A DNA stretch of 55,385 nucleotides from an uncultured Oscillospiraceae bacterium (GTDB taxonomy: Bacteria; Bacillota; Clostridia; Oscillospirales; Oscillospiraceae). Shown in pieces: positions 1 to 55,385 of this stretch. Each line of letters opens with the position of its first letter. Position 1 is the first letter of the stretch. Position numbers and translations under genes: made by a program. Location: contig CANQMO010000019.1 in assembly GCA_947624985.1 (NCBI GenBank), positions 1 through 55,385 on the forward strand. The letters run 5' to 3'. The notes beneath the pieces were generated by a model. It was not told the DNA's origin and did not search any database. It saw only the letters and a program-made list of their open reading frames with translations.

Positions 1-3
1 TGT

Positions 4-79
4 GCTAGTGTAGCTCAGTCGGTAGAGCAGCTGATTCGTAATCAGCAGGTCGCCAGTTCGAGTCTGGCCACTAGCTCCA
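4..79 (+). tRNA. tRNA-Thr (anticodon CGT), CCA encoded
   Basis: A full cloverleaf can be folded by eye. The acceptor stem is GCTAGTG (4-10) with CACTAGC (69-75), the discriminator is T76, and a CCA end is encoded at 77-79. The anticodon stem GCTGA/TCAGC encloses the loop TTCGTAA, which gives anticodon CGT (threonine, ACG codons). The T arm has the usual GCCAG/CTGGC stem with a TTCGAGT loop. A very long hairpin starts directly after the CCA. Confidence 0.96.
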
Positions 80-156
80 GCGTCGAAAGGCCCCTGAAGA
101 CGATGAGGACCCGTAAGCGGGCCTCATCGTCTTCAGGGGCCTTTCTCCTTTTCCCC
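80..156 (+). repeat. Hairpin repeat family T, copy A
   Basis: This unit starts with GCGTCGAAAG directly after the tRNA CCA and ends in CCTTTCTCCTTTTCCCC. A unit of the same layout, 79 bp long, lies on the minus strand at 21465-21543, starting three bases after the stop codon of the kinase gene. Both begin GCGTCGAAAG, share CTGAAGA and GGCCTTTCTCCTT, and differ mostly within the stems in a pairing-preserving way. It looks like a dispersed 3'-end element that acts as a terminator. Confidence 0.6.
86..148 (+). terminator. Long hairpin terminator of tRNA-Thr
   Basis: The arms 86-108 and 122-144 are complementary over about 23 bp (AAAGGCCCCTGAAGACGATG against its complement). The loop itself pairs as CCCG-TAAG-CGGG. 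A T-rich tract (CTTTCTCCTTTTCCCC) follows. The stem is much longer than an ordinary intrinsic terminator, and the unit is shared with a copy at 21465-21543. Confidence 0.85.
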
Positions 157-203
157 AAGAGAGCATTTAACTTTTTGCCTGGGCCGCCCAGTGGTACAAG
201 GAC

Positions 204-245
204 AAAAAGCGCCCATATCACTGGCATGTGAGTGATATGGGCGCT
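204..245 (-). terminator. Hairpin terminator at the end of the regulator remnant
   Basis: A perfect 15-bp inverted repeat (AGCGCCCATATCACT, 208-222, with its complement 231-245) is followed on the minus strand by TTTTTGTCC. This is the expected form of an intrinsic terminator for minus-strand transcription coming from the regulator remnant and the 14-gene block. Confidence 0.75.
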
Positions 246-667
246 CTGTGAATGCGGGATGGTGTGTCCCGCCCTTGCTCTTGTTCCGCGCTCAGCACCT
301 GATCGGGGTGGCGTGCGAGTTCATACAGCACCTCAAATTCCTTGCGCGGCAAATCCACCGGCTCGCCGTCGAGAATCACCTGATAGCGCATGAGGAACAG
401 GGGGCGCTGTTCCGGAGTGATGCCGGAGAGCAGCGCGAGGATGGGGACGACTCCGGTATCCCGCGAGACCTTCAGGAGCTCCACCTTATTTTGCTCCGCA
501 AAGAGACCGTCGATGATGACCAGGCAAAACCGGTGCCGGGTTTAGAGCTTGACCGCCTCATCGCTGGAGAGGGCAGACAGAACTTCCGTCATCGCGTCTT
601 CCAGGACGCGGGCCTCCCGACGGCCATGATCCAGGCTTTTGTCCGCAACGAGTAAGCTCTTTCTTAT
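218..667 (-). pseudogene. Decayed OmpR-family response regulator
   Basis: Minus-strand translation from about 667 reads like a receiver start (RKSLLVADKSLDHGRREAR). It is stopped by TAA at 542-544, then continues in frame with VIIDGLFAEQNKVELLK and VPILALLSG, and ends in a winged-helix start (LDGEPVDLPRKEFEVLYELA, then RHPDQVLSAEQ). That last piece matches the first part of the Trans_reg_C domain, but the recognition helix and wing are missing and replaced by unrelated codons before the stop at 218. The acidic phosphorylation pocket is not convincing, and the expected start codon is ATA. I read it as a truncated relic. It lies downstream of the 14-gene block in the same direction, so it could be a former regulator of that block. 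Confidence 0.55.
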
Positions 668-724
668 CTCTTCCAGGTCTCCTCTCTACTTCTCTCTTGT
701 AGAACAGGCTTTTTATGCTGATGA

Positions 725-2035
725 CTAAGGAAGTACGCCCAGCACGGCGTTCAGAATAAATACAGCGGCCAGAAGATAAAGAGCCGGATCCACCAAATGG
801 GCCCGTTTCCGACACACCATCACCACCACATAGGAAACTACCCCCAGCATGACACCAGTCGTGATGGAAAAAGTAAAGGGCATTCCAACGATCATCAGAA
901 AACTGGGCAGAGATATCTCTACATGCTTCCAGGTGATCTGCGTGATGCCGCTCATCATGGACATACCCACCATGACCAGGGGCGCTGCCAGAGCAGCGCC
1001 GGTCACCATCCCCGCCAGGGGTGTGAAGGGGATCATACACAGGAAAAGCAGTCCGGTCACCACAGCAGAAAGGCCAGTGCGGGCGCCCTCCTGAATGCCG
1101 GTAGCAGATTCCGCCACGACGGTCACATTACTGACCCCCAGCAACGCCCCGGTGCAGGTGGCAGCCCCACAGCAAAGCAAAGCTTCCTTCTGCCCGGCGA
1201 GATCGCCGGTCGTATCCATCAGTTTGGTATCGCCCGCCACGCCCAGAAGGGTGCCCAAAGCATCAAAATGCTGAGACACCACCAGAGAAAGCAGCGCGGA
1301 GATCAGCGGGATGGGACCCAGGGTCAAAAGGCCGGTGAAGTCCGGCTTCAACGCAGCGAGAGACAGTTCCGGGGTGGCTGTCAGGTTTTGCGGCAGGACA
1401 GTCACTCCCAGCGGGATCCCGAGCATTGCTGTCAACACGACGCCTATCATAAGGGCGCCGGGGACTTTTCTCATCACCAGCACTGCTGTTATGAAGATAC
1501 CAAGCAGCGCCAGCAAAGGCTCCGGCGCGGCCAGTGCCCCCATATCCACTATGTTCTCATCCGCAGTGATGAGACCCGCATTGATGAGCCCTGAGAGTGT
1601 GAGAAAGAGCCCTATCCCGGCGGACAAGGCAAACTTGAATGGCCTGGGCAGGGCATCGTTCAGCCGTTCTCTCAAGGGGCTGAGTTCCAAGGCCAGAAAC
1701 AGGATGCCGGAGAGCAGCACCAGGGCCAGAGCCTGCTGCCATGTGCATCCGTACTGTTGGCAGAGGCTATGGGTAAACAGTGTAGTAAATCCCAGTCCGG
1801 GAGCCAGAGCAAAGGGCAGATTGGATGCCAGACCAGATACGATACTGCCTATGGCGGCGATCAGGCAGGTAGCCGTCATGACCTCTTTGAAATCCATACC
1901 CGCACCGGAAAGCAGGCCCGGAATGGCCAGGATCAGGTATGCCATGGAGCAGAATGTAGTACACCCACCCAGGATCTCCCTGCTTATGGTCGTACCCCGC
2001 TGGGAGAGGTGGAAGAATCGATCCAGTTGTTTCAT
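725..2035 (-). CDS. NCS2/AzgA-type purine permease (last gene of the 14-gene block)
   Basis: This 436-residue membrane protein has the NCS2 nucleobase:proton symporter layout, closest to the AzgA/PbuG (guanine-hypoxanthine) branch. It opens with a LDRFFHLSQRGTTISREILGG-type start, has LALVLLSGILFLAL in an early helix, and carries the NCS2 stretch ALLGVSNVTVVAESATGIQEGARTGL in the middle. About 12-14 hydrophobic segments are visible. The start at 2035 is chosen because AGGAGG lies eight bases before that ATG; an upstream GTG at 2044 overlaps the ribosome site. Only 12 bp separate it from the preceding permease, so they are co-transcribed. The substrate is inferred from family; three such permeases in one operon suggest different purine or related ligands. 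Confidence 0.9.
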   Translation of the reverse strand: MKQLDRFFHLSQRGTTISREILGGCTTFCSMAYLILAIPGLLSGAGMDFKEVMTATCLIAAIGSIVSGLASNLPFALAPGLGFTTLFTHSLCQQYGCTWQQALALVLLSGILFLALELSPLRERLNDALPRPFKFALSAGIGLFLTLSGLINAGLITADENIVDMGALAAPEPLLALLGIFITAVLVMRKVPGALMIGVVLTAMLGIPLGVTVLPQNLTATPELSLAALKPDFTGLLTLGPIPLISALLSLVVSQHFDALGTLLGVAGDTKLMDTTGDLAGQKEALLCCGAATCTGALLGVSNVTVVAESATGIQEGARTGLSAVVTGLLFLCMIPFTPLAGMVTGAALAAPLVMVGMSMMSGITQITWKHVEISLPSFLMIVGMPFTFSITTGVMLGVVSYVVVMVCRKRAHLVDPALYLLAAVFILNAVLGVLP

Positions 2036-2047
2036 TTGCCTCACCTC

Positions 2048-3355
2048 CTAGATCGCTGAAAGGATGTACATCGTCACGAACAGGGCGGTCAGAACATAGG
2101 TGACCGGGGGGATCTTCTTCCCTTTCCCGCTGACCAGGCTGATGGCGGTGTAGGAGATGAAGCCCACGCCGATACCGTCTGCCACAGAATAGGTAAAGGG
2201 GATCATGATCATAGTGAGAAAACAGGGCAGGGCGATCTCCACCTGATGCCAGTAAATGTTGGTGGCGTTGTGGATCATCAGCATTCCGATCAGCACAAGG
2301 GCCGGTGAGGTAGCCGCCCCGGGAATTATCCCCGCGATGGGGGCCAGCAGGATGGCGGCCAGGAACAGCACGCCGGTGGCGGCGGTATAGAGCCCGGTCC
2401 GGGCCCCGTCCGCCACACCGGTGGAACCCTCCACCGGGATACCGATGGCAGGCGCGCCCAGCAGCGGCGCAACAGCGGTGGACAGGGCCACCGCCGTCAT
2501 GCCTTGACTGTATCGGCCCAGTCCGCCGGTCTCGTCCAGCAGGTCTCCAGCCCCGGCAATGCAGATGAGCGCTCCCAATGTGTCAAAGCACAAGCACATG
2601 GTAAAGGTGACGACAGCGGTGATGAAGGGCAATATTCCCAGAGAGAGCACCCCGCTGAAGTCCGGAGACAGCAGCAGCGGGCGCAGGGCAGACAGGGAGA
2701 GTTTCATGGACTCCGGCGCCTGCGTCACCCCCAGAGGGAAACCCAGCAAAGTGGTCGCCACGATGCCGATGAGCATGGCACCCTTCACCTTCCAGGCCAT
2801 CAGCACACCCGTGATCAGCAGACCCACAATGGCCAGAAAGGTGGCCGGGGCGCCGATATCCCCCAGCAGCAACGCACCGTCCTGTGCCTGGACGATGCCG
2901 GAATTCAGCAGTCCAATGAGGGCAATAAACAGCCCCAGACCGGCGCTGATGGCGTTTTTCATGCTGGGCGGGATACAGGAGATCATCTGATCCCGCAGAG
3001 GCGTCAGGCTGATCACCAGATAAGCTACCCCGGACAGGCTCACCACTGCCAGCGCCTGGGACCAGGTATAGCCCATAGTGAGGCAGAGAGTATAGGTGAA
3101 AAAAGCGTTGAGGCCCACCCCGGGGGCCAGCATAAAAGGCAGGTTCAGGGCGGCGGACAGGAAGCAGGCCAGAGCCGAGGACAGGCAGGTGGCCAGCAGG
3201 ACGCCGGTATAGTCCATACCGGTCAGAGAGAGATAGCTGGGCGTGACGAACAGGATATACGCCACCGAGAAAAAGGATGTCAGCGCGCCAAGCAGCTCCT
3301 GCCGAACGGTGGTCCTATGGTCCTTCAAGCGAAACAGACGGTCCAATACTTTCAT
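2048..3355 (-). CDS. NCS2/AzgA-type purine permease
   Basis: A 435-residue paralogue of the neighbouring permease: MKVLDRLFRLKDHRTTVRQE at the start, helix-rich throughout, and the conserved IGIPVEGSTGVADGARTGLY segment of NCS2 transporters. The reading frame is open further upstream, but the real start is the ATG at 3355. That ATG overlaps the stop of the HD-domain gene (ATGA), a classical translational coupling. Proton-driven import of guanine, hypoxanthine or a similar base is the family role; nothing here fixes the substrate. Confidence 0.9.
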   Translation of the reverse strand: MKVLDRLFRLKDHRTTVRQELLGALTSFFSVAYILFVTPSYLSLTGMDYTGVLLATCLSSALACFLSAALNLPFMLAPGVGLNAFFTYTLCLTMGYTWSQALAVVSLSGVAYLVISLTPLRDQMISCIPPSMKNAISAGLGLFIALIGLLNSGIVQAQDGALLLGDIGAPATFLAIVGLLITGVLMAWKVKGAMLIGIVATTLLGFPLGVTQAPESMKLSLSALRPLLLSPDFSGVLSLGILPFITAVVTFTMCLCFDTLGALICIAGAGDLLDETGGLGRYSQGMTAVALSTAVAPLLGAPAIGIPVEGSTGVADGARTGLYTAATGVLFLAAILLAPIAGIIPGAATSPALVLIGMLMIHNATNIYWHQVEIALPCFLTMIMIPFTYSVADGIGVGFISYTAISLVSGKGKKIPPVTYVLTALFVTMYILSAI

Positions 3356-4230
3356 GGCTCCGTCTCCTTCGCCTTCTCCATACGCAATACCACATCCGCT
3401 TGCGTGATGACAAAGGATGACCGCTCCGCCGCCACCCGGCGGCACATCAGCAGCTTGTCACGAAGTTTGGCGGTTAGATCTTGTATCCCCCCCCGGATCT
3501 CCGGGTCATCTGTCCAGGCGTGGACCACCACCCGGTCCGGCGTCAACTCTACCCGGCGGATAGCCATATGCTTGCGGAATTCCCGGCGGTCCCTGGCGCT
3601 GGGCATCTTCTCCACATCATACAGGAAGCTTACATTACGCTCGGCAGAAATATCCAGTTCATCTGCCAAACAGATCAGCGCCGCCAAATAGGGCAGACTC
3701 ACCGTTTTTCCCGGCTCTACCTCGAATTGGGGCGGGTAGTTCTTCTCATCCAAAAGGTCTGTCTTCCGGTGCCCCCGGCAGACCTGGATCACAGCCTTTG
3801 CGTAGGCTTCATTGGGAAGGTCCAGCATACGCCAATACTTTTCCAGATACAGTCCGGACAACTCCTGGTGGTGGTCCCGTACAGCCCAGGCCCGGGCGTT
3901 ATCATCCGCCGGCTCCGGAAACCCCAGTACCTCCCGAAACTGCTCAAAGTCCGATACGGACACTCCCATGCCCACATCATGGAACAGCGCGCCCATCAGC
4001 AGCACATAGAGGTCCTCCGCAGTGAGCTTCTCGATCTGGCTGCCAATGAGCTGATTACACAACTCCAAAATATCCAGGGTATGCAGCACCGTATGATCGG
4101 TAAAGTCAGGAAAGTAGTTCACATACCGGCTGAGCATTTTCTGCGAGATCACCACGCAGTCCCGATACCGGCTGTGAAGTTCCGGCGCACATCGGGCCAG
4201 TCTGCGCTCAATGCCATAGTCCTGTTCCAT
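3352..4230 (-). CDS. HD-domain metal-dependent phosphohydrolase
   Basis: A soluble 292-residue protein with a recognisable HD hydrolase core: FTDHTVLHTLDILELCNQL (first His), LLMGALFHDVGMG (the HD pair), DHHQELSG, VCRGHRK and LICLADELDISAERN. These are the metal-binding positions of HD/HD-CE phosphohydrolases, which act on nucleotides or cyclic nucleotides. The start at 4230 has GGGAGG seven bases upstream; in-frame ATGs at 4251 and 4278 are alternatives, the last directly abutting the TAA of the phosphatase gene. It sits between the receptor phosphatase and two purine permeases. I infer nucleotide turnover or a nucleotide-signal readout, but the substrate is unknown. Confidence 0.82.
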   Translation of the reverse strand: MEQDYGIERRLARCAPELHSRYRDCVVISQKMLSRYVNYFPDFTDHTVLHTLDILELCNQLIGSQIEKLTAEDLYVLLMGALFHDVGMGVSVSDFEQFREVLGFPEPADDNARAWAVRDHHQELSGLYLEKYWRMLDLPNEAYAKAVIQVCRGHRKTDLLDEKNYPPQFEVEPGKTVSLPYLAALICLADELDISAERNVSFLYDVEKMPSARDRREFRKHMAIRRVELTPDRVVVHAWTDDPEIRGGIQDLTAKLRDKLLMCRRVAAERSSFVITQADVVLRMEKAKETEP

Positions 4231-4278
4231 CGCGATCCCTCCCTTTTCCATAGCTTCTCTTCCCTTACCGCCTGGCAT

Positions 4279-6807
4279 TTACAGGCGCTTTTCCACGGTC
4301 AGGATGTTCTGGCCGTCCTTGTACTCGTAGCGCACGTCGTCCATGGACTTTTTCACCATGAAAATGCCCAGGCCGCCGATCTGGCGGTCCTCCGCGGAGA
4401 GGGTCACGTCCGGGTCTGCCTTCGCCAGGGGATCATAGGGCTTGCCCTGGTCGATGAACGTGACGCGCACGGCCAGGGGGTCCTGGTCCACGTCCACCCG
4501 CACCGTCGCCGGGCCGGAGGGGTCGTAGGCATACCGGGCGATGTTGCTGAAAAGCTCGTCGATGGCCACGTCTATCTGCACCTGGGCCTTCATGGGGCAG
4601 TCCAGCGCCTCCAGCTGCTGGTCCACAAAGGCGGTCACGGCGGGGATGTTCTCCAATGTGGCCTCCACGGTCAACTCGTTGGGATCGGATGAATTCATCA
4701 TTTTCTTAAACTCCAAGCAAAGCATCGTGATGTCGTCGAATTGGGGCGCGCTGCCCACAAAGGCGTCGATGTCCGCCTTCACCGCCGGCAGAAGCTTATC
4801 CGGCGCGGCGTCCGCATTGCGGTTCAGTACCGTCTCCAGCCGCTCCATGCCGTACAGCTCGTTATTGGCGTTGGTGGCCTCCGTCACGCCGTCCGTGTAC
4901 TGGAACAGCGCGTCCCCCGGCTCCAGCTGCATGGTGCCCATGCGGTATCGGGTCATGTCCATGCCCGCCAGGACGAACCCTGCCCGTATCTTCTCCGGGG
5001 TATACTTTCCCTTCCGGCGGATGAAGGGCATCTCATGGCCGGCGTTGACAAAGTTGAACTGGCCGGTCTCCAGGTCCAGCACGCCCTCGAAGGCGGTGAT
5101 GAACAGCTCTTCGCCGTTTCCTTCGCACAGGAGCTTGTTGACCTCCATGAACACCTCGCCCAGGTCACGGCCCGGGGTGGTGTGATCCTTGATGAGGGTC
5201 TTGCCGATGACCATGAACAGGGCCGCGGGCACGCCCTTGCCGGACACGTCCGCCATGACGATGGCCAGGTGGGTGTCGTCCACCATGAAGAAGTCGTAGA
5301 AGTCGCCGCCCACCTCCTTGGCGGGGTTCATGGAGGCGTAGATATCCACCTCCGGCCGCTCCGGGAAGGCGGGGAAGATGCAGGGCAGCATGGAGCTCTG
5401 GATATGGGTGGCGATATCCAGCTCCGCGCCGATACGCTCCTTTTCCGCCGTGACCTCTGTCAGCTGCCGGATGTGGTCGTTCAGGTCGTCCAGCATCCCG
5501 TTGAAGGCGGACGCCAGCTCGCCGATCTCGTCCCCGGACTCCACCTCCACCTTCCTGTCCAGCTCGCCCTTGCCGATCCGCTCCACGTTCCTAGCCAGCT
5601 TCTGGATGGGCCGGGTGATGCTGCCGGACACGGCGAAGGAGATGATGATCACCACGATACCCACCGCCGCGAAGAAGATGATGAAGCCCTTCATGATGCC
5701 GGACAGGGTCTTCTGGGTGGTTTCCTGCGCCTGGTCGGTCATGGTGTCGATGGTCTGCTTCGTCTCCACGGCGGGGCGCACCACCTCCGCCTTATCCACG
5801 CTGATGCACAGCCGCCATCCGGTCTGGCCCAGATAGTGCCAGGCCAGATAGCTGTCCACGCCGTCCAGCGTCAAGCCCACCAGGCCGGCGTTGGCCTGCG
5901 CCAGGGTATCCAGATTGCCGCTCTGGCTGTCTTTGCCCACATGGGCTGTCAGGTCCGTATCAAAGCCCTCGTCGAAATACTGCGGATGGGCGATCAGGGT
6001 GCCCATTTTGTCGATCACGAAGGCATAGCCGCTCTCGCCGATCTTGGCGGTGGTGATCTCGTCCAGCAGGGCCTGCAGCTTCACGTCCGAGGCCACCACG
6101 CCGAGCAGTTCTCCATCTTCATCGCAGAACGCCCGGGCGGCGGTGATGCACGTGTTGCCATAGGAGTCCAGATATGTATCCAGCCAGACCGTCTTGCCGG
6201 GTTTGGCCGACGCCTGCTGATACCAGCCCCGCTCCCGGGGGTCATAGGTAGGGTCATAGGAATTGGACCGGGAATACCTGTAGGACACGCCGCTGACGGT
6301 GCCGGCATAGATATTGTCCAGCAGGTCGTTTTCCTCCAGCATGGGGCCGAAGATGGACTCGCAGTTGGACAGAAGCTCTATCTCCCGGTCCAGCTTCGCC
6401 GTCTTCTTCACGCCGGGCGCCAGCATATACTTGGAGCTGGCTTCCCCGTCCACCGTCTCGTCCGGCAGGGGCAGCTCCCGGCCGCCGTACCGATCCATAT
6501 TCTCATAAAGATACTCGATGTAGTCCGCCAGGGACGTGACCATCCGGTTGATCTCCGTCAGCTGGGCGTTGGAATACAGCGCCTGCTTCTGAGCGATCCG
6601 CCCCAGGTATTCCTCCGCCTGGGCCTGCAGGGCCTCCTGGCTGTTGTCGGAGGCGGTCAGGCCCAGGGTGATGTTGGTCTTCTGGAATTCATCGGTCAGG
6701 TCCCCCATGGACAGATAGGAGTTGATGAACACCACCAGCAGCGTGCCCAGGGACATGACCAGCACCACCAGCAGGATCTTGATACCGATCTTCATGTTCT
6801 TAAACAT
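4279..6807 (-). CDS. dCache-HAMP-PP2C(SpoIIE)-HATPase receptor phosphatase/kinase
   Basis: 842 residues. There is a membrane helix at about 9-31, a periplasmic double-Cache sensor at about 35-345 (with the signature YDPRERGWY at 188-196), a second helix at 371-395, and a HAMP domain at about 396-449. A SpoIIE/RsbU-type PP2C phosphatase follows at 480-700 (GGDFYDFF 500-507, ADVSGKGVPAA from 519, YTDGVTEA 637-644, FDDITM 690-695). It ends in an RsbW-like HATPase domain at 705-842 with a complete N-box (DELFSN, E751 and N755), DQGKPYDP at 786-793 and GGLGIFMVKK at 811-820. One protein therefore holds both the phosphatase and the serine-kinase activity of a partner switch. Its likely partners are the two STAS proteins of the same block. 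It overlaps the upstream ATP-grasp gene by 8 bp. Confidence 0.93.
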   Translation of the reverse strand: MFKNMKIGIKILLVVLVMSLGTLLVVFINSYLSMGDLTDEFQKTNITLGLTASDNSQEALQAQAEEYLGRIAQKQALYSNAQLTEINRMVTSLADYIEYLYENMDRYGGRELPLPDETVDGEASSKYMLAPGVKKTAKLDREIELLSNCESIFGPMLEENDLLDNIYAGTVSGVSYRYSRSNSYDPTYDPRERGWYQQASAKPGKTVWLDTYLDSYGNTCITAARAFCDEDGELLGVVASDVKLQALLDEITTAKIGESGYAFVIDKMGTLIAHPQYFDEGFDTDLTAHVGKDSQSGNLDTLAQANAGLVGLTLDGVDSYLAWHYLGQTGWRLCISVDKAEVVRPAVETKQTIDTMTDQAQETTQKTLSGIMKGFIIFFAAVGIVVIIISFAVSGSITRPIQKLARNVERIGKGELDRKVEVESGDEIGELASAFNGMLDDLNDHIRQLTEVTAEKERIGAELDIATHIQSSMLPCIFPAFPERPEVDIYASMNPAKEVGGDFYDFFMVDDTHLAIVMADVSGKGVPAALFMVIGKTLIKDHTTPGRDLGEVFMEVNKLLCEGNGEELFITAFEGVLDLETGQFNFVNAGHEMPFIRRKGKYTPEKIRAGFVLAGMDMTRYRMGTMQLEPGDALFQYTDGVTEATNANNELYGMERLETVLNRNADAAPDKLLPAVKADIDAFVGSAPQFDDITMLCLEFKKMMNSSDPNELTVEATLENIPAVTAFVDQQLEALDCPMKAQVQIDVAIDELFSNIARYAYDPSGPATVRVDVDQDPLAVRVTFIDQGKPYDPLAKADPDVTLSAEDRQIGGLGIFMVKKSMDDVRYEYKDGQNILTVEKRL

Positions 6808-7750
6808 CGTCTTCCTCCCTCCCGGCGCCGTTCCAGGCGGACAGCAGGATGTCCTCTACCATGTCCTCGTAGACCACGCCGGAATAGGCCGCCTCCCGGG
6901 GCATCAGGCTCCCCCGCTTCAGGCCGGGGACCGCGTTGATCTCCAGCACATAAAACGCACCGGTGTCATGGGCCACCATGAAGTCTACCCTGCCCACGCC
7001 TCTGGCGCCCGTGATCTTAAAGACCCGCTCCGCCGTGCGCTCCATATCCACCAGCGTTTTTCCATCCAGACGGGGCGGCTCTGTGCCGTACTCGCCGGTG
7101 AAGAGGGTCAAGTCGTTTTTCTTTTCCACCCGGGCGCCGGAGAGGGTCTCCACGCCCTCCACGCATTTGAGGGTCACCAGCTGGCCGTCCCGCTCAAAGA
7201 GACCCACCGTGTAAAAGCCTCCGTCGATGAACTGCTCCAGCAGGATCGGGTCGTCGTATCCGAACACGAGCCTTATCTTGTCCAGGTCCTCCGGGGAACG
7301 GATCAGCTCGATACCGAAGCTGCCGCCCTGGGTGGGCGCTTTCGCCACGAAGGGGTAGCCGAAGCCGCTGTAATCAAAATCTCCCCGCTCATACTGCTCC
7401 CGGCTGAGGATCGCCCACCGGGGCGTCGGGATGCCATAGTGGTCAAAAAGGAGCTTGCACAGGATCTTGTCGTTGATGAGCGCGGCCGCCCTGGCGCCGC
7501 TGCCCGTAAAGGGGATGCCCTCATGCTCCAGCATGGCCTGCAGGGTGCCGTCGCCGTGGCGCTTGCCCTGTACGCAGAGATAGACGATATCCGCCTTCTC
7601 AGCGCGCAGGGTCTGGACCATATCGCGCCCAAACGCCAGCATACACACGTCGTAGCCCTTGGCCCGCAGGACGTTTTCGATCGACTTGGCGTTCTTGGCG
7701 GAGGCCATGGCCTCGCTGGACCAGCCGCCGTATACGACCGCGACCTTCAT
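6800..7750 (-). CDS. D-Ala-D-Ala-ligase-like ATP-grasp enzyme
   Basis: 316 residues with the Ddl layout: MKVAVVYGGWSSEAMAS (the Ddl GG.S.E motif), then GDGTLQAMLEHEGIPFTGSG, INDKILCKLL, the ATP-grasp part with PFVAKAPTQGGSFGIELI, LEQFIDGGFYTVGL, GVGRVDFMV and LEINAVPGLKRGSLMP. The ATP- and metal-binding elements are therefore present. Ddl proteins make the D-Ala-D-Ala dipeptide of peptidoglycan. This one is embedded in a signalling/transport operon (4-bp overlap upstream, 8-bp overlap downstream), so it may join other substrates. I would not call it the housekeeping ddl without biochemical data. Confidence 0.85.
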   Translation of the reverse strand: MKVAVVYGGWSSEAMASAKNAKSIENVLRAKGYDVCMLAFGRDMVQTLRAEKADIVYLCVQGKRHGDGTLQAMLEHEGIPFTGSGARAAALINDKILCKLLFDHYGIPTPRWAILSREQYERGDFDYSGFGYPFVAKAPTQGGSFGIELIRSPEDLDKIRLVFGYDDPILLEQFIDGGFYTVGLFERDGQLVTLKCVEGVETLSGARVEKKNDLTLFTGEYGTEPPRLDGKTLVDMERTAERVFKITGARGVGRVDFMVAHDTGAFYVLEINAVPGLKRGSLMPREAAYSGVVYEDMVEDILLSAWNGAGREEDDV

Positions 7751-9648
7751 GCTCTCACTCTCCTTTTACCACCCAATATCTCGGTCAGCACATAACAGAC
7801 CACCGCCGCCAGAAACAGCGTGCCCATGGCGGTCAGTCCCCGCTCATAGCCCAGCAGGATGACCACCGAATAGGCGGTAGGGCCCAGCATTTCGGTGATC
7901 TTCTTCAAAAAGCTCAGACAGGACAGGCTCCTGCCAGAATTCATGTTGGCGATGGCGGGCATCGCCAGAAAATAGTTGTTCTGCGCGCCGAAGCCAAAGC
8001 TGTCCGCCACGCCCAGGAACACCACCGCCGCCAGCGACGCCACCATGCCTCCCACCAGGCCCGCTGTAAGCAGGCCCACAGAGAAGATGATGTTATAGGC
8101 GATGTTCGCCCAGATGAGGTTCTGGGACTTGTCGATGATCTTCGCCGACAGCCACGGCCCCAGATAGACGATGAGCAGCCCGTAGATCAGCTGCGCCCGG
8201 CCCACGTCGGATACGCTCCTGCCGATACTCTCATAGTACAGCGGCAGATAGTAGCTCAGATAGGAGCCCACGATACAGGACGGGGCGATCATGAACACGG
8301 AGAAGGAGACGATCTGCAGCTTCTCCCGAATATGCAAGGGGCTCCGCTCCCGCTTTTTTTCGGTCTTTTCGTTTTTGGGGAGCACCGTGTTCTCCATCCG
8401 GATGATGAACGCGCTGCACAGCACAGTCAGCACCGTGGCCATCAGGAACACGTTCCGATAACCGAACCGCTCCGCCAGGATAGACCCTAGCGCCGAGCCG
8501 CAGTTCATCCCGGCGTAGAGCCCGGCGTTGAGCATGGAAAAGCCCCAGGTCTTTTCCTTCTCGTTCCGGCCGAACAGCGCCAGATTGCGCAGCGTCATCC
8601 AGCAAAAGCCGTACCCCAGCCCCACCACGGCCCGGGCCGCGATGAACACCAGCAGATCCGTGGCCATGGCGCTGAGGAACGTGCCCAGCGCCACCAGGGC
8701 AAGCCCCGCCATGAAGGGCAGCTTCCACCCCTTGCGGGTCAAAAGCTCCGTGGCGGCGAAGATGGCCACGCAGGTGAGCAGCGTCTCGGCGGACTGGGGC
8801 ATGCCCGCCGCCATGTTCGCGTCCATCCCGAACAGCGACGAGTGCAGCTGCTTGGCCATGATGGGGATGAAGGCCGCGGACAGACGGGAGGCAAAGTAGA
8901 ACAAAAACGCCGTCTGCCGCACAAAGTACAGGGCGGCCGGCTGGTCCTTCGTCTCCCGGCTCCGGCGTGTCACCAGGCCGATCATGCCCCACACCATCTC
9001 CACAGAGAAGAACACGGATATGACCAGCGTAGTCAGCAGATCGAGCCAGATGGAGAATATCTGCCGCGTCCTGTATTGCTCGTTGACCCAGAACACGACC
9101 TGGGAGTCGTTGATAAAGGGGAACTCATACCGCTGCATCCCCTCTTTGCCCGCCAGCAGCGCCGCCCCGGAGGACACGCGGGTGTTCCCGTCGCTGTCGA
9201 TGATATACACGCCCTCGCAGCTGGAACTGGACCGCACGGTGTCATCCAGGATCTCGCCGATCTCGTCGCTGTCCCCGGCGGTCTCCAGGCGGTTTATCAT
9301 CCGGCGCATATCGCCGTACATCTCATAGCGCAGCTGCTGGTCCTTCTGGGAATACGAGGCGAAGGAGAACGCCAGCAGGATGACCACCAGCACGGAGACC
9401 ATCATCGCCAGGATATTGCCTGTCTCCACCTCGCCGTACACATTCAGCGCCGGGCCCTTGAGGAAGAACACGGCGATCGTCACGATGGCGGCTCCGCCCA
9501 GGATGAAAATGCACAGGTGCAGCATTTGCTGGATGCTGCCGCTCTCGTTCATGTTCAGTATCCAGAGGAAAAGCAGGTCGATCATGATGACTACCACCGC
9601 TCCGATGAGCAGCGCCAGCCTTGTTCGCTTGTTTTGCACGCGTTCCAC
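7747..9648 (-). CDS. MFS transporter with N-terminal membrane-anchored sensor-like domain
   Basis: 633 residues, far longer than a normal MFS carrier (about 400). The first 230 residues hold three helices (about 12-32, 42-65, 79-97). They are followed by an extracytoplasmic stretch of about 100 residues containing YIIDSDGNTRVSSG, which resembles the core of a single-Cache sensor, and a fourth helix at about 196-220. An ordinary MFS body follows (LLVFIAARAVVGLGYGFCWM, ILAERFGYRNVFLMATVL, two halves of six helices). The sensor/transporter arrangement is unusual. It overlaps the ATP-grasp gene by 4 bp and follows the STAS gene by 14 bp. Substrate unknown. Confidence 0.83.
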   Translation of the reverse strand: MERVQNKRTRLALLIGAVVVIMIDLLFLWILNMNESGSIQQMLHLCIFILGGAAIVTIAVFFLKGPALNVYGEVETGNILAMMVSVLVVILLAFSFASYSQKDQQLRYEMYGDMRRMINRLETAGDSDEIGEILDDTVRSSSSCEGVYIIDSDGNTRVSSGAALLAGKEGMQRYEFPFINDSQVVFWVNEQYRTRQIFSIWLDLLTTLVISVFFSVEMVWGMIGLVTRRSRETKDQPAALYFVRQTAFLFYFASRLSAAFIPIMAKQLHSSLFGMDANMAAGMPQSAETLLTCVAIFAATELLTRKGWKLPFMAGLALVALGTFLSAMATDLLVFIAARAVVGLGYGFCWMTLRNLALFGRNEKEKTWGFSMLNAGLYAGMNCGSALGSILAERFGYRNVFLMATVLTVLCSAFIIRMENTVLPKNEKTEKKRERSPLHIREKLQIVSFSVFMIAPSCIVGSYLSYYLPLYYESIGRSVSDVGRAQLIYGLLIVYLGPWLSAKIIDKSQNLIWANIAYNIIFSVGLLTAGLVGGMVASLAAVVFLGVADSFGFGAQNNYFLAMPAIANMNSGRSLSCLSFLKKITEMLGPTAYSVVILLGYERGLTAMGTLFLAAVVCYVLTEILGGKRRVRA

Positions 9649-9662
9649 TGTCAGTCCGCCGT

Positions 9663-9962
9663 TCAGCCCTCGATGGTCAGGATATCCGCAAAGCCCGTGA
9701 CTTCAAATATCTCCATGATCGTCTCGTTCACGTTTTTGATCACCATGGACCCCTGCTTGTTCATGACCTTCTGGGCGCTCAAGAGCACACGCAGCCCCGC
9801 CGAGGACAGATACTCCAGCCCCGCGAAGTCCAGCGCAAGCTCCGTGACGCCGTCCACGCTCTGCTTCAGCTCCGCCTCCAGCTGGGGCGCGGTGGTGGTG
9901 TCCAGCCGGCCCTCCAGGGCCAGGTCCAGATGGGAACCATTCTGATTTTTCGTGATAGTCAT
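9663..9962 (-). CDS. STAS-domain anti-anti-sigma-type protein 1
   Basis: A 99-residue single STAS domain of the RsbV/SpoIIAA type. It has LEGRLDTTTAPQLEAEL, ELALDFAGLEYLSSAGLRVL and a C-terminal helix ending in FADILTIEG. The phosphorylatable serine of the family corresponds to S54 in YLSSAGLRVL. In partner switches such proteins are phosphorylated by an RsbW-type kinase and dephosphorylated by an RsbU/SpoIIE phosphatase; the receptor at 4279-6807 has both. No sigma factor is encoded nearby. It is very similar to the STAS protein at 19766-20062. It starts 34 bp after the NCS2 gene with a good GGAGG-type ribosome site. Confidence 0.93.
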   Translation of the reverse strand: MTITKNQNGSHLDLALEGRLDTTTAPQLEAELKQSVDGVTELALDFAGLEYLSSAGLRVLLSAQKVMNKQGSMVIKNVNETIMEIFEVTGFADILTIEG

Positions 9963-9996
9963 CGTTTTCTTCCTCCTTTGTTTTTCGTAACAGTTT

Positions 9997-11403
9997 TTAA
10001 TGCGTCACAAAGAACATGACGGCAAAGAGCGCCGCGATCACCCATGTTCCCGCTTTTACGTTCTTTGCCTTTCCGGTAAACACGCTGATAAGCGTATAAG
10101 AGATCACGCCGAAGGCAATGCCGTAAGAGATATTGTAGGTCATAGGCATCATCGCCAAAGTCAGAAACGCCGGGACCGCCTCCTCTGTTTTCAGCCAGTC
10201 TATATTCCTGGCGCAGTTCATCATCATGATCCCCACATAGATGAGCGCCGCCGCTGTCGCGCAGCCCGGTACGAGCTTCGCGATCGGGCTCAAAAACATG
10301 CTGGCAAAAAACAGCGCCCCCGTCACCATGGCGGCCATGCCTGTCTTTCCGCCCTCCGCAATGCCTGTGGATGCCTCCACATAAGAGCTCACCGTGGATG
10401 TGCCGCAGATCGCGCCGGCCGTGGTGGCTATGGCGTCGGCAAGCATCGCCTTGTCCATGTTGGGCACTTCCCCCTCTTTGGTCAGAAGATCTCCCCTGGC
10501 ACAGGCTCCATACAGGGTGCCGATCGTATCAAACATATCCACCAGACAGAACGCGAGGGCAGTCGTTATGATCAATATGGCAAGCTCCACCCTGCTGTGA
10601 TCGGCCAGATAGGGAGAAAAATCAAGGCCCTCCGTAAAGACCCTGCCAAACGCATGCCTGCCAAAGTCCCCAAACGCCGCGAACGGGTCAAAATTCAGCT
10701 CGGCTGTAAAACCATTATAAAATCCGGGAACAGTTAAACCGAGAAGGTAATACAGCGCCGTTCCCCCCAGTATGCCCCAGAGCACAGCGCCCTTTACCCG
10801 CTTACATGTCAGGACCGCGATCGCGATCAAAGCGGAAAGTGTGACAAGCATCGGCATGATGTCCTTCCACGCCACATTTCCGGAAAGAAGGTTGAAAGAG
10901 GCAAGGCCCACATAGGTGGATGGATCTGCCACCACGATCCCGGAATCCTTCAGCCCGATGAAGGCGATAAACAGCCCGACTCCCGCGGGGATCGACACTC
11001 TTACCGCCGTCGGGATCGCCTCAAATACTTTCTTTCGCAGTCCTGTCACCGTGAGCAGTATGAACAGGATCCCATCAAGCAAAACGAGTACCAGGGCATT
11101 GGCATAGCTGAGCCCAAAGCCGAAGCACACCGTATAGACAAAGAAGGCATTGGCGCCCATGGCGGACGCCTGCGCCAGCGGCAGATTCGCCAGAAGCCCT
11201 ATCAGCACCGTCCCGATACAGGCGGAGATCGCCGTCGCGATATAGATCGCGTTGTAGGAAACCCCCGGAAGCTCCGCAAACATGCTGGAATTGACCATGA
11301 GGATATATGCCATGGTCATAAAGGTCGTAACGCCCGCCAGAACTTCCGTTTTTGCTGTAGAGCCAGCTTCCTTTACATGAAAAAATTTTTCCGGTGATAA
11401 CAT
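9997..11403 (-). CDS. NCS2/AzgA-type purine permease
   Basis: 468 residues. The pattern is that of the AzgA/PbuG adenine/guanine/hypoxanthine permeases: EKFFHVKEAGSTAKTEVLAG, VTTFMTMAYILMVN, AQASAMGANAFFVYTVCF, and TSTVSSYVEASTGIAEGGKTG in the middle. It is more canonical than the two NCS2 genes at the end of the block and is the best candidate for a true purine importer. It has the longest untranslated gap in the block before it (79 bp), so an internal promoter is possible, though I see no convincing one. Confidence 0.93.
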   Translation of the reverse strand: MLSPEKFFHVKEAGSTAKTEVLAGVTTFMTMAYILMVNSSMFAELPGVSYNAIYIATAISACIGTVLIGLLANLPLAQASAMGANAFFVYTVCFGFGLSYANALVLVLLDGILFILLTVTGLRKKVFEAIPTAVRVSIPAGVGLFIAFIGLKDSGIVVADPSTYVGLASFNLLSGNVAWKDIMPMLVTLSALIAIAVLTCKRVKGAVLWGILGGTALYYLLGLTVPGFYNGFTAELNFDPFAAFGDFGRHAFGRVFTEGLDFSPYLADHSRVELAILIITTALAFCLVDMFDTIGTLYGACARGDLLTKEGEVPNMDKAMLADAIATTAGAICGTSTVSSYVEASTGIAEGGKTGMAAMVTGALFFASMFLSPIAKLVPGCATAAALIYVGIMMMNCARNIDWLKTEEAVPAFLTLAMMPMTYNISYGIAFGVISYTLISVFTGKAKNVKAGTWVIAALFAVMFFVTH

Positions 11404-11482
11404 CAGTCCTTGCTCCTCTCTCTTTCTTTTTCAAAAATTATTTGGTGTTGTGTCTCCTTTTAATTTGTTCGTTTCTCCTTTT

Positions 11483-13069
11483 TTATGTCCGGCTTCTCAG
11501 GGTATCCATGTCCAGCATATCCAGCGAACCGCCCAGGTCCGTCAGGGCCATCTGCAGGCAGAACAGGTCCGACGACGTGGCGATGAATTCCAATATCACG
11601 TTCAGGGCCGTTATGATGGCCACGCCCTCCATCGGTATGCCCAGCTGGGTGAACAGCAGCGTGTAGCACGTCAGCGCCGACCCCGGCACCGGCGGGGCCG
11701 CGATGGCCAACATCACGCAGATGAAAAGCGCCGTCAGCAGCCACGCGGGGGTGATGGCCACGCCGTATACCTCCGCCATACAAAGGCTGGCGACCAGAAA
11801 CATCACCACCGCGCCGGGCATATAGATGACCTGCCCCAGGGGGATGCCGAAGCGGGTGATCTTCTCATGTATGCCCAGCCGCCTTTCGCAGCACTCCTGG
11901 TTGGTGGGAAAGGCTGCCACGGAGGACGCGGTGGTCAGGCCGATGAGGAAGGTGGGCATGGTCTTTTTGAGCACTGTCACGGGCCCGACCTTCCACCGCA
12001 GGCACACCAAAGCCAGGCTGCACGCCATCATTACCGCCGTGCCCAGGACTATGACGGGGAGGAGCTTATAGGACTTGGCCAGGAGCCGGAACCCGCCCTC
12101 CAGGAACATATTAAAGACACTGCCGAACACGAACACGGGCACCAGAGAGCTGACCGCCTCCATGATGAGCTGGACCACATAGTTGGACTGCTCTATGAAC
12201 GTGGCTGCCACGGAGACCTTCTCTCCCAGAAGCAGCAGCGCTATGCCGATGAGCACCGCCACGAAGATGATCTGCAGGGGGTTGCCCTCCGTGAAGGGGG
12301 TGAAGAAGTTGGCCGGCACGATGTCCAGCACCATGTCCAACAGTTCCGACGGGTCGAAGGCACGGCCGCCCCCCGCGGCTATGGGGAAGAAGGGCAGCAC
12401 GGCCGCCCCCGCGATGATCCCCAATACGACCGTGAACAGAATGAGCTTGGCGATCATCCGTTTGCCGATCCGGCCAAAGGAGGCCACGTCGCCAATGCAG
12501 CATATACCCCAGGTCACCGACAGGAAGATCATAGGGCCGGATATGGCGGTGAGAAGGCCCATGAAGGTATTGAACACCGGGGTGACCAGTTTATCCGAAA
12601 GCGCGAGGCGCGCCGCCTCCGGCAGGAAACGGCACAGATAGCCCAGCGCCACCGCCAGCACCAGGGCGGCGGCCAGGGAGCCCATGAGGGAGCGCTTTTT
12701 CCGCTTGGGGGTGAACAGGACGCGGTTGACCCCGTCCTTGTACTGCCACAGGGGCGCCAGGCCCATCTGGGCCATCATGCCCGTCAGCGCGCCGCTGTCG
12801 GGCTGGTCCTCCTCCGAAAAGGGGGCCAGGGACGGGCCGGACAGAGAAAGCTCCACCCGCAGGGCGCGAAAACGCCGGCGGCAGCGCAGGGTGAATCCCT
12901 CCGCCGTCCCCTCGTCCCGGTACCGCAGCAGCGCCTCCTCCAGAGCCAGCCGGACCCGGAGGGCGTTCTTCCGCTCCACCTTGGCCGCCGTGAGAAAATC
13001 ATAGGCGGCCTCCCCGGCATCATCGATGCCGGGCCCGGTCAGTTCATATCTCTCTTCTGTGTTTTCCAT
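11483..13069 (-). CDS. RsbW-like (pseudo)HATPase domain fused to SDF cation:dicarboxylate/amino-acid symporter
   Basis: 528 residues. Residues about 6-123 form a soluble domain with the layout of an anti-sigma HATPase: RVRLALEEALLR in the N-box position, SGPSLAPF at the G1 position, TGMMAQMGLAPLW, and a final strand YKDGVNRVLF. The receptor's genuine HATPase ends with YKDGQNILTV. The N-box asparagine is replaced by arginine, so kinase activity is unlikely. From about 127 on it is a sodium:dicarboxylate symporter (SDF/DAACS) with eight hydrophobic segments, LIGLTTASSVAAFPTN (serine-rich reentrant loop) and PPVPGSALTCYTLLF. It is closely similar to the next gene upstream. The start at 13069 is chosen by matching the paralogue; an in-frame ATG at 13075 lies just before it. 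Confidence 0.88.
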   Translation of the reverse strand: MENTEERYELTGPGIDDAGEAAYDFLTAAKVERKNALRVRLALEEALLRYRDEGTAEGFTLRCRRRFRALRVELSLSGPSLAPFSEEDQPDSGALTGMMAQMGLAPLWQYKDGVNRVLFTPKRKKRSLMGSLAAALVLAVALGYLCRFLPEAARLALSDKLVTPVFNTFMGLLTAISGPMIFLSVTWGICCIGDVASFGRIGKRMIAKLILFTVVLGIIAGAAVLPFFPIAAGGGRAFDPSELLDMVLDIVPANFFTPFTEGNPLQIIFVAVLIGIALLLLGEKVSVAATFIEQSNYVVQLIMEAVSSLVPVFVFGSVFNMFLEGGFRLLAKSYKLLPVIVLGTAVMMACSLALVCLRWKVGPVTVLKKTMPTFLIGLTTASSVAAFPTNQECCERRLGIHEKITRFGIPLGQVIYMPGAVVMFLVASLCMAEVYGVAITPAWLLTALFICVMLAIAAPPVPGSALTCYTLLFTQLGIPMEGVAIITALNVILEFIATSSDLFCLQMALTDLGGSLDMLDMDTLRSRT

Positions 13070-13124
13070 AGGCATTCCTCTTAAAATACGAAGTCCGATA
13101 GGTATTTCCGATTTCTTTCCCCCT

Positions 13125-14715
13125 TCACGTCCGGCTTCTCAGGGCATCCACGTCCAGCATATCCAGCGAGCCGCCCAGGTCCGTCAGCGCCGTCTGCAGG
13201 CCGAACAGGTTCAGCGCCGTGGCGAGAAACTCCAGTATCACGTTCAATGCCGTCATGATGGCCACGGCCTCCATGGGTATGCCCAGCTGGGTGAACAGCA
13301 GCGTGAAGCAGGTGAGCGCCGACCCCGGCACCGGCGGGGCCGCGATGGCCAGCATCACGGAGATGAACAGCGCCGTCAGCAGCCACGCGGGCGTGATGGC
13401 CACGCCGTATGTCTCCGCCATGCACAGGCCTGCCACCAGATGCAGCACCGCCGCGCCGGGCATATAGATGACCTGCCCCAGGGGGATGCCGAAGCGGGTT
13501 ATCTTCTCGTCTATGCCCAGCTGCCTTTCGCAGCACTCCTGGTTGGTGGGATAGGCCGCCACGGAGGACGCGGTGCTCAGGCCGATGAGGAAGGTGGGCA
13601 TGGTCTTTTTCAGCACCGTTATGGGCCCGACCTTCCACCGCAGGCACACCAGGGCCAGACAGCATACCATTACCACCCCCATCCCCAGCACCACGACGGG
13701 GACGATCTTATAGGACCGGGCCAGGAGCCGGAACCCGTCTCCCAAGAACATATTAAAGACGCTGCAGAACACGAACACGGGGACCAGAGAGCTGATCGCC
13801 TCCATGATGAGCTGGACCACGTAGTTGGACTCCTCTATGAACGTAGCCGCCACGGAGACCTTCTCCCCCAAAAGCAGCAGCGCCACACCGATGAGCACCG
13901 CCACGAAGATGATCTGCAGGGGGTTGTCCTCCGTGAAGGGGGTGAAGAAGTTGGCCGGCACGATGTCCAGCACCATGTCCATCAGCTCCGATGGGTCGAA
14001 GGCCTGGCCGCCCCCCGCGGCCATGGGGAAGAAGGGCAGCACGGCCGCCCCCGCGGCGACCGACAATACGACGGTGAGCAGGATGAACTTGGCGATCATC
14101 CGTTTCCCGATGCGGCCGAAGGAGGCCACGTCGCCGATACAGCAGATACCCCATGTCACCGAGAGGAATATCATGGGCCCGGATACGGCGGTGAGTAAGC
14201 CCATAAAGGTGTCGAAAACAGGCGTGACCAGCTTATCCGCTAGCACCAGCCGGACCGCCTCCGGCAGGAAACGGCACAGATAGCCCAGCGCCACCGCCAG
14301 CACCAGGGCGGCGGCCAGTGAGCCCATGAGGGAGCGCTTTTTCCGCTTGGGGGTGAACAAGACGCGGTTCGTCCCGTCCTTGTACTGCCACAGGGGCGCA
14401 AGGCCCATCTGGGCCATCATGCCTGTCAGCGCGCCGCTGTCGGGTCCGTCCTCCTCCGATAAGGGGTCCAGGGATGGGCCGGGCACGATGAGCTCCACCC
14501 GCGGGGCGCGAAAACGCCGACGGCAGCGGAGGGTGAACCCCCCCCCGCTTGTCATCCTCGTCCCGGTAGCGAAGCAGCGCCTCCTCCAGAGCCAGCCGGA
14601 CCCGGAGGGCGTTCTTCCGCTCCACTTTGGCGGCCGTGAGGAAGTTGTAAGCCACCTCCCCGGCGGCGTCGATCCCGGGCCCGGTCAGCTCATATCTCTC
14701 TTCTGTGTTTTCCAT
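13125..14715 (-). pseudogene. Second pseudo-HATPase/SDF symporter, frameshifted at a G9 tract (possibly phase-variable)
   Basis: A tandem near-copy of the gene at 11483-13069. The first frame (from ATG 14715) encodes MENTEERYELTGPGIDAAGE and the N-box-like LALEEALLRYRDE. It then runs into nine consecutive G on the minus strand (C run 14538-14546) and goes out of frame. The second frame resumes with FTLRCRRRFRAPRVEL and continues intact through the whole SDF transporter to 13125. Losing one G (eight) restores a single reading frame with the residue pattern of the paralogue. A second, unlikely start is the internal ATG at 14555. Either the tract is a phase-variation switch, or the gene is broken, or there is a homopolymer sequencing error. 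The N-box Asn is again Arg. Confidence 0.8.
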
Positions 14716-14730
14716 AGGGATCCTTCTCCA

Positions 14731-17700
14731 TTAAAATACAACGGTCACTGTGTTGACCCCGTCGGCATAGGCGTGCGCGCTGCTCTTGGTCCGGCTGAGA
14801 GCCAGAGCCGTGCTGATCTCATCTCCCTGCGTCAGCGGATCGAACTTGTCCCCGCTCCAGCGGATAACGGCTTCGCATTCGCTTCCGTCTTCACTGCAAA
14901 GGGCGTCGAAGCTCAGGCCGCACCCGTCGTCCGGCAAGGCCGGCAGTATGCTCGTCACGCACAGCTCTTCAAAGATCTGCTGATACTTGAGCGACTGGGG
15001 CGCGCCCAGCAGCTGCTTGCGGGCAAAGCGGTCGATGTCGGTCGCCGCACCGATAAAGTCAAACTCCTTGGATGCAATATCGATATGGAGGGTCTTCAGG
15101 CGGTGGACGAACGCCCGGCAGCGGTCGGTCTTCGGGTGATCATACACCTGCTCCGGCGTTCCTTCCTCGTAAACGATGCCTTCGTCCATGTAAAATACCC
15201 GCGTGGATACATCCCGGGCAAACTTCATCTCGTGCGTAACGATAAGCATGGTCAGCCCTTGCTCGGCCAGGCTGCGGATGACCGCCAGCACCTCTCCCAC
15301 CATGGTGGGGTCCAGCGCGCTGGTCGGCTCGTCAAACAGTACGATCTCCGGCTGCATTCCCAGCGTACGGGCAATGGCGACACGCTGTTTTTGGCCGCCG
15401 GAAAGCTCGTCCGGGTAGTTGAGCGCCTTTTCCGCTAATCCCACCTTGGCCAGCAGACGCATGCCCCGTTCATAGGCCTCCTGCCGGGTGCAGCCAAGTA
15501 GCTCTACCGGCCCCAGCATGATATTTTCGATCACCGTCAGATGGGCGAACAGGTTGAAGCTCTGGAATACCATTCCCATGCGGCGGCGCACGGCGCCGAG
15601 CTGCGCCGGCTTCACGCCGGTCACCGGCTGGCCAAACACCTCGATCTCGCCTTCCGTGGGCGTTTCCAATCGGTTGATGCAACGCAGGAAGGTGCTCTTG
15701 CCCGTACCGGAAGGTCCGATGATGGAGATGACGTCCCCCCGGTTTATGACGGCGTTGACATCCTTTATGGGCGTCGCGTTGGGAAAAACCTTCTTCAAAT
15801 GGGAGATGGTGATCACCGGTCCCCCGTTTTGCGCGGCCTTCGGTCCTTCCGGGATCTCCGGCAGGGAAACTTCCCTGTCGACTCCCTTCGGTTCCCGGCG
15901 CCGGCGGCGGGGGTCGATCTTCCTTTCCACCAGTCCCAGCAGAGAGGTCAGGCACCATGCCAGCAGGAAATACAGGACCGCGGTCAAGATCAGCGGGAAA
16001 AACGCCTCAAAGGTACGGCTGCGGATAAGGTCGGTCACCTTGGTCAGGTCCTGCACCGCGATATACCCCACCACAGACGTCATTTTCACCATGGAGATGA
16101 ATTCGCCCTTGTATACCGGCAGGATATGCCGCGCCGCCTGGGGCGCGATGATCTTTGTAAAGGTCTTGACCCGTCCAAAGCCCATGGCGGACGCCGCTTC
16201 CCACTGGCCGGCGTCCACGGCGTCGATACCGGTGCGGATCATTTCGGAAACATAGACGCCAAAATTGATGGTGAAGCCGATGATGGCCACGACGACCCCA
16301 TCCAGTCTTGCGCCGGCGAATACGACGTAGAACAGTACCATCAGCAGCACCAGCACAGGGATACCCTGGATCAGCCGGACAAAGGCCGCCGCGATCCCGG
16401 ACGCAATCTTGCTGCGGCTGCGGCGCAGCAGACACAGACCGAAGCCCAGCACCGTGCCGAACAGAGCCGAAAAGAGCGATATGACGAACGTGACAGCCAA
16501 GCCGGAGAGGATCATTTGCCACCGGTTTTCCTGGATGAAATTCTTATAAAAGCTGTTTTCCAGTCCGGCCCAGAAGCCCGTTTCTTCCGCTTCTACAGCC
16601 ATGCCCATATCTTCGCCCCGGACCACGAGCGCCAGGCCGCCCACATAGTGGGTGGTGGGGAAATCGATGCTCGCCTTCCGCTCATCGGTGATGCTCATGG
16701 CGCCGGATACGATATCCGCCCGGCCGCTGTTCAGCATCTGGATCAGCGAATTGAAGGTGCTTTGGGTGATCTCCAGCTTCATCCCCAGCTCTTTGGCGAT
16801 GAGCGAGACCAGCTCCACCTCATAGCCAAGGGACTGGCCGTTCCCGCCCGCATAGCTCATAGGCTCCAGCGTGGGGTCATGGGCATACCGCAGGGTGCCG
16901 TTGGGCGCGTCATATTCCCCTACATCAATGGTCTTTTTGCTGTCGTCGGCGCTCAGCCATTTTTCCCGCAGGGCGTCCAGCGTGCCATCGGCCGTATATC
17001 TTTCAATGATAGCGCTTATATCATCCGTCAGCGGGCTGTCCTTTTGCAGGCCCAGGCCGTAGGTGTCCGGCGCCACCGTCTCGGGGAACACCGCCAGATC
17101 GGGCTGCCTGACCGCCGCCAGCTGGGCAACGGGCATATCGAGGGCCACGGCGTCCAGCGTGCCCGACTGCAACGCCAGAAGCAGAGCGGAAGCATCATCG
17201 TAATACTGAAATTCACAGCCGCTGACCACAGCGCTCATAAGCTCGTTGGAAATGCTGCCCGACATGACGCCCACGGTCGTACCGGCAAAATCCTGGAGCG
17301 TCTGGAAGCGGACAGCGTTTTGGCCGCGATTGGCTACCACCGCCACCACGCCGCCGGTGTAATCCGGGTCGGCGAAGTTCACGCTTTCCGCCCGTTCCTC
17401 CGTCACGGTCAGGCCGACGGCCGACACGTCGTACACACCGGTGGCAAGACCCGCGAAAATGGACGATATCTCCACGCTGGTCACATCCAGCCCATAGCCA
17501 TAGGCCTTGCAGAAGCGGGCCATGATGTCGATGTCATACCCGACGACCTGGCCATTCAGGATATAGCAGAAGGGCGCCAAGTCCGTTTTCACCGCCATGT
17601 GGATGACGCCGTTGTCCGCCGGGAAGGCCGTCCAGTCCTCCACCACCTTTTTGCTCTCGTCGGCGCCCAGCCAGATGCCGTCGATCTCCTCCAGGGTGCC

Positions 17701-18159
17701 GTCCGCCTTGATCTGCTCCAAATATTCGTTATACTCGTCCCGCAGCGCCGCGCCCCGGTCAGTCTTCGCAAAAGCGGCGGCGTAGCTCTCATCCACCAGC
17801 ACGTCGGACAGATAGGTCACCGCCGGGCTTTCCACGCACAGCATACGGGCAATGGGTTCGTCCATCAAAAAGCCGGCGATCTTCCCCTGCTCCACCGCCA
17901 GCGCCAGGTCCGGGACCTTGTCATAATACTGCTTGTCCGCGTCCTCGATGAGCTCGTCGGTGAGCACGTCAAAGCTGGAGCCGGTCAACACGCCGATGGC
18001 CTGTCCGTCCAGCTGACGGATATCGGTTATCTGCTCGCTTTCCCCGCCGCCGCTTTTCGCACAGCCTCCGAGAAGCAGGCTGATAAGCAGGACCGGCAGG
18101 ATCAGGTAAAGGCAGAATTTCCTATTATGCTTTCTGAAAAATTGATTGTTTTTCATCAT
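14731..18159 (-). CDS. Amino-acid ABC transporter in one chain: binding lobes, permease, ATPase and C-terminal pseudo-HATPase
   Basis: 1142 residues. A lipoprotein signal ends at C33 (LLLGGC). Residues about 38-525 are SBP_bac_3 material, apparently a C-lobe, a full two-lobe module and a final N-lobe ([23 protein letters not shown]). Residues about 529-750 form a HisM/GlnP-type permease ([17 protein letters not shown]). Residues 782-1018 are a GlnQ-type ATPase with Walker A GPSGTGKS at 815-822, LSGGQKQ at 919-925 and [10 protein letters not shown]. The last 120 residues again look like an RsbW-type fold: QIFEELCVT at the N-box, WSGDKFDPL at 1101-1109 and [10 protein letters not shown] at 1131-1140, with Thr where Asn is needed. 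Its start overlaps the upstream stop (ATGA). Confidence 0.9.
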
Positions 18160-19745
18160 GATACGCTCCTTTTCAGCCTGTTTTTGTCAAGCATATCGAC
18201 GCCGTCCGCCGCAAGCGTTACCTGGACCTGCAGGCAGGCAACGCCGGCAGCCGTCATAAAGAAGTCCAGAATCGCATTGCCTGCGACCGCCAGGGCAAGC
18301 GCCTCGCTGGGAACGCCAAGCTGTGCAAACATAACCGTAAATACGGAAAGGGCCCCGCCGGGGATCGGCGGCAGCGCCATGGAAAGAAGCCCTACCGTCA
18401 AAACCGACATGAACAGGAACAGCGGCGTAATGGGAATGCCATAAGACTCCGCCATGCACAGGGCCAGAGAAAAAAGGCCGACCACAAAGCCCGGCTTGTA
18501 AAGGACCTGTCCCAGCGGGATGCCAAAATCCGCTATCTTTTTGGGAATGCCCAGTTCCTTTACGCACGTCTCCAGATTCGTCGCAAGGGCCGCGGCCGAG
18601 GAAGCCGTCGTCAGGGCGATCAGATACGTCGGCAGCATTTTCTTCATCAGAAGGACAGGGCTGACCTTCAGCCGCACCGCCGCCACAAAGACATAAAACA
18701 ATGTCAGGATAAAACACCCCGGTACCACGATCACAAACACCTTGAACAGGCTTGAAAATCCGCTGTCAAAATCGGACAGAATAAGGTTAAACAGGCTTAA
18801 AAACACAAACAGCGGAATGGTTTTTCCCAGTACGCTCATCAGGAACTGTACGGCCTCGTTCACCTGCAGCAGGGTATTTTGGGCTGCCGATACCCGCTCC
18901 CCCAGGATCAAAAGGGCGGCTCCCACGCAGATCCCCAAAAAAACAAGCTGCAGCGCATTTCCATTCAGGAACGGCGAGACGATATCCGTGGGCACGATCT
19001 CCAGTACCATCTGATAGACCTCCCGGAAATTGCCGGAGATCTCATTTCCCGCTTCCGCGGCGATCGGAAACAGCAGGCAGCCCACCAGTGCCATGACCAC
19101 CCCCAAAACAAATGTCCCCGCGATCATTCTTAAAATCAGTTTTTTGCCAACTCTGCCTACTACCGTCAGATCGCCAATACTCACGATCCCGCAGCAGACA
19201 GCCAGAAACACGAGCGGAGAGGAGACCGCGCGAAGCGCCCCCAGGATCATATTGAACAGGGGCTCTGTGACCGAAAGAGCCGCTGTCTGCATTGCCGGGG
19301 ACCGCCTCATGGCGGAACCCAGGAACACCGCCAGAAAAACCGCGCACAAAAGCACAGCCACCTGTCCCATGGATGACTTTCTTTTCTTAGGATTGCAGAC
19401 CAGACAGTTTTTCCCGTTCTTATAAGCGTATGTAAACGACAGCCCTGCCTGCGAGAGCATATGGCTGCTGAGTATCAACGCCTCGTCATCCCATGGGTCT
19501 ATGGCCGGGCCGTCTACGCTTATTTTCAAAAAAGCCCGTCCAAATTTCTGCCCGCAGTCCACATGGACCAAAGCGCCCGCCAAAGATTCGAGCCAGACGC
19601 CGAGGATCTCCTCCAGAGACAGGCGGATGCGGATGATATCCTTTTTATCCGCCCCGGCCTCAGTAAGCGTCTGTACGCAGATCTCGGATACCGCGTCGAT
19701 CGTCATCGGGGTCAGTCTGAAGTTTTCATCGCGACTGCTTACCAT
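18156..19745 (-). CDS. Pseudo-HATPase domain fused to SDF cation:dicarboxylate/amino-acid symporter (divergent copy)
   Basis: 529 residues with the same architecture as the genes at 11483 and 13125 but clearly diverged. The N-domain has [12 protein letters not shown] (N-box position, Asn replaced by Val), VDGPAIDPW at 77-85 and YKNGKNCLV at 108-116. Residues about 125-529 are the SDF transporter ([35 protein letters not shown]). Members of this family import C4-dicarboxylates, glutamate/aspartate or serine/threonine with Na+ or H+; the ligand here is not evident. It follows the STAS gene by 20 bp and is translationally coupled to the ABC fusion gene. Confidence 0.88.
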
Positions 19746-19765
19746 GCCTGTTTATCCCCCCCTGA

Positions 19766-20062
19766 TCACTCGATGGTCAAAATATCTGAAAAACCCGTGA
19801 CCTCAAACACTTCCATGACCGTTTCGTTCACATTTTTAATGATCATTTCACCCTGCTTGTTCATGATCTTCTGCATGGCCAGAAGCACGCGCAGACCGGC
19901 GGACGAGATGTACTCCAGCTTCTCAAAATCGATCACAAGGCCAGTCAGGCCATCGATACTGCCCCTGAGTTCTTCCTCCAGCTTCGGGGCAGTCGTGGTA
20001 TCCAATCTCCCCTCCAGTTTCACGGTCAAAGTCGTTCCGGTTATTATCTTTTGAATGTTCAT
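19766..20062 (-). CDS. STAS-domain anti-anti-sigma-type protein 2
   Basis: A 98-residue RsbV/SpoIIAA-like STAS domain: LEGRLDTTTAPKLEEEL, LVIDFEKLEYISSAGLRVL (putative phosphoserine S54) and VFEVTGFSDILTIE. It differs from the STAS protein at 9663-9962 mainly in surface positions, suggesting two partners or two targets. It lies immediately upstream of the divergent symporter fusion, as the other STAS gene lies next to permease genes. The ribosome site GGAGGT is clear on the minus strand just upstream. Confidence 0.93.
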   Translation of the reverse strand: MNIQKIITGTTLTVKLEGRLDTTTAPKLEEELRGSIDGLTGLVIDFEKLEYISSAGLRVLLAMQKIMNKQGEMIIKNVNETVMEVFEVTGFSDILTIE

Positions 20063-20095
20063 GGTTTTACCTCCACAATAGATTGATTACTGTTC

Positions 20096-21214
20096 TTATG
20101 GTCGATCCACGGGATCCATCCAGTCACAGGACGGCATAAAGCTTCTGTCCGTATAGGCGTCCTCCGCCACATCCGAAAGATTTTTCACTGTAATATCCTG
20201 TCCGGACATGACCTGCTCCTGCGTCACCACCACGGACGGGATCTCCATCCACATCCCCGGGCTTTCATAATAGCTGGAAGCCGCCTTGATATCGTCATAC
20301 TGTCCGGCCATTTCCAATGCCAGCACCCGGCAGGCAAACTCTCCGTTCAGCGTCCAGTTGGTCGTGGCGCAGGCCTTCCAGTTTTTGCCTTCCGCCATGA
20401 GCTGGATATCCTCGTCACAGATATCTGCCGACACCATGGGGATATCGCTGCCCAATTCCCGCAGGGCTTTATATACTCCCCTGGCATAGGCGTCATAGCA
20501 GCACCATATGGCGTCTATTTCACCGTCATTGTATCTCCCAATAATTTCCTCCGCCGCTTCCCGCATGGAAGATTCGGGGCTCAGATGATCCTCCGGGGCC
20601 ATTTGCTCCAGCGTCCTGATCTGTCCCGCTGTTTCATAAAGCTGATAACCGATCTGGCGGCGGTCGAAAGCAATAATGTAGTTCTCCTCCTGTACCTGCA
20701 GGATATTGACCGGTTCATTTTTCGCCGCTTTGTCCGGATACATGGCCAGAATCTCCTCTACCAGGGCCGCCGCAAGTCCGGAATCCTGCTGAAACAGCTG
20801 GATCACGCCGTCGATCGTTTTCGTTTCCCCGTTTTCATCCCTGAAAGAGGTGTCAAAGGTCGCTATTTTCAGCTCCGGGTATTCTTCCAAAACGCCCGAC
20901 AGAAACGCCCACGCGTAATCTACTCCGCCATGCGACACCAGCAGTCCGTCATAACCATCTTTTGTGCATTGCAAAATTCTGTTTTTCCATTCCTCGTCGC
21001 TATCCTCGCAGAAAAATGTGTCAGCCTCCATGCCGAGGGCTTCCGCCGTCTTTGTAAAGGACTCCGACCACAGCTCAAAAATGGGCGAGGAAGACATATA
21101 CATGATATACGCTACTTTTTTCCCCTCTACCGGACTGTTTTTCTTTGGGGAGAAGCCTGCCGTACAGGTAACTGTCAAGACGGCCGCCATAAGCATTGTA
21201 ATTACTTTCCGCAT
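20096..21214 (-). CDS. Periplasmic sugar-type binding protein (Peripla_BP_4-like), first gene of the block
   Basis: 372 residues with a secretion signal (MRKVITMLMAAVLTVTC, possible but non-ideal lipobox ending at C17). A periplasmic-binding-protein type I fold follows: KKVAYIMYMSSSPIFELWSE, CTKDGYDGLLVSHGG, PELKIATFDTSFRD, DGEIDAIWCCYDAYARGVYKAL and IPMVSADICDEDI. This is the LacI/RbsB-type ligand-binding layout. No RbsA/RbsC-type partners are present in the window, so it may feed a distant permease or act as a sensor component for this block. It is the promoter-proximal gene. Confidence 0.85.
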   Translation of the reverse strand: MRKVITMLMAAVLTVTCTAGFSPKKNSPVEGKKVAYIMYMSSSPIFELWSESFTKTAEALGMEADTFFCEDSDEEWKNRILQCTKDGYDGLLVSHGGVDYAWAFLSGVLEEYPELKIATFDTSFRDENGETKTIDGVIQLFQQDSGLAAALVEEILAMYPDKAAKNEPVNILQVQEENYIIAFDRRQIGYQLYETAGQIRTLEQMAPEDHLSPESSMREAAEEIIGRYNDGEIDAIWCCYDAYARGVYKALRELGSDIPMVSADICDEDIQLMAEGKNWKACATTNWTLNGEFACRVLALEMAGQYDDIKAASSYYESPGMWMEIPSVVVTQEQVMSGQDITVKNLSDVAEDAYTDRSFMPSCDWMDPVDRP

Positions 21215-21264
21215 TCTATATCTCCCCCTGATCCTTCAAATAACTAAATATATGTAACACAGCA

Positions 21265-21319
21265 ATACTAAGAATAGGGAAAAATATCGGATTTGGTCGT
21301 TTTGATTCCGAAATTGGTC
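21265..21319 (-). promoter_or_regulatory. Putative LytTR-regulated promoter of the 14-gene block
   Basis: On the plus strand the octamers ATTTGGTC (21291-21298) and AATTGGTC (21312-21319) form a direct repeat with a 21-bp period. That is the spacing of binding sites for AgrA/LytTR regulators (9-bp repeats, 12-bp gap). Read on the minus strand, a -10-like TATTCT (21276-21271) follows. The promoter-proximal repeat lies where the -35 element should be, and no good -35 exists, as expected for an activator-dependent promoter. A LytTR regulator is encoded 1.5 kb upstream. Function inferred. Confidence 0.55.
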
Positions 21320-21326
21320 TCTGGCA

Positions 21327-21353
21327 GAAATAGAAAAGCCGCCCGAAGGCGGC
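21327..21353 (-). terminator. Intrinsic terminator downstream of the LytTR/GHKL genes
   Basis: GCCGCC-TTCG-GGCGGC (21353-21338 on the minus strand) is followed by TTTTCTATTTC. It separates the two-component genes from the binding-protein operon. Confidence 0.85.
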
Positions 21354-21464
21354 GTCCTTGTTGTCGGGGTCCCCGCGCGGCACGCTTACCGCATGGGGAA
21401 AAGGCAGAAGAGCTTTGACTGCTCCTCTGGGCCCCCCATGCGAGCCCAATGAAGTGGGCCGCAT

Positions 21465-21543
21465 GGGGAGAAGGAGAAAGGCCTCTGACCGATGGATGAG
21501 CCTCGCTTGCAAGGCTCTGACATCTTCAGAGGTCTTTCGACGC
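21465..21543 (-). repeat. Hairpin repeat family T, copy B, plus further hairpins to 21354
   Basis: On the minus strand the unit starts GCGTCGAAAG three bases after the kinase stop codon. It forms a stem CCTCTGA/TCAGAGG with an inner GAGCCT/AGGCTC stem and ends GGCCTTTCTCCTTCTCCCC, as copy A does behind tRNA-Thr. Between it and 21354 two more structures follow. One is a stem built from CCCCATGCG and GCCCA (21434-21468) that overlaps the repeat end. The other is an AGAGGAGC/GCTCTTCT hairpin ahead of CTTTTCCCC (about 21395-21430). The stretch 21354-21545 holds no gene that I can support. Confidence 0.55.
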
Positions 21544-21545
21544 GA

Positions 21546-22826
21546 TCACGGATTCAGGATCACACAGGCAGTACAAATGCCTTCTTGGATTTTATAGTTG
21601 ATCTCCCCATGATACTTGATAGAGGAGGAAATAATACTGTCGATCCCGACACCTCTCGCAACCGGCAGCCCGTTTTCTAACTCCAAGTCCGGATTGCAGG
21701 GATTACTGACGGCGATCACCGTTTTGTTCCCTACATTTCTAATATGGACTTGAATAGGACCTGGGCTTTTCCGCGCGACACAAGCGTTCAGCGCATTTTC
21801 CAGAAGGTTGGCACAGATCGCCACAAAATCCACATCGGCCACTGGCGACTGTGCCGGGGTATCCGCTTGCGCGATATATTCCACGCCAGCCTCTTTTGCC
21901 TTCCCCGCGTAAGAGCGCAGGATGCCGTTGACTGTGACGTTCGGACACCACGCGGGAAAACTCTCCGACGCTTCTTTGTTCTGCCCCAAATACGCTAAGA
22001 TCCCCTCTGTATCACCCTCCTGCGCCATAGCCGCGATCCGCTCGTCGTGATGCCGCAGATCGTGACGGATCCGCCGGTTCTCCTGCTCGGTCTTTCTCGC
22101 GTTTTCCATATAGGACATCAGGTACTCAACGTTTTGCTTTACCAATTCGTCCCTTGCTTCCTTTCGCATCTGATAGATGTTGCTGATTATCAGGATGCTG
22201 GCTATGGCAAAAGAGCACACAAGCAGTGAGAAAAGGAGCAAGGTGTCCGAATTGATCCCGTTATCCGCGCTGATCTTTGACAGAAGTATCACGAAAGCGA
22301 TAAAGTATATCATGGAGACGATACTCAGCGATATCCAGTTTTTTGTACGAAATCCGCTGATCTCACGGATGATAGGTCTGCCGTATTTATAATACGCATA
22401 TGAAAGCGCAAAACAAATAACGCCATAGATCACACCTCGCACAAAATACACAAAAGTGTCTGACCCGTTCGGCACAAGCAAATAGCACCCCAAAAATGAA
22501 ATGGACAGTGCAACGCAGAAAACGCAGCCATATGTGATCCAAAGATAGCATTTCTTCCAAAATCCGTCCGCTGATGCATATATGAAAATTCCACAAAAGT
22601 ATAGATACGAAAGCGTCAAAGCAACAGGCATTCTCCATGGCTTTGACAGATAAAGGAAGCTAAAACAGCAATCCAGGAAAAGGAATATACCCGCCGACCC
22701 CCACAGCAGCGCCGTCTTTTTTACCGGGTATTTCCTCTCCTGCAACAAAAGTCCCGCCGTCAGATGTGTTGCAAAAAACAACAAGCTGATAAAAAAGGCG
22801 ATTATGATGATTTGGATCGTCCCCAT
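21546..22826 (-). CDS. AgrC-like GHKL sensor histidine kinase
   Basis: 426 residues. Six to seven membrane segments fill residues 1-215. A cytoplasmic part follows with the AgrC-type phospho-acceptor RRIRHDLRHHDERI, the N-box NLLENALNACV and a GVGIDSI glycine motif. Such kinases usually sense peptides and signal to LytTR regulators. The start codon overlaps the stop of the regulator gene (TGATG), so the two are co-translated. No AgrB or AgrD gene is visible nearby, so the ligand is unknown and may be something other than a self-made peptide. Confidence 0.93.
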   Translation of the reverse strand: MGTIQIIIIAFFISLLFFATHLTAGLLLQERKYPVKKTALLWGSAGIFLFLDCCFSFLYLSKPWRMPVALTLSYLYFCGIFIYASADGFWKKCYLWITYGCVFCVALSISFLGCYLLVPNGSDTFVYFVRGVIYGVICFALSYAYYKYGRPIIREISGFRTKNWISLSIVSMIYFIAFVILLSKISADNGINSDTLLLFSLLVCSFAIASILIISNIYQMRKEARDELVKQNVEYLMSYMENARKTEQENRRIRHDLRHHDERIAAMAQEGDTEGILAYLGQNKEASESFPAWCPNVTVNGILRSYAGKAKEAGVEYIAQADTPAQSPVADVDFVAICANLLENALNACVARKSPGPIQVHIRNVGNKTVIAVSNPCNPDLELENGLPVARGVGIDSIISSSIKYHGEINYKIQEGICTACVILNP

Positions 22827-23551
22827 CAGTTTCTTGCCTCATTTAAGTAAAAATCAAAATACGCCTGCTTTAGCTCGGAGCGGCACCGCCTTGGAACAGG
22901 CACGAGGGTCTCATCGTCCATAAGCAGATCCGTACCGGAAAAGCAGCGAACATGCTTCAGGTTGACAATATAAGAACTCCCGCACATCGTCATACCTTTT
23001 TTCCCCATAATACTTTCCCGGAACTCCGGTGGTAATGACCACACAGAAAGCTTTTTCCCGGAGGCAAGGGAAAACACACGTCGTTTGTCTCTGGTTTCTA
23101 TGTACAAAATATCTTCCAGAGCGATGCGGTGCAATTCCCCCTCGTAGCGGAGAAGGATCCATGTTCTTTTCTCATGCAGGGCAATGACCCGTTCCAGGGC
23201 CGCGTCAAACTGTTCCTGCGTGTAAGGCTTGCAGATATAGTCCGCGGCATGTAGGGAAAAGGCGTCGACCGCGTAATCCGAGCTGGTCGTCAGAAAGACA
23301 ATGTCGGTGTTTTCGCTGACACGGAGGATATCCCGCGCCAATTCTGTTCCCAGCATACCGGGCATGCAAATATCCAAAAGCGCAATATCCGCTCCGCCTG
23401 ATCTATTAAATGCTTTCAGCATTTCATCCGCAGTCGAATATACGTCAAATTCGATACCATGCTCACTATGTGCCGCTGCGTAGACCCGGAGGTTTTCCGC
23501 GATCTTTTTCCTCTCCCCGGCCTCATCATCGCAAATAGATATTTTAAGCAT
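22826..23551 (-). CDS. LytTR-family (AgrA-like) response regulator
   Basis: 241 residues. The receiver domain has the acidic pair ICDDE, the phospho-acceptor in ALLDICMPGM, the threonine in FLTTSS and the lysine in YICKPYT. The LytTR DNA-binding domain follows (LEDILYIETRDKRRVF, GMTMCGSSYIVNLKHVRCF). The open frame extends upstream, but the start at 23551 gives the standard MLKISICDDE and has GGAAGCGG-type ribosome pairing. Its 5' end overlaps a short LysR-like remnant reading frame. It is the likely regulator acting on the 21-bp-spaced repeat at 21291-21319. Confidence 0.93.
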   Translation of the reverse strand: MLKISICDDEAGERKKIAENLRVYAAAHSEHGIEFDVYSTADEMLKAFNRSGGADIALLDICMPGMLGTELARDILRVSENTDIVFLTTSSDYAVDAFSLHAADYICKPYTQEQFDAALERVIALHEKRTWILLRYEGELHRIALEDILYIETRDKRRVFSLASGKKLSVWSLPPEFRESIMGKKGMTMCGSSYIVNLKHVRCFSGTDLLMDDETLVPVPRRCRSELKQAYFDFYLNEARN

Positions 23552-23672
23552 CGTTCCGCTTCCTTTCTTTGAGGCGTCGAGGGTCAGTAGGCTTTTCGGC
23601 GGTATCCGCCGCCTTGTTGGAGCCGCCCGCGTCCGCCACCCGGACAAAGGTCTCCAGCTGGGGATTGTACAA
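23544..23672 (-). pseudogene. N-terminal remnant of a LysR-family regulator, used as leader ORF
   Basis: From a TTG at 23672 the minus strand reads LYNPQLETFVRVADAGGSNK AADTAEK, the usual start of a LysR regulator helix-turn-helix (MYNPQLETF..VAD.GSFNKAA). After about 28 residues it leaves the family and ends in TAA at 23544-23546, just inside the start of the response regulator gene. A ribosome-site-like AAAGGTAGG precedes it. It may still be translated as a 42-residue leader coupled to the regulator, or it may simply be a broken gene. Confidence 0.55.
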
Positions 23673-23697
23673 ACCGCTCACCTACCTTTCCTTTAGT

Positions 23698-23727
23698 AGT
23701 ATAACATGATAAAGCCGGGTCTTGCAA
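23698..23727 (-). promoter_or_regulatory. Promoter of the LytTR/GHKL operon
   Basis: TTGCAA (23727-23722) and TATACT (23703-23698) on the minus strand are 18 bp apart. Transcription would start close to the LysR remnant and run into the response regulator. Confidence 0.65.
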
Positions 23728-23771
23728 GATAGGGCGTATTGCCTGCCTCAGCAAGCCTGCTTTATATGTTG

Positions 23772-23796
23772 CCGCTCCCTTCGGGGCGGTTTTTTG
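23772..23796 (+). terminator. Orphan intrinsic terminator
   Basis: CCGCTCC-CTTC-GGGGCGG followed by TTTTTT on the plus strand. No plus-strand gene precedes it, so it probably belonged to a gene now lost. A perfect palindrome CAATTTC-GCG-GAAATTG lies just after it (23824-23840) inside a CCCCTC/GAGGGG frame. Confidence 0.7.
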
Positions 23797-23863
23797 TATG
23801 TCCTGGGCCATTTGACCCCCCTCCAATTTCGCGGAAATTGCCGCGAGAGGGGCCCGCGGTCTC

Positions 23864-24121
23864 TTAAGAACGCACCCCAAGGATGCAGAGGAATGGGCAC
23901 GACAAAAAGGCTGGCGAGAGCCAGCCGGGATGGCGGATATGAACTTTAGGGAAGGATAATAGCCGAGTAGCCGTAGTTGTTCCAGTCCAGTCTTTGGCCG
24001 CAGCGGTCACAAAGGTGTTCATACCGGCCTGGGGCGAGCGCAGCGTGACGGAGATATACTGCACAATGTCCAACAGCTGTTCCTCCCCCTGTCGGGTCAT
24101 CTCAACGGCATAGCTTTCCAT
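23864..24121 (-). pseudogene. Truncated ParE/RelE-like toxin
   Basis: The frame opens with MESYAVEMTRQGEEQLLDIV and QYISVTLRSPQAG, matching the first half of ParE/RelE toxins (..V.IT..AEEQL.DI..YI...L.SP.AA). After residue 33 the similarity stops. In another frame the DNA then encodes CDRCGQRLDW, a zinc-ribbon-like end typical of a different small protein. The catalytic C-terminal half of the toxin is missing, so it should be inactive. The start follows directly after the stop of the antitoxin-like frame (TGAATG). Confidence 0.5.
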
Positions 24122-24262
24122 TCACGAAAGCTCCCGACGCAAATCGGCAAACACCTCTTTGGCGGGCCTGGTGCGCCCGGCCTGCACGTCGTCCATGCGA
24201 ACATCGCCCTCCCAATGGTAGGTGACACCCATATGTTCAAGTAATGATTCTATGGTCGGCTC
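24122..24262 (-). pseudogene. Chimeric remnant: TnpV-like start joined to RelB-like antitoxin end
   Basis: The minus strand reads IESLLEHMGVTYHWEGDV, which resembles the start of transposon-associated TnpV proteins (..LYEQMGGTY..EGDY). In frame it continues RMDDVQAGRTRPAKEVFADL RRELS, the C-terminal end of a RelB-type antitoxin. There is no proper start (ATA where ATG is expected, with AAGGAG upstream). I take it as two fragments joined by deletion or insertion. Identification rests on short motifs only. Confidence 0.4.
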
Positions 24263-24401
24263 CTTTCATTACGGCGGGTTTGCGGCTTCCGGGGATCGCG
24301 TGTTTCGCTCCTTTCCCATAGCTGCGCGTACATTCGCCACAAATGAGCCGTCCAGCTATGATGTATTAGGTGAGGTCGATCTCACCCTTTATATCATATC
24401 T

Positions 24402-24427
24402 CCCAAAGGGCAGGCATGCCCTTTGGG
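24402..24427. terminator. Perfect hairpin in the fragment-rich gap
   Basis: CCCAAAGGGCA-GGCA-TGCCCTTTGGG, an 11-bp perfect stem, lies upstream of the next gene. A second inverted repeat (GGTGAG-GTCGAT-CTCACC, 24369-24386) lies 15 bp before it. No T-tract follows on the plus strand; on the minus strand it is followed by AGATATGATAT. Its role is unclear. Confidence 0.45.
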
Positions 24428-24460
24428 GAAAGGGTACGGCGCGACCGGCGGAAACGGCGC

Positions 24461-24489
24461 TGTCATTTAGCGGGGAAACATGGTATAAT
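24461..24489 (+). promoter_or_regulatory. Promoter of the YesL-like gene
   Basis: A perfect -10 TATAAT (24484-24489) has a weak -35 TGTCAT 17 bp upstream (24461-24466). Transcription would start about 30 bp before the GTG start codon. Confidence 0.6.
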
Positions 24490-24524
24490 GGGAAAAACGA
24501 AAAACAGCGAAACGGGGTGAAGGT

Positions 24525-25187
24525 GTGTTCGGAAAGCTGTTCGACCCGCTCAGCGGGTTCTGGCGGGGTTTCGCCCGGGTGTGCGACGTGGTGGGTCTGA
24601 GCCTGTGCTGGGTGGCGTGCAGCCTGCCGGTGGTCACGGTGGGCGCGGCTACTGTGGCGCTGTATGACGCGGTGTTTCATGGCGTCCGCAAGGGTGAGAT
24701 GGGGGACTACGCCCGCTTTTTCCGCACGTTCCGCGAAAGCTTCCGGGCCGCCACGGTCCTGACTGTCCCGGCCCTTATGCTGGCGGCGCTGCTATCGTAT
24801 ATGTGGTATGTGACCTATATCATGGCGGCCGGCGGCAGCCGCCAGGCCATGGTGTGGCTGTATGCCTGGCGCATATTGCTGCTGGTGCCGCTGGCGGTCT
24901 GGCTTTTCGCCATGTTCACTCTGTCCCGGTTCACCTTCGACTGGAAGGGCCTGCTGGCCACGGCCGCCAGGCTGGTGCTGGCACACCTGCCCTCGGCGGC
25001 GGTAGTGGCCCTGCTGGTGGAGGAGCTGGCGGTGTTCACCTTCCACAAGTGGTTCCTGCCGGTGTTCTTCACGCCGGGTCTGGGCGCGCTGCTGTGCTCG
25101 CTGTTCATGGAGCGTGTCTTCGCCCCTTATCTGCCCCATGAGGTCCCGGAGCCGGACCCTCCGGAGAACGAGTCCACAGAAGAATGA
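24525..25187 (+). CDS. YesL/DUF624-family membrane protein
   Basis: 220 residues starting at GTG. The opening MFGKLFDPLSGFWRGFARVCDVVGLSLCWV and the following SLPVVTVGAATVALYDAVF are the family hallmark, followed by four more hydrophobic segments and an acidic tail. YesL-type proteins often sit beside carbohydrate ABC transporters, but their role is not known. Here it stands alone with its own promoter; the neighbours give no clue to its function. Confidence 0.9.
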   Translation: MFGKLFDPLSGFWRGFARVCDVVGLSLCWVACSLPVVTVGAATVALYDAVFHGVRKGEMGDYARFFRTFRESFRAATVLTVPALMLAALLSYMWYVTYIMAAGGSRQAMVWLYAWRILLLVPLAVWLFAMFTLSRFTFDWKGLLATAARLVLAHLPSAAVVALLVEELAVFTFHKWFLPVFFTPGLGALLCSLFMERVFAPYLPHEVPEPDPPENESTEE

Positions 25188-25211
25188 ATGCTCAAGCCGC
25201 CCGGTTACAGG

Positions 25212-25347
25212 CTGTCAAAGAATGAATGAGAGGGAGCGAAGCCCGGTCAGGGCGAGCCGCGCGGCATTCCCGCGCGTGAAGTCAAAAGCCGCTGGACGAT
25301 AGGCTTTTGACTTCCTGCCGGCGGGATTCACTTCCGCCGAGCAGTTT
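25212..25347 (+). repeat. 136-bp structured repeat family R, copy 1
   Basis: The sequence from CTGTCAAAG to GCAGTTT recurs at 30097-30232 with the same length. The two are identical except in short segments after CTGTCAAAGAA and in one loop. It contains a 13-bp stem GAAGTCAAAAGCC/GGCTTTTGACTTC (25278-25290 with 25302-25314, variable loop), a CGCGCGG/CCGCGCG-like hairpin and a CTGCCGGCGG/CCGCCGAGCAG hairpin. Both copies lie just 3' of a plus-strand gene and before a convergent gene. No coding capacity is convincing. It could be a MITE/REP-like element or a structured RNA tail. Confidence 0.8.
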
Positions 25348-25354
25348 CTATCAG

Positions 25355-25428
25355 AGCGGTCAAAAAACTTGTTTTTTGACAAGCTCAAGCCGCCCGACTG
25401 CAAACGCAGCCGGGCGGCAACTGTTTTT
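25355..25428. terminator. Bidirectional terminator between yesL-like gene and mrp
   Basis: Two hairpins are present. The first is GTCAAAAAAC-TT-GTTTTTTGAC framed by GAGC/GCTC (25355-25385). The second is a GC-rich stem GCCGCCCG-CTGC-AAAC-GCAG-CGGGCGGC (25389-25418) with CTGTTTTTCC after it. They serve the convergent genes on both sides. Confidence 0.75.
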
Positions 25429-25435
25429 CCCCTTA

Positions 25436-26254
25436 TCAGATGTTCTGGGCGAACTCCCACAGGCGGGACACATCCACGTCCTCCACCTTGCCGCTGTCGC
25501 AGGCGGCGGCGACGGTGGGATCCAGGGGCAGGCTTACGGTATTGCCCACGCCGAGGCGCATGCCCTGCTCCTCCACATGGCTCTCCCCGAAGATGTTCAG
25601 CTTCTGGCCGCAACAGGGGCACTCATACCAGGCCATGTTCTCCACAAGGCCCAGCACGGGCACATGCATCATCCCGGCCATATTCACGGCCTTCTCCACG
25701 ATCATGCCCACCAGGTCCTGGGGGGTGGTCACCACCACCACGCCGTTCACCGGCAGGGACTGAAACACCGTCAGCGGCACGTCGCCGGTGCCGGGAGGCA
25801 TATCCACGAAAAGATAGTCCAGATCGCCCCAGATCACGTCGGTCCAGAACTGTTTGACCGCCGAGGCGATGATGGGCCCCCGCCAGACCACCGGATCCGT
25901 CTCGTTGTCCAGCAGCAGATTGATACTCATGACCTTGATCCCGTCCCGGCTCTCCAGAGCGGGCATGCCCTTGTCGGTACCGTAGGGCCGGCCATGGACG
26001 CCGAAGGCCCTGGGGATGGAGGGGCCGGTGATGTCCGCGTCCAGCACGCCCACCTTCCTGCCGCTTTTGGCCGCGCACACGGCCAGAAGGCTGGTGACCA
26101 TGCTCTTGCCCACGCCTCCCTTGCCGCTGACCACGGCGATGACCTTCCCCACCCGGGAAAGCTCGTTCACCGGCTCCAGAAGGCTCTCCGGGGCCGTGCG
26201 CTGGGCGCAGTCCACGCCGCAGCTCTCGCAGTTATGATCGCAATTTTCAGCCAT
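25436..26254 (-). CDS. mrp: Mrp/NBP35-family Fe-S cluster carrier ATPase
   Basis: 272 residues of the Mrp/ApbC P-loop ATPase family, which carries and delivers Fe-S clusters. It has an N-terminal cysteine motif (CDHNCESCGVDC), deviant Walker A GKGGVGKS, VLDADITGPSIPRAFG, FVDMPPGTGDVPLT and the bridging CPCCG motif near residue 210. The start is supported by GGAG on the minus strand. A TATACT -10 box (26292-26287) lies upstream. Many rubredoxin and flavodiiron genes nearby fit a cell rich in Fe and Fe-S proteins. Confidence 0.95.
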   Translation of the reverse strand: MAENCDHNCESCGVDCAQRTAPESLLEPVNELSRVGKVIAVVSGKGGVGKSMVTSLLAVCAAKSGRKVGVLDADITGPSIPRAFGVHGRPYGTDKGMPALESRDGIKVMSINLLLDNETDPVVWRGPIIASAVKQFWTDVIWGDLDYLFVDMPPGTGDVPLTVFQSLPVNGVVVVTTPQDLVGMIVEKAVNMAGMMHVPVLGLVENMAWYECPCCGQKLNIFGESHVEEQGMRLGVGNTVSLPLDPTVAAACDSGKVEDVDVSRLWEFAQNI

Positions 26255-26327
26255 TTTTCATCCTCGCTCCCGTATGTTCCTGTCGTAGTATAGTTTGGCG
26301 GTCAGGCCGCGTTTTATGACGATCCTC

Positions 26328-26975
26328 TCATCGCTCCATCACGAGCCTTGTCCGGACCGTGCCCGGCTCCGGCGGAGCGAAGCCGCCGCAAAGCCGCTTC
26401 CACAGCAAGGCCAGCACCCCGAAGCCCACCGCCGTCAGCACCAGCGCGCGCACCAGCGGCCAGTCCCCCCACAGCTCCGTCAGCAGGATATTGGCCGCTG
26501 CCACGGTGAACGCCCCCAGGAAAAGCCATTTCCAGTTTTTCCGCCGGAAAAGCTCCCGGAGCTTTTTGTGGGGAAACAGCAGTTTGAACGCCAGGGCGAA
26601 CACCCCGGCCAGGACGGCGAACTGGATGAGAAAGCCCCCCAATAGGGTCCACACCGGCCCTGTCGCCGTCAGCAGTGCGGAGGGGATGGCCCCCACCGCC
26701 CACAGGGGCAGCAGACAGGCCGACTTCACCGGCCCGGACCGCCGGATGAACCGGGCCCGGAGCTGATCCCGCCGGCTCATGCGCTCCGTCTCCACCGCCT
26801 CCGCCAGCACCTCTGTAGGCTCCAGATACTCCGGCGCCTGCTCGATCTGTGAGACGGGGAGCTCGCCTTTTTCCAAAAGCTCGTCCAGCGTGCAGCTGTT
26901 GTGCACGCCCACCCCGGCGGCCAGCGTCACCGCCACCATGCCAGCGGCCAGCTTCTTTTTCTTCACCTGTCTCAC
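26328..26975 (-). CDS. Hypothetical membrane protein with signal-like N-terminus
   Basis: 215 residues starting at GTG. A lysine-rich N-terminus with a hydrophobic stretch (KKKKLAAGMVAVTLAAGVGV) is followed by an acidic linker (residues 28-68) and three to four hydrophobic segments (KSACLLPLWAVGAIPSALL, LGGFLIQFAVLAGVFALAF, WLFLGAFTVAAANILL, LVLTAVGFGVLALLW). I do not recognise a family. An alternative frame (26314-27009) is a Gly/Arg-rich shadow. A -10 box TATACT lies about 20 bp upstream of the start. Confidence 0.7.
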   Translation of the reverse strand: MRQVKKKKLAAGMVAVTLAAGVGVHNSCTLDELLEKGELPVSQIEQAPEYLEPTEVLAEAVETERMSRRDQLRARFIRRSGPVKSACLLPLWAVGAIPSALLTATGPVWTLLGGFLIQFAVLAGVFALAFKLLFPHKKLRELFRRKNWKWLFLGAFTVAAANILLTELWGDWPLVRALVLTAVGFGVLALLWKRLCGGFAPPEPGTVRTRLVMER

Positions 26976-27033
26976 CTCGTTCTCTCTTGTACAAACGGAA
27001 GTATACCACAGATCCCCCGGGATGAAAACCCCG

Positions 27034-27870
27034 TCACCGGGCGGCCTGCTCCAGCATGGTCCGGACCCGCTCCCCCAGCTCTCTGGTGGAGCCGGCGGCC
27101 ACCTCGTCGGCGCCGATACACCCGCACAGGTCGATGGTCACGTCCGTGATCCTCCAGGGGACGTTTTCGTGTATCCGCTCCGTGCCGTCGATGGCGGCCA
27201 CCAGGATAGGCGTGCCCGCCTGTTTGGCGATCTTGAACACCGCGTTGTGGAACGGCAGCATTTCCGCCGCCTTACTGCGTGTCCCCTCCGGGTACACCCC
27301 CACGTTCACTACGTCCCGCCTGAGCAGGTCCGCGGCGGCGTGAATGGTCTCCACGGCCTTGCGGGGGTCCTCCCGGTCAATGACCAGGAAGTTGGCCCGG
27401 TGGATGAGCCGCACCAGCGGTATCTTCATATTCTCCGGCTTTGTGATGAAGGCCACGTCCACGCCCCTTTGCCGCAGGGCCCAGACGGTGGCGATGGGGT
27501 CATAGTTGGACCGGTGGTTGCCCACCAGAAGGAACCGGCCAGCGGGGATGTTCTCCCAGCCGGTGGTGTGGATACGCAGCCGCCCCACCCGGCACAGCAG
27601 GCCGATGATACCCACCACGATCTTCCGGGTGAAGGGGTGATCGTCCGGCACGGGTCTGGAGAGGTCCACCGTCAGAGACAGCAGGAACACGCCCACGACC
27701 CACAGCACCACCAGCGCCGCCGTCCAGGCCGCGAAAAACCCCGCGAACACCGGCACGTTGATCCAGCCGGGCCGCCGGACGAGCCATGTACACACCGCCG
27801 CCGCCACCAGCGCCAGGGCGTATACGGGCCGGAGCAGCCGGTCCAGCCCATCCTCCCGTCTGCCGCGCAT
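27034..27870 (-). CDS. PlsC-like 1-acyl-sn-glycerol-3-phosphate acyltransferase
   Basis: 278 residues. Two membrane segments come first (VYALALVAAAVCTWLV, ALVVLWVVGVFLLSLTV), then the acyltransferase motifs NHRSNYDP (the HX4D catalytic pair), FLVIDREDP and VYPEGTRSK, and a final domain. The family transfers an acyl chain to lysophosphatidic acid in phospholipid synthesis. The frame is open to 28065, but GAGGTGAGGACG before the ATG at 27870 and the promoter at 27927-27899 decide the start. It is divergent from the flavodiiron gene. Confidence 0.92.
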   Translation of the reverse strand: MRGRREDGLDRLLRPVYALALVAAAVCTWLVRRPGWINVPVFAGFFAAWTAALVVLWVVGVFLLSLTVDLSRPVPDDHPFTRKIVVGIIGLLCRVGRLRIHTTGWENIPAGRFLLVGNHRSNYDPIATVWALRQRGVDVAFITKPENMKIPLVRLIHRANFLVIDREDPRKAVETIHAAADLLRRDVVNVGVYPEGTRSKAAEMLPFHNAVFKIAKQAGTPILVAAIDGTERIHENVPWRITDVTIDLCGCIGADEVAAGSTRELGERVRTMLEQAAR

Positions 27871-27898
27871 CGTCCTCACCTCTTTCCCGGTTTTCCCT

Positions 27899-27927
27899 AT
27901 TGTAACACAATTCGCTCCGCCCGGCAA
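27899..27927 (-). promoter_or_regulatory. Promoter of the acyltransferase gene
   Basis: On the minus strand TTGCCG (27927-27922) is followed after 17 bp by TACAAT (27904-27899). The -35 element and start of the spacer (TTGCCGGGCGG) and the -10 with its flank (TACAATAGG) recur before the surface-protein gene at 34883. Confidence 0.7.
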
Positions 27928-27941
27928 CGGGTGACATGCCC

Positions 27942-27970
27942 TTGCAATTGAACGGCAATATGGATATAAT
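27942..27970 (+). promoter_or_regulatory. Strong promoter of the flavodiiron gene
   Basis: TTGCAA (27942-27947), a 17-bp spacer and a perfect TATAAT (27965-27970). It overlaps head-to-head with the acyltransferase promoter, so the two may be co-regulated. Confidence 0.85.
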
Positions 27971-28015
27971 AGGTTCATAGTGAACAGCAAAATTTGCCAT
28001 AGGAGGAAACCCCTT

Positions 28016-29866
28016 ATGTATTGCACCAAAAAGGTGACCGACGCCATCAGCTGGATCGGCGGCAACGACAGGCGTATCAGCCTTTTCGAGAACGTCTATC
28101 CGGTCCCGGCCGGGGTCAGCTACAACTCCTATTTCGTGGACGACGAGCAGACCATGGTGCTGGACACCGTGGACCGGGCGGTGCGGGACGTGTTTTTTGA
28201 GAACATCCGCCACCTGCTCCACGGGCGGGAGCTGGACTGGCTGGTCGTGGACCACATGGAGCCGGACCACGCCGCCACCATCGAAGAGCTGGTAATGCGC
28301 TATCCTCAGGTGAAGATCGTCTGCAACCAGAAGATCGCTGTCATGATGAAGCAGTTTTTCACCTTTGACGTGGACAGCCACCTGCACCTGGTGAAGGAGG
28401 GCGACACGCTGTGCACCGGCAGCCACACCTTCACCTTCGTCATGGCCCCCATGGTCCACTGGCCGGAGGTCATGATGACATACGAGACCACCGGGAAGAT
28501 CCTCTTCTCCGCGGACGCCTTCGGCTCCTTCGGGGCCCTGAACGGCGGTATCTTCGCCGACCAGATAGAGCGGTTCGACATGGCCGAGGCCCGCCGGTAC
28601 TACACCAATATCGTGGGCAAGTACGGCAACCAGGTCCAGGCGGTGCTGAAAAAGGCCGCCGGGCTGGATATCGCCATGATCTGCCCCCTGCACGGCTATG
28701 TGTGGCGGCGGAACATCGGGGACTTTCTGGACAAGTACGTCCACTGGAGCGGCTACACGCCGGAGGACCGGGAGGTGCTCATCGCCTACGCCTCCGTATA
28801 CGGCCACACGGAGAACACCGCCGAGATCATCGCGGCGCGTCTGGCGGAAAAGGGCGTGCGCTCGGCGCTGTATGACGTGTCCGTGACCCACCCGTCCTAT
28901 ATCGTGGCGGAGGCCTTCCGGTGCAGCCACATCGTGTTCGCCTCCACCACTTACAACGCGGGCGTGTTCGTGAATATGGAGAACCTCCTGCACGACATCG
29001 CCGCCCACAACCTGCAAAACCGGACGGTGGCCTTCGTGGAGAACGGCTCCTGGGCCCCCACGGCGGGCAAGCTCATGGCGGGCATTCTGGCCCCGCTGAA
29101 CAACATGACGATCCTGGACGCCTCCCTCACAGTCCGCTCCGCCCTCAAGGCGGAACAGATGGAGCAGCTGGACGCGCTGGCGGAAGCGGTGGCCGCATCG
29201 GTCCGGGAGGCGGACGAGGCCGCTCACGCCAGACCCAGCAAGGCCCCCGGCGCTGTGGACAGCGCCGCCGTCCGCGCCCTGTCCTACGGTCTTTTCGTTC
29301 TGACCGCCAGGGAGCAGGACAAGGACAACGGCTGTATCATCAACACCGTCCAGCAGGTCACCGGCTCCCCGCTGCGCATTTCCATCGCGGTGAACAAGGA
29401 GAATCTGACCCACGACATGGTGATGGATACCGGCGTGTTCAATGTTTCCGTGCTGACCACCGCCGCGCCCATGGAGGTGTTCCAGCACTTCGGCTTCCAG
29501 TCCGGCCGGACGGCGGATAAGCTGGCGGGTTGGGCCTTCTCCGCCCGCAGCGCCAATGGCCTGACCTACCTGACCCGGTTCGTCAACGCCTTTATCTCCG
29601 GCAAGGTGACCCAGACGGTGGACTGCGGCAGCCATACCCTGTTCATCGCGGAGGTGACGGAAGCGCGGGTCCTGTCCGACGAGCCCAGCGTCACCTATCA
29701 GTACTACTTCGACCACATCAAGCCCCGGCCCCCGGTGCTGGAGAAGAAAAAGGGCTTCGTGTGCAAGATCTGCGGCTACATCTACGAGGGCGACGAGCTG
29801 CCCGCGGACTTTGTGTGCCCGCTTTGCAAGCACGGCCCCGAGGACTTTGAGCCTCTGGACCAGTAA
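28016..29866 (+). CDS. Flavodiiron protein fused to flavin reductase and rubredoxin
   Basis: 616 residues; start chosen by AGGAGG ten bases before the ATG. Residues 1-245 are the metallo-beta-lactamase diiron domain with the ligand set HMEPDH, MVHWPE, ADAFGSF and CPLHGYVW. Residues about 250-395 are a flavodoxin domain (IAYASVYGHTENTAEIIA). Residues about 415-560 are a flavin-reductase-like domain (SYGLFVLTAREQDKDNGCII). The end is a rubredoxin (CKICGYIYEG, CPLCKHGPEDF). The chain can carry electrons from NAD(P)H through flavin and rubredoxin to the diiron site, reducing O2 or NO in the cytoplasm. A free rubredoxin gene follows 23 bp later. Confidence 0.95.
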   Translation: MYCTKKVTDAISWIGGNDRRISLFENVYPVPAGVSYNSYFVDDEQTMVLDTVDRAVRDVFFENIRHLLHGRELDWLVVDHMEPDHAATIEELVMRYPQVKIVCNQKIAVMMKQFFTFDVDSHLHLVKEGDTLCTGSHTFTFVMAPMVHWPEVMMTYETTGKILFSADAFGSFGALNGGIFADQIERFDMAEARRYYTNIVGKYGNQVQAVLKKAAGLDIAMICPLHGYVWRRNIGDFLDKYVHWSGYTPEDREVLIAYASVYGHTENTAEIIAARLAEKGVRSALYDVSVTHPSYIVAEAFRCSHIVFASTTYNAGVFVNMENLLHDIAAHNLQNRTVAFVENGSWAPTAGKLMAGILAPLNNMTILDASLTVRSALKAEQMEQLDALAEAVAASVREADEAAHARPSKAPGAVDSAAVRALSYGLFVLTAREQDKDNGCIINTVQQVTGSPLRISIAVNKENLTHDMVMDTGVFNVSVLTTAAPMEVFQHFGFQSGRTADKLAGWAFSARSANGLTYLTRFVNAFISGKVTQTVDCGSHTLFIAEVTEARVLSDEPSVTYQYYFDHIKPRPPVLEKKKGFVCKICGYIYEGDELPADFVCPLCKHGPEDFEPLDQ

Positions 29867-29889
29867 ATAAAAAGTAGGAGGACAAAAAG

Positions 29890-30045
29890 ATGAAATACGT
29901 TTGCGACCTGTGCGGCTGGACCTATGACGAGGCCGCCGGCGATCCGGAGCACGGTATCGCCCCGGGCACCAAGTGGGAGGACCTGCCCGCTGATTTCGAG
30001 TGCCCCCTGTGCGGCGCGGGCAAGGACAGCTTCTCTCAGGAGTGA
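29890..30045 (+). CDS. rd: Rubredoxin
   Basis: A 51-residue protein ([20 protein letters not shown] at the start). It has the two CxxC knuckles CDLCG and CPLCG that bind one iron, and the usual [18 protein letters not shown] core. AGGAGG lies eight bases before the ATG. It is 23 bp downstream of the flavodiiron fusion and very likely co-transcribed, providing an additional soluble electron carrier. Confidence 0.97.
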
Positions 30046-30064
30046 GCCGCCCGACCGGCGCGAA

Positions 30065-30092
30065 CGGGCCTGCCGCGTATGCGGCAGGCCCG
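30065..30092 (+). terminator. Perfect GC-rich hairpin after rubredoxin
   Basis: CGGGCCTGCCGC-GTAT-GCGGCAGGCCCG, a 12-bp perfect stem, lies 20 bp after the rubredoxin stop. No T-tract follows directly; the structured repeat copy 2 begins four bases later. It may protect the mRNA 3' end. Confidence 0.55.
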
Positions 30093-30096
30093 CAGA

Positions 30097-30232
30097 CTGT
30101 CAAAGAAGGGATAAACGGGAGCGAAGCCCGGTCAGGGCGAGCCGCGCGGCATTCCCGCGCGTGAAGTCAAAAGCCGCAATACAACAGGCTTTTGACTTCC
30201 TGCCGGCGGGATTCACTTCCGCCGGGCAGTTT
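30097..30232 (+). repeat. 136-bp structured repeat family R, copy 2
   Basis: The same unit as 25212-25347: CTGTCAAAG at the left, GCAGTTT at the right, with the 13-bp stem at 30163-30175 / 30187-30199. Differences between copies cluster in the stretch after the first 11 bases and in the loop of that stem, while the stems themselves are unchanged. That pattern argues for a conserved structure. It again lies between a plus-strand gene and a convergent minus-strand gene. Confidence 0.8.
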
Positions 30233-30242
30233 CAAAAAGAGA

Positions 30243-30275
30243 TCCGGCGCGGTCAAATGACCGCGCCGGAACGCT
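30243..30275. terminator. Bidirectional terminator between rubredoxin and surface-protein genes
   Basis: TCCGGCGCGGTCA-AA-TGACCGCGCCGGA (30243-30270) is a 13-bp perfect stem. It is followed by ACGCTTTTTC on the plus strand and by TCTCTTTTTG on the minus strand. Confidence 0.88.
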
Positions 30276-30289
30276 TTTTCTTATGTCAT

Positions 30290-33200
30290 TCAGGTCAACG
30301 CGCCGGAGGCGTTGAAGAAGTACCACTGGTCGCCGATCCTTACCCGTCCGGTGGCCATGACGCCGTTGGCGTCCAGGTAGTATTTCTTACCATTGTTCTC
30401 CAGCCAGCCGGTCTGCATGACGCCGTCGGCGTTCAGGTAATGCCACTTGCCGCTCACATACACCCAGCCTCTGAGCATGACGCCGTCCTGATTGGTGTAG
30501 TACCAGTTGTTGCCGGTCTTTACCCAGCCGGTGACCATGGCGCCGCTGCCGCTCAGGTAGAACCGGTGTCCGCCCTTCGTCTGCCAGCCGGTCAGCATGA
30601 CGCCGTCCTCGTCCAGCAGATACCAGACGCCCTTGTCCTTGACCCAGCAGTTCTGCTGCATGGCCCCGGAGCCGTCCATCCAGTACCACAGGTTGCCCTG
30701 CTTCAGCCAGCCGGTGACCATGGTGCCGCTGGCGCTCATGTAATACCGCTTTCCGCCTACCGTCCGCCAGCCGGTGGCCATCCTGCCGTCCGCGTCCATG
30801 TAGTACCAGGTGTTGTTCACATACTCCCAGCCGGTCTGCATGGCGCCGCTGGCGTTCAGATAGTACCAGGCCGTGCCCTGTCTCAGCCAGCCGGTCTGCA
30901 TGACGCCGTCGGCGTTGGAATAATACCAGACGCCGCCCACATCGTACCAGCCGGTAGCCATCCTGCCGTCCGTGCCCAGGTAATACCACTGCCCTTTCAG
31001 CTGCACCCAGCCTCTGAGCATGATGCCGTCCTGATTGGTATAGTACCAGCCGTTGCCGGTCTTTACCCAGCCAGTGACCATGGCGCCGCTGGCGCCCAGG
31101 TAATACCGGTACGAGCCTATGGTCCGCCAGCCGGTGGCCATCCTGCCGTCCGCCTCCAGGTAATACCAGGCGTTGTTCACCTGCTTCCAGCCGGTGACCC
31201 TGGTGCCGTCCGGGTTGGTGTAATACCAGTTGCTGCCCTGCTTCACCCAGCCGGTGACCATAATGCCGGAGGCGTTGAAATAATAGCTCTTGCCGGCGAT
31301 GGTCTGCCAGCCGAGCGCCATCGTTCCGTCGGCGCGCAGATAATACCAGGCGTTCCCCAGTTGCAGCCAGCCGGTCTTCATCAGGCCGTCCGTGCTGAAC
31401 CAGTACCACGCGTTGCCGATCTTACACCAGCCGACGGCCATAGCGCCGGAGGAGCCGAAGTAGTACTGCCTGCCCTGGACCCGGTACCAGCCGGTGGCCA
31501 TCTTGCCGGTGCTGTCAAAGAAGTACCATGTGCCACTCAGATTCAGCCAGCCGGTGACCCGCTGACCGTTGCGGACGTAGTACCAGCTCCCGTGGTCCTT
31601 CATCCAGCCGGAGGTACCGGACGCGATCTTCTGGCGGATAACGACGGTCACGCCCGTATTGCCCGTCTCGGTGGGCGTCACGGTGAAGCTCTTCTCGTTG
31701 CCGGACACCGCCGTCACGGTGCAGCCGGAAGCGGCCGCCACCTCGTAACCGTTCCAGCCCACCGTGACTATGAAGGACTTGGGGGCCGCGAACTGGCGGG
31801 TGCAGGCGCTCATGATGTCATGAGCATAATCTCCTGCGTAGCCCGGGATGTCGATCGTGGCGGGGCAGTTGGAGTCGTTCACCACGTTCATGGTGACCGT
31901 GCGGAGCGCTTCCCCGACAGCGATGGTGATGCTTGCCGTCTGACCGCCGGTCACGACGAGAAGATACTCCGCGTAGAGATTGATACCCTCAGCGACATAG
32001 CGGGTCAGGATCGCCGTGCAGCCGCTGGAGGTGCTGGAGATGGTAAAGCCGCTTTTCACCAGCACATAGCCCGAACCCTTGATCGTGCCGCCGCTGGCCA
32101 GGTAGCTCCCGCTGGGACAGCCGCCCACGCTCGTGACCAGAGCGCCGGGATCACCCAGCGCGATCAGCGTCACGTCCGTGGCGTACACCGCTGTGACCGT
32201 GACGGACACGGCGTTGTCATCCACCAGGATGGTGTAGTAATTGCCATCGGCTCCCGTCACGGCGCCGCCCACCACATGGGGCACATAGCCCTCGGCCATA
32301 TGCACCTCAAAGCTCTGGCCGGCCAGGGCATAGGTAGGCTTGCTTGTAAAGCCCTGATCCGCGACATACGTCACCCTGATACGGGCAGGAGCCTGCTGGC
32401 TGCTCTGGCCGGTGGTGACGGTCATGGAGGCGCCTTCGCCCACCACGACGGTGTAATCCTTCACGACCTCGCCGTCATAATCAAGGCTGTACTCCGTGCC
32501 GACGATGGTGCCGCCGGTCACCGACAGATAGGCGTTGGCGTCCGTCGTATATGTGATCACCTGGCCGGGGACGGCGGTCCTCGGCACATTGCCCTGGATA
32601 TAGTGGCTGGCGTCGTTGTAAGTAATGTTCACCTGGCCCACGATCTCCACCGTGACCGCCCCGTCCGCGGCGCCGGAGAGCCAGCCGTCATAGACGGTCA
32701 GACTGTCACCGGAATACTCTGCGCTGTCCCCGGCACTGGCCGCCCGGACGGTATAGCCGCCGGACAGGCTGATGGCGAAGGTGACCTCATCGACGCTCGT
32801 GCAGTAGCAGCTGAAGGGCGTGCCCTTCTGGGCCGCGGCGGTGACGTTCGTCCCGCCGGTGGTCAGGCTCCGGAGGGCACTGACCGCACCGGTGAAGGTT
32901 ACCGACATGGCCTTAAGCGGTGCGATGGTCACCGTGGCGGCGCTTTCAGCCCAGATATCCAGTTTATAGGTACTGGGATCATAGCTGCCACCGCCATCAG
33001 AGACCGTAGCGCCGTAGCCCGGCTGAAGCTGAAGCACCAGGTTTCCCCTCTGATCCGCCGCTATGCTGCTGACCGTCTTGCTGGTTTTCGCATCGTTGGT
33101 CTTATCCTCAGACCCGACCTTGAAGAGCGCGATCTTATCCGTATCACCGGCGAATGTAATGGAAAGCTCGCCCGAAGCCAGGGTAACGATGCCGTTCTCC

Positions 33201-33616
33201 CCGTTCTCTATGGGCAACATCTCGTCCACGGTCTGGGGCTCGTCACCGGTCACCGGCTCGTCGGTGGTCTCCGGCTCGTCGATAGCTTCCGGCTCGTCGG
33301 TAGTCTCCGGCTCGTCGGTGGCTTCCGGCTCAACGGTAGCCTCCGGCTCGTCGGTAGTCTCCGGCTCGTCGGTGGCTTCCGGCTCAACGGTAGCCTCCGG
33401 CTCAACGGTAGTCTCCGGCTCGTCGGTGGCTTCCGGCTCGTCAGTGACTTCCGGCCCGGCAGACGGCGTGCCCGTGGGCTCGTCTGTCCCCTGAACCTCT
33501 CCAGAGTCAGGCTCCCCTTCCGGCGCCCCGGAGACACCCTCGGTGGCGAACGCCGTGACACCCAAGGACAGGATCATCAGTGTCGCCAGGAGCATGCTTA
33601 TTACGCGCTTCATCAT
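30290..33616 (-). CDS. Large secreted choline-binding-type surface protein with 22 wall-binding repeats
   Basis: 1108 residues. The signal peptide MKRVISMLLATLMILSLGVTAFA is followed by a Glu/Pro/Thr/Asp-rich linker built of EPETTDEPEA-like units (about residues 35-120). About 500 residues of beta-rich, Gly/Thr/Val-rich sequence come next (Ig-like or InlB-B-like). From about residue 665 to the end there are 22 units of 20-21 residues of the form NxWYYLNADGVMQTGW, the CW_binding/choline-binding repeat fold. Such proteins dock non-covalently on teichoic acid or wall glycans. No enzymatic domain is evident. The start has GGGAG upstream. A smaller relative follows on the same strand side (33735-34883). 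Confidence 0.9.
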   Translation of the reverse strand: MMKRVISMLLATLMILSLGVTAFATEGVSGAPEGEPDSGEVQGTDEPTGTPSAGPEVTDEPEATDEPETTVEPEATVEPEATDEPETTDEPEATVEPEATDEPETTDEPEAIDEPETTDEPVTGDEPQTVDEMLPIENGENGIVTLASGELSITFAGDTDKIALFKVGSEDKTNDAKTSKTVSSIAADQRGNLVLQLQPGYGATVSDGGGSYDPSTYKLDIWAESAATVTIAPLKAMSVTFTGAVSALRSLTTGGTNVTAAAQKGTPFSCYCTSVDEVTFAISLSGGYTVRAASAGDSAEYSGDSLTVYDGWLSGAADGAVTVEIVGQVNITYNDASHYIQGNVPRTAVPGQVITYTTDANAYLSVTGGTIVGTEYSLDYDGEVVKDYTVVVGEGASMTVTTGQSSQQAPARIRVTYVADQGFTSKPTYALAGQSFEVHMAEGYVPHVVGGAVTGADGNYYTILVDDNAVSVTVTAVYATDVTLIALGDPGALVTSVGGCPSGSYLASGGTIKGSGYVLVKSGFTISSTSSGCTAILTRYVAEGINLYAEYLLVVTGGQTASITIAVGEALRTVTMNVVNDSNCPATIDIPGYAGDYAHDIMSACTRQFAAPKSFIVTVGWNGYEVAAASGCTVTAVSGNEKSFTVTPTETGNTGVTVVIRQKIASGTSGWMKDHGSWYYVRNGQRVTGWLNLSGTWYFFDSTGKMATGWYRVQGRQYYFGSSGAMAVGWCKIGNAWYWFSTDGLMKTGWLQLGNAWYYLRADGTMALGWQTIAGKSYYFNASGIMVTGWVKQGSNWYYTNPDGTRVTGWKQVNNAWYYLEADGRMATGWRTIGSYRYYLGASGAMVTGWVKTGNGWYYTNQDGIMLRGWVQLKGQWYYLGTDGRMATGWYDVGGVWYYSNADGVMQTGWLRQGTAWYYLNASGAMQTGWEYVNNTWYYMDADGRMATGWRTVGGKRYYMSASGTMVTGWLKQGNLWYWMDGSGAMQQNCWVKDKGVWYLLDEDGVMLTGWQTKGGHRFYLSGSGAMVTGWVKTGNNWYYTNQDGVMLRGWVYVSGKWHYLNADGVMQTGWLENNGKKYYLDANGVMATGRVRIGDQWYFFNASGALT

Positions 33617-33671
33617 CGTTCATACTCCCTTCTGATGGATATCAGGATATGCGCTATGTAGAGCACTCTAT

Positions 33672-33700
33672 ATTGTAGTACTAATTTCGCCAATTTGCAA
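33672..33700 (-). promoter_or_regulatory. Promoter of the large surface-protein gene
   Basis: TTGCAA (33700-33695), 17 bp, TACAAT (33677-33672) on the minus strand. A small inverted repeat TAGAG-CA-CTCTA (33659-33670) lies at the predicted transcript start and could be an operator. Confidence 0.78.
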
Positions 33701-33734
33701 GGATTTCTTCTCCCCACTCCCCGCGGCAGGGGCC

Positions 33735-34883
33735 TTACCGGCCGGAGAGCATAGCGCCGGTGATGTCAAAAACATACGGCTTCCCGTCGATGACCTGCCG
33801 GCCTGTGACCATGGCGCCGGTGCTGTCCAGATAATACCACCGGTCCCGGTCCGGCAGCCAGCCGGTGGCCATGGCGCCGTCGGCGTCGGACCAGTACCAG
33901 GCGTGCCCCACCTTGTACCAGCCCGTGCGCATAGCGCCGTCGGCCTGCAAATAATACCATTTCCCGTTCAGATACCGCCAGCCGGTCTGCATGACACCGG
34001 AGCCGTTCATGTAATACCACCTGCCGTCCACCAGCCGCCAGCCAGTGGCCATGGCGCCGCTGGCATCGAACCGGTACCAGGCCCCGTCTATGTATCTCCA
34101 GCCGGTGGCCATGGACCCGTCGGCATGGAGCCAATACCACCTGCCGCCCACATCGATCCAGCCAGTCTGCATGACGCCGGAGCCGTTCATATAATACCAC
34201 CTGCCGTCCACCAGCCGCCAGCCGGTGGCCATGGACCCGTCCCCATCCAGCCAGTACCAGCAGCCGTCCACATACACCCAGCCACTGAGCATAACGCCAT
34301 CCTGATTCATGTAGTACCAGGTCCCGCCGTTCAAAAGCCAGCCTGTGACCATAACGCCGCCGGCATTGAAGTAAAACCGGTGGCCGTTCACCTGCCGCCA
34401 GCCGGTGGCCATAGCCCCGTCCCCGTCCAGCCAGTACCACCTGCCGCCGTCATCGATCCAGCCGGTAGCTCGCCGGTCGTTCCGATAGTAATACCACACA
34501 CCGTCCTCTTTGACCCAGCCGTTCCTGGCCGCGGCCGCCGGGACGGGCAGGGGCTCCGGGGCGGCGGTCATGCTCTCCGCCGCAGCCACCGGCTCGCTCG
34601 TGACCACAGGCTCCGGTGTGGCTTCCGGCTCCGTTGTGATCTCCGGCGCCGTTGTGGCCTCCAGTCCCGTTGTGACCTCGGGCTCCGGCGTAGTCCCCGG
34701 CTCCGGTGTGGCTTCGGGCTCCAGCGTAGTCTCCGGTCCCGTTGTGACCTCGGGCTCCGGCGTAGTCTCCGGCTCTGTCGTGATCTCGGGCGCGGGCGCG
34801 GCCTCCCCGTCCGCGAAGGCGGGCACGGTCAGGCTCAGCGCCGCCAGGGTCGTCAGAAGCAGGCACAGGGCGCGTTTTTTCAT
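33735..34883 (-). CDS. Secreted choline-binding-type surface protein with 13 repeats
   Basis: 382 residues. The signal peptide KRALCLLLTTLAALSLTVPA is followed by a Pro/Glu/Thr spacer (EPETTPEPEVTTGPETTLEP style, residues about 30-110). Thirteen CW_binding-type units run to the C-terminus (GRWYYMNGSGVMQTGW, GRWYWLDGDGAMATGW). It is essentially a spacer plus wall anchor with no other domain. The DNA contains long direct repeats, e.g. about 34000-34055 recurs at about 34180-34235, so copy number may vary by recombination. Ribosome site GGGAGGGG. It has its own promoter and is a paralogue of the preceding gene. Confidence 0.9.
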   Translation of the reverse strand: MKKRALCLLLTTLAALSLTVPAFADGEAAPAPEITTEPETTPEPEVTTGPETTLEPEATPEPGTTPEPEVTTGLEATTAPEITTEPEATPEPVVTSEPVAAAESMTAAPEPLPVPAAAARNGWVKEDGVWYYYRNDRRATGWIDDGGRWYWLDGDGAMATGWRQVNGHRFYFNAGGVMVTGWLLNGGTWYYMNQDGVMLSGWVYVDGCWYWLDGDGSMATGWRLVDGRWYYMNGSGVMQTGWIDVGGRWYWLHADGSMATGWRYIDGAWYRFDASGAMATGWRLVDGRWYYMNGSGVMQTGWRYLNGKWYYLQADGAMRTGWYKVGHAWYWSDADGAMATGWLPDRDRWYYLDSTGAMVTGRQVIDGKPYVFDITGAMLSGR

Positions 34884-34916
34884 AGAGTATCCCCTCCCGG
34901 GTCAGATGTTTGTCCT

Positions 34917-34945
34917 ATTGTATCCCATTCGCCGCCGCCCGGCAA
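34917..34945 (-). promoter_or_regulatory. Promoter of the small surface-protein gene
   Basis: TTGCCG (34945-34940), a 17-bp spacer and TACAAT (34922-34917) on the minus strand. The block resembles the acyltransferase promoter at 27927-27899, including the GGGCGG after the -35 and AGG after the -10. Confidence 0.7.
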
Positions 34946-34950
34946 GACAT

Positions 34951-34995
34951 TTCCGGCACAGTTCCCCTCGGAACTGTGCCGGAAAGTGCATTTTT
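34951..34995. terminator. Hairpin terminator behind the second flavodiiron gene
   Basis: TTCCGGCACAGTTCC-CCTC-GGAACTGTGCCGGAA (34951-34984), a perfect 15-bp stem, is followed by AGTGCATTTTT on the plus strand. It lies at the end of the minus-strand flavodiiron operon, 56 bp past its stop codon, and just upstream of the next minus-strand promoter. Confidence 0.75.
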
Positions 34996-35040
34996 AAAGA
35001 TTTCTTAAAGATCTACCCGGCCGTCCGGTCGGAAAAGGGG

Positions 35041-36255
35041 TCACGCCTTGACAGACTCCACCAGGGCGTCGGCCAGGTTCTCAAGCTCCGTGGCCTTGCT
35101 CTCGCCCAGGGACGAGGCCAGGCTCAGCCGCTCACCCAGAAGCGTCATGTTCTTCAGCTGGTCGGTTATGAACGCGCTCATCAGGTCGCCGCTCTTCACG
35201 GCCCAGGAGCCGTTCTCGATGATGGCGAAGGTGCGGTTTTGCAGGTTCAGGGCCTTCATATCCATGAGGAAGTTGTGCATGACAGGGTAAATACCCAGGT
35301 TGTACGTCACGCTGGCCAGGACGATGTGGCTGTACTTGAACGCCTCGGAGATGAGGTAGCTGACATGGGTGTTGGACACGTCATACACCGCCACGTTGGT
35401 GACGCCCTTTTCGCACAGCCTGGCGGCCAGACACTGGGCCGCGGCCTCGGTGTTGCCGTACATGGAGGCGTAGACGATCAGCACGCCCTTCACCTCCGGC
35501 TCATACCGGCTCCACTTGTCGTACTTGTCCACGAAGTAGCCCAGATCCTTCCGCCACACGGGACCGTGCAGCGGACAGATGAATTTGATCTGATCCAGAA
35601 TGCCGGACGCCTTCTTCAAAAGCAGCTGGATGTGGGGGCCGTACTTGCCCACGATGTTGGTCAGGTACCGGCGGGCCTCGTCGATCCAGTCTCGGTCGAA
35701 GTCCACCTCGTCGGCAAAGAGCTTGCCGTCCAGGGCGATGAAGGAGCCGAAGGCGTCGGCGGAGAACAGCACCCCGTTGGTGGTGTCGAAGGTCACCATG
35801 GCCTCGGGCCAGTGGACCATGGGCGCCGCCACGAAGGTGACGGTGTGCCCGCCGAAGGAGAAGGTGTCCCCCTCCTTGACGGAGATCAGCTCGTGGCTGT
35901 CGATGTGGAAGCCGAACTGGCGCATGAGTAAAAACGCCTTGTCGTTGGAGATGATCTTCACCTTGGGCCAGCGCAGCAGCACCTCCTCGATGGTGGCGGC
36001 GTGGTCCGGCTCCATGTGGTTGATGAGCAGGTAGTCCAGAGGCTTGTCGCCCAGCAGATACTCCATGTTCTCCAGAAGCTGCCGGCAGGCGGACCAGTCC
36101 ACCGTGTCGAACAGAACGGTCTTCTTGTCCAGTAGCAGATAGGAGTTGTAGCTGACGCCTCTGGGGATGGGGTGGATGTTCTCAAAAAGGGCCAGGCGGT
36201 GGTCGTTGGCGCCCACCCAGTAAAGGTTATCGGTCACTTGTCTGACGCAGTGCAT
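35041..36255 (-). CDS. fprA: Class A flavodiiron protein (FprA-like)
   Basis: 404 residues. A metallo-beta-lactamase-type diiron domain holds all ligands (NHMEPDH, MVHWPE, ADAFGSF, CPLHGPVW). A flavodoxin domain follows (VLIVYASMYGNTEAAAQCLA). Unlike the protein at 28016-29866 it has no reductase or rubredoxin extension, so it needs an external electron donor; the rubredoxin ends of the neighbouring fusions, or the free rubredoxin, are candidates. Role: four-electron reduction of O2 to water and/or NO reduction. It starts 18 bp after the dehydrogenase fusion with AAGGAGGAG, hence the same operon. Confidence 0.95.
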   Translation of the reverse strand: MHCVRQVTDNLYWVGANDHRLALFENIHPIPRGVSYNSYLLLDKKTVLFDTVDWSACRQLLENMEYLLGDKPLDYLLINHMEPDHAATIEEVLLRWPKVKIISNDKAFLLMRQFGFHIDSHELISVKEGDTFSFGGHTVTFVAAPMVHWPEAMVTFDTTNGVLFSADAFGSFIALDGKLFADEVDFDRDWIDEARRYLTNIVGKYGPHIQLLLKKASGILDQIKFICPLHGPVWRKDLGYFVDKYDKWSRYEPEVKGVLIVYASMYGNTEAAAQCLAARLCEKGVTNVAVYDVSNTHVSYLISEAFKYSHIVLASVTYNLGIYPVMHNFLMDMKALNLQNRTFAIIENGSWAVKSGDLMSAFITDQLKNMTLLGERLSLASSLGESKATELENLADALVESVKA

Positions 36256-36273
36256 ATCTTCTCCTCCTTCTTC

Positions 36274-38181
36274 TTACGCTTCGATGAACTGTTCCTTGCT
36301 CTCGCCGCACTCCGGGCACACCCACTCCTCCGGCAGCTTGTCGAAGGTCGTGCCGGGGGCCACCTCCGCGTCCGGGTCGCCCTTCTCGGGGATGTACTCG
36401 TAGCCGCAGCCGCCGCAGACGTACCGGGGCCCGATGGGCTCCGCCTTGGGCGGGGCGGGACGCTTGATCTTCACCATGGGCGGGGCCGGCTTCTTCTTGC
36501 CGGTGTCCAGCGCCTTGGTCAGCAGCGGCAGTATCTCGTTCACGTCGCCCACGATACCGTAGTCGCAGTTTTTGAAGATGGGCGCGCCGGCGTTCTTATT
36601 GATGGCCACGATGGTGCTGGCGTCCTTGATACCCTTCAGGTGCTGGATGGCGCCGGAGATACCGCAGGCGATGTAGAGGTTGCCGGTGAACTTCTGGCCG
36701 GACATGCCCACGAACCGGTTCAGCGGCACATACTTGAGGGTCTCGGCCACGGGCCGGCTGGAGCCGATGGCGGCGCCCGCCGCGGCGGCCAGGTCCTCGA
36801 TGAGCTTCATGTTCTCCTTGCTGCCGATACCCTTGCCGGCGGAGACCACACGCTCCGCCTGGGCGATGGGCGTGTCGGCGGGGATACCCACGGTGAAGTC
36901 ATAGCCGTCCTTTTTCAGGGCCGCCACCAGCGCGTCCACCCGCTCCTTCGCGTCGCCGTCCCGGAAGATGGTCTTTTTCCGCACGCCGGTGATGGGGGCG
37001 GGCTTCTTGGGGACGCTGCCGCCGCCGGACGACTTGGGGGCCTTGCCCAGGATGGCGGAGGAGATGACCACCCGCTGGATCTCGTTGGTGCCCTCGTAGA
37101 TGGTGGTGATCTTGGCGTCCCGGTAGGCCCGCTCCACCTCCATGCCCTTCATGAAGCCGGAGCCGCCGAAGATCTGCAACGCGTCGTTGGTGACCTCCAG
37201 AGCGATGTCGGAGGCGTACATCTTGGCCATGGCCGCTTCCTTGGCGTAGGGCTCGTGGTGCTCCTTGAGCTCCGCGGCGGAGTAGACCAGAAACCGGGCG
37301 CAGCGCAGCTTGGTGGCCATGTCGGCGATCTTGAAGGAGATGGCCTGCTGGAAGGCGATGGGCTTGCCGAACTGGATACGCTCCTTGGCGTAGTTGACCG
37401 CGTTCTCATAGGCCCCCTGGGCGATACCCAGCGCCTGGGCCGCGATACCGATACGGCCGCCGTCCAGGGTGCTCATGGCGATCTTGAAGCCCTGGCCCTC
37501 CTTGCCCAGCAGATTCTCCTTGGGCACCTTCACGTCGTTGAAGATAAGCTCCGCCGTAGAGGAGGAGCGGATACCCATCTTGTCATAGTGGTCGCCGAAC
37601 TCGAAGCCCTTCCAGCCCTTCTCCACGATGAACGCGCTGATACCCCGGGTGCCGATGTCCGGGGTGGTCACGGCAAAGACCACATATGTATCCGCCTTGG
37701 GGGCGTTGGTGATGAATATCTTGCCACCGTTCAAAAGATAGTAGTCGCCTTTGTCCACGGCGGTGGTCTCGGTGCCGCCGGCGTCGGAACCGGCGTTGGG
37801 CTCGGTCAGGCCAAAGGCGCCGATCTTCTCGCCCTTTGCCAGGGGGACAAGGTATTTCTTCTTCTGCTCCTCGTTGCCGAAGGCGAAGATGGGATAGCTG
37901 CCCAAAGACACATGGGCGGACAAAATGACGCCCGCGCCGCCGTCCACCCGGGCAAGCTCCTCCACCGCGATGGCGTAGCTCTGCACGTCCAGCCCCGCGC
38001 CGCCGTATTCCTTGGGGTAGGGGATGCCCATGAGCCCCATCTGGCCCAGCTTCTTCACCGCCTCGTCGGGAAAGCCGTTTTCCTGATCCAGAGAGAAGGC
38101 GATGGGTTTTATCTCCTCCTCCGCGAACTGGCGGATCCTGGCCCGCAGGGCCTCGTGATCCTGCGTGGTCTGATATAACAT
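36274..38181 (-). CDS. Acyl-CoA dehydrogenase fused to EtfA FAD domain and rubredoxin
   Basis: 635 residues. Residues 1-380 are a full acyl-CoA dehydrogenase ([42 protein letters not shown], and the catalytic region [12 protein letters not shown]). Residues about 400-560 match the C-terminal FAD-binding half of EtfA ([54 protein letters not shown]). The last 55 residues are a rubredoxin ([19 protein letters not shown]). The EtfA N-terminal half is absent, and no EtfB is in the window. Electrons from the acyl-CoA flavin could pass internally to rubredoxin and on to the flavodiiron protein encoded next. AAAGGAGGAACG before the ATG at 38181 fixes the start. Confidence 0.93.
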
Positions 38182-38250
38182 ACACGTTCCTCCTTTGATC
38201 GTTAGTCCCGCGCCCGGCCTGTTATAACGGCAGGACGGTATCTCATCTAT

Positions 38251-38278
38251 AGTATATATTTTTTGTGACATTTGTCAA
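38251..38278 (-). promoter_or_regulatory. Promoter with overlapping operator for the acyl-CoA dehydrogenase operon
   Basis: A consensus -35 TTGACA (38278-38273) and -10 TATACT (38256-38251) are 16 bp apart on the minus strand. An inverted repeat TGACA-TT-TGTCA (38266-38277) covers the -35 box and is a good place for a repressor. It resembles but does not match the Rex consensus. Confidence 0.75.
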
Positions 38279-38334
38279 TATAAACTGGCGGATATTGCGC
38301 TTCAACGGCAGATTGCACAATGGGCATAAGGAAG

Positions 38335-38359
38335 CCGGTCCCCCTGTCCGGGGGACCGG
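38335..38359 (-). terminator. Terminator-like hairpin behind the GH3 gene
   Basis: CCGGTCCCCC-TGTCC-GGGGGACCGG (10-bp stem) lies 20 bp after the GH3 stop on the minus strand, followed by CTTCCTTATG, which is a weak T-tract. Confidence 0.65.
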
Positions 38360-38379
38360 TCTGGCGCGTAGATGGGGCG

Positions 38380-40125
38380 TTACAGCCGGGTGTCCCACTT
38401 GCCGCAGAACACGGTGTCGCTGGGCGTGGCGGTAAACGCGCTCTTGCCGCAAATCTTCCCGATGGCGGCCCGGATGGAAATCCGGGTACGGCCGTAAGCG
38501 TTGACGAAGGCGTGGACCTGGGGCACGTCGATCAGGTGGTTGGTGTAGTTCAGGCTGATACCCACGGTGGGCACCTCGGTGGCGTACCAGGGCAGCTCGC
38601 TGGAGTGGTTGCAGCTCCAGCGCAGGCGCACGTTGTTCTCCTGGGCGTAGCCCTGCACGTTGATGACCAGGAAGGCCACATCATATTTGGCGGCGAAGTC
38701 GTGCATGGTGCCGCAGTCCATCATTTGGAACATATGCTTCGGGCTGGGGCCCTCGGCCACCTCCAGGTCGTGGAAGTTGGGGGCCACGGACACCTCGAAA
38801 CCGGCCCGCTCCAGTTCCTCGATCACCACCTGCTTCACCGGGTCGCCCTTATACGCCTTGCTGGTGGGGGTGGACTGGATGTAGATGAGCCGGGCCCGCT
38901 TCTGCCGGGCCGGGTCGATGGGCAGATAGTGCTTCGTGTCCTTCACCAGCGTGACGCACCGCTCGGCGGCCTCCTCCGCCAGGCGCAAATGCTCCTGACA
39001 GCCCACCACCTGGTCCTTGAGCTCCGGGGCGGGGGTCACGTTCTCGGGTTTGTACAGGCCCAGCCGGGCTTTCAGGCCCAGGATGCGGTGCAGCGCGTCG
39101 CTTAGCCGCTCGGCGCTGATGACGCCGCTCTCCACCCCGGCCTTCATGTAGGCGAAGTCCTCGGCGGTATCGTTGCTGAAAAGGAACATGTCGCAGCCGC
39201 TGGCGATGGCCTTGGGCACGGCCACCTCCCGCTTCTCCATGCAGGCGATGCCCGCCATGTGGGAGGCGTCGGTGATCACCAGGCCGTTGAAGCCCATCTC
39301 GCCCCGCAGAAGGTCTGTGAGCAGCTCCGGGGACAGGGTGGCGGGCATGATGTCCTCGTCCTTGATACCGGGGCGCAGCTTCCGGGTCATCTCCGGCAGG
39401 GCGATGTGGCCCACCATGATACTCTCCAGACCCTCGTCGATCATGGTCTGATAGACCTTGCGGAAGGTGGCGTCCCACTGCTCCACAGACAGGTCGTTCA
39501 CCCCCAGGACCAGGTGCTGGTCCCGCTCCTCCACGCCGTCGCCGGGGAAGTGCTTGCAGCAGCAGGCGATGTTGCTCTGGTGTATGCCCCGGATATACTG
39601 GCGGGCGTTTTCGATGACCCGGTCGGCGTTGTCGCCGAAGGCCCGGGTGTTGACGATGGTGTTGCGCCAGTTCATGTAGATGTCGGCGCAGGGGTTGAAC
39701 ATCCAGTTGACGCCGATACTGGCGGCCTCCCGCCCGGCCACATAGCCCATGTCATAGGCGGTCTGGGTCCCCTCTCCGGCCGCCGCCTCCGCCGCAGAGG
39801 CCACGAAGGTGCCCTCGGGCAGGCAGCCGTCGCCGCCGTTGTCGCAGTTGGCGGCGATCAGCAGGGGTATTTTGGAGTGCTTCTGATAAAACCGGTTCTG
39901 GTCATAGACCTGCTTCCGGTCCCCGCCCTGCCAGCGCAGGCCGCCCTGGTGCCAGGCCGCGGTCTTAGCCTTGATCTTCTCCTCGTCGGCGCCGCAGTCG
40001 TTCATCTGTACGAACAGCTGCCCCACCTTTTCGTCCAGGCTCATGCCCGCGATGGTGTCCTCCACCCAGCGGACCGCCCCGTCACTCAGATAAAAGGGTC
40101 TTGCTTTCAGATCGACCATGGTCAT
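38380..40125 (-). CDS. Family GH3 glycosidase (beta-N-acetylhexosaminidase type)
   Basis: 581 residues, no signal peptide. The GH3 N-terminal barrel shows KHFPGDGVEERDQH, the His-containing loop of the NagZ-like subgroup (KHFPGHG...DSH), and GLVITDASHMAG with the nucleophilic Asp. A C-terminal domain of about 200 residues follows (LAEEAAERCVTLVKD). It probably hydrolyses N-acetylglucosamine-type or related beta-glycosides taken up from the medium or from the wall. A sugar-type GPH symporter is encoded 71 bp upstream in the same direction, consistent with import followed by cytoplasmic hydrolysis. Start supported by AAAGGAG. Confidence 0.9.
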   Translation of the reverse strand: MTMVDLKARPFYLSDGAVRWVEDTIAGMSLDEKVGQLFVQMNDCGADEEKIKAKTAAWHQGGLRWQGGDRKQVYDQNRFYQKHSKIPLLIAANCDNGGDGCLPEGTFVASAAEAAAGEGTQTAYDMGYVAGREAASIGVNWMFNPCADIYMNWRNTIVNTRAFGDNADRVIENARQYIRGIHQSNIACCCKHFPGDGVEERDQHLVLGVNDLSVEQWDATFRKVYQTMIDEGLESIMVGHIALPEMTRKLRPGIKDEDIMPATLSPELLTDLLRGEMGFNGLVITDASHMAGIACMEKREVAVPKAIASGCDMFLFSNDTAEDFAYMKAGVESGVISAERLSDALHRILGLKARLGLYKPENVTPAPELKDQVVGCQEHLRLAEEAAERCVTLVKDTKHYLPIDPARQKRARLIYIQSTPTSKAYKGDPVKQVVIEELERAGFEVSVAPNFHDLEVAEGPSPKHMFQMMDCGTMHDFAAKYDVAFLVINVQGYAQENNVRLRWSCNHSSELPWYATEVPTVGISLNYTNHLIDVPQVHAFVNAYGRTRISIRAAIGKICGKSAFTATPSDTVFCGKWDTRL

Positions 40126-40196
40126 ACACTCCTTTGTAGTTTTTATGGCTCTATTTTACAGGAGACCGGCGCGGATTTCAACGGGAAAATGGCATC

Positions 40197-41579
40197 TCAG
40201 CCCTCGGTCTTGCCGCTTTTGAGCTGGGAGGCGATCTGCTCCACCTTCTCGTCCGTCAGCGTGAACTTCCGCACGAAGAAGATGAACGCCACTGTTAGGC
40301 CCAGGATGGGCAGTATGGTCATGAGAAGCCGCAGGCCCAAAATGGTGGACGCGCTCTGGGCCACCACCGCGCCGGTCTCCGCCGTGTCGCCCACCAGACC
40401 GATCATGTCCAGGCCGATGCCGGTGATGAACACCGCCACGCCGGAGGCGGCCTTCACCACGAAGGTCTGCATGGAGAAGATCACGCTCTCCTCCCGCCGG
40501 CCGGTCTTCATCTGGCCGTAGTCCACGGAGCTGGACAGAAACACCGTTGTCAGCACGGTCAGTATGCCGTTGGCGGCGAACACCAGCGCCCCGCATACGC
40601 ACAGCAGGATCAGGTTGGAGCCCAGGCCGAGGAAGCAGATGGCCAATATCAGCGCGTAGCCCCCCATGGCCAGACACAGCGCCACCTTGAACAGGGCCGT
40701 GTTGCCCAGCTTTTTGTGCAGCAGCGGATAGAGGACCATCATGCCCAGTATCTGGCAGCCGCCGCCCACGGTGGTGAACAGGGTGTAGCTGCCCATCCAG
40801 CCGGCTCCGCCGAAGTCGTATTTGAAGAAGTAGATGACCAGATTGCTGGTCAGGTACAGCGCGCCGTTTATCATCAATATGGCCAGCACGGTGATCATGG
40901 CCTGGTCGTTGCGGAAAAGGGCCTGGAACATCTGCTTGACGGTGGAGGTCTCCATCCGGCCGGTGTCATGCTCCCTGACCTTGGCGCAGCACAGCGCCTC
41001 CGCCGCCACGAAGATCACCGCCACGATCAGGGCGATACGCCCGAAACCGGTCCGCTCGTTGCCCCGGCCCAGGGCGTTCACGGCCAGCAGGGTGCCCACC
41101 TGGATAACCGCCGAGCCGATACCCGCGCAGGTGCGGCCCACCACGGACAGATTCTCCCGGTCCTTTGGGGTGTCGGTGACGGCGGGGATCATGGACCAGT
41201 AGGGGATGTCCATCATGGTGTAGGTTACGCCCCAGAGGATATAGACCGCGCCGAAGTACACCATGAGCCCCTTGCCGGACATATCCGGCGCGGCGAACAG
41301 GGCGTACAGCACGAAGGCGTTGAGCACCGTGCCGCTGATGAGCCAGGGCCGGAACCGGCCCCACCGGGTCCGGGTCTTGGCCACCAGGATGCCCATGAAG
41401 GGGTCGTTTAGGGCGTCGAACACCCGGGCGATCATCAGAATGAGGCCCACGAAGGTGGCGGACAGGCCCAGGATATCCTGGTAAAAGTACATCACATACG
41501 ACGCGGACAGGGCGTACACCATGTCCTTGCCCACGGCGCCGATGCCGAAGGCGGCTGTCTGGGAACGGGTCAGTTTCAT
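40197..41579 (-). CDS. GPH-family glycoside:cation symporter (MFS)
   Basis: 460 residues with twelve hydrophobic segments. It carries the GPH landmarks: ALNDPFMGILVAKTRTRWGRFRPWL after helix 2, MMDIPYWSMIPAVTDTPKDREN in the first half and SVDYGQMKTGRREESVIFSM in the second. The family moves melibiose, lactose, xylosides or glucuronides with Na+ or H+. Together with the GH3 enzyme downstream it forms a small saccharide-use unit. The exact sugar cannot be read from sequence. Confidence 0.92.
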   Translation of the reverse strand: MKLTRSQTAAFGIGAVGKDMVYALSASYVMYFYQDILGLSATFVGLILMIARVFDALNDPFMGILVAKTRTRWGRFRPWLISGTVLNAFVLYALFAAPDMSGKGLMVYFGAVYILWGVTYTMMDIPYWSMIPAVTDTPKDRENLSVVGRTCAGIGSAVIQVGTLLAVNALGRGNERTGFGRIALIVAVIFVAAEALCCAKVREHDTGRMETSTVKQMFQALFRNDQAMITVLAILMINGALYLTSNLVIYFFKYDFGGAGWMGSYTLFTTVGGGCQILGMMVLYPLLHKKLGNTALFKVALCLAMGGYALILAICFLGLGSNLILLCVCGALVFAANGILTVLTTVFLSSSVDYGQMKTGRREESVIFSMQTFVVKAASGVAVFITGIGLDMIGLVGDTAETGAVVAQSASTILGLRLLMTILPILGLTVAFIFFVRKFTLTDEKVEQIASQLKSGKTEG

Positions 41580-41609
41580 GTTCTTCTCTCCTCGTTATTT
41601 ATTTATCGC

Positions 41610-41637
41610 TTGACTTGGTTTAAATGTATGTTAATAT
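41610..41637 (+). promoter_or_regulatory. Promoter of the MATE gene
   Basis: TTGACT (41610-41615) and TAATAT (41632-41637) are 16 bp apart, 41 bp upstream of the start codon, in an AT-rich divergent gap of 99 bp. Confidence 0.6.
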
Positions 41638-41678
41638 GTTGCATGCCGCACTGCGCGCGGCGAAAGGAGGCGGCGGAT

Positions 41679-43046
41679 ATGCAGGCCGTCCGGCGCAACG
41701 AGATCACCGAGGGCGTTATCTGGAAACAGCTTCTGCTGTTTTTCTTCCCCATCCTGATCGGCTCCTTTTTCCAGCAGCTCTACAACACCGTGGACACCAT
41801 CATCGTGGGCCAGTATGTGGGCAAAGAGGCCCTGGCCGGCGTGGGCAGCACGGGCACGGTCATCAACCTGTGGGTGGGCTTTTTCATCGGCCTGGCCGGG
41901 GGCGCGTCGGTGATCATCTCCCAGTTTTTCGGGGCCCGGGCGGATGAGGACCTGTCCCGGGCGGTCCATACCGCCGTGGCCCTGTCTGTCACGGGTGGCG
42001 CGGTGCTGACGGCGGTGGGGCTGGGTTCCGCCAAATGGTCCCTGACGCTTCTGGACGTGCCGGAGGACGTGATGGACGAGGCGCTGACCTACATCAACAT
42101 CTTCTATCTGGGCATGATCCCCTGTCTGGTGTACAACGTGGGCACCGGCATCCTGCGGGCCGTGGGGGACTCGAAACGGCCCCTCTATATCCTCATCGCC
42201 TGCTGTCTGGTGAACATCGTGCTGGACCTGCTGTTCGTGGTCCGCTTCCACTGGGACGTTTTCGGCGTGGCGCTGGCCACGGTGCTGGCCCAGACGGTCA
42301 GCGCGGCGCTGGTCATGCTGCGGCTGTGCCGCACCCGGGACGCCTACCGGGTGGAGCTGCGGCGGATACGCTTCCACCGGTCCATGCTCCGGCGTATCAT
42401 ACAGCTGGGCCTGCCCACGGGAGCGCAGTCGGTGCTGTATTCCGTGTCCAATCTGGTCATTCAGGCGGCGGTGAACTCCTTCGGCACCGACGCGGTGGCC
42501 AGCTGGTCGGCGGTGAGCCGGGTGGACGGCTTCGTGTGGATGGTCATGGGGGCCTTCGGTATCTCCGTGACCACCTTCGTGGGCCAGAACTTCGGCGCCG
42601 GCAAATATGACCGGGTCCTGCGGGGGACCCGGGTGTGCCTTGCCATGACCGCCGGGACCATCCTGACCCTCAGCGCGCTGGAGATCGTGTTCGCCGGACC
42701 CATCTTGCGCATCTTCACCGGCGACCAGGCGGTGGTGGAGATGGGCACGGCCTTCGTGCGGGTGTGGGCTCCGGCCTATATCGCCTATGTATTCATCGAG
42801 ATCCTGTCCGGCGCGGTCCGGGGCGTGGGCGAGGCTCTGCCGCCCATGATCATCACCGTGTTCGGCGTGTGCGTGCTGCGGCTGGTGTGGATATGGGGCG
42901 TGCTGCCCCTGCACCGCACCCCCACCATGGTGGCGGCCAGCTACCCGGTCACCTGGGGGATCACGGCGGTGGTGTTCATCGTCTACTATACGCGGAAAAA
43001 CTGGCTGAAACGCCACCTTCCCGCCGGGGCATCCCTTACCCATTAG
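41679..43046 (+). CDS. MATE-family multidrug/cation efflux transporter
   Basis: 455 residues with twelve membrane segments in two homologous halves. Typical stretches are LLLFFFPILIGSFFQQLYNTVDTIIVGQYV, EALAGVGSTG and GLPTGAQSVLYSVSNLVIQAAVNSFGTDAVA. MATE proteins export cationic drugs or metabolites using Na+ or H+ gradients. The start at 41679 has AAAGGAGG nine bases upstream; the open frame from 41610 overlaps the promoter and is not used. It is divergent from the GPH symporter. Confidence 0.95.
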   Translation: MQAVRRNEITEGVIWKQLLLFFFPILIGSFFQQLYNTVDTIIVGQYVGKEALAGVGSTGTVINLWVGFFIGLAGGASVIISQFFGARADEDLSRAVHTAVALSVTGGAVLTAVGLGSAKWSLTLLDVPEDVMDEALTYINIFYLGMIPCLVYNVGTGILRAVGDSKRPLYILIACCLVNIVLDLLFVVRFHWDVFGVALATVLAQTVSAALVMLRLCRTRDAYRVELRRIRFHRSMLRRIIQLGLPTGAQSVLYSVSNLVIQAAVNSFGTDAVASWSAVSRVDGFVWMVMGAFGISVTTFVGQNFGAGKYDRVLRGTRVCLAMTAGTILTLSALEIVFAGPILRIFTGDQAVVEMGTAFVRVWAPAYIAYVFIEILSGAVRGVGEALPPMIITVFGVCVLRLVWIWGVLPLHRTPTMVAASYPVTWGITAVVFIVYYTRKNWLKRHLPAGASLTH

Positions 43047-43084
43047 AAAATTTTATCATAAACGGACCCAAATGTAAACAGAAA

Positions 43085-43114
43085 AACCGCCCTTCCGGGC
43101 GGTTCTTCTTTTTT
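43085..43114. terminator. Bidirectional terminator between the MATE and LTA-synthase-like genes
   Basis: AACCGCCC-TTCC-GGGCGGTT (43085-43104) is followed by CTTCTTTTTT on the plus strand and TTTCTGTTT on the minus strand. Confidence 0.9.
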
Positions 43115-45129
43115 CAGCCGGGCCAGGTATAGGGCTCGCTCTCGGCCAGGATGCCGGTCATGTTCGCCGCCCGCTGGCGGACCGTCAGCACCGCGCCGGG
43201 CTCCGGCGGCTCGTCCATCTCCACCGTCAGGGCGGTCCTGTCGGCGCTGAGGACCGCCTGCGTCTCGTCGCCGTCCAGACTGATCCGGCTCCAGGGGGTA
43301 TACCCTGTGCCGGTGACGGTCAGGGTCCCGTCCGACCAGCTGGCCGTCCCCACGGTGAGAGGCGTGAGGCCCATCTTCATCGGAGAGGGCGGGTAGGGGT
43401 CGCTTTTCCCGAAGCAGTACTGGTCCCCATAGAGCATGTCGTACTCCAGAAGCTCCAGCCCCCGCTCATAGTCCGCCCGGCCCCTCATCTGCTGATGGTA
43501 CCGGCTCAGGAGGCCGCCGGATATGCCCAGCCGTTCCAGCACATGGGCGGAAAGCTGATAGGCTTCCAGATCCATGTGCTCCGCGCTCAGGCCCATGTTG
43601 TCCCAGATCACATATTCCGTCTGGAAGATGTCGCCGTTTTTCAACTGCTCGGAGCCGATGTCGAAGTTGGGCAGATGGTCCCCGTACAGCACCAGCACCG
43701 TGGGCCGGTCCCGGACCAGCAGGGCCGTCAGAAGCTGGTCGATGAACTCGTCCGTCTCCTTCAGCTGGCTCAGATAGTAGGCCAGAGCGTCCTCGTCCTG
43801 CTCGTCGTCGGCCCAGGTGATGTCCAGCTTTTCCAGGTCCACGCTGTCCACGCCCCGCTGGTACTTGCCGTGGCCCTGGACCGTGATGGCGAACTCGAAC
43901 ACGGGCCCCTCCGCCTGGTCCAGCACCTGGAGCATAGGCTCCAGCAGAGCCTTGTCCTTCGCCCAGCCGATGGGGTTGTACTCCACGTCGTTCATGAATT
44001 CCAAAGAGGTATATGTATCAAATCCAAGCTGGGAGAACACCACGTTGCGGGAATAGAACGCGCCGGTGTTGTTGTGGAAGGCGTGGGCGGTGTAGCCCAG
44101 CTTTTTCAGGTCCGCCGCCACGGTCTCGCAGGTCTTTTCCTGTAGGACGGTCATGTAGGGATACTCTCCCATGCCGAAAAAGTCAAGGCTCATGCCGGAC
44201 AGCACCTCAAACTCCGTGTTGGCCGTACCGGCCCCCACGCTGGGCACCGTGAGCAGCCCGGAGGCGTGGTCCTTCTCCAGGGAGCGGAACACGGGGATGG
44301 GGTCCTCGTCATAGGTCACGTCGTCCAGATAGTCCACGTCGAAAAAGCTCTCCAGCTGGACCATGATGATGTCCGGCAGCACGTCGGGGGCCTCGCCCTC
44401 CGGGGCCAGCCGTCTTGTGACCCGCTTGACCTCCTCGGGGCTGTATACCTTCGGCTGGCCGATCCCCCGGTCCAGCAGGCCGGTGGACAGGCAGTAGACG
44501 AAGCCGTAATGGTCGTTGGCGTCGATCAGGTTCCGGTACGCCTCGGTCCGTTCCTCGTCCTTGCCCCAGACCGTGGCGCCGTAAAGGCCGCCCGCCAGCG
44601 CCGCCGAGGCCAGCACGAAGGCCGCCGCCCGCTTATAGTCCGGCTGCCGCCTGCTGCTGCGCACAAAGGCCCGTATCAGCCACACCAGCCCCGCGAGCAG
44701 CGCCACACACAGCGCCACGATCATCCACACGTCCAGATACAGCCGCGCGATGGAGTAGGCGGAGGGGATCATCAGCATATCGGACGCGCCCAGAGGCGTG
44801 ATCCGAAAGCACAGAACGATGGCGTTGATGACGCCCAGGATCAGCCACAGCGCCGTCAGCAGTCCCAGCAGGAAGTTGCGCCGCTTGAACAGGAAGCTCA
44901 CCGACAGGGTGGCCAGCACGATGGCGGCATTGGCCAGAAAATGGACCGGATGGACCAGCAAAAAGCCCAGCGCGCCCAAAAGGGAGTGCCTGCCCAGCGT
45001 CTCCAGCGCCAGCGTCAGCGTCAGGCTCAGCGCCGCGGTGAACACCATGGGCCGGTCCCGGTAAAAGGTCCGCAGCCGCTCCAGCGCCCGCCGGAGCGCT
45101 TTTTTGATTGTCTCTCGCTTTGTCTGCAT
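43114..45129 (-). CDS. LTA-synthase/phosphoglycerol-transferase-like sulfatase-fold enzyme
   Basis: 671 residues. Five membrane helices in the first 190 residues are followed by an extracellular alkaline-phosphatase/sulfatase-fold domain. It has IIMVQLESFFD (metal-binding Glu), SVGAGTANTEFEVLSG (catalytic Thr), HAFHNNTGAFYSRN, ITVQGHGKY and LVLYGDHLPNF. These are the LtaS/MdoB-type residues that transfer glycerol phosphate from phosphatidylglycerol. An extra C-terminal beta-domain of about 90 residues (TVGTASWSDGTLTVTGTGYT) is not in standard LtaS. Product (lipoteichoic acid or another glycan modification) is inferred. The upstream frame to 45270 contains the promoter, so 45129 is preferred. 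Confidence 0.9.
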   Translation of the reverse strand: MQTKRETIKKALRRALERLRTFYRDRPMVFTAALSLTLTLALETLGRHSLLGALGFLLVHPVHFLANAAIVLATLSVSFLFKRRNFLLGLLTALWLILGVINAIVLCFRITPLGASDMLMIPSAYSIARLYLDVWMIVALCVALLAGLVWLIRAFVRSSRRQPDYKRAAAFVLASAALAGGLYGATVWGKDEERTEAYRNLIDANDHYGFVYCLSTGLLDRGIGQPKVYSPEEVKRVTRRLAPEGEAPDVLPDIIMVQLESFFDVDYLDDVTYDEDPIPVFRSLEKDHASGLLTVPSVGAGTANTEFEVLSGMSLDFFGMGEYPYMTVLQEKTCETVAADLKKLGYTAHAFHNNTGAFYSRNVVFSQLGFDTYTSLEFMNDVEYNPIGWAKDKALLEPMLQVLDQAEGPVFEFAITVQGHGKYQRGVDSVDLEKLDITWADDEQDEDALAYYLSQLKETDEFIDQLLTALLVRDRPTVLVLYGDHLPNFDIGSEQLKNGDIFQTEYVIWDNMGLSAEHMDLEAYQLSAHVLERLGISGGLLSRYHQQMRGRADYERGLELLEYDMLYGDQYCFGKSDPYPPSPMKMGLTPLTVGTASWSDGTLTVTGTGYTPWSRISLDGDETQAVLSADRTALTVEMDEPPEPGAVLTVRQRAANMTGILAESEPYTWPG

Positions 45130-45162
45130 ATACCGCTCATCCCGTGTATACAGATTTCGTAC

Positions 45163-45191
45163 AGTATGCCACGTCCCGCGACATTTTGCAA
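45163..45191 (-). promoter_or_regulatory. Promoter of the LTA-synthase-like gene
   Basis: TTGCAA (45191-45186), 17 bp, CATACT (45168-45163) on the minus strand, 34 bp before the chosen start codon. Confidence 0.65.
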
Positions 45192-45246
45192 GCAAAATCC
45201 GCCCTGTCCCCGGGCCGTTTGCGCGTATTTGACGGTTTTTGCGCTC

Positions 45247-45291
45247 AAAAGGGAGCGCCCCTGTCCTCACAGACAGGGGCGCTTCCCTTTT
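45247..45291 (-). terminator. Terminator of the dap operon
   Basis: The arms GCGCCCCTGTC (45255-45265) and GACAGGGGCGC (45272-45282) are extended by AAAAGGGA and TTCCCTTTT. On the minus strand the stem is followed by the TTTT of the outer arm and TGAGC. Confidence 0.85.
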
Positions 45292-45315
45292 AATGGCGCA
45301 TATGGCGGGGCTGTC

Positions 45316-46017
45316 TTATATCGTCCGCAGCGCGTCCACCAGAGCGGTCCTGGCGTCGGTCTTTTCGTCCCGGTATTTCACGATCCGGGCGGGGTTGCCC
45401 GCCACCACGGCGTTTTCCGGCACGTCCTGGAGCACCACGGCTCCGGCGGCCACCACGGCGTTTTTCCCAACGTGCACGCCCTCGACGATGACGGCGTTGG
45501 CCCCCACCAGCACCCCGTCCTCCACGATCACGGGCGTGGCGGACGCGGGCTCGATGACCCCGGCCAGCACGGCCCCGGCCCCGATGTGGCACCGGGCCCC
45601 TACCGTGGCCCGGCCGCCCAGCACGGCGCCCATGTCGATCATGGTGCCCTCGCCTACCGACGCGCCGATGTTCAGCACCGCGCCCATCATGACGATGGCC
45701 CCCGGGGCCAGGCTCACCTTCTCCCGTATCACCGCCCCCGGCTCGATCCGGGCCGGGACGTCCTTCATGTCCAGCAGGGGCACGCCGGAATTGCGCCGGT
45801 CATTTTCCACCACCAGGTCCCGAATGCGGTCCTGATTGGCCTCCAGGATGGGACCAAGCTCCGCCCAGTCGCCGAATACGGTAAAGCTGCCGCCGGCGGG
45901 GTCTCCGAACACCTTGGCGGAGCCAAAGTCCACCGGGCCGGTGGTGTTCACATAGACCTTCACCGGCGTCTTTTTTTCGCTGCCCGCGATATAATCGATG
46001 ATCTGCTGTGCGTCCAT
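45316..46017 (-). CDS. dapH: Tetrahydrodipicolinate N-acetyltransferase
   Basis: 233 residues. An alpha-helical head ([23 protein letters not shown]) is followed by a left-handed beta-helix of hexapeptide repeats ([82 protein letters not shown]). It matches DapH (B. subtilis YkuQ type), which acetylates tetrahydrodipicolinate on the acetylase branch of diaminopimelate and lysine synthesis. It lies 11 bp after dapB and is the last gene of the operon. Confidence 0.93.
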
Positions 46018-46028
46018 GGCGGATCCCC

Positions 46029-46748
46029 TCAGTCTTGGAACAAAATGGATTGGGTGTCGTAGACCCCCTTGGGCATGCCGGTCAGGAGCCGGGCCATATG
46101 CAGCGCGCCGTTTACGAATATCTGGCGGCTGGCGGCCCGGTGGGTGAATTCCAGTTCCTCGTCGGGCCCCAGGAAATATACCGTGTGGGTCCCGGCCACG
46201 GAGCCGCCCCGCAGGGCGTGGATACCTACCTCGTTTTCGGTCCGCTCCCCGGGCCGGCCCTCCCGGCCGTACACCGGCGTCAGGGTCCCGGCCGGGTCCA
46301 CCGCCTCCAGCAGCAGCTTCGCCGTGCCGCTGGGAGCGTCCGCCTTCCGGCGGTGGTGGGTCTCGGTGATCTCCACGTCAAAGTCCTTCCCCAGCGCCGC
46401 GCCGGCGGTCCGCAAAGCCCGGTACAGCACAGCGATACCCAGAGAAAAATTGGCCGACCACAGCACCGGGGCATACGCCCCCAGAGCCCGCAGGGCGGCA
46501 AGCTGCTCCTGCGTATAGCCGGTGACGCCGCCGAGAAGCGGCGTGCCGGTCTTTTGCACATACGCCGCCACCGTGTCCAGCGCCCCGGGTTGGGAGAAGT
46601 CCATGACCACGTCCGCCGGCTTTTCCAGCTTCATCAGCGCCCCCAGATCCTCCCGGCCATAGACGGCCACGATCTCGTCCCCCTGGCTCCGGGCAGTGGT
46701 CAGGATGAGACTGCCCATCCGGCCCCGGCCTATCAGCACGATCTTCAC
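46029..46748 (-). CDS. dapB: 4-hydroxy-tetrahydrodipicolinate reductase
   Basis: 239 residues, starting at GTG 46748, which overlaps the dapA stop (GTGA). It has a nucleotide-binding start [24 protein letters not shown], the catalytic/substrate motif [17 protein letters not shown], and [20 protein letters not shown] near the end. The open frame running back to 46982 lies inside dapA and is not used. The enzyme reduces the DapA product with NAD(P)H. Confidence 0.95.
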
Positions 46749-47632
46749 AGCAGCCCGGCCTCCTCCATGGTGGCCCGGAGCCTTGCGGCGTTGTCCGGCG
46801 CCATCTCGTAAAGAGGCAGCCGGGTGGGGCCCGCGGGCAGGCCCATCATGTTCAGGGCCGCCTTGACCGGTATGGGGTTGACCTCCATGAACAGGTCGTT
46901 CATCAGCCGCAGATACCGCAGATGCTCCTCCAGCGCCTGCTCCCGCCGCCCCTCCAGATAGTCCATGACGATCCGGTGGCACATGGCGGGCATCACGTTG
47001 GCGTACACGGAGATGACGCCGCTGCCGCCGATACTGAGAAGGGGCAGGGTGATGTCGTCGTTGCCGGAGTACAGGGCGAAGTCCGGCCCCACACAGTGGG
47101 CGATCTTCATGGCATAGGCCATGTCCCCGCTGGCCTCCTTGATGGCGGCGATGTTCTCGTGCTTATATAGCCGCTCCACCACGCTCACCGGGATGGCGCA
47201 GCCGGTCCGGCTGGGGACGTTGTAGAGGATACAGGGCAGGTCCACCGCGTCGGCGGTGGAGGCAAAGTGCCGGTACATGCCCTCGGGGTTGGCCTTGTTG
47301 TAGTACGGCGCGATGAGCAGCAGCGCGTCCGCCCCCAGGCGCTGGAACCGCTGAGCCTTCTCGATCTGGGTGGCGGTGGAGTTGGACCCCGCCCCCACGA
47401 TCACCGGCACACGGCCGTCCACCACCTTCACCGCGTGCTCCACCACGGAGGCGTCCTCCTCATGGCTCATGGTGGGGGCCTCGCCGGTGGTGCCCAGCAC
47501 CAGTATGGCGTCCGTGCCCTCGCTGATCTGCCGCTCCAGAAGCAGCGTCAGCCCGTCGTAGTCAATGCTGCCGTCCTCTCTGTAGGGCGTGATCATGGCC
47601 ACGATGGAACCCTTCTGATTGGTAAACTTCAT
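46745..47632 (-). CDS. dapA: 4-hydroxy-tetrahydrodipicolinate synthase
   Basis: 295 residues, TIM barrel of the DapA family: AMITPYREDGSIDYDGL, LVLGTTGEAPTMSHEE, VIVGAGSNST, the tyrosine of LYNVPSRTGC and the Schiff-base lysine in AAIKEASGD. It condenses pyruvate with aspartate semialdehyde, the first step toward diaminopimelate. It is the first gene of dapA-dapB-dapH, with GGGAGG upstream and a promoter about 115 bp before the start. Confidence 0.96.
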   Translation of the reverse strand: MKFTNQKGSIVAMITPYREDGSIDYDGLTLLLERQISEGTDAILVLGTTGEAPTMSHEEDASVVEHAVKVVDGRVPVIVGAGSNSTATQIEKAQRFQRLGADALLLIAPYYNKANPEGMYRHFASTADAVDLPCILYNVPSRTGCAIPVSVVERLYKHENIAAIKEASGDMAYAMKIAHCVGPDFALYSGNDDITLPLLSIGGSGVISVYANVMPAMCHRIVMDYLEGRREQALEEHLRYLRLMNDLFMEVNPIPVKAALNMMGLPAGPTRLPLYEMAPDNAARLRATMEEAGLL

Positions 47633-47670
47633 CCCTTATATCCTCCCATGTGCTCATATTTTTATCATAC

Positions 47671-47698
47671 GAAAACCGGCAAGGACCATCCCTGCCGG
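47671..47698 (-). terminator. Possible attenuator hairpin in the dapA leader
   Basis: On the minus strand CCGGCA-(GGGATGGTCCT)-TGCCGG is followed by TTTTCG, 39 bp before the dapA start and inside the predicted leader. It has terminator form. No anti-terminator, T-box or lysine-riboswitch structure is recognisable in the short leader. Confidence 0.4.
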
Positions 47699-47746
47699 CG
47701 GCACGCAGCCCTGTCCCGCCTTACAGTCCGCGTCATTCTCGCCCAC

Positions 47747-47775
47747 AGTATACCATACGCGCCAGGATCATGCAA
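47747..47775 (-). promoter_or_regulatory. Promoter of the dapA-dapB-dapH operon
   Basis: TTGCAT (47775-47770), 17-bp spacer, TATACT (47752-47747) on the minus strand. The leader before dapA would be about 105 nt. Confidence 0.75.
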
Positions 47776-47829
47776 GGGCCGGCAAGCATTTAGTTTACAT
47801 AATTTTACCGACGGCGACATGTTTTGGGC

Positions 47830-47858
47830 TTTTCACCCGCCGCGGGATATGGTATACT
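47830..47858 (+). promoter_or_regulatory. Promoter of the M20 deacetylase gene
   Basis: TTTTCA (47830-47835), 17 bp, TATACT (47853-47858). It points away from the dapA promoter; the two -35 regions are about 55 bp apart. Confidence 0.65.
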
Positions 47859-47890
47859 TCCCTTATCAATATGTCTGGAAATGGAGGAAA

Positions 47891-49003
47891 ATGCCTGTGG
47901 CCGACACATCTGTGTCCCACCGCCGGGCCCTGCACCGGGTCCCGGAGCTGGACGTCACCCTGCCGGAGACGGCGGCGTATCTGCGCGGCGCGCTGGAGGG
48001 TCTGGGCTGCGCCCTGTCCTCCCCCACGGCGGGGAGCGTGTGCGCCTTTTTTGACGGCGGCAAGGCCGAGACCGTGGCGGTCCGGGCGGATATGGACGCG
48101 CTGCCGGTGGCGGAGCGGACGGGCCTGCCCTTCGCGTCCGTCCACCCCGGCGTCATGCACGCCTGCGGCCATGACGGACACATGGCCATGGCCCTGACGC
48201 TGGCGGAGCACACGGCCGGCGCCGTCGCTTCTCTGCCCCGGAACGTGCTCTTCCTGTTCCAGCCGGCGGAGGAGACCACCGGCGGGGCCGAAGCCCTTTG
48301 CGGCAGCGGTATTCTGGACCGGTACAACGTGACGAGGGCGTTCGGCCTTCATCTTTGGCCCGGGCTGCCCGCGGGTAAGGCGTTCTGCCGCCCGGGACCC
48401 ATGATGGCCCGGTCCAGCGAGGTGACCGTGACGGTGACGGGCCGGAGCGTGCATATCACCAAATACCGGCAGGGCCATGACGCGCTGGCGGCGGGGGCGG
48501 AGTTTCTCCGGCTGGCCTACGATCTGGCGGCGGCGCTGCCGCCGGACCCGCCCAGCCTGCTGCGGTTCGGCAGGATGACCTCCGGCACGGTCCGCAACGC
48601 GCTCAGCGGTCGCACGGTGCTGGAGGGCACCTTCCGCACATACCGGGAGGAGACCTTTGACGACTGCCGGCGGCTGCTGGCGGACATCGGCAAGGCCGTG
48701 GGGGATAAGACCGGCTGTGGCATAGACGTGCATTGCAGCGCGGGCTACCCCGCCGTGTGGAACGACGAGGCCCTGTATGGGCGGGTGCTGGCGGACCTGG
48801 GGCCGGACGGGCCCGGCCTGCTGCCGGAGCCAGTCCTGGGGGCGGACGATTTTTCCTTCTATCAGAAGCGTGTCCCGGGGCTTTACTTCTTCCTTGGGAC
48901 GGGCGACACGCCGGCCCTGCACGCGCCGGACTTCACCTTCGACGACCAGGCGGTCCTGCCCGCGGGCGTGGCGTTCTGGAAAAGGCTGATCGCCCTGCCG
49001 TGA
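47891..49003 (+). CDS. M20 family amidohydrolase, possible N-acetyl-diaminopimelate deacetylase
   Basis: 370 residues. M20D-type metal motifs are visible: AVRADMDALP, HACGHDGHMA, QPAEETTGGAEAL, AFGLHLWPGLPAGK and GADDFSFYQ. A dimerisation domain in the middle (SSEVTVTVTGRSVHITKYRQG) completes the fold. The divergent dap operon contains dapH, whose pathway later needs an N-acetyl-diaminopimelate deacetylase, and in Bacillus that enzyme (YkuR) is an M20 protein next to dapH. The role is thus a context-based inference; hippurate/indole-acetyl-type amidohydrolase is the alternative. GGAGG lies only three bases before ATG 47891, so GTG 47897 may be the true start. Confidence 0.85.
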   Translation: MPVADTSVSHRRALHRVPELDVTLPETAAYLRGALEGLGCALSSPTAGSVCAFFDGGKAETVAVRADMDALPVAERTGLPFASVHPGVMHACGHDGHMAMALTLAEHTAGAVASLPRNVLFLFQPAEETTGGAEALCGSGILDRYNVTRAFGLHLWPGLPAGKAFCRPGPMMARSSEVTVTVTGRSVHITKYRQGHDALAAGAEFLRLAYDLAAALPPDPPSLLRFGRMTSGTVRNALSGRTVLEGTFRTYREETFDDCRRLLADIGKAVGDKTGCGIDVHCSAGYPAVWNDEALYGRVLADLGPDGPGLLPEPVLGADDFSFYQKRVPGLYFFLGTGDTPALHAPDFTFDDQAVLPAGVAFWKRLIALP

Positions 49004-49069
49004 CAGAGCTCCTGCCCCGCCCGGTCCAGGCGGTAGCCCGTCCGCTTTGTAACATCATTGTCGGCTCAA

Positions 49070-49103
49070 AAAACGGTGCGGCCTTTGCGGCCGCGCCGTT
49101 TTT
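49070..49103 (+). terminator. Terminator of the M20 gene
   Basis: AAAACGG-T-GCGGC / GCCGC-G-CCGTTTT (49070-49082 with 49090-49102), ending in TTTTT. A second hairpin CCCGCGC-GT-GCGCGGG lies at 49111-49126. The rest of the gap to 49283 shows nothing more that I can support. Confidence 0.8.
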
Positions 49104-49283
49104 ACCGTCTCCCGCGCGTGCGCGGGCGTACATTTCCGGTAATACCGGCCCCGCCGCGCGTCCCATCCGGCCCGGGAGCGTTTCCCGATCACAGGCATGT
49201 TTTCAGATCCTTCACAAATAGGCCGTATCCCGTTCAAAAATCCGTGTTATGCTCCGGGCATTCAAGGGAAGGCAGGTAAAAAT

Positions 49284-52200
49284 ATGAAGCGAACACTGTT
49301 GTTAGCATTGGCAGCGGCCATGCTGCTGGGCCTGGGTGTGACGGCCCAGGCGGCGGAGGGCGGCTCCGACAGGGAAACGATCGAGAAGGTTTTGAATCTG
49401 GCGAACAACGCCGATCAGACCTGGTCCTATTCTGACGAGGCGGACGCCTGGACGCTGGAGCCGGTGAGCGCGGTGGCCTGGCCGGAGCTTCCCGACCAAC
49501 AGGGCGTGAGCGTGTGCGTTCCGGGCACCTATGTGACGGGCATCGACACCGACGGCGACGGCGCGGCAGACGTGACGGCGGAGGACGCGGACGATTCCGT
49601 GCAGGGCGGCCTTGTCATCGACTACGACGCCCAGATCGTAAGCCCCAACGGGCAGACCTACACTGCCGCCACCGCGCCTGTGATCCTCAACACCGGTGCG
49701 GCAGGCTACGGCTCTCAGAACAACTCTGCCGCCTCCTCCGAGTATGCCGCCGACGGGTATATCAACGTATCCTGCGGCAACCGTGGCAAGCAGGACACGG
49801 CTACGGACAGCGACGGCGGCACCTACTATACCGGCGACGCGCCAAGCTGCCTGGCGGACCAGAAGGCGGCGGCCCGGTATGTGAAATACAACATCCTGCT
49901 GGGCAACCTGCCCGGCGACATCGAGAAATTCATCTCCACCGGCGGCTCCGGCGGCGGCGCGCACGCGGTCATGTTTGCCGCCACGGGCAATCACCCGGAT
50001 TTCTATGATTACCAGATCGAGGCCGGCGCGGTGGGCGTTTACAAAAATGCCGACGGGACCTATGACACCACCGTGACCGTGGACGGGGCGGACTACGATC
50101 TGTCCGACGGGGCCTGGGGCTGCATCGCGTACAGCCCCATCACCTCTCTGGCCGAGGGGGACATGGCCATGGCCTTTGAGTACTATATGGACACGGCCTA
50201 TGATTTTGGCACCCCCTTCCAGAAACAGTTGGCGGAGTATCTCTCCCAAGCCTATATGGACTACATCAACGGCCAGGATCTGACCGTCGAAGAGTCCGCC
50301 GTGGGCTTCGACCTGGATGGGGACGGCGCGCTCTCCAGCACCGTACCGCTGACCATCGAATGCGACATGGAGCATTACCCGGAAACAAATGGCTACCACG
50401 GGACCTATCTGGACCTCTATCTGGCGGAGTTTACCGAGAATCTGCAGTGGTATCTGGACAACCTGGACTGTGCGGAGGGCTGGACCTGGTTTGATGAAAA
50501 CGGCGACGCCCTCTCCGACGAGGCGGTAGCCTCCATGACCGGGGCGGACAAGGCCCAGGCTTTTTTGGAGGGCCGCTACGCGAAGGGCGCTTCCGGCGGT
50601 ATGATGGACGGTAAGATGGGCGGCATGCGCGGCGGCGGACCCATGGACGGCGGTATGGCGGCGGGCGGTCCTAACGGCACCTCGCCTGACGGCGAAGAGT
50701 TCGGCGGTAAAATGGACGGCCAGCGCCCGGAGGGCGGTATGCCAGCCGATGGAATGCCCAACATGATGGGCGGCGCGGGTCCTGATGGCGGCCAGATGCT
50801 GGTGGGAACGCCGGATGCGGGCACCACCCAGTCGGCCACAGGCGGGACAGATTCCCGGAATTACACGTCCTATGAGGAAATGGTCACGGCTTATGAGGCG
50901 GATATCGCCGAGATCGCGGCTGGGGACAAGTATGGGAACAACATCGTTGCGCTGTATGACCCGCTGAACTACATCGGCGCAGCGGACACGGACGCCCCTG
51001 TCTGGACCCGGATCATGATGGGCGCGGCCGAGGGAGACATGTCCATGTTCACGTCGTTGAACCTGAAGATCGCCTGGCTGAACGCCGGGACGGACGCGGA
51101 GCTCCAGTGGCAGTGGGACGGCGGCCATGTGCCATCCGAGGTGCTGGGTGAATCTTTCTCCCTGTATGTGGATGAAATGGTAGCCAAGCATGCCGGCGGT
51201 GCCGCTGTTGAAAAGCAGCCCGCCCAGGCCCAGACCGCCAACGGCACGGCTGCCGCTCCCACGGGAACCGACCTGACCGGCTGGGTGGATAGTTCGGATA
51301 TAGAAAACGTGACCTTCTCCCTGGCCGGCGCCGCAGCCTACCGTGTTGCAGGGGCCAGCAAGGCCATCCCCGGCTTCGACGTGATCGACTATGGTCAGGA
51401 GGACTATGTGTTCGGCAGCCCGGAAAAGGACGCCCGGCATTGGAACACTGTCCTTTTGGAGATATTCCAGGCCCATGCGGACACCCTGGAACCGCTGTTT
51501 AACCAATCGTCCTCGGATGGAACGGCGCAGGACGCTGGCGGGCCGGCCCCTTCTTCCGGCATGACGAACCAAAACGCAGTCGTGACCTACAGCGAGGACA
51601 CGGCTGTGTCCGGGGAGGAATATACGTCCACAGGGACCGACGAAAACGCTATACTGATCGCGGATGGCGCGGTGACGCTGGACCAGATCACCGTGGACCG
51701 CACATCTTCCGACTCCACCGGGGGCGACAACGCCAGCTTCTATGGCACCGGCGCGGCCATTCTGGCCACCGGCGGCGAGGCGGACATCACAGGCGCTCAG
51801 ATCACCACGGACGCCAAAGGCGGCGCGGGCGTTTTCGCCTACGGAGACGGCGTCGTCCATATCAGCGACAGCACCATCGCCACGGCGCAGGACACGTCGG
51901 GCGGCATCCACGCGGCCGGCGGCGGCACCCTGTACGCCACCAATGTCACCGCCACGACGGATGGCGAGTCCTCCGCCGCCATCCGCTCCGACCGGGGCGG
52001 CGGGCTCATGGTGGTGAGCGGTGGCAGCTATACGTCCAACGGCGTCGGCTCTCCGGCGATCTACTGCACGGCCACCATCGCCGCAGAGGACGCGGAACTG
52101 GCGGCCACAGGCTCCGAAGCGGTCTGCATCGAGGGGCTGAACAGTCTGTATCTCTACGACTGCGACCTGACCGGCACTATGCGCGATTCGCAGCAAAACG

Positions 52201-53126
52201 ACTGCACCTGGAACGTCATCCTCTACCAGAGCATGTCCGGCGATTCTCAGGTGGGCAACAGCACGTTCCAGATGACCGGTGGCACGCTGACGGCCAAAAA
52301 CGGCGGGATGTTTTACACCACCAACACCGAATCCACGTTCATTCTGAAGGATGTTCAGATCGTCTATGCCGAGGACAGCCCCTTTTTCCTGCGCTGCACC
52401 GGTAATCAAAACCAGCGTGGCTGGGGGCAGACCGGGAGCAACGGCGCGGACTGCACCTTCACCGCCATCGGCCAGGACATGGTCGGGAATGTGGTCTGGG
52501 ACTCCATCAGCAGCCTGGACCTGTATGTGACCGAGGGCAGCGTACTCACCGGCGCGGTGGTACAGGACGAGAGCTGCGCTGGCAGCGGCGGCGACGGCTA
52601 TGCCGCGCTCACCATCGACGCGGGCTCCCAATGGGTCGTCACCGGGGACAGTGTGCTGACTTCCCTGCACAACGGGGGTTCTGTCGTGGACGAGGACGGC
52701 CATACGGTCACCATCCAGGGCACCGACGGGACCGTCTATGTCGGCGGCGACGGTAAATATACCGTGACCGTCTCCGCGTATGACGAGGACGCCGACCTCT
52801 CCGGCGCGGGAACGGTCACCACCTTCGAGAACGCCCAGGTCAACACCGGCTCTCAGACTTCCGGCAGCATGGACGGTATGGGAGACGGCGGCACGCCCCC
52901 TGAAAAACCCGATGGCAACACCCCGCCCGACATGCCCCAGAATGACATGGACAATGGCGGCACGCCGCCCGACATGCCCCAGGGCGGCATGGACAATGGC
53001 AACACCCCGCCGGAGCCGCCCCAGGGCGGCATGGACAACGGCAGCGCGCCCCCTGAAAGGCCGGACGGCGGCATATCTCAGCAGCCGCCAAATGCTGATA
53101 CGGACAGCGGCGGAGGCGCTCCTTGA
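49284..53126 (+). CDS. Secreted tannase-like esterase fused to a beta-helix domain and Pro/Gly/Met-rich tail
   Basis: 1280 residues. The signal peptide ends about AQAAEG. Residues about 30-700 resemble bacterial (subtype B) tannase-like alpha/beta-hydrolases: STGGSGGGAHAVMFAATGN holds the nucleophile serine, and LQWQWDGGHVPSEVLG likely holds the catalytic His. The hydrolase is interrupted near residues 430-515 by a Met/Gly/Pro-rich insert (GGMMDGKMGGMRGGGPMDGG). Residues about 760-1190 are a parallel beta-helix-like repeat region (GAAILATGGEADITGAQI, GGIHAAGGGTLYATNVTA). The end is PPDMPQGGMDNG repeats. Probably extracellular, acting on plant or mucin-linked esters; substrate unproven. The start has AAGGCAGG upstream. 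Confidence 0.8.
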   Translation: MKRTLLLALAAAMLLGLGVTAQAAEGGSDRETIEKVLNLANNADQTWSYSDEADAWTLEPVSAVAWPELPDQQGVSVCVPGTYVTGIDTDGDGAADVTAEDADDSVQGGLVIDYDAQIVSPNGQTYTAATAPVILNTGAAGYGSQNNSAASSEYAADGYINVSCGNRGKQDTATDSDGGTYYTGDAPSCLADQKAAARYVKYNILLGNLPGDIEKFISTGGSGGGAHAVMFAATGNHPDFYDYQIEAGAVGVYKNADGTYDTTVTVDGADYDLSDGAWGCIAYSPITSLAEGDMAMAFEYYMDTAYDFGTPFQKQLAEYLSQAYMDYINGQDLTVEESAVGFDLDGDGALSSTVPLTIECDMEHYPETNGYHGTYLDLYLAEFTENLQWYLDNLDCAEGWTWFDENGDALSDEAVASMTGADKAQAFLEGRYAKGASGGMMDGKMGGMRGGGPMDGGMAAGGPNGTSPDGEEFGGKMDGQRPEGGMPADGMPNMMGGAGPDGGQMLVGTPDAGTTQSATGGTDSRNYTSYEEMVTAYEADIAEIAAGDKYGNNIVALYDPLNYIGAADTDAPVWTRIMMGAAEGDMSMFTSLNLKIAWLNAGTDAELQWQWDGGHVPSEVLGESFSLYVDEMVAKHAGGAAVEKQPAQAQTANGTAAAPTGTDLTGWVDSSDIENVTFSLAGAAAYRVAGASKAIPGFDVIDYGQEDYVFGSPEKDARHWNTVLLEIFQAHADTLEPLFNQSSSDGTAQDAGGPAPSSGMTNQNAVVTYSEDTAVSGEEYTSTGTDENAILIADGAVTLDQITVDRTSSDSTGGDNASFYGTGAAILATGGEADITGAQITTDAKGGAGVFAYGDGVVHISDSTIATAQDTSGGIHAAGGGTLYATNVTATTDGESSAAIRSDRGGGLMVVSGGSYTSNGVGSPAIYCTATIAAEDAELAATGSEAVCIEGLNSLYLYDCDLTGTMRDSQQNDCTWNVILYQSMSGDSQVGNSTFQMTGGTLTAKNGGMFYTTNTESTFILKDVQIVYAEDSPFFLRCTGNQNQRGWGQTGSNGADCTFTAIGQDMVGNVVWDSISSLDLYVTEGSVLTGAVVQDESCAGSGGDGYAALTIDAGSQWVVTGDSVLTSLHNGGSVVDEDGHTVTIQGTDGTVYVGGDGKYTVTVSAYDEDADLSGAGTVTTFENAQVNTGSQTSGSMDGMGDGGTPPEKPDGNTPPDMPQNDMDNGGTPPDMPQGGMDNGNTPPEPPQGGMDNGSAPPERPDGGISQQPPNADTDSGGGAP

Positions 53127-53156
53127 CGGTCCGGTCAAAAATACCGGCAGACAGCC

Positions 53157-53198
53157 CCGGCGGAGACGGGTCGATACCCATCTCCGCCGGAGCTTTAT
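53157..53198 (+). terminator. Terminator of the tannase-like gene
   Basis: CCGGCGGAGA (53157-53166) pairs with TCTCCGCCGG (53181-53190), with an inner GGGT/ACCC pair, and is followed by AGCTTTATCT. Confidence 0.75.
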
Positions 53199-53256
53199 CT
53201 CCCGGTGGACAGGTGCGTATAGCACATTAAATTTTATAAAATTAAAACTTTTGCTA

Positions 53257-53305
53257 TTGACATGGACGAAATTATTAGTTATATTAAACTCGATCTCGCG
53301 AGATC
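53257..53305 (+). promoter_or_regulatory. Promoter and operator palindrome of the glutathione peroxidase operon
   Basis: TTGACA (53257-53262), exactly 17 bp, TATATT (53280-53285), in a strongly AT-rich stretch. The perfect 14-bp palindrome GATCTCGCGAGATC (53292-53305) covers the expected transcript start, an ideal repressor position. The regulator is unknown; the motif is not a PerR or Fur box. Confidence 0.8.
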
Positions 53306-53335
53306 AGATCTATGACGGTCAAAGGAGAGCCCGAC

Positions 53336-53878
53336 ATGAGCGTTTATGATTTTAAGGTAAAGACACAGGGCGGGAGCCAGGTCTCTCTGGGGGACTACGC
53401 CGGCAAGGTGCTCGTCATCGTCAACACCGCCACCGGCTGCGGCTTCACGCCCCAGTATGACGAGTTGCAGGACCTGTATGAGCTGCACCGGGAGGACGGT
53501 CTGGAGATACTGGACTTCCCCTGCAACCAGTTCGGCTCCCAGGCCCCCGGCAGCGACGAGGAGATACACTCCTTCTGCACGGGCCGCTACGGTATCACCT
53601 TTCCCCAGTTTGCCAAGATCGACGTGAACGGGGAAAACGCCATCCCCCTGTATAAGTACCTGACGGCCAACACCACCTTCGGCGGTTTCGGCAAGAGCCC
53701 CATGGCGCTGGTCCTGAAGCCCGTCGTGAAGAAGATGGACAGGGACTACAAGAATAACGGCAATATCAAGTGGAACTTCACCAAGTTCGTCATCGACCGG
53801 CAGGGGAATATCGCCGGGCGCTTCGAGCCCACGGACTCTCTGGACGAGCTGAAGGCGAAGGTGGAGGAGCTGCTGTGA
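53336..53878 (+). CDS. Glutathione peroxidase family (cysteine type)
   Basis: 180 residues. It has the thioredoxin-fold GPx motifs NTATGCGFTPQY (peroxidatic Cys in the U/C position), LDFPCNQFG (active-site Gln) and WNFTKFVID (active-site Trp and Asn). There is no selenocysteine codon. Such bacterial enzymes usually take electrons from thioredoxin and remove hydroperoxides. AAAGGAG precedes the ATG at 53336. The stop overlaps the next start (TGATG). It fits the O2- and NO-defence theme of the flavodiiron genes. Confidence 0.95.
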   Translation: MSVYDFKVKTQGGSQVSLGDYAGKVLVIVNTATGCGFTPQYDELQDLYELHREDGLEILDFPCNQFGSQAPGSDEEIHSFCTGRYGITFPQFAKIDVNGENAIPLYKYLTANTTFGGFGKSPMALVLKPVVKKMDRDYKNNGNIKWNFTKFVIDRQGNIAGRFEPTDSLDELKAKVEELL

Positions 53879-54144
53879 TGTTCCACTACGACTATATGAC
53901 GGAGAACACCTGTTCTCAGGTCATCAGCCTGGATCTGGACGGGGACGTGGTCCACAATATCAGCTTCATGGGCGGCTGCAACGGGAATCTGAAGGCGATC
54001 CCCATCCTGGTGGAGGGCTGGACAGTAGACCGGATCGAGGAAAAGCTGTCCGGTATCCTGTGCGGGCGCAGGCCCACCTCCTGCGCCGACCAGCTGGCAA
54101 AAGCCGTGCGCGCCGCCTACAGGGCGGAGCAGGCGGCCTCGTAG
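53878..54144 (+). CDS. TSCPD-domain protein
   Basis: 88 residues with the family signature ENTCSQVISLDLDGDVVHNI, FMGGCNGNLKAIPILVEGW and LCGRRPTSCADQLAKAV; TSCADQL corresponds to the TSCPD motif. Three conserved cysteines suggest metal binding. The function of the stand-alone family is unknown; the same domain occurs at the end of some B12-dependent ribonucleotide reductases. It is translationally coupled to the peroxidase gene. Confidence 0.93.
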   Translation: MFHYDYMTENTCSQVISLDLDGDVVHNISFMGGCNGNLKAIPILVEGWTVDRIEEKLSGILCGRRPTSCADQLAKAVRAAYRAEQAAS

Positions 54145-54153
54145 AAATGTCCT

Positions 54154-55257
54154 ATGGAGCGGAGCAAACAGATCGTCAAGACCAGCGTCATCGGCATCGC
54201 GGTCAACCTGGTGCTGGTGGCGTTCAAAATGGCGGTGGGGCTGCTGAGCGGTTCCATCGCCGTCATCCTGGACGGGGTCAACAACCTGACCGACTCGCTG
54301 TCCTCCCTCATCACCATCGCGGGCACCCGGCTGGCGGACCGGGCGCCGGACAAAGCCCACCCCTACGGCTATGGCCGGATAGAATACGTCAGTTCCATAA
54401 CGGTGGCGGTCATCATCCTGCTGGCGGGGCTGACGGCCTTTCGGGAGGCCTTTGACAAAACGCTCCACCCCACTCCGGCAAACTACTCCGCCGCGTCATT
54501 GGTGATCATCGCGGTGGCCGTGGGGGCAAAGCTGGCGCTGGGGCGGTATGTGAAGGCCGCTGGAGAGCGATACCATTCCCAGGCGCTGGCCGCCTCCGGC
54601 GCCGACGCGCTGATGGACGCGGCCATCTCCCTGTCCACACTTGTGACGGCGGGCGTCAGTATTGCGTTCTCCGTCAGCATCGAAGGGGTCCTCGGCGTTG
54701 TGATCTCCGTCTTTATCCTGAAGGCGGGCGTTGAGATCCTGCTGGACAGCCTGAACAGTATCATCGGCGCCCGGGTGGACAGCAGTCTGTCCGCGGAGCT
54801 CAAGAAGTTCATTTGCAAATATCCGCCGGTATTGGGCGCGTACGATCTCTCCCTGCACCAGTACGGGCCGGAGCGTTTGATCGGTTCGGTCCATATCGAG
54901 CTTCCGGACGATATGACCGCGCGGGAGATACACGGGCTCACCCGGCAGATGACCGAGGATGTCTATAAGACCTTTGGCATCGTCCTGACGGTGGGCATTT
55001 ATGCTTCCAATACGGCGGGCGAGGTCTTTGCCGGGATGAAACGGGCCTTGTCCGACCTGGTCCGGGAGTATCCGCAGGTGCTGCAAATGCACGGTTTTTA
55101 TGTGGATACGGAGAAAAAACTGGTATACTTTGACCTGATAATCGATTTTAAAGCAGAGGATAAGGAAAAAATCAAAGACGACATCATCCGGCGCATGAAA
55201 GAGCGGTTCGGAGAGTATACATTCATCGCCGTTCTGGACGGCGACGTCAGCGAATGA
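54154..55257 (+). CDS. Cation diffusion facilitator (CDF) metal exporter
   Basis: 367 residues. Six membrane segments carry the CDF metal sites: AVILDGVNNLTDSLSS in helix 2, KAHPYGYGRIEYV after it, and ASGADALMDAAIS in helix 5. A cytoplasmic ferredoxin-like domain follows (LSLHQYGPERLIGSVHIELP) and is duplicated or extended at the C-terminus (residues about 295-365). The helix-2 and helix-5 residues (N/D and A/D rather than HD/HD) suggest Mn2+ or Fe2+ rather than Zn2+ transport, by family analogy. It begins 9 bp after the TSCPD stop. Confidence 0.93.
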   Translation: MERSKQIVKTSVIGIAVNLVLVAFKMAVGLLSGSIAVILDGVNNLTDSLSSLITIAGTRLADRAPDKAHPYGYGRIEYVSSITVAVIILLAGLTAFREAFDKTLHPTPANYSAASLVIIAVAVGAKLALGRYVKAAGERYHSQALAASGADALMDAAISLSTLVTAGVSIAFSVSIEGVLGVVISVFILKAGVEILLDSLNSIIGARVDSSLSAELKKFICKYPPVLGAYDLSLHQYGPERLIGSVHIELPDDMTAREIHGLTRQMTEDVYKTFGIVLTVGIYASNTAGEVFAGMKRALSDLVREYPQVLQMHGFYVDTEKKLVYFDLIIDFKAEDKEKIKDDIIRRMKERFGEYTFIAVLDGDVSE

Positions 55258-55289
55258 AGAAGACCTGGACAGGGAGGGCAGCGAAAACG

Positions 55290-55385
55290 ATGGACGATAA
55301 ATTTGATCTGCAGGGATACCTGACTCACGGGGTGGAGAACATCGTCTCCGGCGCGCTGCGGGCCACGCTGAGAGACCCACGGGAG
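55290..55385 (+). CDS. Start of a protein cut by the window end, possibly radical-SAM type
   Basis: The first 32 codons read MDDKFDLQGYLTHGVENIVS and continue GALRATLRDPRE at the edge. GGGAGG lies upstream and the spacing to the CDF stop is 32 bp. The opening recalls N-termini of some Firmicutes radical SAM proteins (DLQGYLT.GVE.IV..A.RA), but no cluster motif is inside the window. Assignment is tentative. Confidence 0.6.
   Translation, partial: MDDKFDLQGYLTHGVENIVSGALRATLRDPRE

Follow-up and report, generated by a model that had tools for sequence, protein, structure and literature searches.

RsbW-like domains on SDF, ABC and MATE transporters of Clostridia, with ATP-site residues typically lost on SDF and ABC proteins: candidate docking sites for STAS proteins

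Partner switching is known chiefly as a way of freeing sigma factors. The anti-sigma serine kinases RsbW, SpoIIAB and UsfX with their STAS antagonists resemble the modules described here in fold, in the order of strands and helices, in the closing hairpin and in the neighbouring STAS and SpoIIE genes, but the modules are devoid of ATP-site residues and attached to transporters, and the operons examined yielded no sigma factor. In MlaB-MlaF a small STAS protein is reported to bind an ABC ATPase, and phospho-control via a conserved Thr was raised there as a possibility (PMC7367683, sections cited). Small STAS protein and ABC transporter are common to both cases, the STAS contact being putative here; MlaB differs in that it contacts the ATPase directly, with no RsbW-like domain in between, and those sections mention neither an RsbW kinase nor a SpoIIE phosphatase (PMC7367683). 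SLC26/SulP proteins likewise bear one half of a partner switch on a secondary transporter, but theirs is the STAS half, as a tail, whereas the present transporters carry the RsbW half and the STAS protein is separate (PMC8256260, in the part cited). Fusion of a transporter domain to a GHKL ATPase is documented for CbrA and for actinobacterial SSS + HATPase_c proteins with GAF and PP2C_SIG domains. CbrA, like the module-SDF proteins, is without Na+-site residues, and the actinobacterial set also has a PP2C phosphatase; SSS sensor kinases, in contrast, keep the N-, D- and G-boxes, belong to another transporter family, and are presented in the sections cited with no mention of a free STAS partner (PMC7918813). 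SypA, RbaV and HmpV are, in the part cited, STAS outputs without an established direct target when unphosphorylated (PMC8256260); they share with the present case the partner switch and a direct target that is not established, and differ in that a candidate target class is visible here. Searches of open-access literature brought up no paper on fusions of RsbW-like domains with SDF, ABC or MATE proteins, in accordance with an earlier note on this DNA, which knew of no such family.

The window, i.e. the whole stretch of DNA analysed, comprises positions 1 to 55,385 (55,385 nucleotides) of contig CANQMO010000019.1 from an uncultured Oscillospiraceae bacterium (GCA_947624985.1). It contains the following run of genes:

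19766..20062, minus strand: STAS2, single-domain STAS protein of 98 aa with the motif YISSAGLR (Pfam STAS 1e-17), first gene of the run
18156..19745, minus strand: SDFa, RsbW-like module (residues 1-126) and SDF core, N-box segment EEILGV
19362..19745, minus strand: RsbW-like module of SDFa, residues 1-128 as modelled
14731..18159, minus strand: ABC fusion of solute-binding domains, BPD permease, ABC ATPase and RsbW-like module, N-box segment EELCVT
14734..15105, minus strand: RsbW-like module of the ABC fusion
13125..14715, minus strand: SDFb, module and SDF core, which a frameshift in this assembly divides between two frames (14715-14233 and 14555-13125)
11483..13075, minus strand: SDFc, RsbW-like module (12692-13075) and SDF core, N-box segment EEALLR
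9997..11403, minus strand: NCS2-type permease (Xan_ur_permease) of the same gene run, without module
9663..9962, minus strand: STAS1, single-domain STAS protein of 99 aa with the motif YLSSAGLR (Pfam STAS 7.9e-16)
7747..9648, minus strand: MFS transporter of the same gene run, in which a module was not found
6800..7750, minus strand: presumed D-alanine-D-alanine ligase-like protein, named from sequence only
4279..6807, minus strand: receptor of dCache, HAMP, SpoIIE phosphatase (4708-5280) and genuine HATPase_c_2 (4291-4665), assigned with Pfam

The receptor domains are matched with E-values of 1.2e-22 (dCache_1), 8.8e-16 (HAMP), 1.7e-43 (SpoIIE) and 4.6e-22 (HATPase_c_2). A homologue of the ligase-like gene occupies the equivalent position in the related loci L036 and L094, and in related loci the 44 distinct proteins that consist of STAS only all have the S.GL motif. 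The earlier note had placed the same module in four polypeptides; all features do lie on the minus strand, but the middle SDF gene, SDFb, is split into two frames. The break falls at a run of G, and the two halves of its module are matched separately by profile search. Since three relatives (L038, L040 and L046) carry two adjacent SDF copies, both intact, we attribute it either to a recent mutation or to faulty assembly. Another match of the module profile search, in G233, has internal stops.

Direct searches do not recognise the modules. In those of the window no Pfam match to HATPase_c_2 was obtained up to E 10, nor any GHKL match from Pfam or NCBIfam; of eight other module proteins five scored 12-14 bits, with the HATPase_c_2 gathering score at 27.4 bits, and three gave no match. 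When the modules were searched as profiles against PDB sequences, all matches were at chance level, sequence search being too weak here. In a profile comparison, hhalign aligned the SDF modules (61 rows) to 11 genuine HATPases at 97.4% with a score of 69.9, and the ABC modules (28 rows) at 97.2% with a score of 67.3. Chance resemblance is excluded by 200 column-permuted controls per set, which reached at best a score of 22.2 (SDF) or 19.5 (ABC) and a probability of 7.0% or 2.8%. Misread STAS tails were likewise rejected (hhalign to STAS only 0.2% for SDF and 0.1% for ABC modules), and the ABC-module profile retrieves RsbW-like proteins. The closing strand that the earlier note saw in modules and genuine HATPases alike recurs as a loose pattern (Y/F, 2-5 residues, G.N) in 61/61 SDF modules, 26/28 ABC modules and 10/11 genuine HATPases. 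For the structure alignments, modules above 88% identity were removed, which left 59 of 97 SDF modules and 27 of 52 ABC modules; to these, 2 SDF modules and 1 ABC module of the window were added. The modelled modules resemble structures of RsbW, SpoIIAB and UsfX (PDB 6m37, 1th8, 1tid and 8ih8) by VIA-align, run for both module models as a second look at the Foldseek top 1000 and not as an independent search. The alignments thus support homology of the modules to genuine RsbW-like HATPase_c_2 members (PF13581), and the models support a predicted GHKL fold of the RsbW subfamily, as the earlier note had proposed; a fold unrelated to GHKL was not obtained.

The N-box segments given above contrast with DELFSN in the receptor HATPase, exactly as the earlier note had read them. 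Its statement that the Asn is gone holds as a rule and not throughout: Asn stands at this position in 6/97 SDF and 4/65 ABC modules compared to 11/11 genuine HATPases, and since some distant ABC-borne modules keep it (EELVIN in L084/L085, EEIMMN in L087/L089) its loss is typical, not universal. These counts, like those of the SDF cores below, were repeated without 98%-identity copies, as the initial ABC and SDF-core censuses held some genes twice (the window's ABC module, and genes of genomes that had entered both under a handle and as a named record). The loss of nucleotide-binding residues extends further than the N-box, for the G1 Asp and the G2 motif GG[LI]G each occur in 0/61 SDF modules, 0/28 ABC modules and 11/11 genuine HATPases. 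The EE/ED pair is conserved in the modules, and they are under purifying selection. On this evidence the modules are RsbW-family domains that are without the side chains for ATP binding and catalysis and have kept the predicted RsbW fold.

In the ABC fusion, Walker A, signature and Walker B of the ATPase are all intact. The SDF domains of the window fusions are matched by Pfam (PF00375) with E-values of 2.3e-63 and 8.3e-57, and the PDB homologues of the SDF cores are aspartate and glutamate transporters. After removal of 98%-identity copies (from 128 module-SDF and 20 plain sequences), the Asp of NMDGT is kept in 1/104 module-SDF versus 15/18 plain SDF proteins, the last TM8 Asp in 1/104 versus 18/18 and the TM8 Arg in 0/104 versus 14/18. 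We take the two Asp to be Na+-site residues. With this motif lost, transport activity is uncertain, and the module-SDF proteins may be altered carriers or receptors.

Full-length relatives of SDFa with 27-89% identity occur in 16/99 related genomes, the window's own counted. The transporter-module architecture is sporadic in Clostridia and present in two MAGs labelled as spirochaetes; cultured carrier species include Blautia schinkii DSM 10518. Restriction to copies in one genome is excluded by 78 module loci in named records, taken from the best 80 of 117 relatives, and in 76 of these loci module and core share a single frame. A MAG artefact is excluded as well, since records titled as strains (L129, L156, L160, L161 and L167) carry the architecture. 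A third carrier type is formed by MATE transporters with a C-terminal HATPase_c_2 domain (12 loci, hand-picked from a longer list). Here the decay is graded: the three tails tested all exceed the Pfam gathering score, with 37-66 bits, and that of L129 appears to be a near-intact kinase domain. MATE carrier, graded decay and loss of the Na+ motif had not appeared in the earlier note.

In compact operons a module-bearing transporter stands together with SpoIIE phosphatase, STAS protein and genuine kinase, with no sigma factor among them. A STAS gene is found at 34/78 module loci and a genuine kinase domain at 20/78, in 19 of these 20 as part of the SpoIIE receptor and elsewhere as a separate protein of about 135 residues. 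Within the available stretch, which is under 10 kb for 12 of the 78 loci, 44 are without STAS and 41 without STAS, SpoIIE and HATPase; by locus clusters, none of the three is linked in 8/25. In comparison, switch genes are hardly linked to plain SDF genes, with one STAS match (L186) among 20 hand-picked, unclustered control loci. Fifteen genomes of module loci, likewise hand-picked (14 from the 41 loci without a local switch gene, and L158, which has a SpoIIE gene), contain a STAS gene somewhere in 14 cases and a SpoIIE-type phosphatase in all 15. Both are expected in sporulating Clostridia anyway. In the nine genomes examined, Sigma70_r2 gave no match around the operons up to a distance of about 9 kb, and a sigma factor was not found on the window's contig. 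Apart from the SpoIIA-like locus, the window's genome yielded two STAS proteins, both of this operon, and no STAS/RsbW pair besides C18 and this operon. Elimination of other partners is not watertight, as the genome is 87.6% complete and contains three more HATPase_c_2 matches, of 21-24 bits and in frames of 417-518 aa, that fall short of the cut-off. Overall, the setting of the modules is enriched in partner-switch genes, which suggests that the transporters may be outputs, or inputs, of a partner switch.

From genomic context and by elimination we infer that the STAS protein docks on the modules, as the earlier note had proposed. It appears probable to us that these dead RsbW-family domains, their fold retained, most likely bind the operon's small STAS protein in a partner switch with transporters as partner. 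What is shown beneath this model is the sequence with its homology and predicted fold, the lost active-site residues, purifying selection and the recurrent linkage. The dCache domain of the receptor would sense an extracellular ligand, its SpoIIE domain would dephosphorylate the STAS protein, and the genuine RsbW-like HATPase, here located on the receptor, would phosphorylate it again. Unphosphorylated STAS protein would release the genuine kinase and dock on the pseudo-kinase module of an SDF, ABC or, in relatives, MATE protein, altering transporter activity post-translationally, with the transporter instead of a sigma factor as partner. The steps added by the model are STAS binding, phosphorylation dependence, the sign of its effect and the direction in which information flows.

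Information could also flow the other way, if substrate occupancy of the SDF and ABC proteins tuned sequestration of the STAS protein by the modules and free STAS protein acted on an unseen target, such as an unlinked anti-sigma factor or kinase; the SDF proteins would then be receptors keeping their fold without Na+-coupled transport. Loss of the Na+ motif fits this scheme, and coupling of a transporter domain to a kinase has a precedent in CbrA, whose SSS transporter part is linked with a histidine kinase (PMC7918813, in the part cited). The intact ATPase motifs make a pure receptor role unlikely for the ABC fusion, and neither the contig, with no sigma factor found, nor the genome, with no further STAS/RsbW pair, offers such a target, so that we consider the scheme rather unlikely.

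RsbW proteins are dimers, and the modules, alike to the kinase in fold and subfamily and accompanied by a kinase domain at the 20 loci, might instead pair with it as pseudo-kinase subunits that anchor or tune it at the membrane, STAS binding being secondary. This seems improbable to us, given that STAS genes are commoner at the module loci than kinase domains and that the latter reside on the SpoIIE receptor in all but one case. A C-terminal regulatory domain is a known layout of amino-acid ABC ATPases (MetN type); together with the conserved EE/ED pair, this would suit modules that bind a nucleotide or other small molecule as ligand-sensing domains with no STAS partner. The missing N-box Asn, G1 Asp and G2 glycines and the linkage of switch genes to modules and hardly to plain SDF genes speak against it, and we give this idea little credence. 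Equally small is the chance of a relic or a purely structural domain, e.g. one that helps trimers or dimers to form, without a part in signalling: lost catalytic residues and the eight clusters without a linked switch gene would agree with it, but the modules sit on three unrelated transporter families, are under purifying selection and are linked to STAS and SpoIIE genes.

Extending the docking model, we tentatively consider that three or more unrelated families of transporters (SDF, amino-acid-type ABC and MATE among them) bear RsbW-derived STAS-receptor domains, that one SpoIIE/STAS/RsbW circuit could gate several carriers at once without a sigma factor, and that the SDF members might have given up Na+-coupled transport and be signalling receptors. 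The series from the apparently near-intact kinase of the L129 MATE tail to the dead domains of the SDF and ABC proteins may record a kinase becoming a docking domain. If the modules are STAS receptors, they would provide a concrete target class for STAS outputs, and transporter control in gut Clostridia would gain a new layer.

The window, contig C19 of a genome that is 87.6% complete in 44 contigs, carries a run of 13 genes on the minus strand, several of which overlap and none of which lies more than 79 bp from the next.

20062 to 725, minus strand: STAS2, SDFa, ABC fusion, SDFb (frameshifted), SDFc, NCS2 permease, STAS1, MFS transporter, Ddl-like protein, dCache-HAMP-SpoIIE-HATPase receptor, HD-CE protein, two NCS2 permeases
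14233-14715 and 13125-14555, minus strand: SDFb, the middle SDF gene, split over two frames
7747-9648, minus strand: MFS transporter, 633 aa
3352-4278, minus strand: HD-CE domain protein (PF24391), downstream end of the run
725-3445, minus strand: two further NCS2 permeases, downstream end of the run

All four RsbW-like modules described in the earlier note were found in the window with their motifs. The SDFb frameshift sits at a run of G and is either a lesion or an assembly error; the related genomes L038, L040 and L046 have two SDF copies side by side, both intact. The HD-CE frame and the first downstream NCS2 frame overlap by 94 bp as listed. In the MFS transporter the MFS match begins only at residue 247, and the part before it gave no Pfam match at E 0.01.

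The modules are of RsbW-family origin. Searches of the window modules against Pfam and NCBIfam at permissive E-values returned no GHKL match, and among eight other module proteins HATPase_c_2 lay over the module in five, weakly (12–14 bits, cut-off 27.4), and in three not at all. Profile–profile comparison against 11 genuine HATPases taken from loci of this type gave 97.4% for the SDF modules and 97.2% for the ABC modules, with scores of 69.9 and 67.3 against maxima of 22.2 and 19.5 in 200 column-permuted alignments per module set; STAS, SpoIIE and reversed controls all stayed below 2%. The two module sets matched each other at 96.9%. AlphaFold models of the ABC module (pLDDT 93.2, pTM 0.88) and the SDF module (pLDDT 85.3, pTM 0.79) were compared with known structures, and RsbW, SpoIIAB and UsfX headed the list for both. 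SiaB (12.8 ABC, 7.4 SDF) and LvrC (10.2 ABC, 7.2 SDF) also appeared, with histidine kinases lower at 7.6 or less. Across 391 Clostridia genomes the ABC-module profile matched 30 at E up to 1e-5. Weaker matches were frames of other sizes, many of 137–153 aa and some of 535–954 aa; the two short ones that were read (L217, L218) are typical RsbW-like proteins with EExxxN, DxG and GGLG.

N-box Asn, G1 Asp and the G2 GGLG are all present in 11 of 11 genuine HATPases. In the modules the residue at the Asn position is scattered, with N in 6 of 97 SDF and 4 of 65 ABC sequences and a gap in one further SDF row. The Asn loss claimed earlier is thus typical of the modules, but it is not general, since the ABC-borne modules of four loci (L084, L085, L087, L089) are exceptions that keep it. 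G1 Asp and GG[LI]G each occur in 0/61 SDF and 0/28 ABC modules. The EE pair persists in both sets, its first Glu invariant and its second E or D, and module dN/dS (0.10–0.27, six comparisons) is similar to that of the remainder of the proteins. The modules are conserved, yet with these ATP-site residues missing, conventional ATP binding is very improbable.

An SDF match spanning the module occurs in 16 of 99 related genomes including the window's (11 genus, 2 family, 3 order), and scanning named genomes yielded 78 module-SDF loci among the best 80 of 117 relatives. Among the matches listed are records titled Blautia schinkii DSM 10518, Sporofaciens musculi, Petralouisia muris and Lachnospiraceae bacterium 3-1, as well as MAGs labelled, as given in the records, Sphaerochaeta and Spirochaetales. 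The distribution is sporadic: of 391 evenly sampled Clostridia genomes, 10 have the SDF module, the window's included (9/223 genera). ABC modules are found also on separate ATPases of about 360–380 aa. A third carrier in the same loci is a MATE transporter with a C-terminal HATPase_c_2, which scored above the Pfam cut-off in all three proteins tested and shows graded loss of active-site residues; the five genes with coordinates below share loci with module-SDF genes.

MATE tails (locus:positions)
L129:19540-21261: N-box Asn, G1 Asp and GGLG all kept
L098:1782-3743: Asn and Asp kept
L143 and L144: Asn and Asp kept
L153:6464-8221: Asn gone
L095:17784-19532: Asn, Asp and GGLG gone
L131:19245-20951: Asn, Asp and GGLG gone

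The MATE-tail profile matched genuine RsbW-like proteins, MATE fusions, the window's receptor and three ABC-borne modules (G148, G472, G201).

Among the 78 module-SDF loci (best 80 of 117 relatives) STAS genes occur in 34, SpoIIE in 22 and a genuine HATPase in 20, compared by Fisher test with 1, 0 and 0 among 20 loci in related genomes that hold a plain SDF gene. Against a partner-switch reading, in 41 of these 78 none of the three is seen. Because close relatives are common among the loci, the 76 in which module and core share a frame were clustered by module identity: at 70%, STAS is present in 16 of 25 clusters, SpoIIE in 13, HATPase in 11 and none of these in 8; at 50%, STAS is present in 7 of 10. 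Most telling among the neighbourhoods are two compact loci, L052 (SpoIIE, SDF with module, STAS, RsbW-like kinase) and L085 (STAS, SpoIIE, kinase, SBP-permease, ABC with module). Of twelve MATE loci, counted without a control set, ten have SpoIIE, nine HATPase and seven STAS. Three MATE loci (L257:11701-13308, L258:8451-10040, L262:7139-8701) encode proteins of 520–535 aa matching both STAS and genuine HATPase, and near module-SDF genes STAS is fused to one phosphotransferase-like and to methyltransferase-like proteins, judged by eye (L054:1572-2756, L054:3135-4487, L055:4521-5774).

Sigma70_r2 gave no match on the window contig. Of eight other genomes, six likewise have none on the contig with the operon, and in G088 and G002 the closest match is more than 60 kb and about 9 kb from it, respectively. 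Three STAS proteins were found in the window genome, two in this operon and one on contig C18, where its gene adjoins an RsbW-type and a sigma gene in a SpoIIA-like locus. Two HATPase_c_2 matches exceed the cut-off (C18 and the receptor) with three more below, and of three SpoIIE-type matches that of the receptor scores far above the others (153 bits vs 75 and 27). In these genome-wide searches one kinase and no nearby sigma factor came to light for the STAS proteins of the operon, which leaves the modules as the remaining RsbW-like surfaces in view. Fifteen genomes were picked for absence of local switch genes (14 are without them, L158 has SpoIIE); a STAS gene exists somewhere in 14 and a SpoIIE-type gene in all 15, and in 13 the SpoIIE match is strong (E 1.2e-43 or better).

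What speaks, unexpectedly, against taking these proteins as simple transporters is the loss of the Na+ motif, with YMPG or YKPG-like sequences where NMDGT stood in the module-bearing SDF cores. After removal of copies of 98% identity and alignment to an aspartate transporter, module-SDF and plain SDF proteins keep the NMDGT Asp in 1/104 vs 15/18, the last TM8 Asp in 1/104 vs 18/18 and the TM8 Arg in 0/104 vs 14/18; thinned to 70% identity, the counts are 1/22, 1/22 and 0/22 vs 7/10, 10/10 and 6/10. In the ABC fusion the Walker and signature motifs are intact. Module-SDF proteins may work with a different ion or substrate, or may not transport at all. Motif loss does not imply loss of transport, given the precedent of the SSS transporter-kinase CbrA, which, according to PMC7918813, is without Na+-site residues and still transports histidine, apparently via the proton gradient.

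We lean towards a reading in which a STAS protein would dock on the pseudo-kinase module, presumably depending on its phosphorylation, and the transporter would be the output of the switch. Its main rival, in which the transporter would be the input, appears rather improbable to us. Links of two kinds are known: a STAS protein binds a transporter in MlaB–MlaF (PMC7367683), the STAS tail of SLC26 is part of the transporter itself (PMC8256260), and in CbrA and the actinobacterial SSS+HATPase_c proteins with PP2C_SIG the transporter is fused to a kinase (PMC7918813). The literature search, judged by title and abstract start, found no paper on pseudo-kinase domains of RsbW type carried by SDF, ABC or MATE proteins, in agreement with the earlier note, which knew of no described family with this architecture.
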